Positions 1-64,000 of a DNA stretch of 64,000 bases are shown here, in pieces (within the stretch, counting starts at the first letter, position 1; every line of letters begins with the position of its first letter). This DNA is from Larus michahellis (taxonomy: Eukaryota; Chordata; Aves; Charadriiformes; Laridae), in assembly GCF_964199755.1 (NCBI RefSeq), contig NC_133897.1, positions 168,032,678 through 168,096,677 on the forward strand, given 5' to 3'. The notes below the pieces were generated by a model. That model had not been told where the DNA came from and ran no database searches. It saw only the letters and a list, made by a program, of their open reading frames with translations. A program made the position numbers and the translations under genes.

Positions 1-3000
1 AGTTTAGGACAAGCTTGGCTGCGCTGGGCTCTTCCTCATTCTTTATTTTCTTTCAAATAACACATGTGCTCAGCTGGACAAAAATCTCACTACTATGGCT
101 AAAAAGATAGGAAGACCCAGTTCATGTGTCATCTACTCATTCCCTGTGGGACACCCACAATGGACAGCCATCCCCCTTTTACAGTTGCATGGAGCAAGTG
201 CCAGGGGTTCTCCTTCACAGGGCACAAGCCTGCTATCCTGGAGTTTTATCCTTGCCTTGGAAGCCCTTCCTCTGCCTCTCATTAGGCCATCCTTCATTTT
301 ACCACAGGGATCCAATTTCTCGTAGGTTAATCTTTTGCTTTCCTTCACACTCTCTTTGGCATCAGCAGTGTCCCATTCACAAACATGTGGCAAGGGCCAG
401 TGTCTGTACAATTGGAGCTTATTTTACAGCAGTCCAAACTTGGCTGACTGTTAATGGACACAGAGTACAACTGTGTAAACCCAGGAAGCTCCTTAAGCAC
501 ATGTTTTATTTATACCAAACCACCGACATGATCTTCTCTCCTGCTAAACCGTGTTGGAAAAGGAAATGCCTCCATTCGTGGTGTTCAGGGACAGACGGTC
601 TGACACACAGCAGTGACGGTCTCAAATGTTGTTCTACCCCTTTCCTCTCATACTGACAAAAGCATTCCCCTTTAAAGTTTCTGTTCTATTTTTCCTTTTT
701 TCTCCCCCCCCCCCCCCCATTTTTGCAACATCAGACCTCAAGGGAAGAATAGAGGAGAGGAAAAAACCTCTGGAAACCCTTTACATTTCTCTTCCTCACA
801 TCCCCACAGGGGTTTCCCACCTCTCACATGCCTGCCAGACTACAGCTGTTTTGTTTTCCCCTTAATCTGATCACTCACCAGGGAGCAGATGCAGAATATA
901 AGCAGCAGTTCAACAGCAAATGCTCCTCACTGAGGAGTTTTCATCACACCCACTTCCCTCTCTGCACCAATTAAGATGAATCAGCCAAAAGCCCATCTCT
1001 CCAAACCACCTACAGGCGAGCAAAGGCCCTGTCATTAAGCAGATGAAAGAGCAGCTAAGCAGCTTTGATGACTGCCCTTCCTCAGATCCCCCGCCAGGAC
1101 CCCTTCTCCACTCCACGTAGCCCTAATGGGCAGCAGAGCAACACTGCCAACCCCACTGCCAGCCCCCACCGTGATGGAAAGCGGCTCTAGGAAACAGAAG
1201 GCTGTTGTGCTTTTTATCCATCAACGGGGATCAATAATCTCTTGGCCACGCATCAAGAGCTTGACTCATCCTCAGGAGAAAGCATGACGTGGGAAGGTTT
1301 CCGATGAGCGCAACTCAGTCCAAGGGCTTTAGTGTCTGCTAAAGATGCCAACGTGCAGGCTTTACGTTCCCATCTTTCCAGGATGCTCATGCAGAAGCAA
1401 CAGGCAGGGCCGGAGCCCCATTGGAGCCTCCAGCTGCTCAAACAACTTCCTATGGAGGAACAGGTATTGCTCATACACACCCCCAAGCTATAGATTGAGA
1501 TGGTCCTACATTCTTCAGCCACAAGCTCCTACCACAGCCCTCTGAAGCTGAGCAGGTTGGTATTTGGTGGAAGGTGAAGTTCAGAGAAGCTCGTGAAGTT
1601 CAGCAAAGTCCTAGCTGTGGGGATGAATGACCCCATGCAACACAGCAGGCTGGAGGAGAGCAGGTTAAGGGGGATCAAGTTGCTGCCTTCAGCTATTTAA
1701 TGGGGGTGGCTATAGAGAGGTCAGATCCAGACTCTCCTCAGACATGCATAGAGAAAGGACAAACAACTGGTTACAAGACGACACAAGGGAAATTCCAACC
1801 AAATAAGAGGAGAAAAAGTTTGCTGGGGCAGTGAATAATTGCCAAAACAGGGACTCTGAGATATGGTGGAGGAATCTCCCTCCCTGGAGATATTGAAATT
1901 TGGCCAGAAAAGGCCCTGAGCAACTCAAAGTTGGCTTTCCTTTGACCAGGAGGTTGGAGACTCGAGCCCTCCAGAGACCCAGCACTTCTGGGAAGAGGCT
2001 GGGCATGGACAGTAGATGCCAAAGACAGACAAGAGAAACTTCTCACTATCTCCTACCACCAGAGGTTTATCTTACCAAACAGCCACAGTATCGGAGCTGT
2101 TCTTGTGCCATTCTACAGCGCAGGACATCCCCAGCCTGCAGGCAGGGAGACAAACTCTCCGGCCACCAGAAGAGTTTTTTAAGCATCATTATGTTTCTAG
2201 AGCAGCCCTAAGCCCACCCCAGCATCAGTGTGAGCGGTTCAGCTTTGTTCCTGGTAAATTCGCCTTGAGGTCTCCTCCCAACCAATACGAACAACAGGCT
2301 TTTACGAAAAGCACATTAGAAACCTGAGAAGTTACAGGAAAAGGTACCACTTCTGGTTTTGCCTGAAACCAGATCTTCCCTTTTTGCAATATTTTTTTTT
2401 GCTTTAGAATTAATAAAAAAAAAAAGGATATAATTGCAAAGGGAAAATGCTAAACTTTTGGCTTCACATTTCACTAGACAAATACTGGCAAAAATGTGAA
2501 TAGCTTGACCTTAGGCTACCTAGTGCCTTAGGCATCAAAGCACAGGCTTTCATGTGCCTGCAGAAAAGGCACTTCATTGGAAAACCCGAGTTGAAAACAT
2601 CCCTGTAAGGTCCAAGGCAGGTAGAATTCATCTGAGTGTGCCAATATTGCTTGGAGTCACCAAATAACCGCAAACAGTTGGGCTGGAAGAGGGATCCTGC
2701 TCCACGGGGTCCTGAGCAGTGGAAAATCCCTGTCAGATGGGGCATTAGACCAGATCACTGCTTCATGCCACTGATGTCAACGGCAAGTAGCTCAACTTCT
2801 CCAACCTGTATCTCACTTGCTTGTGGCTAAGGGCCAGGAGGACACTCCCCAGACTTATCAGCCTCTCCTTAAAGCTTAGCTGTTTCAAACACATTGTGTA
2901 CTAAATCCCAGTATGGGTTTTTTGGTACCTGGCAACACACATGAACTCTCCACCTTGCTTTCGCTTCATACCTCCCATGCACTTGGATTTCCAGTCTTGG

Positions 3001-5913
3001 TTTCACTGAGCTTTTTTGATAGAAATGCTCAAGCCCCAGAGAACTGGTTTACAGGGCAACACAAACAAGGGTAACACCCTTTGGGGAAAGGACACTTAAT
3101 TTAAGCTCCTACAGAACAGACAATAATTACTATTTAGCTGACGTTGGCAGGTCTTTGCAGCCCTGACATTCAGAGCATCTGAGCATGGCCAACAAGTCCT
3201 TCAGTATCACACAGAGTCCATCTGCCAGCCTGGTCATCCTCATCTGCTACAGCACAAGAGGCAAACACAAGTCCTCTAGCTTCATTAGCTGGGTTCTCAC
3301 TGGAGTTGAGCCACCTCAATTTTGCTGCTTTTGGAGAGAAGTATGATGATTTGATAGAGAGAGGGGAGCTGTTGAGGAAAGCACAGCCCTGTAAACATGA
3401 AATATTGCCAGCATCCAGTTTGTGGATCCACCACCCCAGCAAAAACAGGGTGAGGATGGACAGGACCATGTGGGACAGCAATTACCCAGCCTTTCCACCC
3501 CATTAACCCAGCAGAGGATCACAGCACTGATATGAACCTGCTGGAGGAGAGGCCAAGGACCAAGTTACTCATTTCCCCCCAAAGCTGGCAGTAGGATTTG
3601 CTTTCTGGGGTGATTTTTCCACTGCTCCCCCAGGAGCTGTTCAAATTGCTGCAGCTGCTCTTACTAATGCAGGTCCTTTCGCTCACATGGTGCTTAAGAG
3701 AGACTTTTTCCTCTAGGAAATACTTAAAAAAAATAATTCTATTGGTTCAATGTAAACACCCACAGTGCTCATCAAATTGCATCTTGCTCCTTTTTTTCTG
3801 GAAAACAGGACCACTGTTTCACTAGGGGCTAGACTACAATTACTCCCTTGTTTGGGATGGAACAAACTTTCCATCACAGTCAGTGGAAAATATTCACTTT
3901 AACCTCTTTTGAAAGCCAGAAAGCATATAGCAGGGTGGGCAGAAAAAGAAACCACAAACACATTTCCATCCACTGGGACCAAACCGCTTACCCTTGTTTC
4001 ACAGGCACAAATCCAACATAGGGGTCAAGGCATGCCAAGCTCCTGTTCACTGTGCAGCTGATAACCGGTCTACCTTGGCCAGAAAAAGAAATCTTGCCAA
4101 AATTCAGATTGATTTAGATCCCTGTTTTAGGGGTCAGTTGTCTCATTACAATCAAAATGAGCTTTTGGGTCTTGCAGAAACACTCCAGTTGGGAGTTTCA
4201 TAAGTTGCCACATCTCAGCCAAGCAGTGGAGCAGACCCCAGTGCCTATGCGAGATAAAGCAGCATTGGCTTCATTTTCCCCCTTTACATTTGTCACGACT
4301 CTGCTATCCTGCGGCAATCCAGTTTTGGTGGCTCTGTTTTGCATCCGGGCCCTTAGGGACCAAGCAGAAATGGGTTTTGAGATCTGCAGGCAGGCTCTTT
4401 GCTTGAAGGCAAAAGGATTTCCTATCAAGACTAATCCCCTCCAGACAACTGAGGGTACGCGGACCCCGTTATAGAGACCGAGCCCCGGCTCAGACCTCTG
4501 CACATCAGCTCACAGCAGAACTGCATCCTGGAGGAGTTGCAAAAAGCCTCCAGTCACCAATACTCAGAAAGATAAATAAGTCACTTCCAGTTTTAATGAA
4601 ATGCGTTTCAAGTACCTGACTTCCAACCAAAATTGCAACAGTTTAAACACAAGAACAAGTGGTTGTCAATGAACACATGGGAAGCACCGAGAGCTTTGGA
4701 CTACAGCGACCTGAACATCAGCCCTGAGATGCCAGAAGGCTTTGCTGCCAACACAACGGCTTGCTTACACCTGAGACTCACTGATATGTAGGGTAACTGT
4801 TGCCAGGTACATGCTGATATCGTTGTTATTTTTTTTTTTTTCCCTCTGAAAAGCAGCCAATTAGGCAGCAACCACCAGCAGTTTATCCTATTGGTCCCTG
4901 CCTGCTCCATGCCCAGTGGGAGCAGAGCAGGGAGGATGCAGCCCGGTGACGAAGCTGTCATCCCCTGCAGGCACAGCTCCAGTAAGATTGGTACCACTCC
5001 CCAGCACACTCAAATCCCACTGGAGCCTGATCCAGCCCCACAGCCAGCATCATCCTGTCCCCAGTGCTAAATGTGGGACTGGACAGTTTAGTTTCTGCGA
5101 CGGATACAGTGAGCTGAGCCAGAGACAACTGAAGCAAGTAGGGGAAAGAAAGTATGTCCCCAAATGAGGCGTCCTCTCCCAGACCAAGGCTTAAGCACAT
5201 AGGGGTGATTAAAACACACTTTGCTCATGCCAAGGTGAATTTCAGCCCTCCACGTGGAACTTGCCTTTTAATCCAGTATCTTCCCCTCCCTCCTTCTCCT
5301 GCCAAGACGTTCGCTCCCGCCCACAACATTTTTCCATTTCGGTTTGTGCAGTTGCACGATTTTCTCCTCTCCTGGAGGTGAAAAGGCACGAAATACCCTG
5401 ACATGTAAAATCCTGAGATTTTTTTCCCGTCCTCCCAGTGCATCCCTGACCCAAGCCCAGGTTTTACACCACAGCTGCCTGTTTCGGTGCTGTGATTGCC
5501 TTATGTTTCCCCATCAAGCCAATTCAGAGAGCCTGAAAAGGGCAGCACAGCTCCACTACACATCAAGGAGATAGGATTAGATCTAATCTTGTTTATCAGC
5601 ACAATTAAGGTTCTCATTCAATCTTCTTCCCAGACTCTGGAGGAGGAAAGAAAATATCCAAAGCACTTGGCAACTCTGGAGAGGCATTAGAAGTTCACAT
5701 CAAAGTCACTGCAGGCAGCATGAGTGTCACACGTACCTGTTTCAAGTAGAAACCAGGTGTTTTCTTTTGTATACAAATAAAAGGCACAAAATACCCGTAT
5801 CAAACTCTTTCATTAGACAACACCCTAGCCCCACCCCTGCAACAACTGCAGTGGCACATAAAGATAAAGCCTTCCAATAGCACCAAAAAAGCACCACATA
5901 ACGTGAAAGGCAC
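1..5913. other. 3' flank / possible long 3' UTR of TOP1MT; no gene recognised
   Basis: No open frame here resembles a known protein and none is joined by convincing splice sites. The stretch lies immediately 3' of the TOP1MT stop codon on the minus strand, so part of it must be TOP1MT 3' UTR. Possible minus-strand polyadenylation signals are ATTAAA at 5267-5272 and 4592-4597, and AATAAA at 505-510 and 42-47. A run of 15 C occurs at 704-718 and A/T runs occur near 2390-2425. How much is transcribed cannot be told from the sequence. Confidence 0.5.
5267..5272 (-). promoter_or_regulatory. Candidate polyadenylation signal of TOP1MT (ATTAAA)
   Basis: On the minus strand this reads ATTAAA, about 640 nt after the TOP1MT stop codon. 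It is the first ATTAAA/AATAAA-type hexamer I noticed downstream of the stop. There is no transcript evidence, and more distal hexamers also exist. Confidence 0.2.
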
Positions 5914-6016
5914 TCAGAATTCAAAGTCCTCATCGGCCATGTCGATTGCCCAAGCAAACTTCTCCCTCTGTGTCTTGTTGTAGATCTTCTCGATGGGCAC
6001 ACCAAACTTCTTGCAC
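5914..6016 (-). CDS. TOP1MT: TOP1MT last coding exon
   Basis: 103 nt. The first base completes Trp from the previous exon. It encodes [18 protein letters not shown] through the terminal EDFEF and a TGA stop at 5914-5916. The acceptor TTTGTACAG precedes it on the minus strand. This is the C-terminal helical end of the type IB enzyme. Confidence 0.97.
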
Positions 6017-9000
6017 CTGTACAAACCACAAAAGAGCAGCGGGGATGTGCTACCCATCCCGCTCTGCTCCCACCACCATGGTCCTCTCTGCTCAGGGTGT
6101 AGCATCTTTCACCCATTCAAACTCCTTTACCCCCAAGCTCCTTAAGAAATTAACTTTGTGCTGATAAAAATATGCACAGTGACCCCTTCTTGCCCTAAAC
6201 CCAGAGGGAACATCCTGCAAACGGTTATTTGCAGCAATGGAAGCCTTAGCTTTGGATTTTGCTGGCCTCCCTCAACAACTCTGGGTCTTGGGCAGGTTCC
6301 TCTGGGCAGAAATAAAGTTTATTCCTTTCCCCCCCGAAAAGGCTCAGGTGTGTTTATACCCCTCCTGAGGCATCGCTAGGTGATCTGCACGTCTCTAGAG
6401 GAACATCTCCCCATAACATGCCCAAGACTTACCAAGCTATGCTAATCCTGGGGTCCAGGTAATTCAGCTTGGACGTGCCCAGAGCTATTTGCTTGTTCTC
6501 CTCCTTATCTGTGGCCTGGACGTTCAACTTGGCCAGCTGCTCTTCCAGCCGCTTCAACAGCTTCTTTTTCTTCTCCACATTGCTGAGGGCAGAGGAAAGA
6601 ACACAGGCAGCATGTTAAAGTGGAAAAGAAGCAGCAGAAGTAAAATACAGAGCAGTTCTCCTGGTCTGCTGTTGCCTGGGAACACGATGGGAAGCCAAGG
6701 AGCTTCACTTCAGAGTAGTCTCTACACTCATCTGAAGTCCTGTAAGGCCTGAGCCTAGAAATACTCCAGAATGACAGAATCAAAGATGCCATTCAGCAGT
6801 AACCTATTTCTAAAAGTATTTTGACCTGATAAGTCACTTTTATAAAAGTGTTATTACTACCCGGGTTGGGCAAGCAGAAAAGTCAGCGTGCAAAGACCAT
6901 CTCCCTCAAATCCAGGCTCCATGAGCAACGATCATCTCTGACAACCTGCTCTGCATCTCATCAACACAGGGCACGAGAAGAAAACAAGCAAACTCAAAGT
7001 AAAACACAAAACACAAGCTTTGTTTCTCTCCTCCAGATCCCTCCTGTCTCTGGGCAGCAAGTCACATTTGGGCTCTGGGAGGGAGGGACAAATTTGGACA
7101 GACCCAAAGCAATGACTACTGCAGAGATCCACAATCCACCACTGAAGCACCCCACAAGAAAAACATGCATCAAGGCCAGTCTGTGTGTCCCCAGCTCCAA
7201 CCGCAAGTGAGGCAACCTTTGCACCGTGGCATTTGTAGGATAACTCCAAGGGTTGAAGTCTCAGTATTCAGTAAGGTATGTCCTATCACAAATAAATTCC
7301 CCTGGAGGAGCTCTTTGCAATCCTACTGCTGCAAAGAATCTTCCACAAGGCCTCCACCCATCTGCCAGGCTGCCATGGCACCTAATACCCAACACGGGCA
7401 TCTCTGTTCTGATGAGCTGCACGTAGGGTGTTGGACCACACCATCCCCATCTGCAGACCCTCTGCACAGAGATCCCTCTGCCAAAGACGATTGTAAGGAA
7501 GAGTCACTCACGCTTCTGCTTTGGCATCTTTTGTGTCTTCAAACTCGTCTTCGGCTTTTTTCAGCTCTTGCTGGGCTTCCTCCACCTGTTGCTTCTTGGC
7601 ATCGATCTGGGAAGGTATATACAAAGTCAGCCCATGCTCCTGTCCTCCCTGGAGGTTTCAGCTGCCTCCCTCTCGCCCTTTCCTTTGCCACATCACTCCT
7701 CAATTTCTCACCAGCCCTACTCCAGAGCCAACACCTTGCCCCTGCAGTATCTGCTGAAGCTCAGGCATTTCTTAGCATCTTACAAAAAATCATTACAACA
7801 GGCATGACAGAAACACTTGCAGTTCTTATCTGTTCATCTTGTGCAACTGCCCGACACTGACTGGCTCATGACAGCGCTGGAGTCCTCTGCAAAGTTCCAA
7901 GCTCACCAGTAGAGCGTGAACAGAAGCTTAGGACACCTAAAAATGGTAGTTGGAAGTATTTCCATAGCAGACCCATGAAATTTCAGCTGGTCCTCCTGCA
8001 AACAGCCAGACGGGAAAACTAATTTCCCTGCTTCCAAGCCAACTGTGTTGAAGCTGTGCCATTGCAAAAGGCACCCAGCTTGGTTTGAAGACACCAAGTC
8101 ATGAAAAAACACAACCCCGAACTCTGTGCCAAGCATGCTTCAGCCAGCATTTGAGCCTACTCCATCGCTCTCCACCCCTGGGTTGCTGATGTCTCTGTAC
8201 TGATTAAAAAAAGCCACTATGCCTCATTCATTCCCTGCCATGCTTGATCAACACAATCTCTTTAGGCATCAGGTTATTTCACCCTACCTCTCCCCATCCC
8301 CCTCCCTGAAAAAGATCGGAGATGAGATCAGATCTAGGGGCTCTCAGTTTGGTCTGTCTCACCTTGGCCTGGAGGTTTTGCATTGACTTCTCAAAGGTTT
8401 TTGGTGTAGACCTCTGATGGTTGCACAGGATGGCCACTGCTCGGTTAGCTCGGTTGTAGGAGAGGAGTTTTCCCGCAACATTGTCTTCAGCTGGAAATAA
8501 ATGGAAGCATCACTATGTCTCCTTTCCGGGGCTTGGGGAAGGCAGGGAACAGCCCAGAACAACAGTAAGTTGTTTGCTTTTCCCATCCTTTCTCAGGGGA
8601 GAGCAATACCGGTTGTGAAAATTGGTGAGTAATACTGAATCTGATATTGTGCCTCATCACTCATGTATCCAAGGCAGGCAAAAATAATGTAATCAACCAG
8701 TAATGCAAGGAAGGGGGAAAACGAAATACTCACAGTATTTCAGCAGTTAGACTACCACTGAGCAGGTAACTATTTCTCACTTAGCATTCAGCCTTTCAGT
8801 ACTTAAAGGGGGCTACAGGAAGGATGGGATCAAACATTTTAGCAGGGCCTGTTGGGATAGGACAAGGAGGTAGGGCTTTAAACTAAAAGAGGGAAGATTT
8901 AGACTGGATATAAGGAAGAAATGTTTTATGCCAAGGGTGGTGAGGCACTGGCCCAGGTTGCCGGAGAGATGGTAGATGGCCCATCCCTGGAACCATTCCA

Positions 9001-12000
9001 CGTCAGGTTGGACGAGGCTCTGAGCAACCTGATCTAGTTGAACATCATAGAATGGTTTGGGTTAGAAGGGACCTTAAAGATCCTCTTGTTTCAATCACCC
9101 TGCCATGGGCAGGGACATCTCCCACTAGACCAGGTTGTTCAAAACCCCATCCAGCCTGGTCTTGAACACTTCCAGGGATGGGGCATCCACAGCTTCCCTG
9201 ATGTCCCAGCTCATGGCAGGGGGTTGGACTAGATGACTGTCAAAGGTCCCTTGCAACCCAAATTATTCTATGATTGCATGGTTCTCAACCCACTGCATTC
9301 TCCCTTAAGTTACATACCGCCCTACAACATGATGCATGACCTGCCAAGGAGAGGCAAGCAGTTCTAGGGACCCCAAGGCAATGAATGGACACTGCTGAGC
9401 CCACTGGCCTCACAATGCAGCCGGTGATACCACAAACACTGTTAGTAACTCACAGTTAGTGAGTGCCTTGAGCTGCTCCTGCAGGGTGATGGAAGCATTG
9501 TAGGTCCTGAAGACTTTGGCAGTCAAACCATCCATCAGACTCTGGAGGTGTCTGTTCAAGATGCATGTCTGGAGGAAGGAAGACAGGACAAATATGGCGG
9601 GGGGTGGGGGGAAAGGGGGAAGGAAAAAAGAACAAGCGAAAGCAGGATGATGAAGCCCTTGCTTCTCAATCATCTTCTGCCTAAGCAATGAAATTAGGCA
9701 TTAATTCTTTCATAGCTTGCAGATCTCCTCATTTGGTCAGGCTCTTGTCTACCAAAAACTGGCACAAATTCCACCTAAACCCACAAAGAATTTCTCTGGA
9801 AGTCAACAATGTCTGCCCATCTACATTCAAGAGGACACACCTTGCATCCCATATCACATCTGATATCTCTGTTCTATGGAGCACTTGGGGCTGCAGTTAG
9901 ACTGGAAACAGAAGATGTTAAGATTCATCTGGGGTTTGGAGGAAGTCTTACTTGCACCAAGAAAGTCTATCACAGATAAATCCTAAATAACCAGAGAGGA
10001 GCAGCTTCTCCAGAGTAAAGATGGGCAAGTGGCTTTATAGGGGATGCATGCAGAGGGGGAGCATGGGTGGCAGCACCCCATGTCCTATACTGACGAAGAG
10101 GAGCGAGGAGGTTTTTGCAGGGGAGTAGCTCGAGAAGAAAGGCTGCAGCACATTTCTCCAGTGTCCCTCTGCTCCGCCAGCCTCTCACACTTCTGCCGAG
10201 CCCCGGTGAGGTGAGAAAGCATCAAACAGCTGAGGTTTGACACCTCCAGCAATGCCCCGAGCAACACATGCGTGGGCAGGCCTTCCCAGGCTAAAAAAAG
10301 CCCAAGCAGATGCGTTAGAGGAGGGAAGGAGCAGAAAGCCACCTCCTTAGCAGGGACATGGGTTAGTCATGGGTGCAGGCAGGCAGGCAAGCCTGCATTC
10401 AGAGAAGCAAGGATGCTACCAGTGCAGAAAAAGGATGGGGGAAAAAAAAAAATAATAATCACAGCTTCCCAACAGGGTCTTCAAACAATTACAGTGGTGT
10501 CTCTGGAGGGGAGATAGTTAAAACCAGAGTAAAGGATCACACTGATGCAGCACCACAGCCTGGGAGCCTGCAGGTTGGACAGGAGTGTCATGGGTTAGCT
10601 TCTACTCCCTCTGGCCTACCAGTGCTGTTTCAAAAGCTTAGAAGTGACAACTCACATTGAGCCTGTCAAAGAGGTCATCTGCTGGGTCCTTGTTCTTCAT
10701 GAACAGCTGCAGGTTCTTGAACACCTAAAGAAGAGGAAAGGATGGCCCTGGTCAGGGGCCTCCCTCATCTCCATCTGCTTCCTCATCCAAATAGACTCTG
10801 ATCCAAACTCATGGCAGGATGTGTACTACACACCATCAACCTTCTCAACTTCATGGACTGCCACTGGGACCTGAAAACCACTGGTGCCACAGGTCGGTTT
10901 TCCCTCATCTCTCCTATTTCTGGCACTCCAGTTTCCCCACAATCATTAAAATCATCTATCTCATGGGCAAAGCAAAAGAAAAAAAATATATCAATGAGGA
11001 CAGTTCAAGTCCTAATGCCCACCAGTCAACCGGGGGTGCTCCAGCAGAAGGCAGGACTTCTCTCTCAAAGCTCATGGGCTAGAACAACCTTGAAAGCCCT
11101 ATCCCAAAGTTTCTCCCGCTTCTCCAGGACAGGGTCAGCATGTGCATATCCTCATCACCCAGCACTATTGTACCTCATGTGCATGCTGCCATCATGGTGT
11201 TGTAGCACAGGAGGCATCCTTGCAAGAGGTTTCAGGTGCAGATTTGGGACTGATAAGCACTGAGTGAACTGAGCCATCCAGCTAACCCAGCACAAAATTG
11301 CCATGTCGGACGCTACCTGCATCTCTGCCCCACTTACCAGCTTCTCCACCGACACTTTGTTGTAGTAACGGATGGAGTCTTTCCCAAGGAAGTCAAACTC
11401 TACCACATGCTCCTGCCCATCCAGCTTGGGGTGCAGCTTGATGTGCTCCACGCGTAGGGAGCAGCAGCCAACTGTGTCCGCAGTCTCCCCTTCCTCCTTC
11501 TCATTGCCAGCTCGCAGGGCCAGCTGGAAGGAGACAGCAAGCCATCCATCCCAGCCCACATCAATTCCCTTTTCCAAGGTTATTAAGATGGACGTGGACA
11601 CCAGAAGGGGGGGAAAAGAAAGCTTCCTCAGGACAGTACCTCACTGAATGGCTACTGGGACCCTGGTGGAAACCAAGCAGTGACCGCCTCCAGCAGGAGA
11701 TTATTTCATTGCCTAAGAAACCCTAAAATATCCCCCCAGAATAAAGTTATCCAGCTCTCCAGTGGGGGCTTTGACATCATGCAGAGACACAAATGCAGGT
11801 AAAGTCCAGGAAGGACTGTACAGCTCCTGCACTGCCACAAAACTGCATCCTCAAACAAGCATCAGCAATTACTAGCAGTCACCACCCTCCATGGTCATTG
11901 CTAGATGCCCCATGAGGAACAGCCCTGGCTACTACAACCAGCAGACACAAAAAAAATGCGATGGGTTGGGGTTAATCAGGTAAGCTAAACCCAAACCTCA

Positions 12001-15000
12001 CCAGGGATGGGGGACCCGGGGGCTAGGGTAAGGCTACAGATACCTTATCGATGAAATAGAGGGCCACTGCTCTTTGCCGCTTCTTCATCTCCTTGGACTT
12101 CCAGTCGGCTCGGTACTGAGCACGGATTTTGTGGACAACATCCTTTAGGCGCCGGGCTACCTCATACTTCTGCCAGTCTTTCTCACCCTGAAAAGACAGG
12201 CTAAAACCCAGTGCCCCATCTTCCTTCCATCCCTACCAGTTAGATCCTGTTCTGGGAACACCCCTCCAGCATCTAAATACTGCTCAAACCCCATTGTTTT
12301 CTTGAGGAAAAAAAAATCCATGAAGTGGAAAAGTCAGAGCAGAAACAGCTCATCCAGGGTTTCTGTGCCCTCTGCTGGCTGTGCTCGACTTGGCCAGGAT
12401 CCCAGGTCTGAGCTGCTCACAGTCTGGTGGCGTCTTCCACCAGCTAGCAGCCAGGACACAGCAAGTGAGAAACCAAGTGGTCAAGCGCTGCATGGCCATG
12501 GCCACTGCTACTCAAGACACCACCAGCGTGGACTGACACAATGCACTTGCTCAATTGTGCCCAACTTCTATCCAGCGTCCTTATTTGTTTTGAGGACTAG
12601 AAATAGCTTTAAATCACCTTTCCCTCTCCAGAGGGTTCACTCCCTCCCTCCCATAGTACTACAGATGGTGATTCTACCTCCCCCTAACCCTATATTTACT
12701 GGCATAAATGAATTCAACCCCATAAACTCTGGTCCCTGTGGACCCTCTCAGCCCCTGCCAGGCTTTAAACACCCTTCCCTGGAAAGAACATGAGCAGCAC
12801 AGCACAGGGATGGCTCTGACAGTAACATTCCATCCCCCTGGAATAGGCTTGATACTTAACAATCACATCTTCTTGTCCCCTCACCACTCAATTGCGCACC
12901 AATTAATTTAGTTTACCCCCTTTTTTGGGGGGAGAAAACACAATTACATTTTTGTCGATGTGCCACATGTCTGCTTTCCCCTGATCTTTCCACCTGACAG
13001 AAAGCCCATGGCCCAACAGGCAACAGCTCTGCCTGAACAGCATCACTCCAACCTTCAGCTTGGAGCTGGGGTTCAGCATGATGTACTTCAAAGTGTTCTG
13101 GATGTTTTCTGTCCACGAGGCCAGCCAGGTAACCGTGTTGTCAAAGCGCACCTCCTTCCACTTGTGCCCTGCTGGAGGCTCAGGGATCTTAGAGTCCCTG
13201 TAGGCAGAGCACAGTTACAGCCCTCAGGCCATAAAGAAGAAAGAGGTCGTTGAACTCAACTGCTTCTTCAGAGTGAGACAAGGATGGTCACCACACTGCA
13301 GCATTACTTACAGAAAACATACAGCCCACCCAAAATTGCTCCACAACATGGCCAGGTCCTTATCATTTGGACGCTGGGGACAACAGCAGAACTTGCTGGG
13401 CTGGTGGGGAGTGCTTTGAATCAAGGCCACAAGGTCTTCACATGGGTGGTTTAAGACCAATGCAACTCATGTAACTTAAGAGGGCAAATGCTCTTAACCC
13501 AATCGCTACTTTTCCTCCCTCCAGTGAGTATCCTGATGTTTCCAGCCAGCACGAGGGAGCCATAAAATGAGGAGGAATGGCTTGTTTGGAAGAGGAGCAC
13601 AGGAGAAGGAGTAGAGAGTTGTCCCTTCTTCAAGTAGGCCATAGGAGTACTGCAGTATTTGCAGTGGATGTCAGGTGAACAGTGTGGGCACCAGTGAGAG
13701 ATGGAAGCTGCTGACCAGCTTCCTGACCACTGTACCTCCACAGAGAAACTAAAAGCCAGATCTAACTGCAAAACAGACATTTGAAGGCAACTAGAAGGTG
13801 ACAGAAGGGCTCCAGTGAAGTTGAGCCTCAGGGTGTGCAGATCAGTGACTGTAGGAGATAAAAGCCCACAGCAGCTCCAGGTAGAGGAGGTGTGCCATTC
13901 ACCCCAGTCCCAAAAGCAGCCCCACGAACTCAGCTCTTCTCAAGGCAACTCACTTGCTGCAGTTGATGATAACATCTTCCGGCATGATCCGCTTCTTCAG
14001 CATGCCCATCTTGGGGTGGTCACCACGGCCACGGAAAAGCCCCGGTGGCTCAGTTTTGAAGTTGCCTATCTTTTCACGGTGCCCATCAAGGATGCAGTAC
14101 CCATACTCTTCCTGGATCTTATCCGCCTCCTCCTTCAGTTTCTGAAACAAGCACCATTCCACAGGATAAAACCAAAACCCCATGACTCACACCTGCCTAT
14201 CACTACCCTCCTTTCCCTGGAGAAAGAAAGGCTGGAAAGGCAGAGCTCAAAGGATTGGAGGAATAGGTGAACATGGGTCCAAGCCCCCTCCCAACAAATG
14301 GCGCATCTCCACCCCCTTTGCAAACCCTCACAGTAACGCTGTCCCAGCATGATATGCTAATCAAACAAGCCTGTGTGCCACCAGCCCCTTAGCAAGGTCC
14401 ACTATCCTGTGGACAGGATGCCAAACCATGGTTCAAGGATGACTGGTACCCTGCAAAGCCATGAAACCTGCAGCATCTGCAAATAAACTTAATGAAGAGA
14501 GGTGTGATGGTCATGGAGACAGAGTTGGTCCAAAGAAGTCCTAGGTTAGGGCATAACACCAGGAAAGCAGACAAGTAGTAGCCAAAATACCCCAAGCTGG
14601 TTCCAAAACATATCAGCCAGTCCCAGATATCATTGGAAACAGTCTTCACCTGCTTCTCCTCTTTGGAGAGTGCCTTCCGTGCCTCACTTTTGTCCACAAA
14701 GTACTTGTGGATCTCCCTGAAGTCGCACTTGTCCAGGTCCTTGATTATCTTCTGCTCCTGTGAAGTCATCTCCTGAGCAAGAGATAAGAGGGGCTGGGTA
14801 AAGCCAGGAGGCAAAACCAACTCCACACAGAGCTGCTGCCTATCCCCCCCTTCCACAGAAAGGAAACGGAGACCCATATGCCAGTTCTTCAAAAAAAAAA
14901 AATCAGAAAGAAACTGCCACTCTCAGCTCTCCCAGCCACATCCACCCAAGGGCAGACAAAGCTGCCATGGCAGGAGGCCAGGTTGCCTCTGGACACCTGA

Positions 15001-18000
15001 GCCTGCACCCACAGAGAAGCAAAACGCAGCAAGTTCTCGGGTGGAGCAGCCTCTAACCTCTGCTGTGGAAACAAGCAGTCTGCAAGCATGACTACAAGCA
15101 GCCCGCGGAAGCAGCACTGAAGGTACCTGGGAGCACATAAACTTGCCCTAGTAGGGGTCTTGCTTTTATTTGGGGCCTGAGCTGTGGCGCTATGGGACTG
15201 CAAGGTTAATCCTTCAGAGGGACACATGCCCCAAAGTGTTTGTGAAGCTGTTTGCAAGACCCAGCACCTGCTTTTTAGTAGCATCACTAAACCTCAGAGG
15301 GAGCACAAGTGCCAATGAGAAGCCCTCAAGGATGCTGCAGACAGCAAGCCCCAGCCCAAACCCACAAGAAGCAAGGAAATAAATCATATCATTTAGAATC
15401 TCATAATCATAGGATTAAAAATAAAGAACTTAGCCGCAAAGAAACCCCATCCCTTCCATCCCACACCACAGCCTGGGGATGACAGGTTTAATGCTGAGCA
15501 TTTAATGCAGAGGATGGACAGCAAGGAATCCCTCACAGGGAAGGTACCTTCCTCCAGTCATTGAAGAAGTTGTTCTGGAAGATCTCCTTGGTCGTGTATT
15601 CATGATCGAGCATTTTAGCGTAGAAGGTGGCAACTTCTTCTGTGGCCAGGCTCAGCTTCAGGGGTTTGCCTAGGAAGAAATAGGACCTTTAGCATTGGTT
15701 ATGGGGGCAGCCCAACCCCACAGCCACAGACAGTTGTTCGGCGAGTACCCATGCTCACCACAGTACCAAAATAAGGACAAGGGGTGAGAACAGACACTGG
15801 CAAGATTTCAGCACCCCTCTGCACCAGGCACAACCTCATCTGCAGATCAATGCTCAGAGCACTTGACACAGCAGGATGCTACTGTGGCCCATTCGCAATC
15901 ACACACTTCATTTTCTTTTCCAGGAGAGTGGAAATCCTGATTTACGTTAAGGTCACTGAGACACAGGGCTTTCAGCAGCCACCATGCCGTGACAAGTCCC
16001 AAATAAATGGTTCCACAGGACAACACAGAAAGGTTTGCTTTCTGACCATGATCACTTCAGGACCACGCTGAATAGCCAGGACCCCACTCAGAGAGGTTTC
16101 ATCTCAAATGCTTTCCCATGCAGATGGAGCAATCGCGGGAAGCTCAAAGCTGAGATTTGTGCAACAGAGATGCGAGAGCCTCTCATGGTTGTCCAGTGGG
16201 TCTTGGATCATTCCTTGGAGGTAGCAAAGCCATCATCCTCTCCTGAGCTTTTTGGCTAGAGCAATGAAGTTCAGTAAAGCCAAGGAACAACTTGACTCTT
16301 CCTAGGAAACCGAGACTTTGAAATAGCTTTTCTAGGCACCCTGCAGGAAAAGCTCCCTGCAGAGCTCCAGGGGATGGTTCAATCCTGCCTGCACCAGGCA
16401 CTCTGTTTTTTGGGATTCCTGACTTCCACCTGAACTCCAGGGCACGGTGGGTCACAGCCTTATAGAATCATAGAATCTTCATGGTTGGAAAGGACCTTTG
16501 AGATCATCGAATCCAACCATACACACACACAAAAAAAAACCCCCTATGATCTCTGTCACTAGAGCATGGCCTGAAGTGCCACATCTAGATGTTTCTTAAA
16601 TACCTCTAGGGATGGTGACTCAACCACCTCCCTGGGCAGGCTGTGCCAGTGCCTGACCACTCTTTCAGTAAAGTCATTCTTCCTAATATCTAATCTAAAC
16701 CTCCCCTGATGCAACTTCAGACCATTTCCTCTGGTCCTGGAAGAAGGACCTGGGAGAAGAGGCCAACACCCACCTTTCTCCAACCTCCTTTCAGGTAGTT
16801 GTAGAGGGCAATGAGGTCTCCCCTCAGCCTCCTCTGAGGGGGAGCCCCATGACAGCCCCATGACAATCTGCATAGCAGTAGACATGTCTACATGACAATC
16901 TACATGCCCCATAGCAGCCCCATGACAATCTACATACACCAGCTCAGCTGTGGGCCCTTCCTACTCAGTCTTGTTGCCTGTCCACAACCACTTTTTTATC
17001 CAGGAATGGTGCCACCTTTTAGCAAACAAGCCAACATCACCCAAGATCCCAGGCCAAAGCCATCACCCCAAATGCACAGAACACATAGATGGGTCTCCAA
17101 CATCTCAGAGGGCAGACAGCAGGTCCAAATCCTCCTCATAGATGCAAAAAGTCTCTGACAGCCCCATCTATGTCCCAGCAGTGCCCTCTGGTGACAGCGT
17201 TGCCAGACACCTAATTTCTCAAATTGGCCTTTTTTTTTTTTTTTTACCTCCTGTAAAAACCCCACAAGGAATAGCAAGCCCCAGTGAGATGGCTGAGGAA
17301 GTCCAAGACCCCATGGGACTGAAGTCCCCTTTGATCTCCAGCATCCCTTGATCAAGTCCCAAGGTCCTTTTTGCCTCCTCCCCTTGTTCTGTCAGAGAAC
17401 AGTTCAGGGAGCGGGAAGAAAACAGCCCAGCAGGCACAGTGGGAAACCAAGGAGGACAACAGAGACCTGGATCTGTCCTGCCAATCTCTCAGCCCCTTCA
17501 CTGATGCACTGAGTTGCTGTAAGGCAATGCATGGTGGCCCTGGGGACAACATGGGAGGCTGTGACTGAGAGCTTGGAGTAATCCAGCAATGTCTTGGAGG
17601 GCAACTGATGTGTCAGTCACAGAGGCCATGGGACAAGCAAACTGCAGCTCTCAAAAGCAAAAATCGCATTTTTTCCAGTTTGCAGGGAAACCATGACCTA
17701 AAGCTCAAACCCAAAAAGGTATCTTAATGAGAAAATATTGGGGTTTTTTGTCTCCAGTCCATCTTTACAAGAGGTACACAAGGACTTTAGGCAACAACAT
17801 CATGATGCATTGCTTCCCCTCAAGAAACTCAGGGTCCAGCCCCACCACTGCATGTCCTGCAGCCAGGACAGGCTGCGAGAAGACGCGCAAGTCTCAGAAC
17901 CGCACATGGCTGCATTACAGCATCCCAAAACCAGCTGCAGGAACCCTCACCCTGTCTCAGGGTGCTCTGAGCGGAGGGGATGCATGAAGCACCCTGCAAC

Positions 18001-21000
18001 TGTCAGGGGCTCATTAGCTCCCCAATAACCCCATAATTCCTACCACTTGCAAAACCCTCCAGCTTTAACCCATGGTTCAGGCTTTTATACAGTGGGATAT
18101 TTAGGCCCTTTAATAATTTGTGTTCTGCAACACTTCCCCCTGCCCCATACAAGAGAAGATACTGTCTCTTTAGCTAGGCAGAGGACTCACACCCCAGGTC
18201 CCACCAAAAGGCAGACGTACCATCATAATAAAACTGCACATCATCAGGCAGCGGTTCGTAGAGGGGGGCAAAGTAGGGTCCTCTGTGCTCCAGTTGCGTC
18301 CACTTCACTCCATCTTCTTTCTTCTCCTCTTCCCACCTGGGACAGATGCACAGGGACCAGTGAGAGCAACCCCACCCAGGGGTCTGGGAGCTTCTCCCAG
18401 AGTCACACCAGGGAGATGCTCTGTGAGCAGCAAGGGTTGCCACAAAACCTGGGTGAAACCCTGTCGCCTCTGCTACTGCCTCAGTTTCCCCATGCTTTCA
18501 AAAAAGGAAGGCTGCAATGCAACCCAGGGAAAGGTATCTTGAGGAAGGGGACAGGCTCAGTGCAGTGACATGGGGAAACGCAGGGGGAGAGCCAAAGGAT
18601 GGAGGGGTCAGCCAAATCCACAGGGACAGAGACCCCACCGCTGAGCCACAAAGGTTGCTCAGTTCACACCAAAGAGGCTGCAAGGGCTAAAACACTCATC
18701 CCTTCCCTCCCTAGACCTCACTGCATTTTTTTATTTTTTTTTTTTAAAAAAAAACACACAAAAAAGCTCCAGAGGAGAAGCTCACACCAACATTTGTAGC
18801 TAGGAGACCACCACGCCACACTATTTATACCTATGATCTTAATGCAAATAAAATCTTAAAGCACCTCTCCTCCCTGCAGAGGAATTAGGATTTTAAAGTC
18901 ACCACAAGCCTTAGCTGAGAAATGATGGTTTAAAAAAAAAATAATAAAGAGGGGGAAAAGAGAATGAAACCACACACCCTTAAGAGCAGAGGAATAACAT
19001 TTAAGAAAGATAACCCAGACCAGGGGTTGGAGAAGCGATTGCTGATGGCAGTGCATGGGACCGGCAAGGGATCTGCACCCTGCGGCTCAGCACCAGCCAG
19101 GCAGACACTTGCTCTTTAACCCCAACATCACCGGGAAAGCAAGGATTGCTGGGAAAACACAGCAAGATTTCACGCCAGGGAAGGAAAAACCGCCGTGTTT
19201 CTCACTCAGCGGCGCCCCGGAAGTATTTCATACCTCTCTCCGCTGCATGGGAAGCGGGGTGGAATAAATCAATTGCATCAAAAGGTGCATTGTGCCAAGA
19301 AAACACGGCAGGGGGCAGGGAAAAGATATTAAAGAAAAAAAAATAATCAGAAAGCTACAGAAAACTTGGCTGAAAGCATCTCAGAGACAGGCAGCTGGGA
19401 GGGTGATTTGTGGGATGCTGTAAGAGCTCCGATTCTCCTCCCAAACCCACGCGATCCCCCATCCCAGCAGAGCATCACCCACACTCACCTACTGCAGACC
19501 CCTGAACCTGGACGGAGGCAAAGTGGGGTGAGACGGGGTGGACGGACCCCACGGCCGAGAAACGAGGAGGCAAGATGCCGGTACATGCCACCGACCACCC
19601 AAAGAGACTGCAAGGCTGGTGGTGGATGCCCAGGTCACCCCCAGCATCCTGCCCTGGCACCTCACTACCCACTGAGGCATGGTGGTGGTGGTGCCCAAGG
19701 CATCGCCATGACGAGCCACCACTTTTGTTCAAGGAGTCCAGGTTGTGGCACTTCCCCACGTGCCAAGGCAGCACAGCCTTATGGGAAATGTAGTCCTGCA
19801 CATGTTTCAGGGCAAAATTGCTACAAATCGAGCTGATGCTACCTACCGGCCTCTTGCCTCCAAGCCAGGCTCCAGCCCCCCAAACAAGGCATTACTTAGC
19901 AAAAAAGTCACAGAGTCCCACTTTTCCTGCCGCCCTGTGCCCCACAAAATCTGTCCTAAAGGCCCAGGCACCCATGGGCATCCCTGTCTGGGATAACACT
20001 GTAGCAGCTCCCCACCGCCCAGGTTTGCCATGCACTCCAAAGCATCCAGCCCCCTAAATGCTCCTTCTCTGCCCCATATATTGGGGTGCTCTGGGAGACA
20101 GTGACACCAAGTGGCTAAAGCCACCACTGTCTGCCACCTTAAAATTTAAAAATACAGCATCCATCAGACTTGCTCATACACTCTTTCCCAATGCTCTGCT
20201 ACCAAAAAGCTTGCCTGGATCATCCAAAAACTGCCACAAAGGGAAAAAAATAAAATAAATTACAGCTCCTTTATACCCTTCACAAGTCCCTGATATGGCT
20301 CCTGCTGTCTTGGAAGCTGTTTTATCACAGGGGGTTGTGGAGATCATCTCCTTCCACCAGCCACAAGCATCTCCCGTCCCTGGGCACCAGCAGAGCCATT
20401 TCAGGAGGAATATATATTGTATATTCTGTTATAAGAATTAAAAAAAAATATGTACTAATATTATTTTGTATTCAGGACCTCCCCTTATCTCTCACCCACT
20501 TTCTCCTGCCAAGAGTGCTGAGTTCAAGGCCTAAGAAAAATACAGCAGAGCAGTTAGAACTAGTAATAAAAAGGGAATTTTCACAGTTTCACCCTAAAAA
20601 ATAAAACTAAAACCCCAATTGCATCAGTGTTAGACCTGCCCACAGGCCAACGCAACACAGGACACTTACCATTTCCACTTGTTTTCTGCCTCTTTCTTTT
20701 CTTCCTCTTTCTCCTCCTTTTTAGCTCTTTTGTTGTTCTTTTCTTCTCCTTCTTCCTTAGATTTCCTTTTACGGGTTTTCCCTGGGGCCTTCTCTTCACT
20801 CTTTTCCCCCTGCTCTTTATTTTCCTCCTTTGTTTTTTTCTCCTTGATTTTCTGTTTTTTCGCTTTCCCTGGCACATCTCCCTTCCCTGCCTCATACTCC
20901 TCCATCTCCTGTCCAACCTCCGTGCTCTGGCTCTCTGCCCATCCTTCACCCCCTTTCTCATCCACCTCCTCTTCCTCCTCCTTTACTCTTTTTCCATCTT

Positions 21001-24000
21001 CACTTCCCTTTCTCGGCCCATGTCCCTCCTCCAGTCCCTCTCTCACTCCTTTCTCTCTTTCCTTATCGGTCTTCTCCAGCGCTTGATCCTCTTCAAACAT
21101 TTTTTCCTTCTTTGTTTTCTTCCCCACTTTCTCCACCCCCTCTGTTTTCACCTTCTTTTGTGTCTCTGCTTTCCCCTTCTCCTGCTTTTGCTTCCTATCA
21201 CCCCGTCCCTGGGTGCTGCTGCTCCCTTGCTTGGCTCTGCCCTGTCCCCTTGCCCAACTCCTGCTCCCATTAGCACCCTCCTCCTCCTCGATGCCCTCCA
21301 TCACATCCCTGGGGCTTCCGTCAAACTCATCCTTCTTGCTCACTCTTTTTCTCAGAGATCCCTTTTCCTGCTGCTTCCCCTGCCCTTGCTTCTTCTCTCT
21401 TTCTTTTTTCCCTTTTGAGTTTCGGGCATCCCCTTCCTGCTGCGGGACAGTGGGGTCCAGCTCCTTCTCCTCATCCTCCCTCATAGCAGTGACCCCCACA
21501 CCCATCTCCAAAGCCCCAGGCTCTTCAGAGAAGGATGGAGCCCCACCAGTAACACCATCATTTGGCTTTGGGACCTGTGGGAAGAAGCCAGAAGGGAAGA
21601 AAGGTTGAAGCTGGGAAAGAAGAGTGATTATCCCAAAGCCCAGGTGCATGGAAGAGGTGCTCAGGGATGTTCCCCATACAGGACTGTGTCTGGGGGGGTG
21701 ATGGTCCCCCTGTCTTTCCTACCCTAACTCCAGCCTTGGTTGCTGAGAGCTGCCATCCTCCTGTGGGTCTCGCTCTCCGAGGTTTGCGCTGTGACCTACA
21801 GAAAAAGCACAGCCATTTCTCACCACATTAGTGAGCAGCAGCCTTAATCTCTTACAGCCAAAATTAGGGGATTGCTCTCAAACAAGCCCTCGTTTCCCTT
21901 TGAGCACAGGAGCACCTTGGGTTCTGCGGCAAATGGAGATATCCCAAAGCAGCAGTGACTGGCCCCCATAGGAACAGGATGGTCCCAGGTTGCAGCTTAC
22001 AGGATGAGGAAGCTCAAATGAGCAGGACTGCAAGGTCCTCCCAAGGAAATGTCCCCAGAGACACCTCTGATCAGAGAAGGGGACAGGTTTGGAACGTTTG
22101 GCAGCACCAACAGAAAGCAGGACAGAGATGGTATCAGGCTGAGCATTGTGGACACACTGGAGGAGAAGACCTTGTGACAGAACACCTCTCCTTGGACTAC
22201 AGGGACAGTCTCCCCCAGTCCCTTCCCAAGAAGGCAGCCTGAGCATCGGTACAACAGGGAAGGACACAGCCTTAACAATGCAACGAGCTGCAGGATCACG
22301 AGCATCTGTATCCATGACCTCCACCATCAGAAATATGGGTGGGGAATGCAGGAATGTTTCCCTGGTCAGCAAAGCGGTCAGGTGAATTTGGGGGATTTCT
22401 GTGGGACTTGCAAACATTACACAGCACTGACCTGCCCCTATAAAATACTTTCTCCCAAACCTTCTCCAAGCCAAACAGAGAGTTGAGAACCTCCTCTTTG
22501 AGTTGCTTATGTTCCAGAAAAGCAAAGCAAGAGATTAACAAGGGATTAGCAAGCACAGCCTAAAACCAAGCCAGATCAAGCCTACATCTACATAGAGTTG
22601 AGGTGAAACTTGTGGCTGTCCCTGTTGGGTCATGGCCATCTCTCAACCAAGTGAAATGCCCGCCAGGCTGCAGAGCATCACACCCCCAGCTTGTGATCAG
22701 CACCACCACAGAAAAACCCAACTTATCCAGGCCAGCAGGTCAGGGCAACCACAGCCACATTCCTCCAGCCCATGCCAGGCAAGCTTGGAGCTGAGCTCAA
22801 GGCCCTTGGCACCAGCCCATGGGTCAGACCCATTGCATGCCTTTCCCCTGCTCCTGGCACCCCTCAGCAGGGCCACTTTGGAAGCATGGCCAGCTGCCCG
22901 ATGCCACCCAGGGAGGTGTTGGTAAGCCAGGTTTCTCCATCCGAGGAGGGTGGTGACAGCTCTCCTGCACATCCAGGTGAGCACAAAGAGAGAAGAGCCA
23001 CAATTTCTGCTTTTAGCCAAAACATCCTGTAGACATAGTTTCTGCAAGGGAAAGGGAGATTTTTGGCCCTTTTCTAACAGATCATTTAGGGCTGATACTA
23101 AATTACCAGGCTGTGGGACATCAGAGTGACACAGGGCTCAAGAAAGCCTTCAAGCCTGCTTGGGATGGGGACAACAAGTTCTCATAAAAAATAGGGGCTG
23201 GATGGTTTTTCCACACAGCCGGAACACACATTACACAATCTCCACTAAACTCATTAGGGCAAGCAACTCGGCAAAATACGCTCAGCCCTTCCAATCTCAT
23301 TAACAGCCAAGCAGATTCATGACTCAGAAGGCAAAGTCCTACCACCTCTTTGGGATCGGCTCCTTCCCCAAAAGGTCTTATTAGAGGCCTCTCACCGGAC
23401 ATGAAAGCCCCTGCCTCTAAGAGGATTAGCCTGCTATGGGACAAATTTACAAATTCAGCTTCATATCTCTGCCCAGATCTAGCATGGGGTGAGAGAAAGA
23501 AACACCCTTTTCCCAGGCTTTGCGAGGCTGGTTGTCCCCACTAGCATTTCCCCACCGCCTACCTCTGTATTTATGTAGGTATGTGCATCTGAGCAATCGC
23601 ACCCTGCTGACTCGAGCATCCTTGGGGAGGTTGGATGGGGCCAGGAGCCTCCCTCTCCACCCTCAAATCCCAGGATGGAGCCTCAAATTCCATTTGTGAT
23701 GTTTTTGGCAAGCTTTAAGATCACTGAAGGTACCAGGACATGGCAAGCTCCCCAGTGAAGGCATCAGCAGCAGGGTGGTCTCAGTGATACAGGAGGGAAA
23801 ACCAAGGCCGTGCAACTCCATGGCAAGAAGAAAAAGGGCAAATTTCCACTTCTCTGGGCAAAAACCATTCAAAAAGTAGCCCAACTTACCTTGAAGAGTC
23901 TTTCAGCCCCACTGATGGCCCTTGGTGGAGGGTTGATTCAGTCTGAAAGATATTAGCAGTGTTGATCTGGGAGAAGTTAGCTGGCATGGGTACCCCAACA

Positions 24001-26279
24001 GCAGCATCGTCCCCAAGCAGCCATCCAGCCCCTGTGATTGCAGCCACCCGGGCCACAGTACCCATGTCCTATTGACATTACCTTGCCCATCCTCAGCCAC
24101 CTTGGCTAGAAACCAGGGGCCCAAAATGGCAGGCTTTTCCAAGCACGAGGAGAGCTTTGAGGTTTTATGGGGTTGGGAAATCCCTGTCTTACTTCCAACA
24201 ACACCGAATAGGTATTTTATAAAGCAAATACATGAAAACTATCACCCCTCCTCATCCACCTGCTCACTATATGTGTCGCTGCTATCAGGGACAGCAGCCC
24301 AGAACAGCAGACGGGACAGGAGGACTCCAAAACAAAGACGCATCAAATGACAGCTTATGTACATCCACGCCAACTTGGTCCTTAGAAGATTAAATGACCC
24401 TTGTAGCAGATGGCAAGGGGGAGAGAGAGGTGGGGGGGACAAGCCACAGGGTGGGAAATACAACAGGGGTGAACAGAGGGCAAGGAGAAAGAAAATCAGA
24501 GCATAGGGAAAACAGGGACAGAACGTAGAAGAAAACGAGCTTAGAGGGCACTCAGAGCCCTAAGAGCTGACCCGTGGTGGCCACCAAAAATATTATCACA
24601 CTGCATGCTTGTTTTCAAAGCTGAAGCCAGGTTCTTCTGCTCCTGGCTGAGCAAGGCTATGTCTAACCACACAGGGCACTGAAACCCCATCCCAGCTTCA
24701 CCTGATGCTTGCCAAGCATTGAGGCTCTCGTTATAAATTCTGACTTCCCCAAGTTTCTCTTTCAAAGGCTTTCAAGGGAGGCCAAAACCACACAGGGCTT
24801 TTTCTTGAAAGCTGCTGCTGAGAAGCTGCTGGGTTAACTCATTAAAGGTGGGGGGGAGGCAAAAAACAAAACCTTGAGTTAATTATAGGTTGGTAATGGC
24901 AATATACACTTTCGTTCCCTGGGAATACGCCTGCTCTCATATTCACAATCCTTCAGCCACTGTCAGAAATCAGGTTGGTAAATTCAAGAGCAGCCAGCCA
25001 CGACCTTCCAAAAAAAAAAAATAAATTCCTGCATGCAAATGCCTGGCACTCGCACCAGGAACACCGACAACACCAGGACACCAACCACAGGCAGCCTTGG
25101 GGGGGTTTCAAGGCTGCAGCTCTGATCGCATCCATCCAGGAGAGTTTGCTGCCATTTCAGACACTGCAGGAGGAGGGGTGGAGACTCATCGTGGGGAAGG
25201 GAAAAAGCATCTCTGCTGGTTTTACACACCAAGACGACAAGTGCAATTAAATTAATGTGGGCAAAGCAAAATGTAGGGGGAATCAGCCAGGATTCCCAGC
25301 ATCATCACAAGATCAGGGAATGATCTTCTTGGGATGCGCAGGGAAGACCAAATGCCTCAGAATGGGACACCATCAGGATGAGATCAATCCCAACATCGTG
25401 CTTGAGAAGTGACGGAGTCACCCACGTCCTGGTGCTCCCCATTTGTGCCAGTTCATGCTCTTGGTCCAACACCAAAATGTGACGGATTCAACCCTGATGC
25501 CACATGCATCTGAGCTTCTGGCAATTTATTCCTTAATTTAATTCAAGGTGCTCAAGGGATCCCTTTTAGGGGCTTGCACACAACCACAAGTTACAGGACA
25601 CCATCCTCACAGCTCCCTTGAGAGGAAACCACATGAGTGCTCCTTAGTCTTTCGTTGCAGAGACCACCACGTACCAACCCAGATGCATCTCCTTCCTCTG
25701 CTTGGATCCCATCCTGCAGGCTTAAGCCGGGACCTTTCCCTTCTGCAGCCTCTTGCTTTAGAGAGCTTCTTGGCCAAAAAGGAAGGAGAGAAAGAACACA
25801 AGTTTTTCCCAATTAAAATACTTTTTTTTTTTTAATAATCAAAGCAGCCCAAGGATAGCAGAGTTGGACACAACACTTCCATGCACAACTGGGGAACCCA
25901 GCATAGGGGGGCACAAAGCCCCAGTGATCCTCCCTGGTTGCCACCATCAACCCCCCCATCCAGCCAAGAGTTACCTGCTGATGATGTTTTCCTGCAGCGG
26001 CTTCTCCTTGACGTTTGGCGATTTCTTCTTCTTCCCTTTTACTGCAGGGGGCTGCATGACAGGACAGAACAGTGTAACAAAAAAGGAAGATCATTCACTG
26101 GGTTTGAAGTCCACAAAACACTGGGGACAGTCACACGGGTGACCCCAATGCCTGGGCATGGCAAGGGCTTGTCTGGTACCTGCACGAAGCATGGCATTTC
26201 CTCCAGATCCTTCTTCACAGCCTTTCTCCTGGGTGCCTTTGATATCTCCTGCCCCTTCCCCGACTCGATCTTTCGCTTC
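5914..26279 (-). CDS. TOP1MT: DNA topoisomerase I, mitochondrial (5' end not resolved)
   Basis: Type IB topoisomerase, which nicks one strand, forms a 3'-phosphotyrosyl link and relaxes supercoils; the family member TOP1MT acts on mitochondrial DNA. The spliced frame joins 5914-6016, 6433-6582, 7512-7606, 8363-8490, 9454-9568, 10656-10724, 11338-11523, 12044-12187, 13053-13197, 13954-14141, 14650-14772, 15548-15669, 18221-18336, 20670-21574, 21729-21795, 25975-26051 and 26180-26279 (read from high to low). All junction phases agree, giving 943 codons plus stop and still lacking the first exon. Catalytic motifs present: CSLRVEHI (Arg), KVFRTYNAS (Arg), LCNHQR (His) and SKLNYLDPR (active-site Tyr, codon 6459-6461). 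It is TOP1MT rather than TOP1 because of residues such as [17 protein letters not shown] and the terminal EDFEF, and because RHPN1 is next door. The oddity is a long Lys/Glu-rich N-terminus in place of a short targeting exon. Confidence 0.93.
6433..6582 (-). CDS. TOP1MT: TOP1MT exon with the active-site tyrosine
   Basis: 150 nt between acceptor CCCTCAG and donor GTAAGT. It encodes the second half of the coiled-coil linker ([14 protein letters not shown]), then [20 protein letters not shown] with the nucleophilic Tyr at 6459-6461, ending [15 protein letters not shown] matches TOP1MT; nuclear TOP1 has RITVAW. Confidence 0.97.
7512..7606 (-). CDS. TOP1MT: TOP1MT linker exon
   Basis: 95 nt, acceptor TTCCCAG and donor GTGAGT. 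It encodes the first half of the linker coiled coil, beginning [15 protein letters not shown] and rich in Lys, Glu and Ala. In this family the linker forms two antiparallel helices that brake DNA rotation. Confidence 0.96.
8363..8490 (-). CDS. TOP1MT: TOP1MT core exon with catalytic histidine
   Basis: 128 nt, acceptor TTTCCAG and donor GTGAGA. It encodes [19 protein letters not shown], then ILCNHQR with the His that stabilises the transition state in the family, and ends [11 protein letters not shown]. Confidence 0.97.
8791..9275 (+). repeat. CR1 LINE 3' fragment, interrupted by a second CR1
   Basis: A sense CR1 3' end runs 8791-9042 and resumes at 9200-9275, ending in the CR1-type ATTATTCTATG tail. 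The break falls within the usual stretch where 'gtctagttgaa' continues into 'gatgtccc'; compare the intact copy near 48160. The interrupting piece is annotated separately. It lies in a TOP1MT intron, opposite to that gene. Confidence 0.85.
9043..9199 (-). repeat. CR1 LINE fragment nested inside another CR1
   Basis: Starts with the reversed CR1 tail (CATCATAGAATGG) and continues as antisense CR1 to about 9199, where the outer element resumes. About 157 bp. Confidence 0.82.
9454..9568 (-). CDS. TOP1MT: TOP1MT core exon with second catalytic arginine
   Basis: 115 nt, acceptor CTTCCTCCAG and donor GTGAGT. It encodes [20 protein letters not shown] followed by [18 protein letters not shown]. The Arg of KVFRTYNAS is one of the invariant catalytic residues. 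Confidence 0.97.
10656..10724 (-). CDS. TOP1MT: TOP1MT core exon
   Basis: 69 nt, exactly 23 codons, acceptor TTCTTTAG and donor GTGAGT. It encodes [20 protein letters not shown] and RLN. Both boundaries are phase 0. Confidence 0.96.
11338..11523 (-). CDS. TOP1MT: TOP1MT core exon with first catalytic arginine
   Basis: 186 nt, 62 codons, acceptor CTCCTTCCAG and donor GTAAGT. It begins [27 protein letters not shown] carries the catalytic Arg. It ends [14 protein letters not shown]. Confidence 0.97.
12044..12187 (-). CDS. TOP1MT: TOP1MT core exon
   Basis: 144 nt, 48 codons, acceptor CTTTTCAG and donor GTATCT. It begins [14 protein letters not shown] and ends [15 protein letters not shown], a strongly conserved core-domain segment. 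Confidence 0.97.
13053..13197 (-). CDS. TOP1MT: TOP1MT core exon
   Basis: 145 nt, acceptor CTGCCTACAG and donor GTTGGA. It begins [16 protein letters not shown], a TOP1MT-type sequence (nuclear TOP1 has DAKVPSPPPGH), and ends [11 protein letters not shown]. Confidence 0.96.
13954..14141 (-). CDS. TOP1MT: TOP1MT core exon (DNA-binding cap)
   Basis: 188 nt, acceptor TTGTTTCAG and donor GTGAGT. It begins [18 protein letters not shown] and contains [18 protein letters not shown], ending [11 protein letters not shown]. Confidence 0.97.
14650..14772 (-). CDS. TOP1MT: TOP1MT core exon
   Basis: 123 nt, 41 codons, acceptor CTTGCTCAG and donor GTGAAG. It encodes [18 protein letters not shown] to [12 protein letters not shown]. 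Confidence 0.96.
15548..15669 (-). CDS. TOP1MT: TOP1MT core exon
   Basis: 122 nt, acceptor TTTCTTCCTAG and donor GTACCT. It contains [19 protein letters not shown] and ends FFNDWRK, the conserved cap region. Confidence 0.96.
16462..16838 (-). repeat. CR1 LINE 3' fragment
   Basis: Antisense CR1: begins TATAGAATCATAGAATC and continues through CR1 3' UTR into coding-like remnant near 16830. It contains a short CA and A-rich interruption at 16521-16541. It lies in the intron between the TOP1MT exons at 15669 and 18221, in the same orientation as the gene. Confidence 0.85.
16843..16940. repeat. Short tandem duplication next to CR1
   Basis: Copies of a unit like GCCCCATGACAATCTACAT recur about four times, partly truncated, directly abutting the CR1 end. 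Probably local slippage. Confidence 0.6.
18221..18336 (-). CDS. TOP1MT: TOP1MT first core-domain exon
   Basis: 116 nt, acceptor CTGTCCCAG and donor GTACGT. It encodes [19 protein letters not shown] and then [13 protein letters not shown]. This exon and the next twelve correspond to the 13 exons that TOP1 and TOP1MT share in vertebrates. Confidence 0.96.
20670..21574 (-). CDS. TOP1MT: TOP1MT giant Lys/Glu-rich N-terminal exon
   Basis: 905 nt with acceptor TTCTTCCCACAG and donor GTAAGT, open throughout in the frame that continues into the core (ending AENKWKW, then WEEE). It codes for about 301 residues. The first 70 or so are acidic and mixed; the rest is dominated by Lys and Glu runs with basic NLS-like clusters such as KTRKRKSKE and NNKRAKKE. 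The plus strand is therefore a long pyrimidine-rich tract. The composition resembles the N-terminal domain of nuclear TOP1. Mammalian TOP1MT has only a short targeting exon at this position. It is not a chance open frame: the in-frame junction to KWKWWEEE, a motif of nuclear TOP1, and two good splice sites argue for use. Confidence 0.85.
21729..21795 (-). CDS. TOP1MT: Probable small basic exon of TOP1MT
   Basis: 67 nt, acceptor TTTTCTGTAG. It encodes [20 protein letters not shown] and AG; the first G completes an Arg codon with either upstream cassette. The donor is GTTAGG (weak), or GTAGGA if the exon starts at 21723; both keep phase 0 into the large exon. The support is frame and phase consistency and basic content, not recognised homology. 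Confidence 0.5.
23890..23942 (-). CDS. TOP1MT: Candidate alternative exon of TOP1MT
   Basis: 53 nt between a good acceptor (ATCTTTCAG) and a consensus donor (GTAAGT). Read from phase 0 it gives [17 protein letters not shown] and then AG of an Arg codon. Its length is 2 mod 3, like the 25975-26051 exon, so it can replace that exon but not follow it: inclusion of both creates a stop. It could also be a chance pair of splice sites. Confidence 0.3.
25975..26051 (-). CDS. TOP1MT: Probable Lys-rich N-terminal exon of TOP1MT
   Basis: 77 nt, acceptor CTGTCATGCAG and donor GTAACT. It encodes [20 protein letters not shown] and ENIIS plus two bases of Arg. The Lys-rich character fits the N-terminal domain, and the phases fit both neighbouring exons. 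The assignment is inferred from frame and composition. Confidence 0.5.
26180..26279 (-). CDS. TOP1MT: Probable basic N-terminal exon of TOP1MT
   Basis: 100 nt, acceptor CTTGTCCCCAG and donor GTACCA. It encodes [20 protein letters not shown], then [13 protein letters not shown]. It needs two bases from an upstream exon, so it is not the first exon. The clusters KRK and PRRKAVKK look like nuclear localisation signals. It is the furthest upstream exon I can support. Confidence 0.5.
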
Positions 26280-29200
26280 CTGGGGACAAGAGAGAATTCA
26301 GCCCACTGAGGCCAAGCAGGCAGCAAACCCCTTGGTGGTGGGAAAAGCCATGGTATGATGCCACACTACCTAACCCTGGGGTCCATCAGGACTGAAAAAA
26401 GGCTCCCAAAAGGAAATTTGGATGGATTTCCCTTCTGGCCACTTTAGGGCTGAGCTGCCCAACAGAGCCAGCTACAGCAAGCATGATAACATAATGCTGG
26501 AGGCCTCCCCAAAGTCCCCTGTCATGCTTCACAGTACCCACCTGCTACTAGTCTTTGCCCCACTGGCTCTTGAGACCCCCATGGCTCTGTCATCCACCAG
26601 CTCTTCGAGACGTGACACGGGGTTAATGCAGCGTCCCCAGGGATAGTCACTGTGACAAGATGGGGACAGTGTGTGGTTGGTAGCACCCCACTTTTGCTCT
26701 CAGAGGGAACCCCAACAGATGCTCACCCCACAGCTCAACCCTAAAATTTGCAGCTACTCACAGTGTCAAGTAGAACATCAAATGGAAAAGCCTGAGCTGC
26801 TGTTGGAGATGGTAAAAATTAAATTGCTGCTAAAATAAAAGCAAAGCCCTTCCCAATAACATAGGGATTCACAGCTCCATGTAAGTAGATGGGGGTTGGA
26901 TTTACACCCTCAGAACAGCCCAGGATATGCAGCAAGTATTATCTAGGCCCTAATCACACCACGGCAATGGAAAATAATAATTAAAAAAAAATACCACAAC
27001 AAAGGAACAAGAGCAAAATTAAGATATTGACTCTCCCCAGCAAAGCAGGCAGCTGGGCCACCATCACCCAGCTATTATCTCTCTTCTCCTTCTCATAGCT
27101 GGAGCAGCCAGAACCACCCCCACCCCCAAAAATAAATTAAAAAAAAAAAAATCAATCACAATTACCCCCAGAAACTCAAGGCCTCAGAGAGTGCAAGAAA
27201 CAAAGTACATATTCAAACAATGCCAAGGTGCTCCCCACCCATGAAGAGCCTTTACCATTGAGGAAAAAAGGAGAATTCTCAAGGAGAGAAGGTGAAGCTA
27301 CAGAACACCATGAGACATCCTGCAAACTTTTCAAGGTATAGAAAACACGTTGAAAACCTCCATATTTTACCAGCCTCTGCTGAGCCACGAGCACTCACTG
27401 CTACTGGTGGGACCACGCTCACTCAGCGCAGCAAGACATGCTTCCTCAAAGCCACCCAGGCTGCAGAAGACCCCACCCCTCACCCAACTAACTCCCTAAT
27501 GACAATGCCCCCCTACAGGAAGCTTATTTAAAGACTCCCTCAGCCCTGATTGGAAACTCCCAGCTCAAGATGCACACTGGGAAATGAAGTTTTAGCCCAA
27601 AAGGTGAATTTGAGGAGGACCCCTAACCAGCACCTCCTTGGCAAGGAGACCTCCTAGGGGCAGAACGCTTTGCACGACTCAGATGGAGCTAAACACATTG
27701 GTATAAAAACAGTGTAGAAAAATCTCCCTTGCCAGGAGACAGCCCCCCTGCAATTAAATAATTAAATTAGTCCCAAACCCCAGCCTTTCTCAGCTGCCTC
27801 TTACCCATCAGAGACCCACGGTTGGATTTGCAGAGGTCTCTGAGCCTAGACACTGGGTATAGAGCCCAGCTCCTGCAAAGTACAGCATGCTGTGACCCAC
27901 AACCCTCATCCTGAAGTCCTCACCCATCCCATTCCTCTCCAGGCCTCTTCATGCAGGTGGGTCTATTGCTTTCACCTGCCCACGTTGCCATCAACCACCT
28001 CATCACAGCTGAGCCTCAAAACCATCTCAACCATCCTCAAGCTGCTGCAAGCTACTGGGAATGGGCTGGTGCAAAGGGGTTTCACGAAGCATGGAGAAAC
28101 ATGAGCTTTCCTCAAAAACGCTGGGTTTTGAGGCAAAAAAAGGTGTTGAGATCCATGGTGAGTAGCGGGGTCATGCGTTCCCCTGGGAAGATGCCACCCG
28201 GTTCGCGGCTCGGAGCGGAAACCCCTGGAGACAGGGCTGGCTCCGGGAAAGCCTCTTTGATCCCTGTTGCGCCACCCGGGGAAAAAACATCCAAGCCACC
28301 TTTCTTGCTGGATGAGTAAAAGTCGTCAAGGGATGGGAGCCAGCCCCAGGGCAGGGAGCAGGAAAGGACGACTTCATGCCGGGGCTTGTTCGCTCTCGGC
28401 CACCTTCCACCAACTGGCATATATTTAATTTTCTTCCATTTTCACCTTGGGTCCCGTATAGATTTATTCAGCCCTAATGCATGCTGAAGGTTTCTCCCAA
28501 GCTCTCCACGCCAGTTGGGATGCCCAACGATGGGGTTTGCAGGGTGGGTGAGCTGGGAGAAACCTGTCCCAACCTATACCAGCACCAGTTTGCCGATACA
28601 TCCTGCCCAAGCACAACCTGGGTTAAATACCTTAATAATTAAGATGAATTTTGTATATTTTAATGTATTTTTTCCCTTTGCAGATACTCTTCTCTATGGA
28701 GGAGATGGGAGCAGGATGGGTCCAACCAGGGCTCTGCGGTGGGGAAACTTGGACCACAAAGTGGGTCTGGCTCATCCTTGGGGAAAACCAGACTGCAAAT
28801 GGGGTCCCTGCACGGTTCGGTGACACCGTGGCGAGACGTTGAGGGCGGTGTCAGTGACAATATCCCACGAGCTGTTGATGGCAATCAGGTCCCTCACCAG
28901 CAGAGGAATAACTACCTTGTCCTACGTGCTCCCTGATGCGCAGACGTTTGCGGCCACATGATTAAAAGCATTTTTCTTTGCAAACCACTGCGATATTCAC
29001 CCAAAAAAGCATTGCCGCCATTCCAGATAAAACAGTAACTCCACCTTTCCAGTCCAGCATCTCCTTTCGGATCGGGAAAACCAAAAGGAAGAGAAAAATC
29101 CATACCAACATACTACCTTCCCTGGAATCGCGCAACCCTTGAAGCCCCCAACAAGGAAAAACAGGCTGGGAAAGGTGGAAATGGTTTAATATATTCAGTA

Positions 29201-29960
29201 ATAAAATAAATTCAGGCACTATAAAAGGTTTAATTTATGCCGGGCTAATTTTGTTTTTCCCCTTGTTAAACAGCTGAATCTGCATGGTGTTCCCCGTGCC
29301 CCATTGACGTGAACAGGATTCATCATGCATAAGCGCGGTCTCATTAACTTCATTAGAGAAAAGAAGCCAGGTCCTGGTAAAGACTAAAGGAAGTTTTTCC
29401 TGGTGACACGCGCCGGTGACAACCCAGCTCAGCATCCCCACGTAGGGTCCCACGTGCATCTCGGGAACCGGATTTTTCCAGCCCCCAGAATAAAATTTTG
29501 CCAGCTTTAATGTCGTTGCCCCGTCCAACTGTTATTTTATGAGTGTGATTGAATGTAAAACCCTGCCGTGGCTCAAAACTGTGGCTCAGGAAGGGGAAAA
29601 TGGGGTAGGATTTGCCTTTATCTGGCTGGAAAAAGTAGGAAAATAGGATTTATTTTATTTATTTCTTTATTTTTCTATTATATTTTGTGTTTTGTAGAGG
29701 GCTTTACAGAAGCAACATCTAATGGTTATAGCAGGGCAAGCAGGTTCCAGATGTTGCAGAATCGCTCCAGCAGCTGTGTGAGCTGCAGTGGCACCATCCA
29801 GGTGTTGAGGGATATTTTTTTTTTGGGGGGGGGGGGGAGGGAAGTGAGGGGGGTGATCTGGGGGCCACACAGAGGGGAGCAGCCGGGGCACAGCGTTGGG
29901 GTGGAAAACAGCTGGACCTGACTGAAGGGTGGGCGCAGGGTGGGTGCTGCCTTATTGCAA
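26280..29960. other. Upstream region of TOP1MT; first exon not located
   Basis: TOP1MT must have at least one more 5' exon ending in phase 2. Several short minus-strand ATG-plus-donor candidates fit the phase (ATG at 26776-26778, in CTTCCTCAAAGC-adjacent sequence near 27438, and near 28955), but none has recognisable sequence. A CpG-richer patch lies near 28170-28400. I see no other gene and no clear interspersed repeat here. Confidence 0.4.
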
Positions 29961-29970
29961 CCCCGCCACC

Positions 29971-30170
29971 TGCCACAGCAGCCCAGATGTTGCGGGGGGG
30001 TGGGGGTTATAAGGGGCTGAAGTGGGGGTGCGAGAGCCCAGATGTGGCCGGGGGGCGCCTGGTTAGAGGTGGGGTCGCCCAGCTGTGGCTGTGGGCGGAG
30101 CGGACGCGCATCCAGATGTGGTTGCGGGGGGGGGGGGAGCGCGCGCCCAGCTGTGGCCGTGGGAGGGGCC
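29971..30170. repeat. G-rich degenerate tandem repeat with CAGATGTGG core
   Basis: The core CCCAG(A/C)TGTGGC followed by a G run recurs about five times: near 29971, 30038, 30079, 30112 and 30148, at 33-67 bp spacing. Several cores are E-box-like (CAGATG or CAGCTG). It lies at the upstream edge of the CpG-rich promoter. Confidence 0.6.
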
Positions 30171-30197
30171 CCCCCCGCGAGGCCCCTCCCCATCCCG

Positions 30198-30204
30198 TGA
30201 CGTC
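30198..30204 (+). promoter_or_regulatory. CRE-like site TGACGTC
   Basis: TGACGTC within CCGTGACGTCCTC, seven of eight bases of the palindromic CREB/ATF site, at the edge of the CpG island. Confidence 0.4.
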
Positions 30205-30302
30205 CTCGGCGTTCTAATTCCCACCGTTGCCACGGGCGACGGCCCCTCCGCCCCGCCCCTCCCCAAGCCGCTCCCGCCCTCTCCCCTCCCTCTCCCGCAC
30301 TT

Positions 30303-30309
30303 CCATTGG
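30303..30309 (-). promoter_or_regulatory. CCAAT box (NF-Y type), first of a pair
   Basis: CCATTGG on the plus strand, CCAATGG on the minus strand. A second copy lies 42 bp downstream, a spacing of about four helical turns. Confidence 0.5.
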
Positions 30310-30344
30310 GCAGCGCCGCCGCCGATCTTCGCCATCCCCTTCTC

Positions 30345-30351
30345 CCATTGG
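30345..30351 (-). promoter_or_regulatory. CCAAT box (NF-Y type), second of a pair
   Basis: CCATTGG, same orientation as the copy at 30303-30309. It is followed by GC boxes just upstream of the presumed RHPN1 start. Confidence 0.5.
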
Positions 30352-30389
30352 TCTCAACCTCTCTCCGCCCCGCCCCGCCGCCCTGCTTA

Positions 30390-30461
30390 TGCCGGGACCA
30401 GCGCCGTGATCGCTCCTGCTCGGCGGCGCCCAGCGGCGGGGCCGTGCGGGGGCACTGAGGG
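30390..30461 (+). other. RHPN1: Candidate noncoding first exon of RHPN1
   Basis: Downstream of the CCAAT and GC boxes, the sequence reaches a consensus donor (GTGAGT) at 30462. The exon start is not determined. It contains only a tiny open frame from ATG at about 30389 to TGA, so it would be 5' UTR. There is no transcript support. Confidence 0.35.
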
Positions 30462-30559
30462 GTGAGTGGGGGGCTGTCGGCTCCCGCGGGAGGGAAGGAA
30501 ACGGGGCCTGAGTCACCCGTAGCGAGGGGGGGAGAGAGAGATTTGCGGAGCTGTGGGGT

Positions 30560-31250
30560 TTTCCCCCGGGCATCTCTGGAAGTGAGTTTGGGGGGGTTGG
30601 GCCCCCCCCCAGCTGAGGTAACTCTGTGAGGGGCGGGGGGGGACTGGGAGAATTTGTGTCGTTTACCCTTGCCCCCGGCTGAGGTAACTCTGTGGGGTTT
30701 GTGTCCCTTCTCCCCATTTGGGGTAGCTCTGTAAAGGTGGGGGTCTGTGGGACTTTGTGTGTGTGTGTGTCCCAGCTGGGGTAGCTCTGTGAGGGGGTAC
30801 TGTGGGGGTTTGTGTCCTCCCCCCTCCTATCTGGGATAGCTCTGTAGAAGGGGTCTGTGGGTGTTTGCCCCCCCCCCCCCCCCCATTTAGGGTAGCTTTG
30901 CAAGGGAAGGGGGGGTCTGAGGTAGGTCTTGCAAGGGGGGCTGTGGGAGTTTGTGTGTTCCCCCCCATTTGAGGTAGCTCTGCAAAGCGGGGGGGTTGTT
31001 TGTGGGGTTTGCCCCCTCCCCCCTACCCATCTGGGACATCCCTGCAAGGGGGTCTTTAGGGTTTGCCCCCAGCTCGGTTGGGGCATCACTTCAAGGGTGT
31101 CTGTGGGGTCCCCCCCCCCCCTTCCCCTGGGGTAGCTCTGTAAAGGGGGTTTGGGGATTTGCCCCCCCCCAACCCAGCTGGGGCAGCTCTGCGAGGCAGG
31201 TGTCTGTGTCCCCTGCCCCAGCTGGGGTAGCTCTGGAAGGGGAGAAGCAG
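30560..31250. repeat. G-rich degenerate minisatellite
   Basis: About 13 diverged units of roughly 40-65 bp, each with a GGGTAGCTCTGTRAGGG-like core, then a G run, GTCTGTGGG, TTTGTGTC and a C-rich segment. Cores are at about 30617, 30682, 30721, 30779, 30834, 30889, 30971, 31130, 31181 and 31224, with weaker ones between. It lies between the CpG promoter and the first coding exon of RHPN1. Confidence 0.75.
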
Positions 31251-31499
31251 CCTGTGGCCAGATGTTAGGTGCTGGGGGGTTCGCAGTATCAGAGGGCAGG
31301 GGCTAGTGGGGGTTTAAACCCCCACCCAGGACTCTGAACCCCATCCCCCCCTGGGGCTAGCAGGGTGTAGGGTTAGGCCAGGACAACCAGAGAAGCCCAC
31401 GGAGGGGACACTGAGCCCCAAAGCCACCCTGTGGGGTCAGGTGGGAGCCCCCACCTGTGGGCTGACCCCCCTCAACCTGTGGATGCTGTGCCCCTGGAG

Positions 31500-31595
31500 A
31501 TGATGCCCCCTGAGGAGGAGAGCCTGGCTGGTGGTGGGGAAGGGGACAGTGGCCTCGTCCTCCTGCAAGCCTTGAAGAGCGGCAGCACCCGGAAG
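31500..31595 (+). CDS. RHPN1: RHPN1 first coding exon (probable)
   Basis: ATGATG start, 32 codons ([12 protein letters not shown] through STRK), donor GTGAGG, phase 0 at the end, which matches the next exon. The sequence is acidic and Gly-rich. In human RHPN1 the residues before GCD also come from a short poorly conserved exon. An alternative first exon elsewhere in the 10-kb intron cannot be excluded. Confidence 0.55.
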
Positions 31596-34500
31596 GTGAG
31601 GCACGGCGGTGGGGTGCGGTGGGTGGGGGCAGGATGGCAAAACGCCCAATGGATGCTCCATGGGGCTGGGTATCCCTGGTCCATGGGGATGGTGCAGGTC
31701 CATCCTGGCCATCAAACCGTGCTGGGGGTGTGAGGGCATAGCAGGGGAAAGGCTTAATATGTGATAGAAAAGTGTCCAGTAGCTCATCTGTAAGCAACCC
31801 TACAGTACTGTCTGATAGCTCATCATAGACTGGTTTGAGTTGGAAGGGACCTTAAAGTTCATCTAGTTCCAACCCCCCTGCCATTGGCAGGGACATCTCC
31901 CACTAGACCAGGTTGCTCAGAGCCCCGTCCAACCTGGCCTTGAACCCCTCCAGGGATGGGGCAGCCACAGCTTCTCTCGGTAACCTGGGCCAGTGTCTCA
32001 CCACCCTCATAGTGAAAAATATCTTCCCAATATCTCATCTAAATATCCCCTCTTCCAGTTTAAAACTGTTGCCCCTCATCCTATGGCTCCCCTCCCTGAT
32101 CCAGGTCCCCTCCCCAGCTTTTCTAGAGCCCCTTTAGGGATTGGGAGGCTGCTATAAGGTCTCCCTGGAGCCTTCTCTTCTCCAGCCTGAACCCGCCCAA
32201 CTCTCTCAGCCTGTCCTCCAAGCAGAGGGGCTCCAGCCCTCACAGCATCTCCGTGGCTTCCTCTGGACTTGCTCCAACAGGTCCATGTCCTTCTTGTGCT
32301 GAGGACTCCAGAGCTGCACGCAGTACCCCAGGTGGGGTCTCGAGTAGAGTGTCAGAATCCCCTCCCTCGTCCTGCTGGCCATGCTTCTTTTGATCATCAT
32401 CTCTTTAAACTCCACTCCTCTATCCCATCTTTTTCCGCTGGCTCCATCTGCAAGCTTCCCAGTGACTCTTTTTAGCCAAATTCTCCTATATTTTGGCTTT
32501 TTCTCCTTCCTGCCCATAGGAAGATGGTCCAGCCAGGCACTGCCTGTCCCCGCTCCGTTGCCATCAGAGGTACCGGGCAGGGTTTTTCTTGCTGACAAAC
32601 AACTCCTGGGAGCTGCCTGCAAGGAAAGCCGGTGCAATGGCAGCCTGGCTGTGCGTGTGAGATGTGGCTGATAGCTCCACTGGCGTCAACTTGTTTAATT
32701 AGTAACAATGGGGTGAAAACAACGGGGATTGTCCTCCGGCTGCCACAACCTGGCTGCTCGACTTTCCCTGCTGTCCCTTGGGTGTCAAGCCACACTCCTA
32801 GAGTCGAGGAGGCTTTAAAGAGCACCAATTGTTGCCAGAAAAGATGGGTAAACATGAGGTTTTTGGGGCTGTTAAAGTGCGTTTCCCGCTAGGTCTGTCC
32901 CCTGGGAACCAACTTTATTAGCCTGTCGTGAATTCACCCTGTAATCTGATCTCTCGTTGCAAGTATATAATTTTCAAAACTTGTTCTTCAGCAGAGCGCT
33001 GCATTTCCGTAGCCCTTTGGGGGAAGAAAAACAAAAGAAAAAAAAAAACTAAAAAAAAAAAAAAATCACCTAAAAAAAACCCAAACCCAAGACTCAGCCG
33101 GGCTCTAGGGGTGTTTGGTTTTTTTTTTTTTCCCCTGAATGAGTGTTAGGATCACAACCTCAGCTGAATAAGGATCAATCTGATCTTGAGTCACTTGAGC
33201 CTGGCCTCTCTGACTGCAGCTAAAGAGGTTGCAACCTTAAACCAGGTTGGAGTTTACCCAGGGCCTTGTCTAAATAGCAGGTGCTGCTTCTAAGGGAAGA
33301 TTATCAGGAGGGTTGGGTTGGGGTTTTTTTCCAATTTATTCTGCATACAGACACACCGTTTCCCGTGTATGATCCCTGTTTGGAGCTGTCGGATGGTAGT
33401 ACAGAGGAGAATAACATAGGAAAATATTGCAAAGCAAGGGAGCAGGGGGGGAGGAAAACTGGCAGGGGATATGCAGCATTTGTCATAACATGATTACTTT
33501 TTTTTTAATTAAAAAGACCAAAGCACCTGATTAAATTTCCTATTTATGATGTAAGTTTTTTTTTTTATTTAAAAGGATCTATCAATACAGCCTCGTCTAC
33601 TTTGTTGTGTTTTTTCTTTTTTTTTTTTTTTTTTTTCCACCCTGACGGCATCCGGGGCTGTGGATCTTTGCTCGCTTGCAAGGGGATCCTGAACACTGCT
33701 GCGATGGTCACTTTTTTCTTTTTTTTGCCAGGGTTCAAGTACTGGGGCTGAAGATTTAATACATCTGTTTCCTGCTGGCGTCCTGCCCTGACTCTCATGA
33801 TGCCCTGTGCCTCCCCCAGCTCCCCTGAGTGCTTCCAAGCTCCTAAAACTCAAACTCTGGATGCAGATTTTGCTGTTTTAAAAACCCAGTCCCCCAGATC
33901 TTTATTTTTCCCCCCACGTTTTATTTTTTTTTTTCTTCTTGCTGAGCGCATTAGCCAACAGTGCAGGCACTTCGTTGTGAAATTTAAAACCTTAATCCTC
34001 CACTCATTTGTTAAAAGGCTGTGTGATGTAACCATATTCTCAATAAAAGGTTTTAGAGGTTTTAGCTGGTAATGTCTCCCACAGAAAAACAGCTTGCAGC
34101 CGGAGTGCTTCATGAGATTAGTTTCATGATAGGGACTTTTATATATAAATAGATGTTTGGGGAAGAAAAACAGTTGTTATGACCTACTGGTTGTTTTGTA
34201 GTAACAACCCATATTACTTTCTGAAATGCCTTTGGCTGTCAGGAGAAGGAAATTATCGATGATCTTTTAAAAAGGAGAATTTTAAAGCCTGCCTTTGTGT
34301 GTATATTGGTTCTCTGGCTTTTGTTTTGCACTCTGTCCCATGGGCTAACACGGCTAAACCGGGGTCACTTGGCCACTTGTCCTGTGCTGGCCTGACTCAA
34401 AAAAACTCGTGGGTTGCAAAGTTGCAATAATGCCACTTGACAGCTCTGACTCCATCAAAATAGCTTTTAGACCAGTGTGGTTCTGGAAATAAAACTGGTG

Positions 34501-37500
34501 CTCAGAGCTTGATGCTCCAGTTACCTTATTTCTACAGGAAGTTTTCCGGCTGCTGGATCATCTGTGTGCTTGGAAACATCCCTTTTTTGGGGACAAAACT
34601 CTGTTAGGATGTATTTTTGCTCTGGGCAGTGGATGAAAATAAGTACCTGCATATTTTATTTTCTGTTGGAGCGGGACATGTTATAAGCATTTACTGGGTA
34701 AAACCTGCAGGGTTGAGGTTGTACCTGGAGACCACGTGCTCAATGCAGAGGGTTGGGGACACAGATCAAGGGTACCTCTGTTAATGACCGTGGTAGCTTG
34801 TGTGTCAGGGCTTCCTAGAGCTGCAGAAACTGTTGTCGTCTTTGGCTGTTCCTTGTCTCTGCACAGGTATTCTGCTGCAGCTTTTACTACGGAGCAAATG
34901 TTGATGTTCTGGAGAGTGCCTTGACTGGTACAAGCTGGGTGAATTAGTGGAGAGCAAACCCAGCTTGGACTTGACCAGCTCTCATGGAGTTGCCCACCTC
35001 TGCCTGAGTTACACTTGGCGGTTGGTGTTTGACCTTCCCAAGCACTGATCTTGGGCTCTTCATTCACCGGCTGGAGCTGAAGGCTTCCTGGGTGCAAGCC
35101 GTACGATTTCCTTGTACTTTAGCACGTCATGCTCGTTCATGTACCGTTTTCTTTAATTGCGTTGTGAGCACAGACTGGTGATGCTGGAAAGGTTGGTTGG
35201 TCACTCAGTGGTGTTGAATGCTCTAGGAGCTCACTCAGTCTGAAGACTGGGGACCTTTAGGGTTAACAGAAAACCATATCGAGCATTGGCATGGGTTTGG
35301 CATTGCCTGTGAATCCTACATAAAGGAATTACCTACGTAAGAGAACAGTTTGCAGATGGGATGACTCATGATGTCCAAAGGTTACTGTGGCTCTATCTGG
35401 AGGATGGTCCTTGTGGCTATCGAGTGTCAAACTGAGATATCTCAGGCTTGTTTTGTAGCATTGCTTGGCTTTGCCTTTGTCTGTGAAGTGATTTTTATTT
35501 ATTTATTTATTTTATTCTGACTGCCAGTTCTCTCTCTCTTTGTAGAAGGACATCTGGAGTGGCTCTTATGGGAACTGCTGGGGTTGGAGGAGGTGAAGTG
35601 GAGGAGACACAGGGGAGCCAGGCTCCAGCGGAGCTCCTGACATTTCATCTGAGGAGTATATTTATGCCTTGAGCAACCAACCTCAGCAACTGGTTGGTGG
35701 GAGGAGGGAACAACGCAGCGCTGGAGAGGTCAAACGAAATCCCAGTGGATTGTCCAGCAAAAGAATTGAACCATGTCTTCTTCCTTCCCTGGGGAAGAGT
35801 TGAATAGTAACACTTGTGTTGCCTTTTGACTCCTCCCTTAAAAAACCCAAACAATTAAATTGTCTATTTCCTGGGAACAGGTTTTTAATTATAAAATTGA
35901 AGCAAAATGATCCTTAAGGCTTTAAGGAACATATGCAGCAGTTTGGGTTAATGGGAATGCTGGAGGCAGTTGAGGCTTTGGGGCATGTAGCAGATGAGCA
36001 TCACGGGTACCTTTGCCAAAAGCAGCTGGGTTATGCTTAACATATTCTGGTATCCACCGTCTCCTGATGGTTGGTCTGAGCAGTGGAAGGTGAGGTGGGC
36101 CTAATCCTGCCATTAGTCCACAGCTGTGTCCTTGAGATTTGCTTGTCTGATCTCAAGCACGTTGTTCTGGGTTTTGAGACTGGGTCTGAGCCTGTGTTAT
36201 CTGACATGGGGTACCAGACCTGTGGTGCAGATGTGCCGCGGCCCATGTGCAGCGTGTGACCTCAATGACAAATCTTAGGGCAGATAATTTGATTTCCATG
36301 AAACGGGGTCATTCCCTCATTGAAAAAAGGAGAGAGAATTGTGGGAAAAGATGCCTGACTTCTCTGAAGCAGGAGGTTATCCCTTATATATTGCGTTGCC
36401 AGACACCGAGGGGTGTTTGTATACCCACAAGGCAGTGATACACTGGCTGGCTGATGCCCTGCTCCCCTTGCAGCTTTCTCCTTGAAATTCCCTGTCCTTG
36501 GGGATGTGAAGGTTATCTGCTTGGCAGTGGGTCTGGCTGTAGATCCTAGGTCAGCACCAGGTAACAACTCATCTCACCACTGCCATGTTATCAATGTCTC
36601 CATTCTACATGCAAACTGACCTTCTTTAGTTTCTCCTGCTGTTCTGTGAGCACCCTCCAGCTGCTCTAATTGGCAATAATCCTGGTGGTGGCTGGTTTGT
36701 GGCTAAAGCCAGGCTTGGAGGTGGCACAGCTTGGTCCATGCTTCAGCAGGTTGGCTGTGGAGCACCTCCCATGATTCAGCCAAGCTCTGCAGGTAGCTAG
36801 GACCTTTTACTGCAGTACCCAGTAACTAAACTCCCTGCTACGTATGCTGACAGCTCACAGTCATCCGTTGATTGCTTCATATGCTTAAGTTTTGCTTTTG
36901 CTCAGTTCTTTCCAGTGACTGAGCTCCTGTTCTTCTAGCGGAAACAAAAGAGCAGAAATTAGTCCCTTTGTGCCTGGCTTTGCCCTTTGGACTTGCTGGC
37001 ATCAGCCTCTTCCTAGAGGTGATTAGCTTTTAGTGTCATCAATGCTGGGAAAGCTGTGAGGCGGTGGCCTTGTTTGGCACTGGGGTCACAAATAATGCTT
37101 TAGGTGTGCCTTGTCACCCAAGACATATCCAGGTTTCATCTCCTTGAGTTTATTGGAGACATGAAGTGCAGAGTACACTTGGTGATCATCTCTAAACAAA
37201 CATTCCCTAAGGACTTGCTTATACAAGCAAACCTAACCACATAATTGCCCTATTTAACACCCCAGATGGGTGCACTTGAACTGGAAGAGGTGTTGGGGAG
37301 TTAACACCGCCATTACGTCATTGTGTATGTTCCCTTCAAAGATAGGGTTTGAGCTGGCAGAAACCTTGACATCCCTCAAAGGGGATGTGTTTGTCTTGGC
37401 CTCCTCTGGGAGGGGTCTTTCGGCCTCTTCCCTTTTCTCCCTTACGTGGAGGCATTGTCTGAGTGCTTTCTGTAATGCTGTCATCTTTCCACGCCAAGGC

Positions 37501-40500
37501 TTGAACGCAATGTTATTTGGCAGATGTCTTCTGAGCATAAAATTGAGCCTTGCTACAATAATACTGGCTCTAATCCTGCTTTGTCAGAAGCAATAAACTT
37601 CAGAGCTGGACACAACTCGTGTAACCTAATGACCCATACCTCATTCATTTTCATGGCTTTCGTAACATAGGCTGTACTCTCTGTACATACAAGCTGTGCC
37701 GTTTCATGGCTGCTACACGATTTATGGTCTCTCCCTGGAAGAGTTATGCGCTTGCTTCTCCTCTGTAAAAGCTTTAAGATAGAAAGGCTGAGAAATCTCC
37801 CATTTAACCTGGCCACTTCTGAAGCACCAAACTTTTTTCTTCTGTTGATGTCTGTAGGTGCACCCAAGAGGCTGGTTGAAATAATAGATCTTTCTTCTGA
37901 TCTTAAAGGAGGGTTGACCTCAAGAGCTTGTGCAAAGAATTCAGCAAGGAAAATCCCTTTTATAACCTAACAGTGGGTTTTGGTGTGGTCTTTTTTTTCC
38001 TTTTTTCCCTATGCCCCCCTTATGTAAGGCACACTTAAATCCGTCACAACTTTAGAAGCTCTGTGCTGTAGTTTTTAGCTTTTGGTTGCAACTTGGAGAG
38101 TAGATGCACGGGCAAAGCGTTGGTTTCCTTTGAATGCAAGCTGTTAGAGGATGGGCACGCTCTCCTCTTGACTCTCTATCTCCCTTTTGATTTAAAGATG
38201 GCCTTTCTTGCTTGTGGTGGTGTTCCCTTTCATTTTCAACCTGGGCTAAGCATCTTATTCTGGAGCTGAATTTACTTCTTGCTCCAATATTTGTGAAATA
38301 ACGTCATTTCTGCAGTGCTCCAGGAGCAGATGCAGCCTAGGCTTGGTCATTCCCAATGGTGGCTTGGGCATGATGTTTATATTGTCCATGACAGCGAGGG
38401 ATGATGCTCTGGGACCAACAGCAGATCCTCTGGAGGCAAGATGCGTTGCAATTCTGTGGGTTACTGCAGTTACCTAACTTCATAAAGGGTGACGTGGAAA
38501 GCAAGGTGCGGGGAGATCCCATTAAGTCCTTAAGGACAGCAAGTCTTGAGACTCTGACTTGACATCCTGACAAGGCTTTGATATTACATCAGGTGCTCCA
38601 ATACCTGACTTTCCAGTACTTTTTGCTGTTGGCTTAGGAGCCTGGATGGGAATTGATAACTATCTTGTTAAATCAGATTGAAAAGACACCCAGTGTTCAG
38701 ATGGTGGGGGGTGGACCTTTCAGCTCTAGAAATGGCTTAGTGTCTCCTGGTGGGAGAATAGAACAGAATGGACTATTTCAGTTGGAAGGGACCTACAGTG
38801 ACCATCTAGTCCAACTGTCTGACGGCTTCGGGGCTGAACAAAAGTTATTAAGGGCATTGTCCAAATACCTCTTAAACACTGACAGGCTTGGGGCATCAAC
38901 CACCTCTCTAGGAAGCCTGTTGCAGTCTTTGACCACCCTCTTGGTAAAGAAGTGCTTCCTAATGTCTAGTCTAAGCCTCCTCTGGTGCAGCTTTGAACCA
39001 TTCCCACAAGTCCTATCACTGGATCCCAGGGAGAAAAGCTCAGCAGCTCTCTCTCCAAGTCTAAGAAAATCCAAATGCCATGATGTCCTGGATGTTGTTG
39101 AACTGTGTTTGGTCCTCAGCTGCACAGGGGCTTGCAGGCGTTCCTGGAGGGCAGCTCCTTTGTGCCCTTGTGGAAAGACAAAGGGATTCACGATTATCAG
39201 TGCCGCTCTGTTTGCCTGCTTGAGAGGGTTCTCGATCATCAGGTTTGACACTGTAGCCACTCGACTTTTGCTACTTGGTATTGTCTCAAGCTGGGCATGG
39301 GAGAAGTGGAGAGCTGTCAAGTCCATTAGCTAAACCCCGTAATTGCTTTTGCAGTGAAGAGGTTTTAACACTGTTTTTGAATCTTTTGTAGAGCCATCCT
39401 GGTGTCTTCTCATGCCACTCTGCATCTTGCTTCTTTTCTTGCTTACTTTCTTCTTGCCTCACCTCCAGATAAGGAGGAGTTCATGGACCTTTTCTGTGGT
39501 TTTGTATAGTCTTTCCACTTGTGCGTCTTCTATCGCTTCTCATCTGAAGGTACTCTGGCCTCTTGCCCGTGTATTCAGGTAGTCTTTGCTGTTCTTCCCC
39601 CCTGAAAACATCTTAAAATCTTCTGACCCCTTTCAAGCAAACCTTTGCAAGAAGTGCAGAGATCTCAAAGGTGATGAAAGCTCCTGTAGTAAGAGTTGGA
39701 AGCAGAGAAGAGGTTCTTTCCACCTCTAACAGTTGCTACTGGGGCTGTTGAGTTTTGGGTGGATTTTTATAGCACTGGATGCAAAGAGAGGAGACCTGGA
39801 TCCTGCTCGCTTGCATGTGTTTGGATATATTTGCATACACATTTGGCTTGCACGTCTGTGGAGCTGACAAGCGCACACAGCTCTCATCTGTACACCTGAG
39901 GGGCTGTTGAAATTTTAATAAGCATCAACTTCTCTTTATGTCTCCTTTCCCACCTTCTTAAGCTTTAACTTCCATATATAGGTTAATGTCTTGCACTGTA
40001 TGAAGAAACCTCATTGAAGGCACAATGTTTGCAATCAGCCTTTAACTAATAAAATAAAAACTTGTGCATTGTCTTGGACTAATCTGCTGAGCAGATACTT
40101 TCTAGACAAGAGTTTGATGCTGTCCTCTTTGCTTTGAGAGCCTCTGGGTGCTCAGATTTGAGTCTGCATGGTTGGGTTGGGTTTGTTTTTTTTCAAGAGC
40201 CAAGTTCAGCGACAACCCAGCTCCTTCTTGCTGGAGAAAACCTGGCATGATACCTTCTTGGTCTTCATTCTGTGGGATTCCTTCATCGTTTACCTTTTTC
40301 TTCCAATTTCTGGATTTTTCCCTGGGGAGCCAACAGTGTGTTCAGGATGGGTGGGTTCCCCAGGGAACTTCTGGATCAGCCTTTCATGTATTTTGCTCCT
40401 GACCCAAGATTTCTGCAGCTGTTGGGGTGTTTTCCTTAAGAACCCACTTAATTGCTTTTCCAGAGTAACTGGGGCCTCCTGCTTCCAGCTTATTCCTTCA

Positions 40501-43500
40501 GTAATTTCAACAAATTCATGGATTACTGTAAAAGCATTAAGCCTGTAGATTTATGGACCAGATGGAGAGACTCTGAGTCCTCGGTCTCCAGTGTTCCAAT
40601 TAGGAGCTCAAGTCTTTCACTTAAATGAAAATGCTAATGTTAATCCCAGACCCTTTTCAAAGAGGACACCGCTTAGTGGACTTCAAATATGAGAAACTAA
40701 TTTTCAGAAAGCTGAAGTCTATGAAAATACAAATTTTTCCATTCCCTACTGACTAATCAAAGCTGGTCTCAATTTTTTTTTTGAACAAGGACTTCTTTTT
40801 TCCCTTTCCTACTTCCCCAGAAAAGTCAAGTAATTAGTTAGAAGTATGTTTTCCCAGAGTAACTCTGGGACCTACAGTGTTTTCTGGAGAGGTAACCAAG
40901 CGTTGCCCTGGCTTCTTGGATTTGAGACTGTTGTGACCCATCTTGGAGGATGAAGTGGGACCTGGTAAAGCCCACCAAGGTCTCTACGTGGAAGAAATTA
41001 GCTGAGAAGGTGTTTTGGACAGGACAAGAGTGGGCACTGTTGGAGGTCTGTAGAGTCTTTTGGGTGGCAAAACCCCTTCTCGATGTAGAGGCAAGAGGTC
41101 CACCAGCATTGATGGAGGTAAAGCAATGGGGAGCAGGGTAAAATCGATGTGCATAGCAAATGGAGGAGTTCTAAGGGAAAAAAGAGGGTGAAATAATGGC
41201 TTTGAGGAGTTTCTTTTGGTGCTACAGTGGATCTTGAAACAGTCTTGGAGGGATCTGCCCGTGCTTTGCACTGGTGTGTGAAAAGCAGGCTCAGAGGTCT
41301 CCATCCTCTTAAACTGCCCAGCCTTGTGCCCTCCCAAATGTGTTGGTTTTTTGGTTTTTTTTTTGGTTTTTTTTGTTTTTTTTATCCGGGGTCTCTTAGA
41401 GGCTCATTTCATCCATCTGAACCTCTCCTTGCACAATGGAAATCATCTCTGCTTGGGTAGAGCTTTTGTGGCCCTGCATTCGGAGACCCTCTTCGTGGCA
41501 ACCTCTCTGCTTGGGGCATCCCATAATAACCTCTTGCCCCCACGAGACGGGGGATATTGCCGACTGTTATTTCCTGAAGTCGGAGATTAAACGTGTTTTC
41601 CCTGTCTGCAGAAAGTCCGAGCCGAAGCCAAGGGAAGGAGGCAGGGATGGAATTAATTTACTGCTTTGTGCAACTTGTTTCTCCACCCCCGTGAACTCTT
41701 GACTTGCTGCCTTGCATTCGATCCCCTATAGCCGGCAGGAGATGGGAGAACTTATAGGCACGGGGGTCACATCTGTTCCTGAGCTCGAGGGTTATGTTGA
41801 GCTCATCTGCAGCCCCCCGGGTCTTGTCTTGTGTCTGGATGGCGAGACCCTGGAGAGGAGGTGCTTAGTTCCTGTTTACAGTTGCATTTGGGAAGCCTTT
41901 TCTCAACAGCTTAGAAAATACATTACTGTAAGCAGCATGTGGTGTTAGATAATAAAACTTTTATTTCAAGTGTAATGTCGGGCTCTGAAAGAGCCCTTTT
42001 TAATCCCAAAATGGTGGTTTTTTCCGGTGAGAACCCTGCCCCTCTCTCTCAGCAGGGCTGTGACCCCTTCGCCCAGACCCAACGCAGCAAACTGCAGCAT
42101 CGCCGGGCGCGGATTAACCAGCAGATCAACAAGGAGATGAGGATGCGTGCAGGGGCAGAAAACCTCTTCAGGTGAGTCCTGGCTCTGGAGCATCCCTCTG
42201 GCCCAGGGATTTGGCTGGGGGTGGAAATATGGTCTTGATGCTGGCGCTTCCATGGCTATGGTTGGGGTTTGCTCAGTCTGCCCATGACTTTGCAGCATTC
42301 ATCCTAGAAATGCCCACCCTCCATTCGCTGCAATGCTGATGCCATGCATTTTAATGAAAAACTAGAATTTTAACATCCTGGAAGCCTGGTACAAAGCAGG
42401 GTGTGAGCAGATGGAATAATGGGAACAAGCGTTTAACTGGGATTGAGCTTGGACTGCAGAGCTCTTGCCTGATAACCCCAGCAAATAGGTCAAATCCAGC
42501 TTTAGTTCCGAAAAATCCCCATTCCACTGCTTCCACCAGAGCAGAAGCTGAAAATTTAGGTCTGTCTTTGCAGATGGGTGCAGTCCGGTGGCTCTTCATC
42601 CTGTTGGGAGGATGCATTTATGGAGTCGTGCAAAAGTTGGCACCTTTGCATGGCTTTCAGATTGTCCAGCACAAGTGGAGCTGGCGCAGAACTGGCTTCC
42701 CCTGTAGATTGTTCATGATGCGTGACTTTTTGCAGCTATTTTATCTTTTTTTTTTTTAACCTAAGAATGACTTTTTTTTTTTTAGCTCTTATGTGTGTCT
42801 CACGTCCCTGTAGGACGTTGGAGCAGATGTGCAGGGTGGGCAGGTCTGTTAGTGCAAGAAAATATCATAAGGCTGCCCTAAACTAGCTTCTTTTGGCCTA
42901 TATTTCCAGTGTATTGATTTATTTCTTTTTTCCCCCAATAAAATAAAATCAACTTTTCACTTCTGAACTTGAATGATTTAACATCAGTGCCATATGCACC
43001 TGGAAGAAGGGAGTAATAATTGCTCCACCAAACTATAAGAAAAAATGGTATTTTACTGGTAGTCGAGGCCAGCGGGTCTTCCCTGGGGGAGGTGAGGTTA
43101 CAGCCCCCATACCCCTCTGCTTCAACCAGGCTGCCGTGCCTCATCTAATTAAAAAAAAAAAAAAAAGGCCATGAAATCCCAACATGTGCTGCTCCATGTG
43201 ACTCCCCTTTATGATAAAAAAAAATAAAGGGAAATGTGCTGGCTCAGCAGAAACATGCCTCGCCCCGGTTTTGGCGCAAACAGCGGGACTTGGAGCTGGA
43301 TGCAGGGGAGTGAGCAAAAATGTGATGCAAAACACATCTTAATTACTCGGCCAGGGAAATGCACTGATGGAGCTCTTTTTTTTTTTTTTTTCTTTTTTTT
43401 TTTTTTCTTTTCTTTTTGTTGGATTAGCAGTTTGAATGTCCTTTGGTAGCAGCCACTTTTCCTCCCTCCCACAAATCCACTTTGCAACTGAGTGATAAAT

Positions 43501-46500
43501 GCGGGTTTCTGGATGCTTCGATGGTCAGAACTTATGAAACATGGGAAACCTTGGGGCAGGGGGGCAGACAATAAATCAAGCTTGCGTCTGAAACTAAAGG
43601 CTGAAGTTGTGGGGGGTGGGGATTATGTTGTAAGTCTAAAGGTTATTGCTTAAAAATTATAGACTTGAAACTTCTTTTGCATCTCTCTATGCCAGTGCTA
43701 AATGCAAGCAGAAAAAATCTGTGGGTTGCCCAGCCTGGAGCGGAATTTGCAGCTGAACTTGCTGGTTTCTTTGCCTCTGCAAAAATAAAAATACCCCAAC
43801 TCTCAATGCTTTTAAAAAAAAAAAAAAAAAATATCTCCTAGACTGTTCTGTTCAGTATATCGGTCTCCTTTCCTGAAGAGTTTGCCATGAATGGTGTGTT
43901 TGGAAAAAAAAATAAAAATGCACGTGGTGTTTGCTCAGCGGTGTTAAGAGGGTTTGTTTGCTGGATAAATAGATGGGCAGAGGCAGCGGAAACCTTTTCC
44001 TTTCTTGTTCAAATACTGGGGCTGAGTGAAGCAATCAGGGAGATAAAGGTGTCGCCAATAAACCAGTTTCTTAAAAAGAAATTAAAAAAAAAAAAAGGCA
44101 GAAAGCCTTGGTGTTAGCTAAGCAAACAGCTGATAACTTCAACGAGGAGGCTGATGGAAACACGTAGGCTCTGCGTGCTCATATGGAGATCGGTGCTTGC
44201 CCAGGATGGGGAGCACAAAGTACCTCAGTGCAGGTTTGCTCACAGAAGTGATTGAGTTCTTTCCCTAAATTACTTCTCTGAGAGGTGCTGTGCTCTTAAC
44301 TGCTGCATGTGGCACTTGCAGAGTGCAAACTGCAGTGCCACGGAGTGACATTGGGCTTTAAAACCTTAAGCTGGTGACAACTCCTGGAAAAACTTGCACG
44401 TGCGTGCAAAACCCTGCCGAGCAGACTTGGTCTTTGGAAGCTGACGTGTCCTCTCTGCTGCAGAGCAGGGCTGAAAGCACAGGTCAGAAATATATCATGT
44501 GTAGGTAAAAATGTAAAAATGTTACCCTGGCGTTGCTGGGTTGCAAATCAGCTATTGGTAACATAAGACATTAAAAACTATATAAATATTGTTGCCAGCT
44601 GGAAGCAAGAAGGCGAAACTCTTTAATTCATATTGGAAGAAAATTGTAGCGACAACAGTAATGTACCTCTGTGTCCTGGAGGTGTAGTGATGCATGGAGG
44701 ACTAAATTAGCAATTAAATACTGGTTTATAGGGGAAAAAGGGTGGTTACTGTGCTGATACTCTATGGGGAATAGCAAAAATGCCAAAGGATGTTTAAATG
44801 GAAGCAGCCATGGAGATCTTTGGACCTGCTGTGTCTTTGCTTTGTTTGTTTAAAATAAAAAAAAAAATTCATTGGTCTTGGGAAATCCCAGCAAAGGGGA
44901 GTCAGGGGAGGAGACACTGAAGGACCAGCGTCTTAAAAGAAAAACAGCATAGTTCCTTCTCGCCAGGTCAGGGCGGGGCCCCTGAATGATCCTGTCCACA
45001 AAAAACCACAAGTCAAAGACACTGTGCTTTGCAAAAGCTGGGGGAAAGCGTTGCCCTGGCCGAGCAGAGCTCGTACACATGTTGTTTTTCCAGGACCCCG
45101 GTGTGATTTAGCACGAGCAGCCAGAGCCCCTTTCAGCTGACAACTGCACGCTGTCAGCTCTGGGTTATCTCTCCCTGCTTTCCTTCGGAGCAGATAAGAA
45201 GGGTATAATCAGCCTGGGAGCTTGTCTTGCAGGGAGCGGGCAGCTGAAATCAATCCTTGGTGTTTACATCTCCTTGACGTGCTGGAGTGGGGAACGGAGG
45301 GCCTGGTCTGGCTCTACTAATGGGTGAGCACGGCAAGCCTCTTCTCTTGCAGAAGGGTTATTTGGACCCAAAAAGAAGTTTTTCTTCCTGTCATGGACCA
45401 GCAACTAGGACCACACAGCCACTCACACACTCCCCCCGGTTGGAATGGGGAAGACAATCAAAAGAGTAAAAGTGAGAAAAATCTCATGAGTTGAGATAAA
45501 GACAGTTTAATAGATAGAGCAAAAGGTGTGCGTGCAAGGCAAGGAATTCATTCGCTGCTTCCCATGGGCAGGCAGGTGTTCAACCATCTCCAGGAAAGCA
45601 GGGCTCCATCACACGTAATGGTTACTTGGGAAGACAAACGCCATAACTCCAAACATCCCTTCCTTCTTTCTTCTTCACCCAACTTTATGTACTAAGCATG
45701 ACGTCATATGGCATGGAATGTCACTTTGGTCAGCTGGAGTCAGCTGTATGGGCTGTGTTGCCTCCAACGTTTTGTTCACTCCCAAATTTGTGTGCTCGCT
45801 GGTGGGGCAGTATGAGGAGCAGAAAAGGCATTGAGAGCTTAGCAACAACCAGAAGTGTTAGTGGGCTATCAACAATATTCCTGTCCCAAACCCAAACTAG
45901 CACTCTACCAGCTACTACTAAGAAAGTCAACTCTGTCCCAGCTGAAACCACAACAGTTCCTCAAACCCAACTATCAAGCACTTTTATTTGGTGTGGGTGA
46001 GCACCTTGAGTGCTCATAGCCAAACCTGAAGCTGCACTGGAGGTGGGAGCATGGATGGGCAAGGGGAAGGTTGCTTTGGGGGAGAAATAAGCAGGTTCAT
46101 CTGAGCAGGGTGCAACACTGTAGAGTGAGTTTTGCCTGGCCTCAACCTCCATGGCACAACAAGCTGGGTGCTCTGGCTTCCTTGGTCCAACATCATGTTC
46201 AGAGCAAGAGGTATGGAAGGTTTGGATGGATGCACGTGTTATCGCACCACTGGATAACTTAACCTCTGTTTATCACTGCAGTCAAGTGTTGATAAATAAA
46301 GGAACTGATGAAATGGGGGAGGTTTGATCCACACGGTGTTGTCTTGCAGGGCCACCAGTAACCACAAGGTCAAAGAGACGGTTGCCCTGGAGCTGAGCTA
46401 CGTGAACTCCAACCTGCAGCTGCTGAAGGAGGAGCTGGAGGAGCTGAACAGCAGCATGGACGTCTACCAGAATGACAGGTACACTGGGCAGGCAGCTACC

Positions 46501-49500
46501 TACAGCATGGGAAGAGCAACTTAATCAGTTGGGGGTTTATTTTTATTATTATTTCATTTTTGCTTTTTCTGGGAGCAAGGCAGCCTCTTGCCTTGTACCC
46601 ATTGCTCTGCTTCCCTGTTCTGTGCAGGGTTTTGCCTCTGGCAGGGACCACGGGGTGGTGGCAGGGGGGGTTGGAACTGGGTGATCTTTAAGGTCCCTTC
46701 CAATCTGAACAATTCCATGGTTCTGTGTGATTTCATGACTTAGGCATGGGCCAGATTTCCTGGAAACAGTTTTTCACCTTGGGAACATCCATGTTCCATC
46801 TATAGAGCTGCAAGAGGAGCAAACTCAGCAGCATTCCTAGCAGATACTCAGGAGGCATTTGGGGATGGATGGTGTGTCCTCTTAACACCAATGTCCCAAA
46901 GTAGGATGGATAAGTCAGAAACAACCATCTTGACTTGCATCATCCCCCTTTTCCTGAGCATCCCACTAGAGCATGAATTTTTTCCAGCAGGTGAAAAGGG
47001 TATTTAGCAGAAGAAATTAAAAGTGTGGCTGTTCAGGTGTCCCACCTCCTGTTCTGCTTGTTCCCAGAGCGGATTACTCACAGGTTTCTTTTCCCGTCGA
47101 GGGTATTAGGTTATTTTTCTCTCTTTCTGAGGTTAGACATTTTTTGTTAATTGTAAATGCTCTGTCACTTTGAAATGCTTACCCAGCCGCCTCAGGCTTG
47201 ACTCACCAGAGCGGTAATCCTAGCATGCTCGCCAACAGCAAGCCTACGTGCCAGGGCGGCTCGTCAGCGCTGTTTCACTGGGTGAGAAAAGCAGAAATCC
47301 CCGAGGCAGAACAGACCGGGGACGCTGCAGCAACGTGGGAGCCACTGCCGCTCCTTCCCTTCCCGAGATGGATGGGTGAATGGTGTTTGATGACACCAAG
47401 CTGAGTGGTGCGGTTGACAGGCCTGAGGGGCAGGATGCCATCCAGAGGGACCTGGACGAGCTTGAGAAGTAGGCCCACGTGAACCTCATGAGGTTCAACA
47501 AGGCCAAGGCCAGGGTCCTGCATGTGGGTGGGGGCAACCCCTGGTCTCAGCACAGGCTGGAGATGGAGGGATGGAGAGCAGCCCTGCTGAGAAGGGCTTG
47601 GGGGGTGAAAAGCTGGACGTGAGCTGGCAACGTGTGCTGGCCCACATCCACAAGCCCCCCGCATACTGGGCTGCATCCCCAGCAGTGTGGGCAGCAGGGC
47701 AAGGGGGGGGATTCTACCCCTCTGCTCCACTCGGGGGAGACCCCCCTGCAATGCTGCCTCCAGCTCTGGGGCCTCAGCACAGGGGAGGCATGGAGCTGTT
47801 GGAGCGGGGCCAGAGGAGGCCCCAGAGATGCTGGCAGGGCTGTAGCCCCTCTGCTGTGAGAACAGGCTGAGAGAGTTGGGGGGTTCAGCCTGGAGAAGGC
47901 TCCGGGGAGACCTCTAGACCCCCTTCCAGTACTAAAAGGGAGCCCACAGGAAAGATGAGGACAGACTTTTCAGCAGGGCCTGCTGCGGTAGGACAAGGGG
48001 TAATGTTTTTTAAACTAAAAGAGAGGAGATTCAGACTAGATCTAAGGAAGAAATTGTTTATTGTGAGGGTGGTAAAACACTGGCCCAGGTGGCCCAGAGA
48101 GGTGGTAGAAGCCCCATCCCTGGAAACATTCCAGGCCAGGTTGGACAGGGCTCTGAGCAACCTGGTCTAGTTGAAGATGTCCCTGCTCATGGCAGGGGGT
48201 TGGACTTGATGGGCTTTAAAGGTCCCTTCCAACCCACACTATTCTATGATTCTGCGTCCATCCACGCGCTTTTCCCAGCGCATGGTCCTCCTTGGAGAAG
48301 GATTGCTGTGCTGCTGGGGACAGAGAGAGGTGCAAAGACCAGGAGAGCATCAGTGACTCCATCCTGCAGGTTCTTGCAAGGATATTAAATGTAGGACCAG
48401 GATGATCCAGGTGCAGGATTGCGTTAGAGTCATGAGGTCTCCTATGTGTAGAAAGCCAAGGGAGCCCATATCTCTACCACCCTTGGGTATTTGCTGCACT
48501 TAGAGGGTCTGTTGCAGTCTCTGAATATAATCCTGGATGTTGGTCCTTCTTCTTCTGTGCTAGAAGTAGGGATGCATGCAACATTTCCCGTGTTGCATGC
48601 ATCCTCCCCAAATTCTTCCCTATCAGGGATGCTCAGCTTTTCCAAGGCGCTGCTTGTTTGCTCTGGTTTAAAAAGAAAACAGCATCAGCAGCAACCCCAA
48701 AACCCTGCCCAGGCCAAACAAAAGCCTCTTTGTTTGCTCTAGGCATTGGATTCAAGCGGAAATCTTGTTAAGGAAGGAGCGATAATGGCTTTTCTGCAGT
48801 AATTATAGCTCTTGATGCTGTTTATTCAGTATGAACAGATGAAAATGTGGGTGCAACCTCCCTGCCCCGCTCCCCATGTTTTTGCAACTTTCTTTGCCTC
48901 TTTTCTTCCCTGGACTAATGAGTGATGTGCTAACAAGTTATCAGCAGTCTCTGGAGGTAACGAGAGGGGGCTCTTGTGCAAACTTGGACTGGCGAGGGCT
49001 TCATCCTGCCCAACCCGCTTCCCATTTCTCACTCTGCCAAACCCTTCTCATCTCTTTAAACCCTATAAACCAGACCCTTGGGAGGCCAAGGTCTGGGGAT
49101 GCCATAACGTGGCTTGGTGCCAGGGTTGGGGACATCCCTGAGGGATAGGTGGGTATTGGGGAAGACTTTTGTGGAGCTGATGTGAGGTGTGCGTACCACC
49201 ACAGGTTCCCATTCCCCATCTCTGGATACAGGAGTTGAACAACGGGTCCAGCTCTGGGGCTCTTTGCAGAGCAGCAACACTGTAATTTTCTGTGTGCTCC
49301 AGGCTCTGCTGCTTAGACAGGCCATTACTTCTTGGCAGCAGAAAACTGAAAAAGCCATTAAATCCCCCAAAAGATGGTCCTTCCTGGCTCTCATCCTGCA
49401 GCGTTTCTTCCTCGGTGCTGCACAACTGCCCTGTTTCAATGTTGAAACACAAACCACTCCCCAACTGGGTGTTCCCAGAGTCGTCGTCACCTTCAGCATT

Positions 49501-52500
49501 TTACAATATCAAATGGGCTCTGCGATAAGAGCTATTATTAGACAACTGCTTTTAATAGAGGTAGAAAATTTCAATATCAGGTGCAGGGGTACAGCCCAAG
49601 CAAGTCCTTATCAGCGCCGAAGCCCAGATTAGCATGTAGAAGTGGGTGAATCCATGACCTATGCTCCCATCACACCCGGTTCCCGAGGGCTGGTAATTAA
49701 AGCAGCTTCGTTGTTGAAGTTGATTTGGGCACTATTGTACTTGCTACAGAGAGAAAAGCAGAAGCTGGATGAATAAGGCTAATGGTTTCACATTCTTTTC
49801 ATATCATATATGAAATATATGATATGAAAAATATATTCTGTTTTCTGCATGCCTCTGCTCTCACACTGCCGTTCCAAATATAACATTGGGAATTTTTGTT
49901 GACATAATACGAACGTTGCTGTGCAGAGTCGGGTCCTCTTCTACATTTACCCTTTAATAGGAGCAGCAGAAGCCCAGGGCAAAGAGCTGCTTCATTTTAA
50001 TCCCTCCAAGGCTTTTAAACCAACCACCAAATAGGTTGCTGTCTTCTTCTAGTGAGTCCATCAGCGTCCCCATGATCCCTTTGGGCCTGAAGGAGACGAA
50101 GGAGCTGGATTTGCTGGTACCGCTAAAGGTGAGCATCGAGGTTTCATTCGCTTGATGCAATGTATGACGATGGAGGGAAGTGACCGTTTACTTTGGGTAC
50201 GATTGGGTGCTGTAGAGGAGATGCTGCAGCAGCTGCAGAAAGTTTTCTATTTTAGAACAGTTGCAAAAAACTAGATTTATGGGGAGGAGCTGAACTTAAA
50301 ACACAGCAAAGTGGGAGATGAGGGTCTGGAGAGCAAGAGCCAGGCAGGGGAGGAGATGGCTTTCCCTGGCACAGGTTTTCTTGCAGAGAGAGCTTGCAAA
50401 CTCTCTGTACAGAATTGCTGAAAGTCATCCTTTAAATCTTGAATATCTATTCCCAAGGGTGACTCAGGGCATTTTTTTCTCTTGTTTCCCCATCCAGGAT
50501 CTCATCAGTGAGCACTATGGAGAGGAGGGTGTCTTGTTTGAAAAGGAAATCAAAGAGTTCATGGAGCTACGGCAGGTCGGTGTCCCTTGAGTTGCAAAGT
50601 CTTTCTTTGGCTTGTTCAGAAACGCTCTCTGGAGGTGTCCCATTTTGCTCCAGGGTCCCCCCAGCCTTTCTCCAAACTGCACCCTTACCCTTGTGTCTTG
50701 GGGTGAAGGATTCCCGCACTAGAGCTCCTCAGTGCTTAGTTCATAGGTTACAAAATATTACAGACCATTCAGTAATTGTTTTCTTTCCCCATCCTTTAAC
50801 GCTGCACTAACCTAGAACTGAATAGCAATAAAAGTTATAATGCAATCCATTACTTGTTTATGAATATTAGTTCACCCCCAGCGAGGCTAAATGACCGCTA
50901 GCGCTTGGAGAAGAGGAAATATAAAACAGTCTGGCAAAGGTGAATTTTCATAAGTAACTTCAGGTTTTGCCTTGCTGTGAAGCTTTGATCTGGGAGAGCG
51001 GAAAGAAAGAGGCTTGCTCAAGCCCTTGTGAAGGGCCTGATCCTGCTCTTCAGGCTGTGGGAGGGGGAGCCCTGCAAAGCCAGAAGCTGGGAAAAGCCCT
51101 GTGGTTACAACTAGGCGTTAGGAGAGCTCTGACCCTCCTCCCTGTGTCAGGTCAAAAGCTCAAGGGCTCTTTTATTAAGAGCAAAAAATCCTATTTCTTC
51201 CCTAGTATTTATTGCAACAGACTTTGCCTGAATTTCCCTCTTAAAAAAATAATAATCCCATCTTGGCTTAGGCAAGTGTTACCATCAGGTTGGTTCCCAG
51301 GCTGCTGGCTCTGGATTTGGGTACCCCAGCACTGAACTTGTGCCGGGGGACCGCCTCCTGCTGCTGCGCTGCCTCTCATGCACTATTGATCTAATCCTAT
51401 TGATCATATCGATCTGATCCTATTGATCTAATAACTGAGGTGGAGTTTCTCTCCCCTGGGCTGGCCAGCATGTGCAGCTCTGTAAATCTGACATTTTCTT
51501 CCTGTTTCCTCCCCTCTCTTCCCACCCACATGTCTCCTCTCCCATCCCCGCAGGCGATGCGCACCCCAAGCCGCAACGAAGCTGGGCTTGAGCTCTTGAT
51601 GGAATATTACAACCAGCTCTACTTCCTTGACAGCCGTTTCTTCCCTCCCACCAAAAACCTGGGTGTCTTCTTCCACTGGTTGGTGCAGCTTTCCCCATCC
51701 CACCCGGGGCATCATGAGTGGGGAGGGAGCCAGAGCCAAGCCTCCACAATGGGATCACTGCCTCGGCAGCAAAGCTGGTGTTGGTGGATGCAGAGAGCTG
51801 GGTTTTCCCTTTGTTCTGGGCTTGCTGTTGCCCTAGGCGAGTTGGTTAGGGGAGGCAGGGGAAAGTGTGTGCCCCGTGGGGATGAGCCATTGTCGCAATG
51901 GTGGCTGCGAGCCCACACAGAGTGCTGAGAACCCTCCAGGTTCCTCCTGCATCTGTGGGCAAGTACTCGGGGATGGGCAGCTGTTGACTCTTTCCTTCAC
52001 CAGGTACGACTCCCTGACGGGGGTCCCGTCCCACCAGCGAGCACTGGCCTTCGAGAAGGGCAGTGTGCTCTTCAACATCGGAGCCCTGCACACCCAGATC
52101 GGAGCGCGGCAGGACCGCGCATCCCTGCCGGGCCTCAACCAGGCCATCGATGCCTTTCAGAAGGCGGCCGGTATGTGGGTTTCTCCGTTCCCCAGCTCCC
52201 CATGGGCATGCAGGCAGCATTTCCACAGGGTGGGAATAATCCTCATGAGTGCAAGAAGGGGAGGGAGCAGTTGTGCAAAGAGGGATGGTGCCAGGACATC
52301 TCCAAGAGACCATGAAACAAGCACAAGTTGGCCCCACACTGCTTCTGTCAGTTATGAAGACAAGCTGGGATGACCCAACAGCCACCCAAAGGGCTCTCTC
52401 CTGCCACATGGCTGTAGGGGTGTCCCAGCTGGGGAGAGGAGAGATGCTGATCCGTCTGCGAGCAGCCGGAAAAAAAGGGACCTTGGGACTGTGATGACCC

Positions 52501-55500
52501 AGGGCTTTGGAGAAGAAAGCTGTGGGCACAAGGATGGTTTAGGTAACAAGGAAGGGACCCGCAACATTTTTACCCACTGGTTATGGTGGGATGTTTGATG
52601 TGTGAGCTGCATTGGTGGCTCTTCTCATCCTGTGCCGCCGGTGGGGAAACCTCCATGGTCAGAAAGCCTGATCCTCCTGCTTACAAGCCCAGCTGCTACC
52701 AAGAGCTTCTGCCTCACACAGGTGCCTTTAACTACTTGAAGGAAAACTTCTCCAACGCTCCCAGCCTGGATATGAGCGCTGCTTCCTTGAACATGCTGGT
52801 GCGATTGATGGTTGCCCAGGTCCAGGAGTGCGTCTTTGAGAAGATGACCTTGCTGTGCACTCAGCATGACTTCCTCTCCCGGCTGCAGCTTGCCCAGGAG
52901 GCAGCAAGGGTGAGCACCTCAGAGAGGAGAGGACTCAGTGGGACTGCCACTACTGGAGAGGCTCCTTCTGTGGTCAGCAGAACCCCCCAGGAGAGGACAG
53001 CCTGCTGTCACTGTCTCCTGATGGATGTCCAACATCCCACCCCGTGACTTGTCTCTTGACATCCCACAGGTAGAAGACGTCTACTCGCTGGTGCACCAGA
53101 CGATGACCCAGGCCCACGTGAAGGATTACGTTCCCTTCTCTTGGACCACCATGGTCCACGTCAAGTCGGAGCATTTCAAAGCCCTCTCCCACTACTTCGC
53201 TGCCATTGCTCTCTGCGACTGCCCCGGTGAGTGTTAGAGCTTGGAAACAGCTCCCTGCTCAGCCAAGTGCTGGCTCTGCGTAGTAGCCTGGTATTTGGGA
53301 GGCAATGCAAAAAAGAGGTGAAGGGACACATGCACAGGGTAAAGGGATACAAAACCTAAAGTTTTTGGGATGCTCTGAGCTGTTGATCTCACGTATTGAC
53401 TCAGCGATTCATGCACAGGGCAGATTTCTCCTATATTTCTGGTTTGCAAAGTCCTTCCAAGAAGGTGAGCAAAAAGGTGCTGTAGGGATATCACCTGCTG
53501 TCCCTTTTGGGACTGGGTGGGTAAATGGGGGGATCAGCTGCCTGCTGACCACACGTGTGCTGGTGTCTTTGGCCGGGCATCCTCCCGAGGCACCCCGGTC
53601 CATGTGGCTGGCCAGCGAGGAGTTAAAAAAATAAAAATAAAATGAGAAAAATTCTGTTCTGGGCTACTCAAATTTAATTGCCAGCCTCGTGGCCAGCTGC
53701 TCTGGGCATCCCAGGGTGGTGGGGTGCTGGCAGCAGAGTACACGTGGCTGTGCCGGATCCAGGCTTACATGGTTCCGGGGAGCCAGCTGGAGCGTGGACG
53801 TGGGATGCAACCCATGATCTCCATCTGTGCCATCACCGACAAGTGATTTCGGGTCAGGCTGAGGATCTGCAGGCGGGCAGGCGATGCATGCTGTGACCTG
53901 TGGTGCTGACCCATCACTTGGTGGGGTGGCTGAGGACAGGCTGAGGGACTTCTTGGGGGATGGCTGCCGAAAGCAGTGTCGTGCCAGTGATGGCAATGTC
54001 TGCCAGACTGTCCCAGCATCCTCCCCCGCTCCGGAATCTGCCTAAAATCTTGCTGCCGGGCTTGTGCTATGTGGGTGTTGCAGAAGCAGGATTGAGCAAG
54101 GAGAGTTGCTGGGGCAGAGACGGGAAAGAGTGGGGTGCTGTGGGGCTGGAGCAGACAGAAAAGGGAGAGGATGATGATGGTGCTGGGTTTGCATGAGGTT
54201 GCAAAGGACAGGGCAAACCTCTCCCCTAAAATTTTTAGGCTGTTTGCCTGTCCTGGTAACCTTAGGTGCTGGGGGAAACACAAATCTGCAGGAGATCCCT
54301 AATTTAGGGGTTTAGGTTGTTTTTTTTCCATTCCATCTAGAGCACGCTGTTGAGATCTTACGTGCTCACTCACTGCCTCTCCAAGCATACCCTGACCCTG
54401 TTGTTCCAAGTAACAACTATTTTGCTTCCGTAACCAGCTGGAGGTAAACTCCTTACGCTGCAGTTTAATCCTCCCAGGGATGCAGGCATGGAGAGGGTTG
54501 GCGTGGGGAAAGCCAGCCCTGTAGCTGCTGGTTTCCAGACCACTGTGTGCCTTTGCTGGGTGTGCTCACCAGGCTTTGGAATTTACTTCCGTCTGGACCA
54601 GCAGGTGTACAAGGTTCCCTAGAGCCCTTTGGGTTGCTTCCTATTGCACCCTGTGCCCAGGAGAGGAGGTTCCATGCATCCCTGAGTTCCCTGTGAGCCA
54701 AAGGGGATTAGGATCAGCTTTGGTTGGAAATAGGGGCATAAAAATCACACGTACCAACAAATCACCCCAGCACCGTGCTTGGAGCGCCTGTGCAAGCTGT
54801 ATCCATCTCAGTTTCTCCATTGAAGGACCCCCACGGTTGCACCACCAGTTCTCTGCCCATGCAGGGGTCCCAGGCACAGCAAGGAGGGCTCAGCTCCCAA
54901 ATTACACTTTAATCTGCCCATCTCTTGTGCTTTAGTTGTTGTCTGACTTGGATCCATGTCACTAACCTCCAGAGGGGAAAACCCAGGGATCTTGATTTCC
55001 AATCCTACTTCCAGTCCAGATCAAAGGAGGGAAGGAGGCAAAAGAGTCAGGTACTTGTGCTGTGCACTGGACAAATTCTGCACTTGGTTTCAAAGCCTAG
55101 TAGAGCCTTGAATGTGATAACTCATCCCTCTCTATCAGTGATGGCTTGGTCGCCATTGCAGGCTGTGGTTGGGTGAGAGGAAGCTGCTGCTGAAGTTATA
55201 AGGGCCACCTGAGCATGGATGTGGCTTCCTGGTCCCCTTGTCCCCACCACTATTGGGGGTCCATGTGGCTAAGCAGCACCCTGACTTCTCTCTAAGCCCA
55301 TCCCCACCCAAATTTTTCACACAGCGGCATCCGATGCTGAACTGCCAGAGCAGGAGAAGGCTTTTATCCAGTTCCATGTCACCATGCCAGAGGGACCATC
55401 TCTCCGCATCCTCCTGCAGGACCCCGAGGAGAGGAGGAAGCTGGGTAAGTGCATCCATGGGGCAAAGCCCCCAGTTCTTGTGATGAAAGCTCGATGCACA

Positions 55501-58500
55501 GACAGTGAGCCCCACCATAACCCTACCCATGTAGGCATGGTCTCCACGAAGGAATGTGATGAGCTGTTGGGGGATCTCTCCATGCAAAGACACCTTTTTT
55601 GGGACTTTCTTTGGAAAGAACCTCTCCTGGGAAGGCAGAAAAGTGTCACAGTTCCCTATTAGGGTGTCGAGGACCAACTCATGGTGCTTGCACTTACCTG
55701 TCCAGCTGAGTTTGACAGTAAAACCTCAGATGCCAAGGTGTCCTGTGCCAGGTGATGTCATCTAACTCAGCATGGAGAAATCTGTAGGGGCACCGAGATC
55801 CTGGAAGCTCCTTGGCTTGGGCTTGCTGCTGACTTGGCTCGATGACAAGAAGACGCAGCAGATGCCAGGGGGTGGCTTTTTTAGCTGCATCAAAAGTCTT
55901 GGGAGACGAGAGCTTCCTCCCATGCGGATTTTCAGCTTCAGGGGAAAAACAGAGCGTTGCTTATTCAGCTGAAGTCGTGTTTTGGCAGCCCCTCCCCAAC
56001 AAGGCTGCAACAAGAGCAAGCTCAGCGCCCTGATTTTGGGGTGTTGTCTCCTGTTTGCCTCCCCCATAAGCTGTCTCCTGGTGTTCTTTCCCCTCATTGC
56101 ACACATGTGAAAGGAGACAGGTCCCACCAGGAATGAGTTTGTCATGTCACCGACCCCAGCAAAGTCCTCCTGACTGCTCAGCCAGATTTTACTGCTGGGG
56201 ATGGAGGACGTGCATGAGAAGACTCCTTACATGAACCCCCAAACCAGAGCGTTATGGTAACACCACCCCAATACCCTCAGCCGCTGTCTGGTTTCCCGGT
56301 TTGCGTCAACCCAGCTCTCAGCTCTGCCTGCTCTTTTTTTGGGGGGACGGGCTCCGTTCAACGTCCACTGGTGAAAAATGAACGCGCAGATGCCAGCCTC
56401 AGCTCTGGTTTTGGTTACAGGAAAGGAAGAAACTTGCATCATTAAAATCATCTTCCCAAAAGGATATTTTTTTCCCCCTTCCCTTGTCTCCTAATCTTAT
56501 TACGTTTTATCATACACAGGATATTCCACCACCTTCAACAGAGTGGAGCCAAAATCTTGCACAACTTCCATGCTCAACTTCTATTCCCAGTGATCTCTCT
56601 AAAATAGCAGGAGTTGATAATATTCAATAAAACATAGTTTCTTTCTTGTCCGTGGATGGAGCTGGCTGTGAATGCTTTGATAAAATATGATTGATTGCAT
56701 TTGATACAATTATTTTGGAGAGTCACTTCCTCTCTGGTTTCCATCCAGCCTCGATATTTCTGCGACTTGTCATGGGGAAAAGCAAAGGTCTTCAGGCCAC
56801 TGGCTGTGGTTCTCATAAGCCTGAAGCAAATTCCGACCATCTCCCTGGGTTATGTTGCCACCGTGTGTCCTAAAACTGGAAATGCTACAGGCACACGTGT
56901 TTCTATGATACGTGTGTGCGTGTATATACATGTATATATATAGCTTTTTCGGTAGTTTAGCATTGGATACGGGTATCTTGGTTGCAGTCTCTCGCAAAGG
57001 AGATGTTTGCATTGATATCCGTGGGTTATCGTGATTTCGTCTCTTCTGGCCATTTTTCGGCTGCTCCGTTTTCGCAAGGATGGAAACACGTTGAAGGCAA
57101 GTTGAGAGGAGCAAAGCAAGAGCAGGTGCTGAAGAGGGTGGACAGCAGGACCTGGAGGGCAGGGAGAAGGCTTTGCTTAACCTAGAAAAGAGGGAGATGT
57201 GTTGCATCTTCCTGAAGCTAAAAGGCTGTCACCAGGAGGACCGGGCTCAATTGTCCTCTGTGTCCCCCACTGTGGGGCCACAATGCGATGGAGAGAAGTT
57301 AATTTGTGGAGGAGATTGAGGTTAAGCGTTAGGAGGTGTAACGTGGTGGCGGCTCCTTTGCCGGCAGTTTTTGGGAACATCTGCCAGCTCTGCTGCCGGC
57401 GCCAGGGGAGTGAAGTAGGTCACCCTTCAAGGTCCCTTCCCAGCCCTACATCGGGGGCTCGAGCTGACGGCTGGGACCTACTCCATTTAGCGCACGTTGA
57501 ACGCCTGGCAGGCTGCGAACGTGACTGGGCTGTCCCTGAGTCACGTCGGGTGACACAGCCGCAGAGGCTGCTGTCATCCGTGGGCAGCCGAGTGAACAGA
57601 GAGGGAACAGCGGCGGGGCTGCTCCACTCTGCTCGGGCTGCGATCTCTCTGCTCCCTTGCAGGCAAAGCTCATCTGAAGAAAGCCATCATGAAGCACGAG
57701 GAAGCCATGAGGATCCACGGCTTGTGCAAGATCCTGCGGAAGATGGATATCCTCCAGGAGGTCCTCTCCTTTGCCCACAAACGCTCGCTGAGCAAATATT
57801 CAGAAATCGACCATGAGGAGGACTTCTTTGAAACAGGAGATGCCCCGGACATTCACCGTAAGTGTTTCTTTGGGTGTGCAGCTGGAGAGGGGGTTTGTGG
57901 CAGGTTGCATGGGGTGGGCAAACTCCACGGTGAGTTTGTGGCATGTCGCTGTGGACCAGAGCTCCCTGCACAGTGGTGGAGCATCACGGGTGGGAGTGGG
58001 GGCTCCAGGCTGCGTGTCTGGCAACTGCCTGAGCAGGTCCCAGCTCTTATGGGTCACACCATCCCTTCTCGGGGGGCGTGATGTAGAGGCAGCACCTGCT
58101 GCAACTACCTGACCCTGGCATATGTGCTTTTCTCTCCATACCACTAGCCAAAACACTCCAGAAACCAGAGATAAAATCCCCCAACTTCTCCCAGGTGAAG
58201 GTGACCGACCTCTTCCACAGGCTGGTACGTACAGCTATGGGATGGAGGTTGCCCCAAGGGAGCAGTCGTCTCTTCCTCCTCCCCTGCATGCTCTGCTTGC
58301 CTGGTTTCCTTCCTCCCCGCAGCCTCTTCTCCCTCTCCCGGTGCAGCTGCTGTGCTCATAGGCGGTTTTCCAGGGAGGATGAGTTGCCTCCTTGCAGGCA
58401 GGGACCCGTGCAGGAGGAGGGATGGGAGGGCGCAGATCTGTCTCTGCAAGACCTAAATGGGTCGTGAAGCTCCTCTGGTGCATGGGAGAGTGGGCACAGG

Positions 58501-61359
58501 CGTTTTGGGTGGGCTTTACCTGGGAAGGACTGAAGGGACCCTTTAGAGGAAGCTTTTTAGGGGAGCAGAGCAGGATGGTGCCAGCTGAGAGGCACCAGGA
58601 AAATCTCAGCGGACCTTTATCTCTATCCTCTTCAGGTTTACAGGGTCCCGGGGAGCAGGACTGAGCTTTGGGGCTGCTGTGGGACCTGGCTGTGCTGTCC
58701 CTGTCCCCCAGACACCCCAAGGGTTGCATAGCACCCCAGGGAGAGGTTGGGCATCTCTGCTTTTAAACAGCCTCAGGGCAGGCAGGTATATCCTGCTCCT
58801 GAGGGAAAAGAAAAGTAGGAAAAAGACATGGAAATAGGAAATATCTGGGGGGGATCTGACCCTGAAGACCCTGTCCCACCACCTCGCACCCTGCTGCTGG
58901 ACCACCCCAGCCAGGCTGCATCGCCTAGAGCCAGGCAACGGTGACAAACCCTCCTTGGGTGATGGGTTGTTTTTTATTCCTGAAAGGGGGAATTAAGGAG
59001 CCAGCTCTTTCCACCAGAGCTTTCTGTTCTGTTTGCTCCAGGATTATAGTGTCTAAACTCATGCCAGCTCACTGACTGTACCGAGACCTCCTCCTCCTGC
59101 CTTGCAGGAGCGGGGCAGTGCCAGGAGGATGTCCAGAGCTAAGCGCTGGGCAGAGGGTTGGAGCAGAGACCTCCTGAAGTCATTCCCAACCTGCGCAAGA
59201 CTGCTGCTGCTGCTCATAAAGCTAGCGGCTGACATGGACTTTTAAGCACCTCTAGCTTTGTACTGCATCAATCGGTGGTTTTGGGCATGCAGGCAGGGTA
59301 AAACGCTGGTCAGGCTCAAAATCACATTCTTAAAGAAATGCAAAAGCCTTTCTTGCCCTGCCTCCTCCCCATCAGTGGGTGTTTTGCAAGGTTGCACATC
59401 GCCAGAGAGTTGTTCTTGCACCGAAAGGTGCTTTCCATGTTTCTGCCTTCCCCCTAGGGGCCCCTTTCGGTTTTCTCAGCCAAAAACAAGTGGTACCCAG
59501 TGCGGAGAGTCCACCTGATGAGAGGAGAGAATGGTTTTGGGTTCACGCTGCGAGGAGACTCACCCGTCCTCATTGCTGGTGTCATCCCGGGGGGCTGCGC
59601 TGCTGTGAGTACCCCCGGCTCTTGCTGTCCCCATGGGGATGCTGGAAGTGAGGTGTGAGGGGTTGCCTCGAGGGGTACCAGGTGGGTTTAGGTCTTAACA
59701 CTCAGTTGGTAACTACATCAGTGTGCTCAGGTGGAGACTCATCCCTGCCAGATCTCAGCCCAGGGCTTGCAGATGGGTGTCATGAAAGAATTGAGATTTT
59801 TTTTTTTTTGGTAGGAGGCAGCTAAGGCAAAAAATATGGATGTTAGCTCAGTTTTCAGCTGCTGGCAGCCTCTCGTTGGCAAGCAGCCAGCTCCTTTCTC
59901 CCCCGTTTTGGGACGTGACGGTGGATGGAACAAGGTGGCAAGTCGGAAACGTGAGTTATCTTAGTGAAAACTCACTGTGTAGGCTTTCTGATGGATTAGG
60001 GGCAATTTTGTTTTCCAGCAGAAGCTTTCTGGAGCATCCTGGTGGGACACCCAAAAGGTCTCCCCCCTCCCTCAGCATCAACCCTGCCATTCAGAGCTCA
60101 GCATCTCTGTAATAACACACTCCTTAGCAGCAGGATCACATCCCTTTTTGGGAGACTAAAATCTTCTTAAAGGCCACATATCTGGACCACAGTTGTGTCC
60201 CTTGGGCTACTAATATTCATTGCTCTCATCTGGGGTGGGATTGGTCTCCAGATAGACACCAAAATGTGGGTGTCCATGTGTGGATGAGTTTCTAAACCTC
60301 CATTGCAGTGGGTCCAGCATGTCCTGGCTGGGTTGTTCCTAGCTCTGATGCTGTCCCCACAGCCCCGAGCTGGCATGTTCTGTCCTTCAAGCATGTCAAA
60401 AGCCTTGTTGGTGCCTTGATGGATGAAAGGTGTGCAAAGAACCTTGCTGAGCCTGCTCTGCTTTCTCAGGGATCAAGGCTTGCAGGCAATATTTTTTATA
60501 TGTTTTTCTGGAGACCTGCAATGTTTAACCTTTATTGAATGGTCAGAGCTGGATGCAAAAGCCAATGGGATGGGAGTTTAGAGCATGCTGGATGTCATGT
60601 GTGGCCATCTCCAGCAGCTGCAGAGGAAATCCTTAGTCTGTAGAGCATCCCACTTTTCTGTGCATGCTGCAAAGCAGATGTAAAATCTTTAGGATGATGA
60701 AGGCATTGGCTGTGCCGTGCTGTAGGTAGAGGGTGGACTCCCTGTGGCCCGGATCTCTGCAGATCCTTGGGGTAGGTTGGACACTGAGCAGACCTCATGC
60801 AGCAGCATCCCTGAGCTCAAATACGGGTATCTTCTGTCTTCCTCCGCAGGAAGCCGGCCTGAAGGAGGGAGACTACATCATCTCGGTGAACGGCAAGGAC
60901 TGCAAGTGGTCTAAGCACGCCGAGGTGGTGCAGCTGCTGAAGAGCACTGGGGAGGAGGGAGTGGAGATTGGTGTGATAACCCTGCAGGGCTCAGAGGGAC
61001 CGAAAGCCGTAAGTCATGTCCCAGCCATTAGGTGGGAAATCACAGAAGAGGTTCCCCAGTGTCTTGCTCCCAGGCTGGAGGTGCAGGGGTGAAGCCGGGC
61101 ATCACATCTGCAGCCCAGGTGCTGCCCTGGCTTCATCCCTCTCACCGCTCCCCTTCCCAAACAGGCAGACAAGAAGGCAGCGGCGATGTCCTCGGGCAGC
61201 GGGCTGCAGAAAAGCAACAAGGAGAACAGCCGAAAGAGCCTGATGAACAGCAAGAGCGCCAGCACGCTGCTGGTCTGGAGCAAGAAAAGCAAGAGGAGCA
61301 AGAAGAGCACCTACAGCGTCCCCTTCACCACGGTGGGAGACAACGAGGCCATGTACTGA
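31500..61359 (+). CDS. RHPN1: Rhophilin-1, Rho GTPase-binding scaffold
   Basis: Scaffold that binds GTP-bound Rho through an N-terminal HR1/REM domain and carries BRO1 and PDZ domains. The spliced frame is 31500-31595, 42053-42171, 46350-46478, 50053-50128, 50498-50575, 51554-51678, 52004-52170, 52722-52909, 53070-53226, 55325-55444, 57663-57857, 58148-58224, 59458-59604, 60850-61008 and 61165-61359. It totals 2028 nt, 675 residues, close to mammalian RHPN1 length. HR1 spans about residues 34-113, BRO1 about 115-480, PDZ about 520-600, and a Ser/Lys-rich tail follows to EAMY. It is RHPN1 rather than RHPN2 because of stretches such as [20 protein letters not shown] sequence and [14 protein letters not shown], and because of the TOP1MT neighbour. 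The least certain part is the first exon, whose 32 residues I do not recognise; the start at 31500 is the first in-frame ATG. Confidence 0.95.
31821..32400 (-). repeat. CR1 LINE 3' fragment with ORF2 remnant
   Basis: Antisense CR1 of about 580 bp, starting with the reversed tail CATCATAGACTGG. On the minus strand the far part reads as a decayed C-terminal CR1 ORF2 piece, with words such as [18 protein letters not shown], then stops. Confidence 0.88.
33603..33638. repeat. T-rich homopolymer tract
   Basis: A long run of T broken by a few C, in RHPN1 intron 1; another T run precedes it near 33557-33570. Confidence 0.8.
35491..35516. repeat. (TTTA)n microsatellite
   Basis: About six TTTA units, in RHPN1 intron 1. 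Confidence 0.8.
38756..39040 (-). repeat. CR1 LINE 3' fragment
   Basis: Antisense CR1, starting GAATAGAACAGAATGGAC and containing TTGGAAGGGACCTACAGTGA, then the CR1 3' region. It resembles a different CR1 subfamily from the copy at 31.8 kb. Confidence 0.82.
42053..42171 (+). CDS. RHPN1: RHPN1 exon, HR1 start
   Basis: 119 nt, acceptor CTCTCTCAG (or three bases later, which would drop one Gln), donor GTGAGT. It encodes [20 protein letters not shown], then [18 protein letters not shown], the first HR1 helix. Confidence 0.95.
45389..45955 (-). mobile_element. Solo LTR of an avian ERVL-like endogenous retrovirus
   Basis: About 567 bp with TG...CA ends on the minus strand (TGTTGTGG at one end, CCATGACA at the other). 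It is flanked by CTTCC and GTTCC, a near-perfect 5-bp target duplication. The LTR has an ATTAAA signal in minus orientation and features common to widespread bird LTRs, such as a motif reading AAAGACAGTTTAATAG on the plus strand. No gag, pol or env sequence adjoins it. It is antisense to RHPN1, in the intron before exon 46350-46478. The family name comes from recollection of the consensus, not a search. Confidence 0.75.
46350..46478 (+). CDS. RHPN1: RHPN1 exon, HR1 end
   Basis: 129 nt, acceptor TTGTCTTGCAG, donor GTACAC. It encodes [38 protein letters not shown] and YQND, an antiparallel coiled-coil helix of the Rho-binding domain. Confidence 0.97.
46641..46732 (+). repeat. CR1 LINE 3' tail
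   Basis: Short sense CR1 tail containing GGTTGGAACTGGGTGATC and a closing ATTCCATGGTTCTGTG. Confidence 0.78.
47375..48255 (+). repeat. CR1 LINE, 880-bp 3' portion with decayed ORF2
   Basis: The longest CR1 in the window. Its 5' part translates into a decayed reverse-transcriptase C-terminal region: [16 protein letters not shown] and RDLDELEK, then a stop, then [20 protein letters not shown]. The 3' UTR follows and the tail is ATTCTATGATTCTG. It is sense to RHPN1 within an intron. Confidence 0.88.
49796..49830. repeat. Perfect palindrome, 16-bp arms and 3-nt loop
   Basis: The arms TTTTCATATCATATAT and ATATATGATATGAAAA are exact reverse complements around GAA. It is A/T-rich and lies in an RHPN1 intron; as RNA it would form a hairpin. 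Confidence 0.85.
50053..50128 (+). CDS. RHPN1: RHPN1 exon, BRO1 start
   Basis: 76 nt, acceptor TCTTCTTCTAG, donor GTGAGC. It encodes [20 protein letters not shown] and LVPLK. Confidence 0.97.
50498..50575 (+). CDS. RHPN1: RHPN1 exon, BRO1
   Basis: 78 nt, 26 codons, acceptor CCCATCCAG, donor GTCGGT (weak but positioned as expected). It encodes [20 protein letters not shown] and FMELRQ. Confidence 0.95.
51383..51431. repeat. GATC-rich short tandem duplication
   Basis: CTATTGATC-like units repeat about four times with five GATC sites in 50 bp, shortly upstream of an RHPN1 acceptor. Confidence 0.5.
51554..51678 (+). CDS. RHPN1: RHPN1 exon, BRO1
   Basis: 125 nt, acceptor ATCCCCGCAG, donor GTTGGT. 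It encodes [20 protein letters not shown], then [15 protein letters not shown] and LGVFFHW. Confidence 0.96.
52004..52170 (+). CDS. RHPN1: RHPN1 exon, BRO1
   Basis: 167 nt, acceptor TTCACCAG, donor GTATGT. It encodes [38 protein letters not shown] and so on to KAAG. This is the most conserved part of the BRO1 fold. Confidence 0.97.
52722..52909 (+). CDS. RHPN1: RHPN1 exon, BRO1
   Basis: 188 nt, acceptor CCTCACACAG, donor GTGAGC. It encodes [20 protein letters not shown] through [16 protein letters not shown] to LQLAQEAAR. Confidence 0.96.
53070..53226 (+). CDS. RHPN1: RHPN1 exon, BRO1
   Basis: 157 nt, acceptor ACATCCCACAG, donor GTGAGT. It encodes [39 protein letters not shown] and [13 protein letters not shown]. 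Confidence 0.96.
55325..55444 (+). CDS. RHPN1: RHPN1 exon, BRO1
   Basis: 120 nt, acceptor TTTTTCACACAG, donor GTAAGT. It encodes [20 protein letters not shown] and [20 protein letters not shown]. Confidence 0.95.
56908..56942. repeat. Alternating purine-pyrimidine tract
   Basis: A GT/GC stretch passing into (TA)n, about 35 bp, of a type that can adopt non-B structure. RHPN1 intron. Confidence 0.6.
57663..57857 (+). CDS. RHPN1: RHPN1 exon, BRO1 end
   Basis: 195 nt, acceptor CTCCCTTGCAG, donor GTAAGT. It encodes [20 protein letters not shown] to [20 protein letters not shown]. Confidence 0.96.
58148..58224 (+). CDS. RHPN1: RHPN1 exon, BRO1-PDZ linker
   Basis: 77 nt, acceptor CATACCACTAG, donor GTACGT. 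It encodes [20 protein letters not shown] and LFHRL. Confidence 0.94.
59458..59604 (+). CDS. RHPN1: RHPN1 exon, PDZ first half
   Basis: 147 nt, 49 codons, acceptor TTCCCCCTAG, donor GTGAGT. It encodes [20 protein letters not shown] and then [23 protein letters not shown] is the carboxylate-binding loop that recognises peptide C-termini. Confidence 0.97.
60850..61008 (+). CDS. RHPN1: RHPN1 exon, PDZ second half
   Basis: 159 nt, 53 codons, acceptor TTCCTCCGCAG, donor GTAAGT. It encodes [20 protein letters not shown] and [16 protein letters not shown]. The His at the start of the second helix points to a class I PDZ preference. Confidence 0.96.
61165..61359 (+). CDS. RHPN1: RHPN1 last coding exon, basic tail
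   Basis: 195 nt including TGA at 61357-61359, acceptor CTTCCCAAACAG. It encodes 64 residues rich in Ser and Lys ([19 protein letters not shown]) ending DNEAMY. The SASTL word also occurs in the RHPN2 tail. Confidence 0.93.
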   Translation, partial: ADKKAAAMSSGSGLQKSNKENSRKSLMNSKSASTLLVWSKKSKRSKKSTYSVPFTTVGDNEAMY

Positions 61360-61742
61360 AGCAGCCACCGGTCTAGGTCGTGTCCTGCGAGCCCCGGGGC
61401 TGGCTGCCCGTGAACCCTCGCAAGCACCGGTGGCCTGTCCAGGTTGTACTGGTGTCGGTGCTGCCAGGAACCCCCCGCCCTGGGGATGCGCCGCTGGTCG
61501 GATCCTCTCCAAAGAGGCGAGCGATGCACAGGACCGGACTCCTCCATCTCCCAACTCCTGAGTTAAACGATCCTCAGCTAAACAACATGGGGAAATACTG
61601 ATTTAGTCTTAATTTTTAAATATTTTTTTTGTTTTTTGTTTTTGCTCTTAAGGGGTCGGGGGGGAGCTGTGCTTCGGTGTAACGCAGGGAGTGGTTTGTG
61701 TCTTCTGCTCAGTGCGAGGAGTGGCCAAACCAAGCCCCAGCC

Positions 61743-61748
61743 ATTAAA
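61743..61748 (+). promoter_or_regulatory. RHPN1: Candidate proximal polyadenylation signal (ATTAAA)
   Basis: ATTAAA 384 nt after the stop codon. Other ATTAAA copies lie at 62226 and 62259. Confidence 0.35.
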
Positions 61749-63185
61749 GCAAAAGCTGTAACCTTCTTTAGCGTCTCCTAAGCTTTCTCTGCAAAGTAGA
61801 AGATGGCACCGCTGCCGCTGCTTGCTGAGAGCTGCTGGCAGAGCCAAATCGTTCAGCAGCTCCAGCTGGAGGTCACCCTTCAACTCCCCTTTTTCGGGAG
61901 AGGGGATAGCGTGGGCATCAATGACTCGTGGTGACCCCATTATGGGGTCCGGCGTAGACCTGCCCAGGCAGCACTGGGCTGTGCATCTCTGCCGTGATAC
62001 CAGTTAGGATGTGTTTCACTGGTTTTTTTTAGTGCTTTTTGTTTCTTTTTTTTAATGGACACCCAGCAAATACAGCCCAGCTGCACAGCCTGCTTCTTTG
62101 GAAGAAAAGGGAAAGACTTAACGTGCATTTGTTGTCTCGCTTTTTTTAATCAGTAGAGGTGGATTGCCCTAAATATGTGAGTAGATTAATAGCTAAGAGC
62201 CTTGGGCTTTTTTTCTTAGTATGAGATTAAAATTCCAGGAAGATAGCTCCTCCAGATTATTAAACTACTAAATTTGTGCTAGTATTGGATCTTGCACACG
62301 TTGCTAATACCCTAACACTGTGCTGTCAGCATTCGTACCAGAGCTGGGCTGATGGATACATACATCTTGGTAATTGTACTGGAAATGCTGGGAGACTCCA
62401 AATATGCGCTTAGATATATTGGCAAAATTTTCTCAACCCCATTTCTGCCTTGTGCATTATTTTTCTGAAGGCTAAAGAGCTGTCTGGTCTTCAGTGCTTG
62501 GATGATCTTGGTAGGTATAAAATACCCTTTCAGAGATGCAATTGTATTTTTGTACTTTTGAAGTCGTGACAAATTTGTAGCGGTAGTTTGATGAAGTGAA
62601 CGTGCACCGGCAGCGGGATATCGTGGTGTGAGCATCCCCCCCCGGGGCTTTACAGTGACTTCTTCTAGGTGGCTCTGCCCACGTGCCAAGTTTTCACTCC
62701 CCGTTTTATTTAAGGAGAACTAAAGGATGGCTTCTAACTCTGCGTTATTGACCAAGAAGCCTCTCCATAGACCGAGAGATCATCAGACCGGATTATGGAT
62801 CCGGCTGCCACCACCAGACCATCTGGTGCAGTTAGGTTTTCGACGTAATCTTGCCAGCTGCTTGGCGCAGGAGTGGGAAGAAAGGGGGTAGGTTCATAGA
62901 AAAGGCCACCTTGCCATGAAAGTATCCCGGCAACATCTTCCCCCGATGCTAAACATGTTGCCGACACGGTCGTCTCCGAGCTGGAGATGTATTTATTTAG
63001 AAGAAGCGTGTACAAGCGGCGAGCCTGCGTGTCGCATCGCCACCTGCATCACCCAACTCCTCCGTTGGCGCTGTCGGAGGGGTTGTGTTTTGTGTGAGTT
63101 TCCCTAACAACGGTGGGTTTGTTTTGGTTTTTTTTGTTGTTTTCTTTTTTTTTTTGATTTGTACCTGGACTCTCACCTTTTATGG

Positions 63186-63191
63186 ATTAAA
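63186..63191 (+). promoter_or_regulatory. RHPN1: Candidate distal polyadenylation signal (ATTAAA)
   Basis: ATTAAA after a long U-rich stretch and followed about 35 nt later by a U/GU-rich element (TGTCTCTCTGTTG), the usual layout of a cleavage site. It would give a 3' UTR of about 1.85 kb. Confidence 0.4.
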
Positions 63192-64000
63192 AAACACTGA
63201 TTCAAAAACATTTTGTAGCATGTCTCTCTGTTGCAAATCACAGGTGGACTGGGTGCACCAGCCCTGGAGAGGAGCAAGCCCTGCATTGGACTTCCAAATG
63301 GGTTGATTCTGGGTTATGTTTACCTAAATCTGGAGGTGTTGAGGTTGGGAGAGATCATTTGGCTCTTGTACAGCCTGATCCAAGGTAAACGGAGCTTCTA
63401 AGCAGCCGTATCAGCCCAGCAGCCCTTGGAGAACCATCATCTCCATGTCCAGCGTGGTGTAATGGGAGGTGGTGGCTTTGTCACATAAGTTATTTCATGG
63501 AAGTAACATGGGAGGTGAGGAGCGGGGCTCAGGCTGGATCCCATGGGGGCTTTTCTCCTGGAAAAAGAAAAGGAAACCATTCAAGAAAGTAATTTTTGCT
63601 TCACACAGCATGTTTTGATCTGCTGGTTTTGGGTTTCTAAAGAGGGTTTCCAACAAGAGTTTTCAAACCCCATGTTTTTGAAGACCACATCAATAGGAAC
63701 AAAAGTATCACTTGTGCTGGAGGAGCTCATTGGTAGCTGGTAAAGACCAAAGCATTGGCATCGAACCACTCCCCACCCCATATTCTCCCGGGGGTTTGTG
63801 TTTCGCTGGACTCTACCTCCCTGCCATCCTGGGAGGGTGACCAAGCCCCTGGCTGCGGGGCTGGACCATGGGTCCTGGCAGCCAGACAAGTCCCTCGCTC
63901 AGGGATTGTGCACCCAAAAGGAAGTGAAAAGACAGAGAAAGTCCTCCGCAGAGCCACAGAGATGGATTTAACCCCCCTTAGATGGGAATGAACCAAGGTC

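Follow-up and report, generated by a model that had tools for sequence, protein, structure and literature searches.

Does the TOP1MT gene of a bird encode the short enzyme that is expected of it, or does it also carry an N-terminal domain of the nuclear TOP1 type? In the available parts of PMC10081982, PMC6514783 and PMC2790464, TOP1MT is treated as a short, mitochondrial protein, and the second of these describes it as exclusively mitochondrial. The gene analysed here lies on the minus strand of a 64,000-nucleotide stretch of contig 2 (the window, meaning the whole stretch of DNA that was analysed), and the genome searched comprises 1.405 Gb.

Two type IB topoisomerase loci were found in this genome, the gene of the window on contig 2 and nuclear TOP1 on contig 16 (a contig of 17.7 Mb); among the matches listed (the best candidates scored), eight were to PF01028, four on each of these contigs. 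Because canonical TOP1 sits on contig 16, the gene of the window is assigned as the other paralogue, the bird TOP1MT. It has the Topoisom_I_N and Topoisom_I domains of a type IB DNA topoisomerase (PF02919, 334.8 bits, and PF01028, 334.5 bits, in a Pfam search with the first 844 of the 959 residues of the predicted long protein described below). The catalytic R, K, R, H and Y are also present, with the equivalents of R488, K532, R590, H632 and Y723 all kept (5 of 5) in an alignment to 1a31. None of the 13 PDB sequences in the alignment is named TOP1MT. This second paralogue beside nuclear TOP1 has the terminal 13 exons in common with it:

18221 to 18336, minus strand: first core exon, common to TOP1 and TOP1MT
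15669-15548, 14772-14650, 14141-13954, 13197-13053, 12187-12044 and 11523-11338, minus strand: core, linker and C-terminal exons, in-frame chain
10724-10656, 9568-9454, 8490-8363, 7606-7512, 6582-6433 and 6016-5917, minus strand: core, linker and C-terminal exons, continued, in-frame chain

The 12 exons after the first core exon together span 5917 to 15669 on the minus strand, and the chain of 13 core exons ends in a C-terminus, ..DEDFEF, that is followed at once by TGA. The 13-exon motif is reportedly due to Zhang et al. in 2004.

Upstream of this core stands the exon that sets the gene apart:

20670 to 21574, minus strand: 905-nt charged exon of 301 codons plus 2 nt, ending ..AENKWK/W, defined by splice sites, open reading frame, periodicity and the TOP1 junction

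It joins exon 18336-18221 in phase 2. On a simple consensus score, its acceptor (cttcccacag/GTCCC at 21574) reaches 6.5 and its donor (AAATG/gtaagtg at 20670) 6.7, compared with 4.2 and 3.6 for the next core exon. The frame that joins the core contains 0 stops, against 7 and 19 in the other frames, and none of the Markov copies of the exon's composition was open (0/4000 for order 1, 0/4000 for order 2). Codon-position periodicity was likewise strong (chi2 64.8, null maxima 22.6 and 24.9, reached by 0/1000 simulations per order). Being open, periodic and bounded by strong splice sites, the exon is therefore very probably coding, unless it was recently abandoned; the feature is real and well defined, and very probably functional. 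The earlier note had described an exon joined in frame to the TOP1MT core by good splice sites and encoding about 301 residues. Both statements hold: the splice sites are good, the frame has no stop, the junction is in phase 2, and the 301 codons plus 2 nt specify an E/K/G-rich sequence.

The make-up of the 905-nt exon is of low complexity, E/K/G-rich. Its tandem content is limited to two weak 15-bp stretches, each with about 2 copies, and it is now neither an array nor a simple repeat. It is single-copy, since a DNA search of the 1.405-Gb genome returned the exon itself as the sole match. The same search thus yielded no retrocopy that could serve as proof of a spliced transcript, and the four genome matches to the small-exon peptide were every one the gene's own exons. 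Searches of bacterial/archaeal and viral contigs for relatives of the exon gave 592 and 179 pattern stretches, respectively, with 0 confirmed.

The strongest evidence for where the predicted N-terminal domain comes from is a junction, with its phase, that is shared with nuclear TOP1. In the nuclear TOP1 of the same genome, the last N-terminal junction reads ...EEEQKWKW/WEEERYPEG in phase 2, and the W/W junction of the window gene splits the equivalent codon at the identical base. The gene thus has the nuclear TOP1-type arrangement, with a last N-terminal exon that ends KWKW/W, in phase 2, before the core. The human TOP1 PDB chain aligns through ..KKPKKEEEQKWKWWEEER, from some twenty residues upstream of the tryptophans, and the junction of the window gene aligns with the Trp203/205/206 region of the human protein (numbering counted back from a chain end of 765). 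According to PMC10081982, TOP1 has 21 exons and TOP1MT 14, of which the last 13 are in common. By this count the 905-nt exon corresponds to exon 8 of TOP1, which has 98 nt, and has expanded to about nine times that length.

The available part of PMC9094055 reports that residues 191-206 of human TOP1 are needed for DNA binding and that Trp205 contacts Gly437. In the alignment, the equivalents of Trp205 and Gly437 are both kept in the window gene. It is very probable that TOP1MT has kept the coding sequence of a TOP1-type N-terminal domain here. To our knowledge, human TOP1MT is without the KWKWW motif, only one of its tryptophans being present. The proposal that an ancestral domain was kept here and lost by mammals appears the best account of its origin, because there is a second type IB locus in the genome and the long exon matches its TOP1 in tryptophan motif, intron position and phase.

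To define the rest of the N-terminus, upstream exons were searched in 21.6-30.9 kb (acceptor score at least 2, donor score at least 0), which gave 51 exon-and-frame candidates. The exons of interest, with one possible alternative, are:

26542 to 26649, minus strand: most upstream exon found, with an in-frame ATG at 26582, in-frame chain
26180 to 26279, minus strand: small basic exon of 100 nt, phase 2 in and 0 out, weak donor (0.1), in-frame chain
25975 to 26051, minus strand: small basic exon of 77 nt, phase 0 in and 2 out, in-frame chain
21723 to 21795, minus strand: small basic exon of 73 nt, phase 2 in and 0 out, in-frame chain
23890 to 23942, minus strand: possible alternative exon of 53 nt, phase 0 in and 2 out, donor 8.7 and acceptor 1.1

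Read in succession, exons 26649-26542, 26279-26180, 26051-25975 and 21795-21723 keep the frame and lead on to the 905-nt exon. The ATG at 26582 has a good context (GCCATGG), and exon 26649-26542 is likely the first exon, or the second behind a non-coding one. For exons 26279, 26051 and 21795, no other listed open frame is as rich in K/R as the one that fits, the K/R fractions being 0.30, 0.28 and 0.29 versus 0.15, 0.20 and 0.09. These results revise the earlier picture of up to three small basic exons in several respects. The exons do chain in frame, but four were found and one had been missed; the edges were nearly right, with 26279-26180 in place of an end at 26179 and 26051-25975 in place of 26053-25976; and the span 20670-26279 took in the 905-nt exon but left out the likely start exon 26649-26542. 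The length of about 950 residues that had been predicted for the long protein compares with the 959 counted here from ATG 26582.

The intron phases of the chain, 2,0,2,0,2, match TOP1's 2,0,2,2,0,2 if one symmetric exon is taken out. Of the 81 series that are possible once the last phase is fixed, 4 would fit such a one-phase removal, so the series lends mild support to a TOP1-type exon layout. Similarity to the TOP1 N-terminus, exon by exon, is weak (30 pairs), except in the 3' tail of the 905-nt exon. For the six best pairs, 1, 6, 8, 10, 13 and 27 of 500 shuffles did as well, and in just two of them (6/500 and 10/500) do the paired exons correspond. No exon resembling TOP1 exon 6 was found in the 4.2-kb intron 25974-21796 at an acceptor score of at least 1 and a donor score of at least 2. 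The exon-like stretch 23942-23890, with its near-perfect donor and weak acceptor, was rejected as an extra exon after 26051-25975, where it breaks the frame. It fits as a replacement for 26051-25975 only, so that the two could be mutually exclusive exons, and the set of small exons may vary.

The predicted long protein has 959 residues, 399 in the N-terminus and 560 in the core. The N-terminus is basic and hydrophilic (pI 9.56, GRAVY -1.73), and its start is NLS-like, not targeting-like. The NLS-like basic clusters claimed earlier are borne out by K-K/R-X-K/R motifs at 8 places and one bipartite-type match, with the qualification that composition alone favours such motifs. A long, hydrophilic N-terminus with basic clusters is again a feature of the nuclear TOP1 type; its disorder is weakly supported, as a charge-hydropathy plot calls the N-terminus disordered but calls the core disordered too.

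Further upstream, two landmarks are present:

28100 to 30600, no strand: CpG-raised stretch and CpG island between TOP1MT and a divergent BRO1-domain gene, from CpG counts
51984 to 53210, plus strand: BRO1-domain exons of the divergent neighbour, a synteny marker (three matches, two over the Pfam cut-off)

The CpG island occupies 30.0-30.6 kb and the second CpG-raised stretch 28100-29600. Minus-strand intron sequence shows an excess of T over A across 18.35-28 kb; the skew all but vanishes at 28-29.9 kb and changes sign at 29.9-31 kb. This pattern suggests that transcription diverges from the CpG-rich region at 28-30.6 kb, with a minus-strand start at 28-30 kb, and 28100-30600 is likely the region where the long form starts. 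At a donor score of at least 3, the search for a coding first exon ahead of 26649 yielded nothing save five implausible readings near 28 kb, and a coding first exon in the CpG island was rejected on account of weak donors only. The only minus-strand donor scoring at least 4 in 26.65-30.7 kb is at 28898.

The BRO1 domain of the neighbour occurs in several genes; the neighbour may be RHPN1. In human, RHPN1 adjoins TOP1MT in divergent orientation. The intervening region also contains a plus-strand donor, GAGGG/GTGAGT, at 30461, and degenerate repeats of the type 'agctaccccagctggg' at 30517-31090 (minus strand), proline-rich in translation, within which a 55-bp tandem array of 1.9 copies occupies 30776-30879.

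A possible second 5' end lies within the intron that separates the 905-nt exon from the core:

19489 to 19586, minus strand: candidate alternative first coding exon with a targeting-type N-terminus, donor TAG/gtgagt, phase 2 to 18336
19782 to 19794, minus strand: exact M4 motif ACTAYRNNNCCCR, ZNF143/THAP11-type, from a motif scan of the window

The earlier note mentioned neither a mammal-like short first exon nor a promoter motif in this intron. Exon 19586-19489 would begin with an acid-free, Arg-containing N-terminus, and its donor TAG/GTGAGT scores 6.5. It was the sole hit of the first criteria in 18.36-32.5 kb. These looser criteria gave 21 MTS-like exons in 248 kb of strands, about 1 per 12 kb by chance, so that the exon alone is not significant. 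Under stricter criteria, set after the hit had been seen, it is unique in 248 kb, and 0/60 simulated regions contained one. The predicted short product of 593 residues is close in length to human TOP1MT with its 601 aa, of which the N-terminal domain makes up 49 aa (PMC10081982). In amphipathic moment, the short N-terminus does not stand out from its shuffles (453/1000).

The ATGs upstream of this exon speak against it. From ATG 19680 (context ACCACCATGC) and ATG 19647, another frame runs to a TAG stop at the donor, and ATGs 19709 and 19703 begin a short upstream frame; they would impede initiation at ATG 19586 unless the transcript begins below 19647. An inner exon read from ATG 19680 or 19647 to a donor at 19493 was not adopted, because that donor scores 0.03 and acid-free ORFs of at least 50 codons are not rare (11 in 248 kb).

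No other exact M4 motif occurs in the window; this one is on the strand of the candidate exon, about 200 bp upstream of it. Shuffled windows contained a mean of 0.34 such motifs, and at least one in 30/100, so the motif alone is no rarity; for the 250 bp upstream of the candidate exon, we calculate a chance of about 0.0007. M4 peaks at -89 from start sites according to the available part of PMC5006282. A local cluster of 26 CpG surrounds the candidate exon (19100-19899). This count was reached by 6/292 windows starting at 1-29.1 kb, of which two are this cluster and four lie at 28.1-28.8 kb, and by 43/632 across the whole window. Taken together, the short first exon is moderately supported. 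A second, poorer ZNF143-like match, with 3 mismatches, lies at 27572-27590 (minus strand), about 0.9 kb upstream of exon 26649.

The reading that we somewhat favour is a single gene with two starts, in which the TOP1-type N-terminus is kept and both a long nuclear and a short mitochondrial form are made. In its first part, a long transcript would start in the CpG-rich 28-30.6 kb region and yield the 959-residue enzyme, whose mobile basic N-terminus, with its NLS-like clusters, would by analogy with TOP1 direct it to the nucleus or nucleolus; the tryptophan anchor would, again as in TOP1, tighten DNA binding and control rotation. More tentatively, a second start in the intron, marked by the M4 motif, the CpG cluster and exon 19586-19489, might give a 593-residue mitochondrial form. 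If real, the short transcript would swap the long N-terminus for a cleavable targeting peptide, and the promoter used might decide the destination.

The inner start is where this account could be simplified. If the short exon is a chance occurrence, the long exons would be the sole 5' end and one 959-residue TOP1MT would serve the nucleus and mitochondria, or the nucleus only. The long chain, well supported by its open frame, chaining and alignment, agrees with this, as do the lack of significance of the short exon by the first criteria and the unfavourable upstream ATGs. A precedent may exist in the single TOP1 of non-vertebrate animals, which seems to be shared between compartments (in the available part of the review PMC6514783). 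The M4 motif and CpG cluster, however, adjoin a strong in-phase donor, and the long N-terminus begins with an NLS-like rather than a targeting-like sequence, which leaves a sole long form rather unlikely. The opposite simplification, in which the functional TOP1MT is the short mitochondrial form and the long exons upstream survive as a relic, rarely or never used, appears much less probable still. It would agree with the presence of a candidate promoter motif and exon immediately upstream of the core and with the 49-residue N-terminal domain of human TOP1MT (PMC10081982), but a relic is not expected to retain 301 open, periodic codons flanked by strong splice sites, and 0/4000 simulated copies stayed open at each of the two orders.

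A further explanation concerns the 905-nt exon itself, and is compatible with any of the other readings. The exon may be coding and yet consist of purine-rich DNA expanded by slippage, mostly a lineage-specific neutral filler from the ancestral NLS to the core. The length of TOP1's matching exon, 98 nt, and the low-complexity, E/K/G-rich make-up would suit such an expansion, whereas the exon is not a simple repeat now and its only tandem stretches are the two weak 15-bp ones; we regard this explanation as a possibility that falls short of being probable. The one-gene, two-start reading can be taken further, to nested promoters at bird TOP1MT that drive a long nuclear or nucleolar enzyme and a short mitochondrial one, with mammals having kept the inner promoter alone. 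We regard this extension as possible, though less likely than not.

Compared with known systems, the bird gene resembles vertebrate TOP1MT in its 13-exon core, its catalytic residues and, possibly, a short first exon next to the core (a predicted short form of 593 residues versus 601 aa in human TOP1MT). It differs in having five more coding exons predicted upstream, which place about 399 residues before the core, and in the KWKWW motif. With nuclear TOP1 (765 aa in human, N-terminal domain 1-214) it shares a charged, hydrophilic N-terminus spread over several small exons, NLS-like clusters and a last N-terminal exon that ends KWKW at the same intron position and phase. Unlike nuclear TOP1, it has an exon of 905 nt in place of 98 nt and the core of the other paralogue, and it is E/K/G-rich, whereas this genome's TOP1, on contig 16, is K/H/D-rich in its earlier N-terminal exons.

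The arrangement also recalls TOP3A, for which an alternative start codon gives a mitochondrial form (in the available part of PMC6514783). As with TOP3A, one gene would serve two destinations set by its 5' end, but in the bird gene the switch would be a promoter and first exon, and in TOP1MT. Relocalisation via a changed N-terminal targeting sequence is described in the available part of PMC2790464. No long TOP1MT form is described in the main text of PMC10081982, and titles and abstract openings on TOP1 and TOP1MT make no mention of a long avian TOP1MT; public gene models may already show the long form. The bird gene is best seen as a variant of TOP1MT in which a nuclear-type N-terminus has been retained and expanded.

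If that domain was kept, it would date the specialisation of the family: the duplicate would first have kept the nuclear domain, and mitochondrial exclusivity would have come later, at least in mammals. With a long nuclear form, camptothecins might have a second nuclear target in avian cells, and a pair of isoforms sharing one core would provide a natural test of the N-terminal tryptophan anchor. Should the nested-promoter reading be true, vertebrate TOP1MT would have begun as a dual-destination gene, and birds would have two nuclear TOP1 enzymes.
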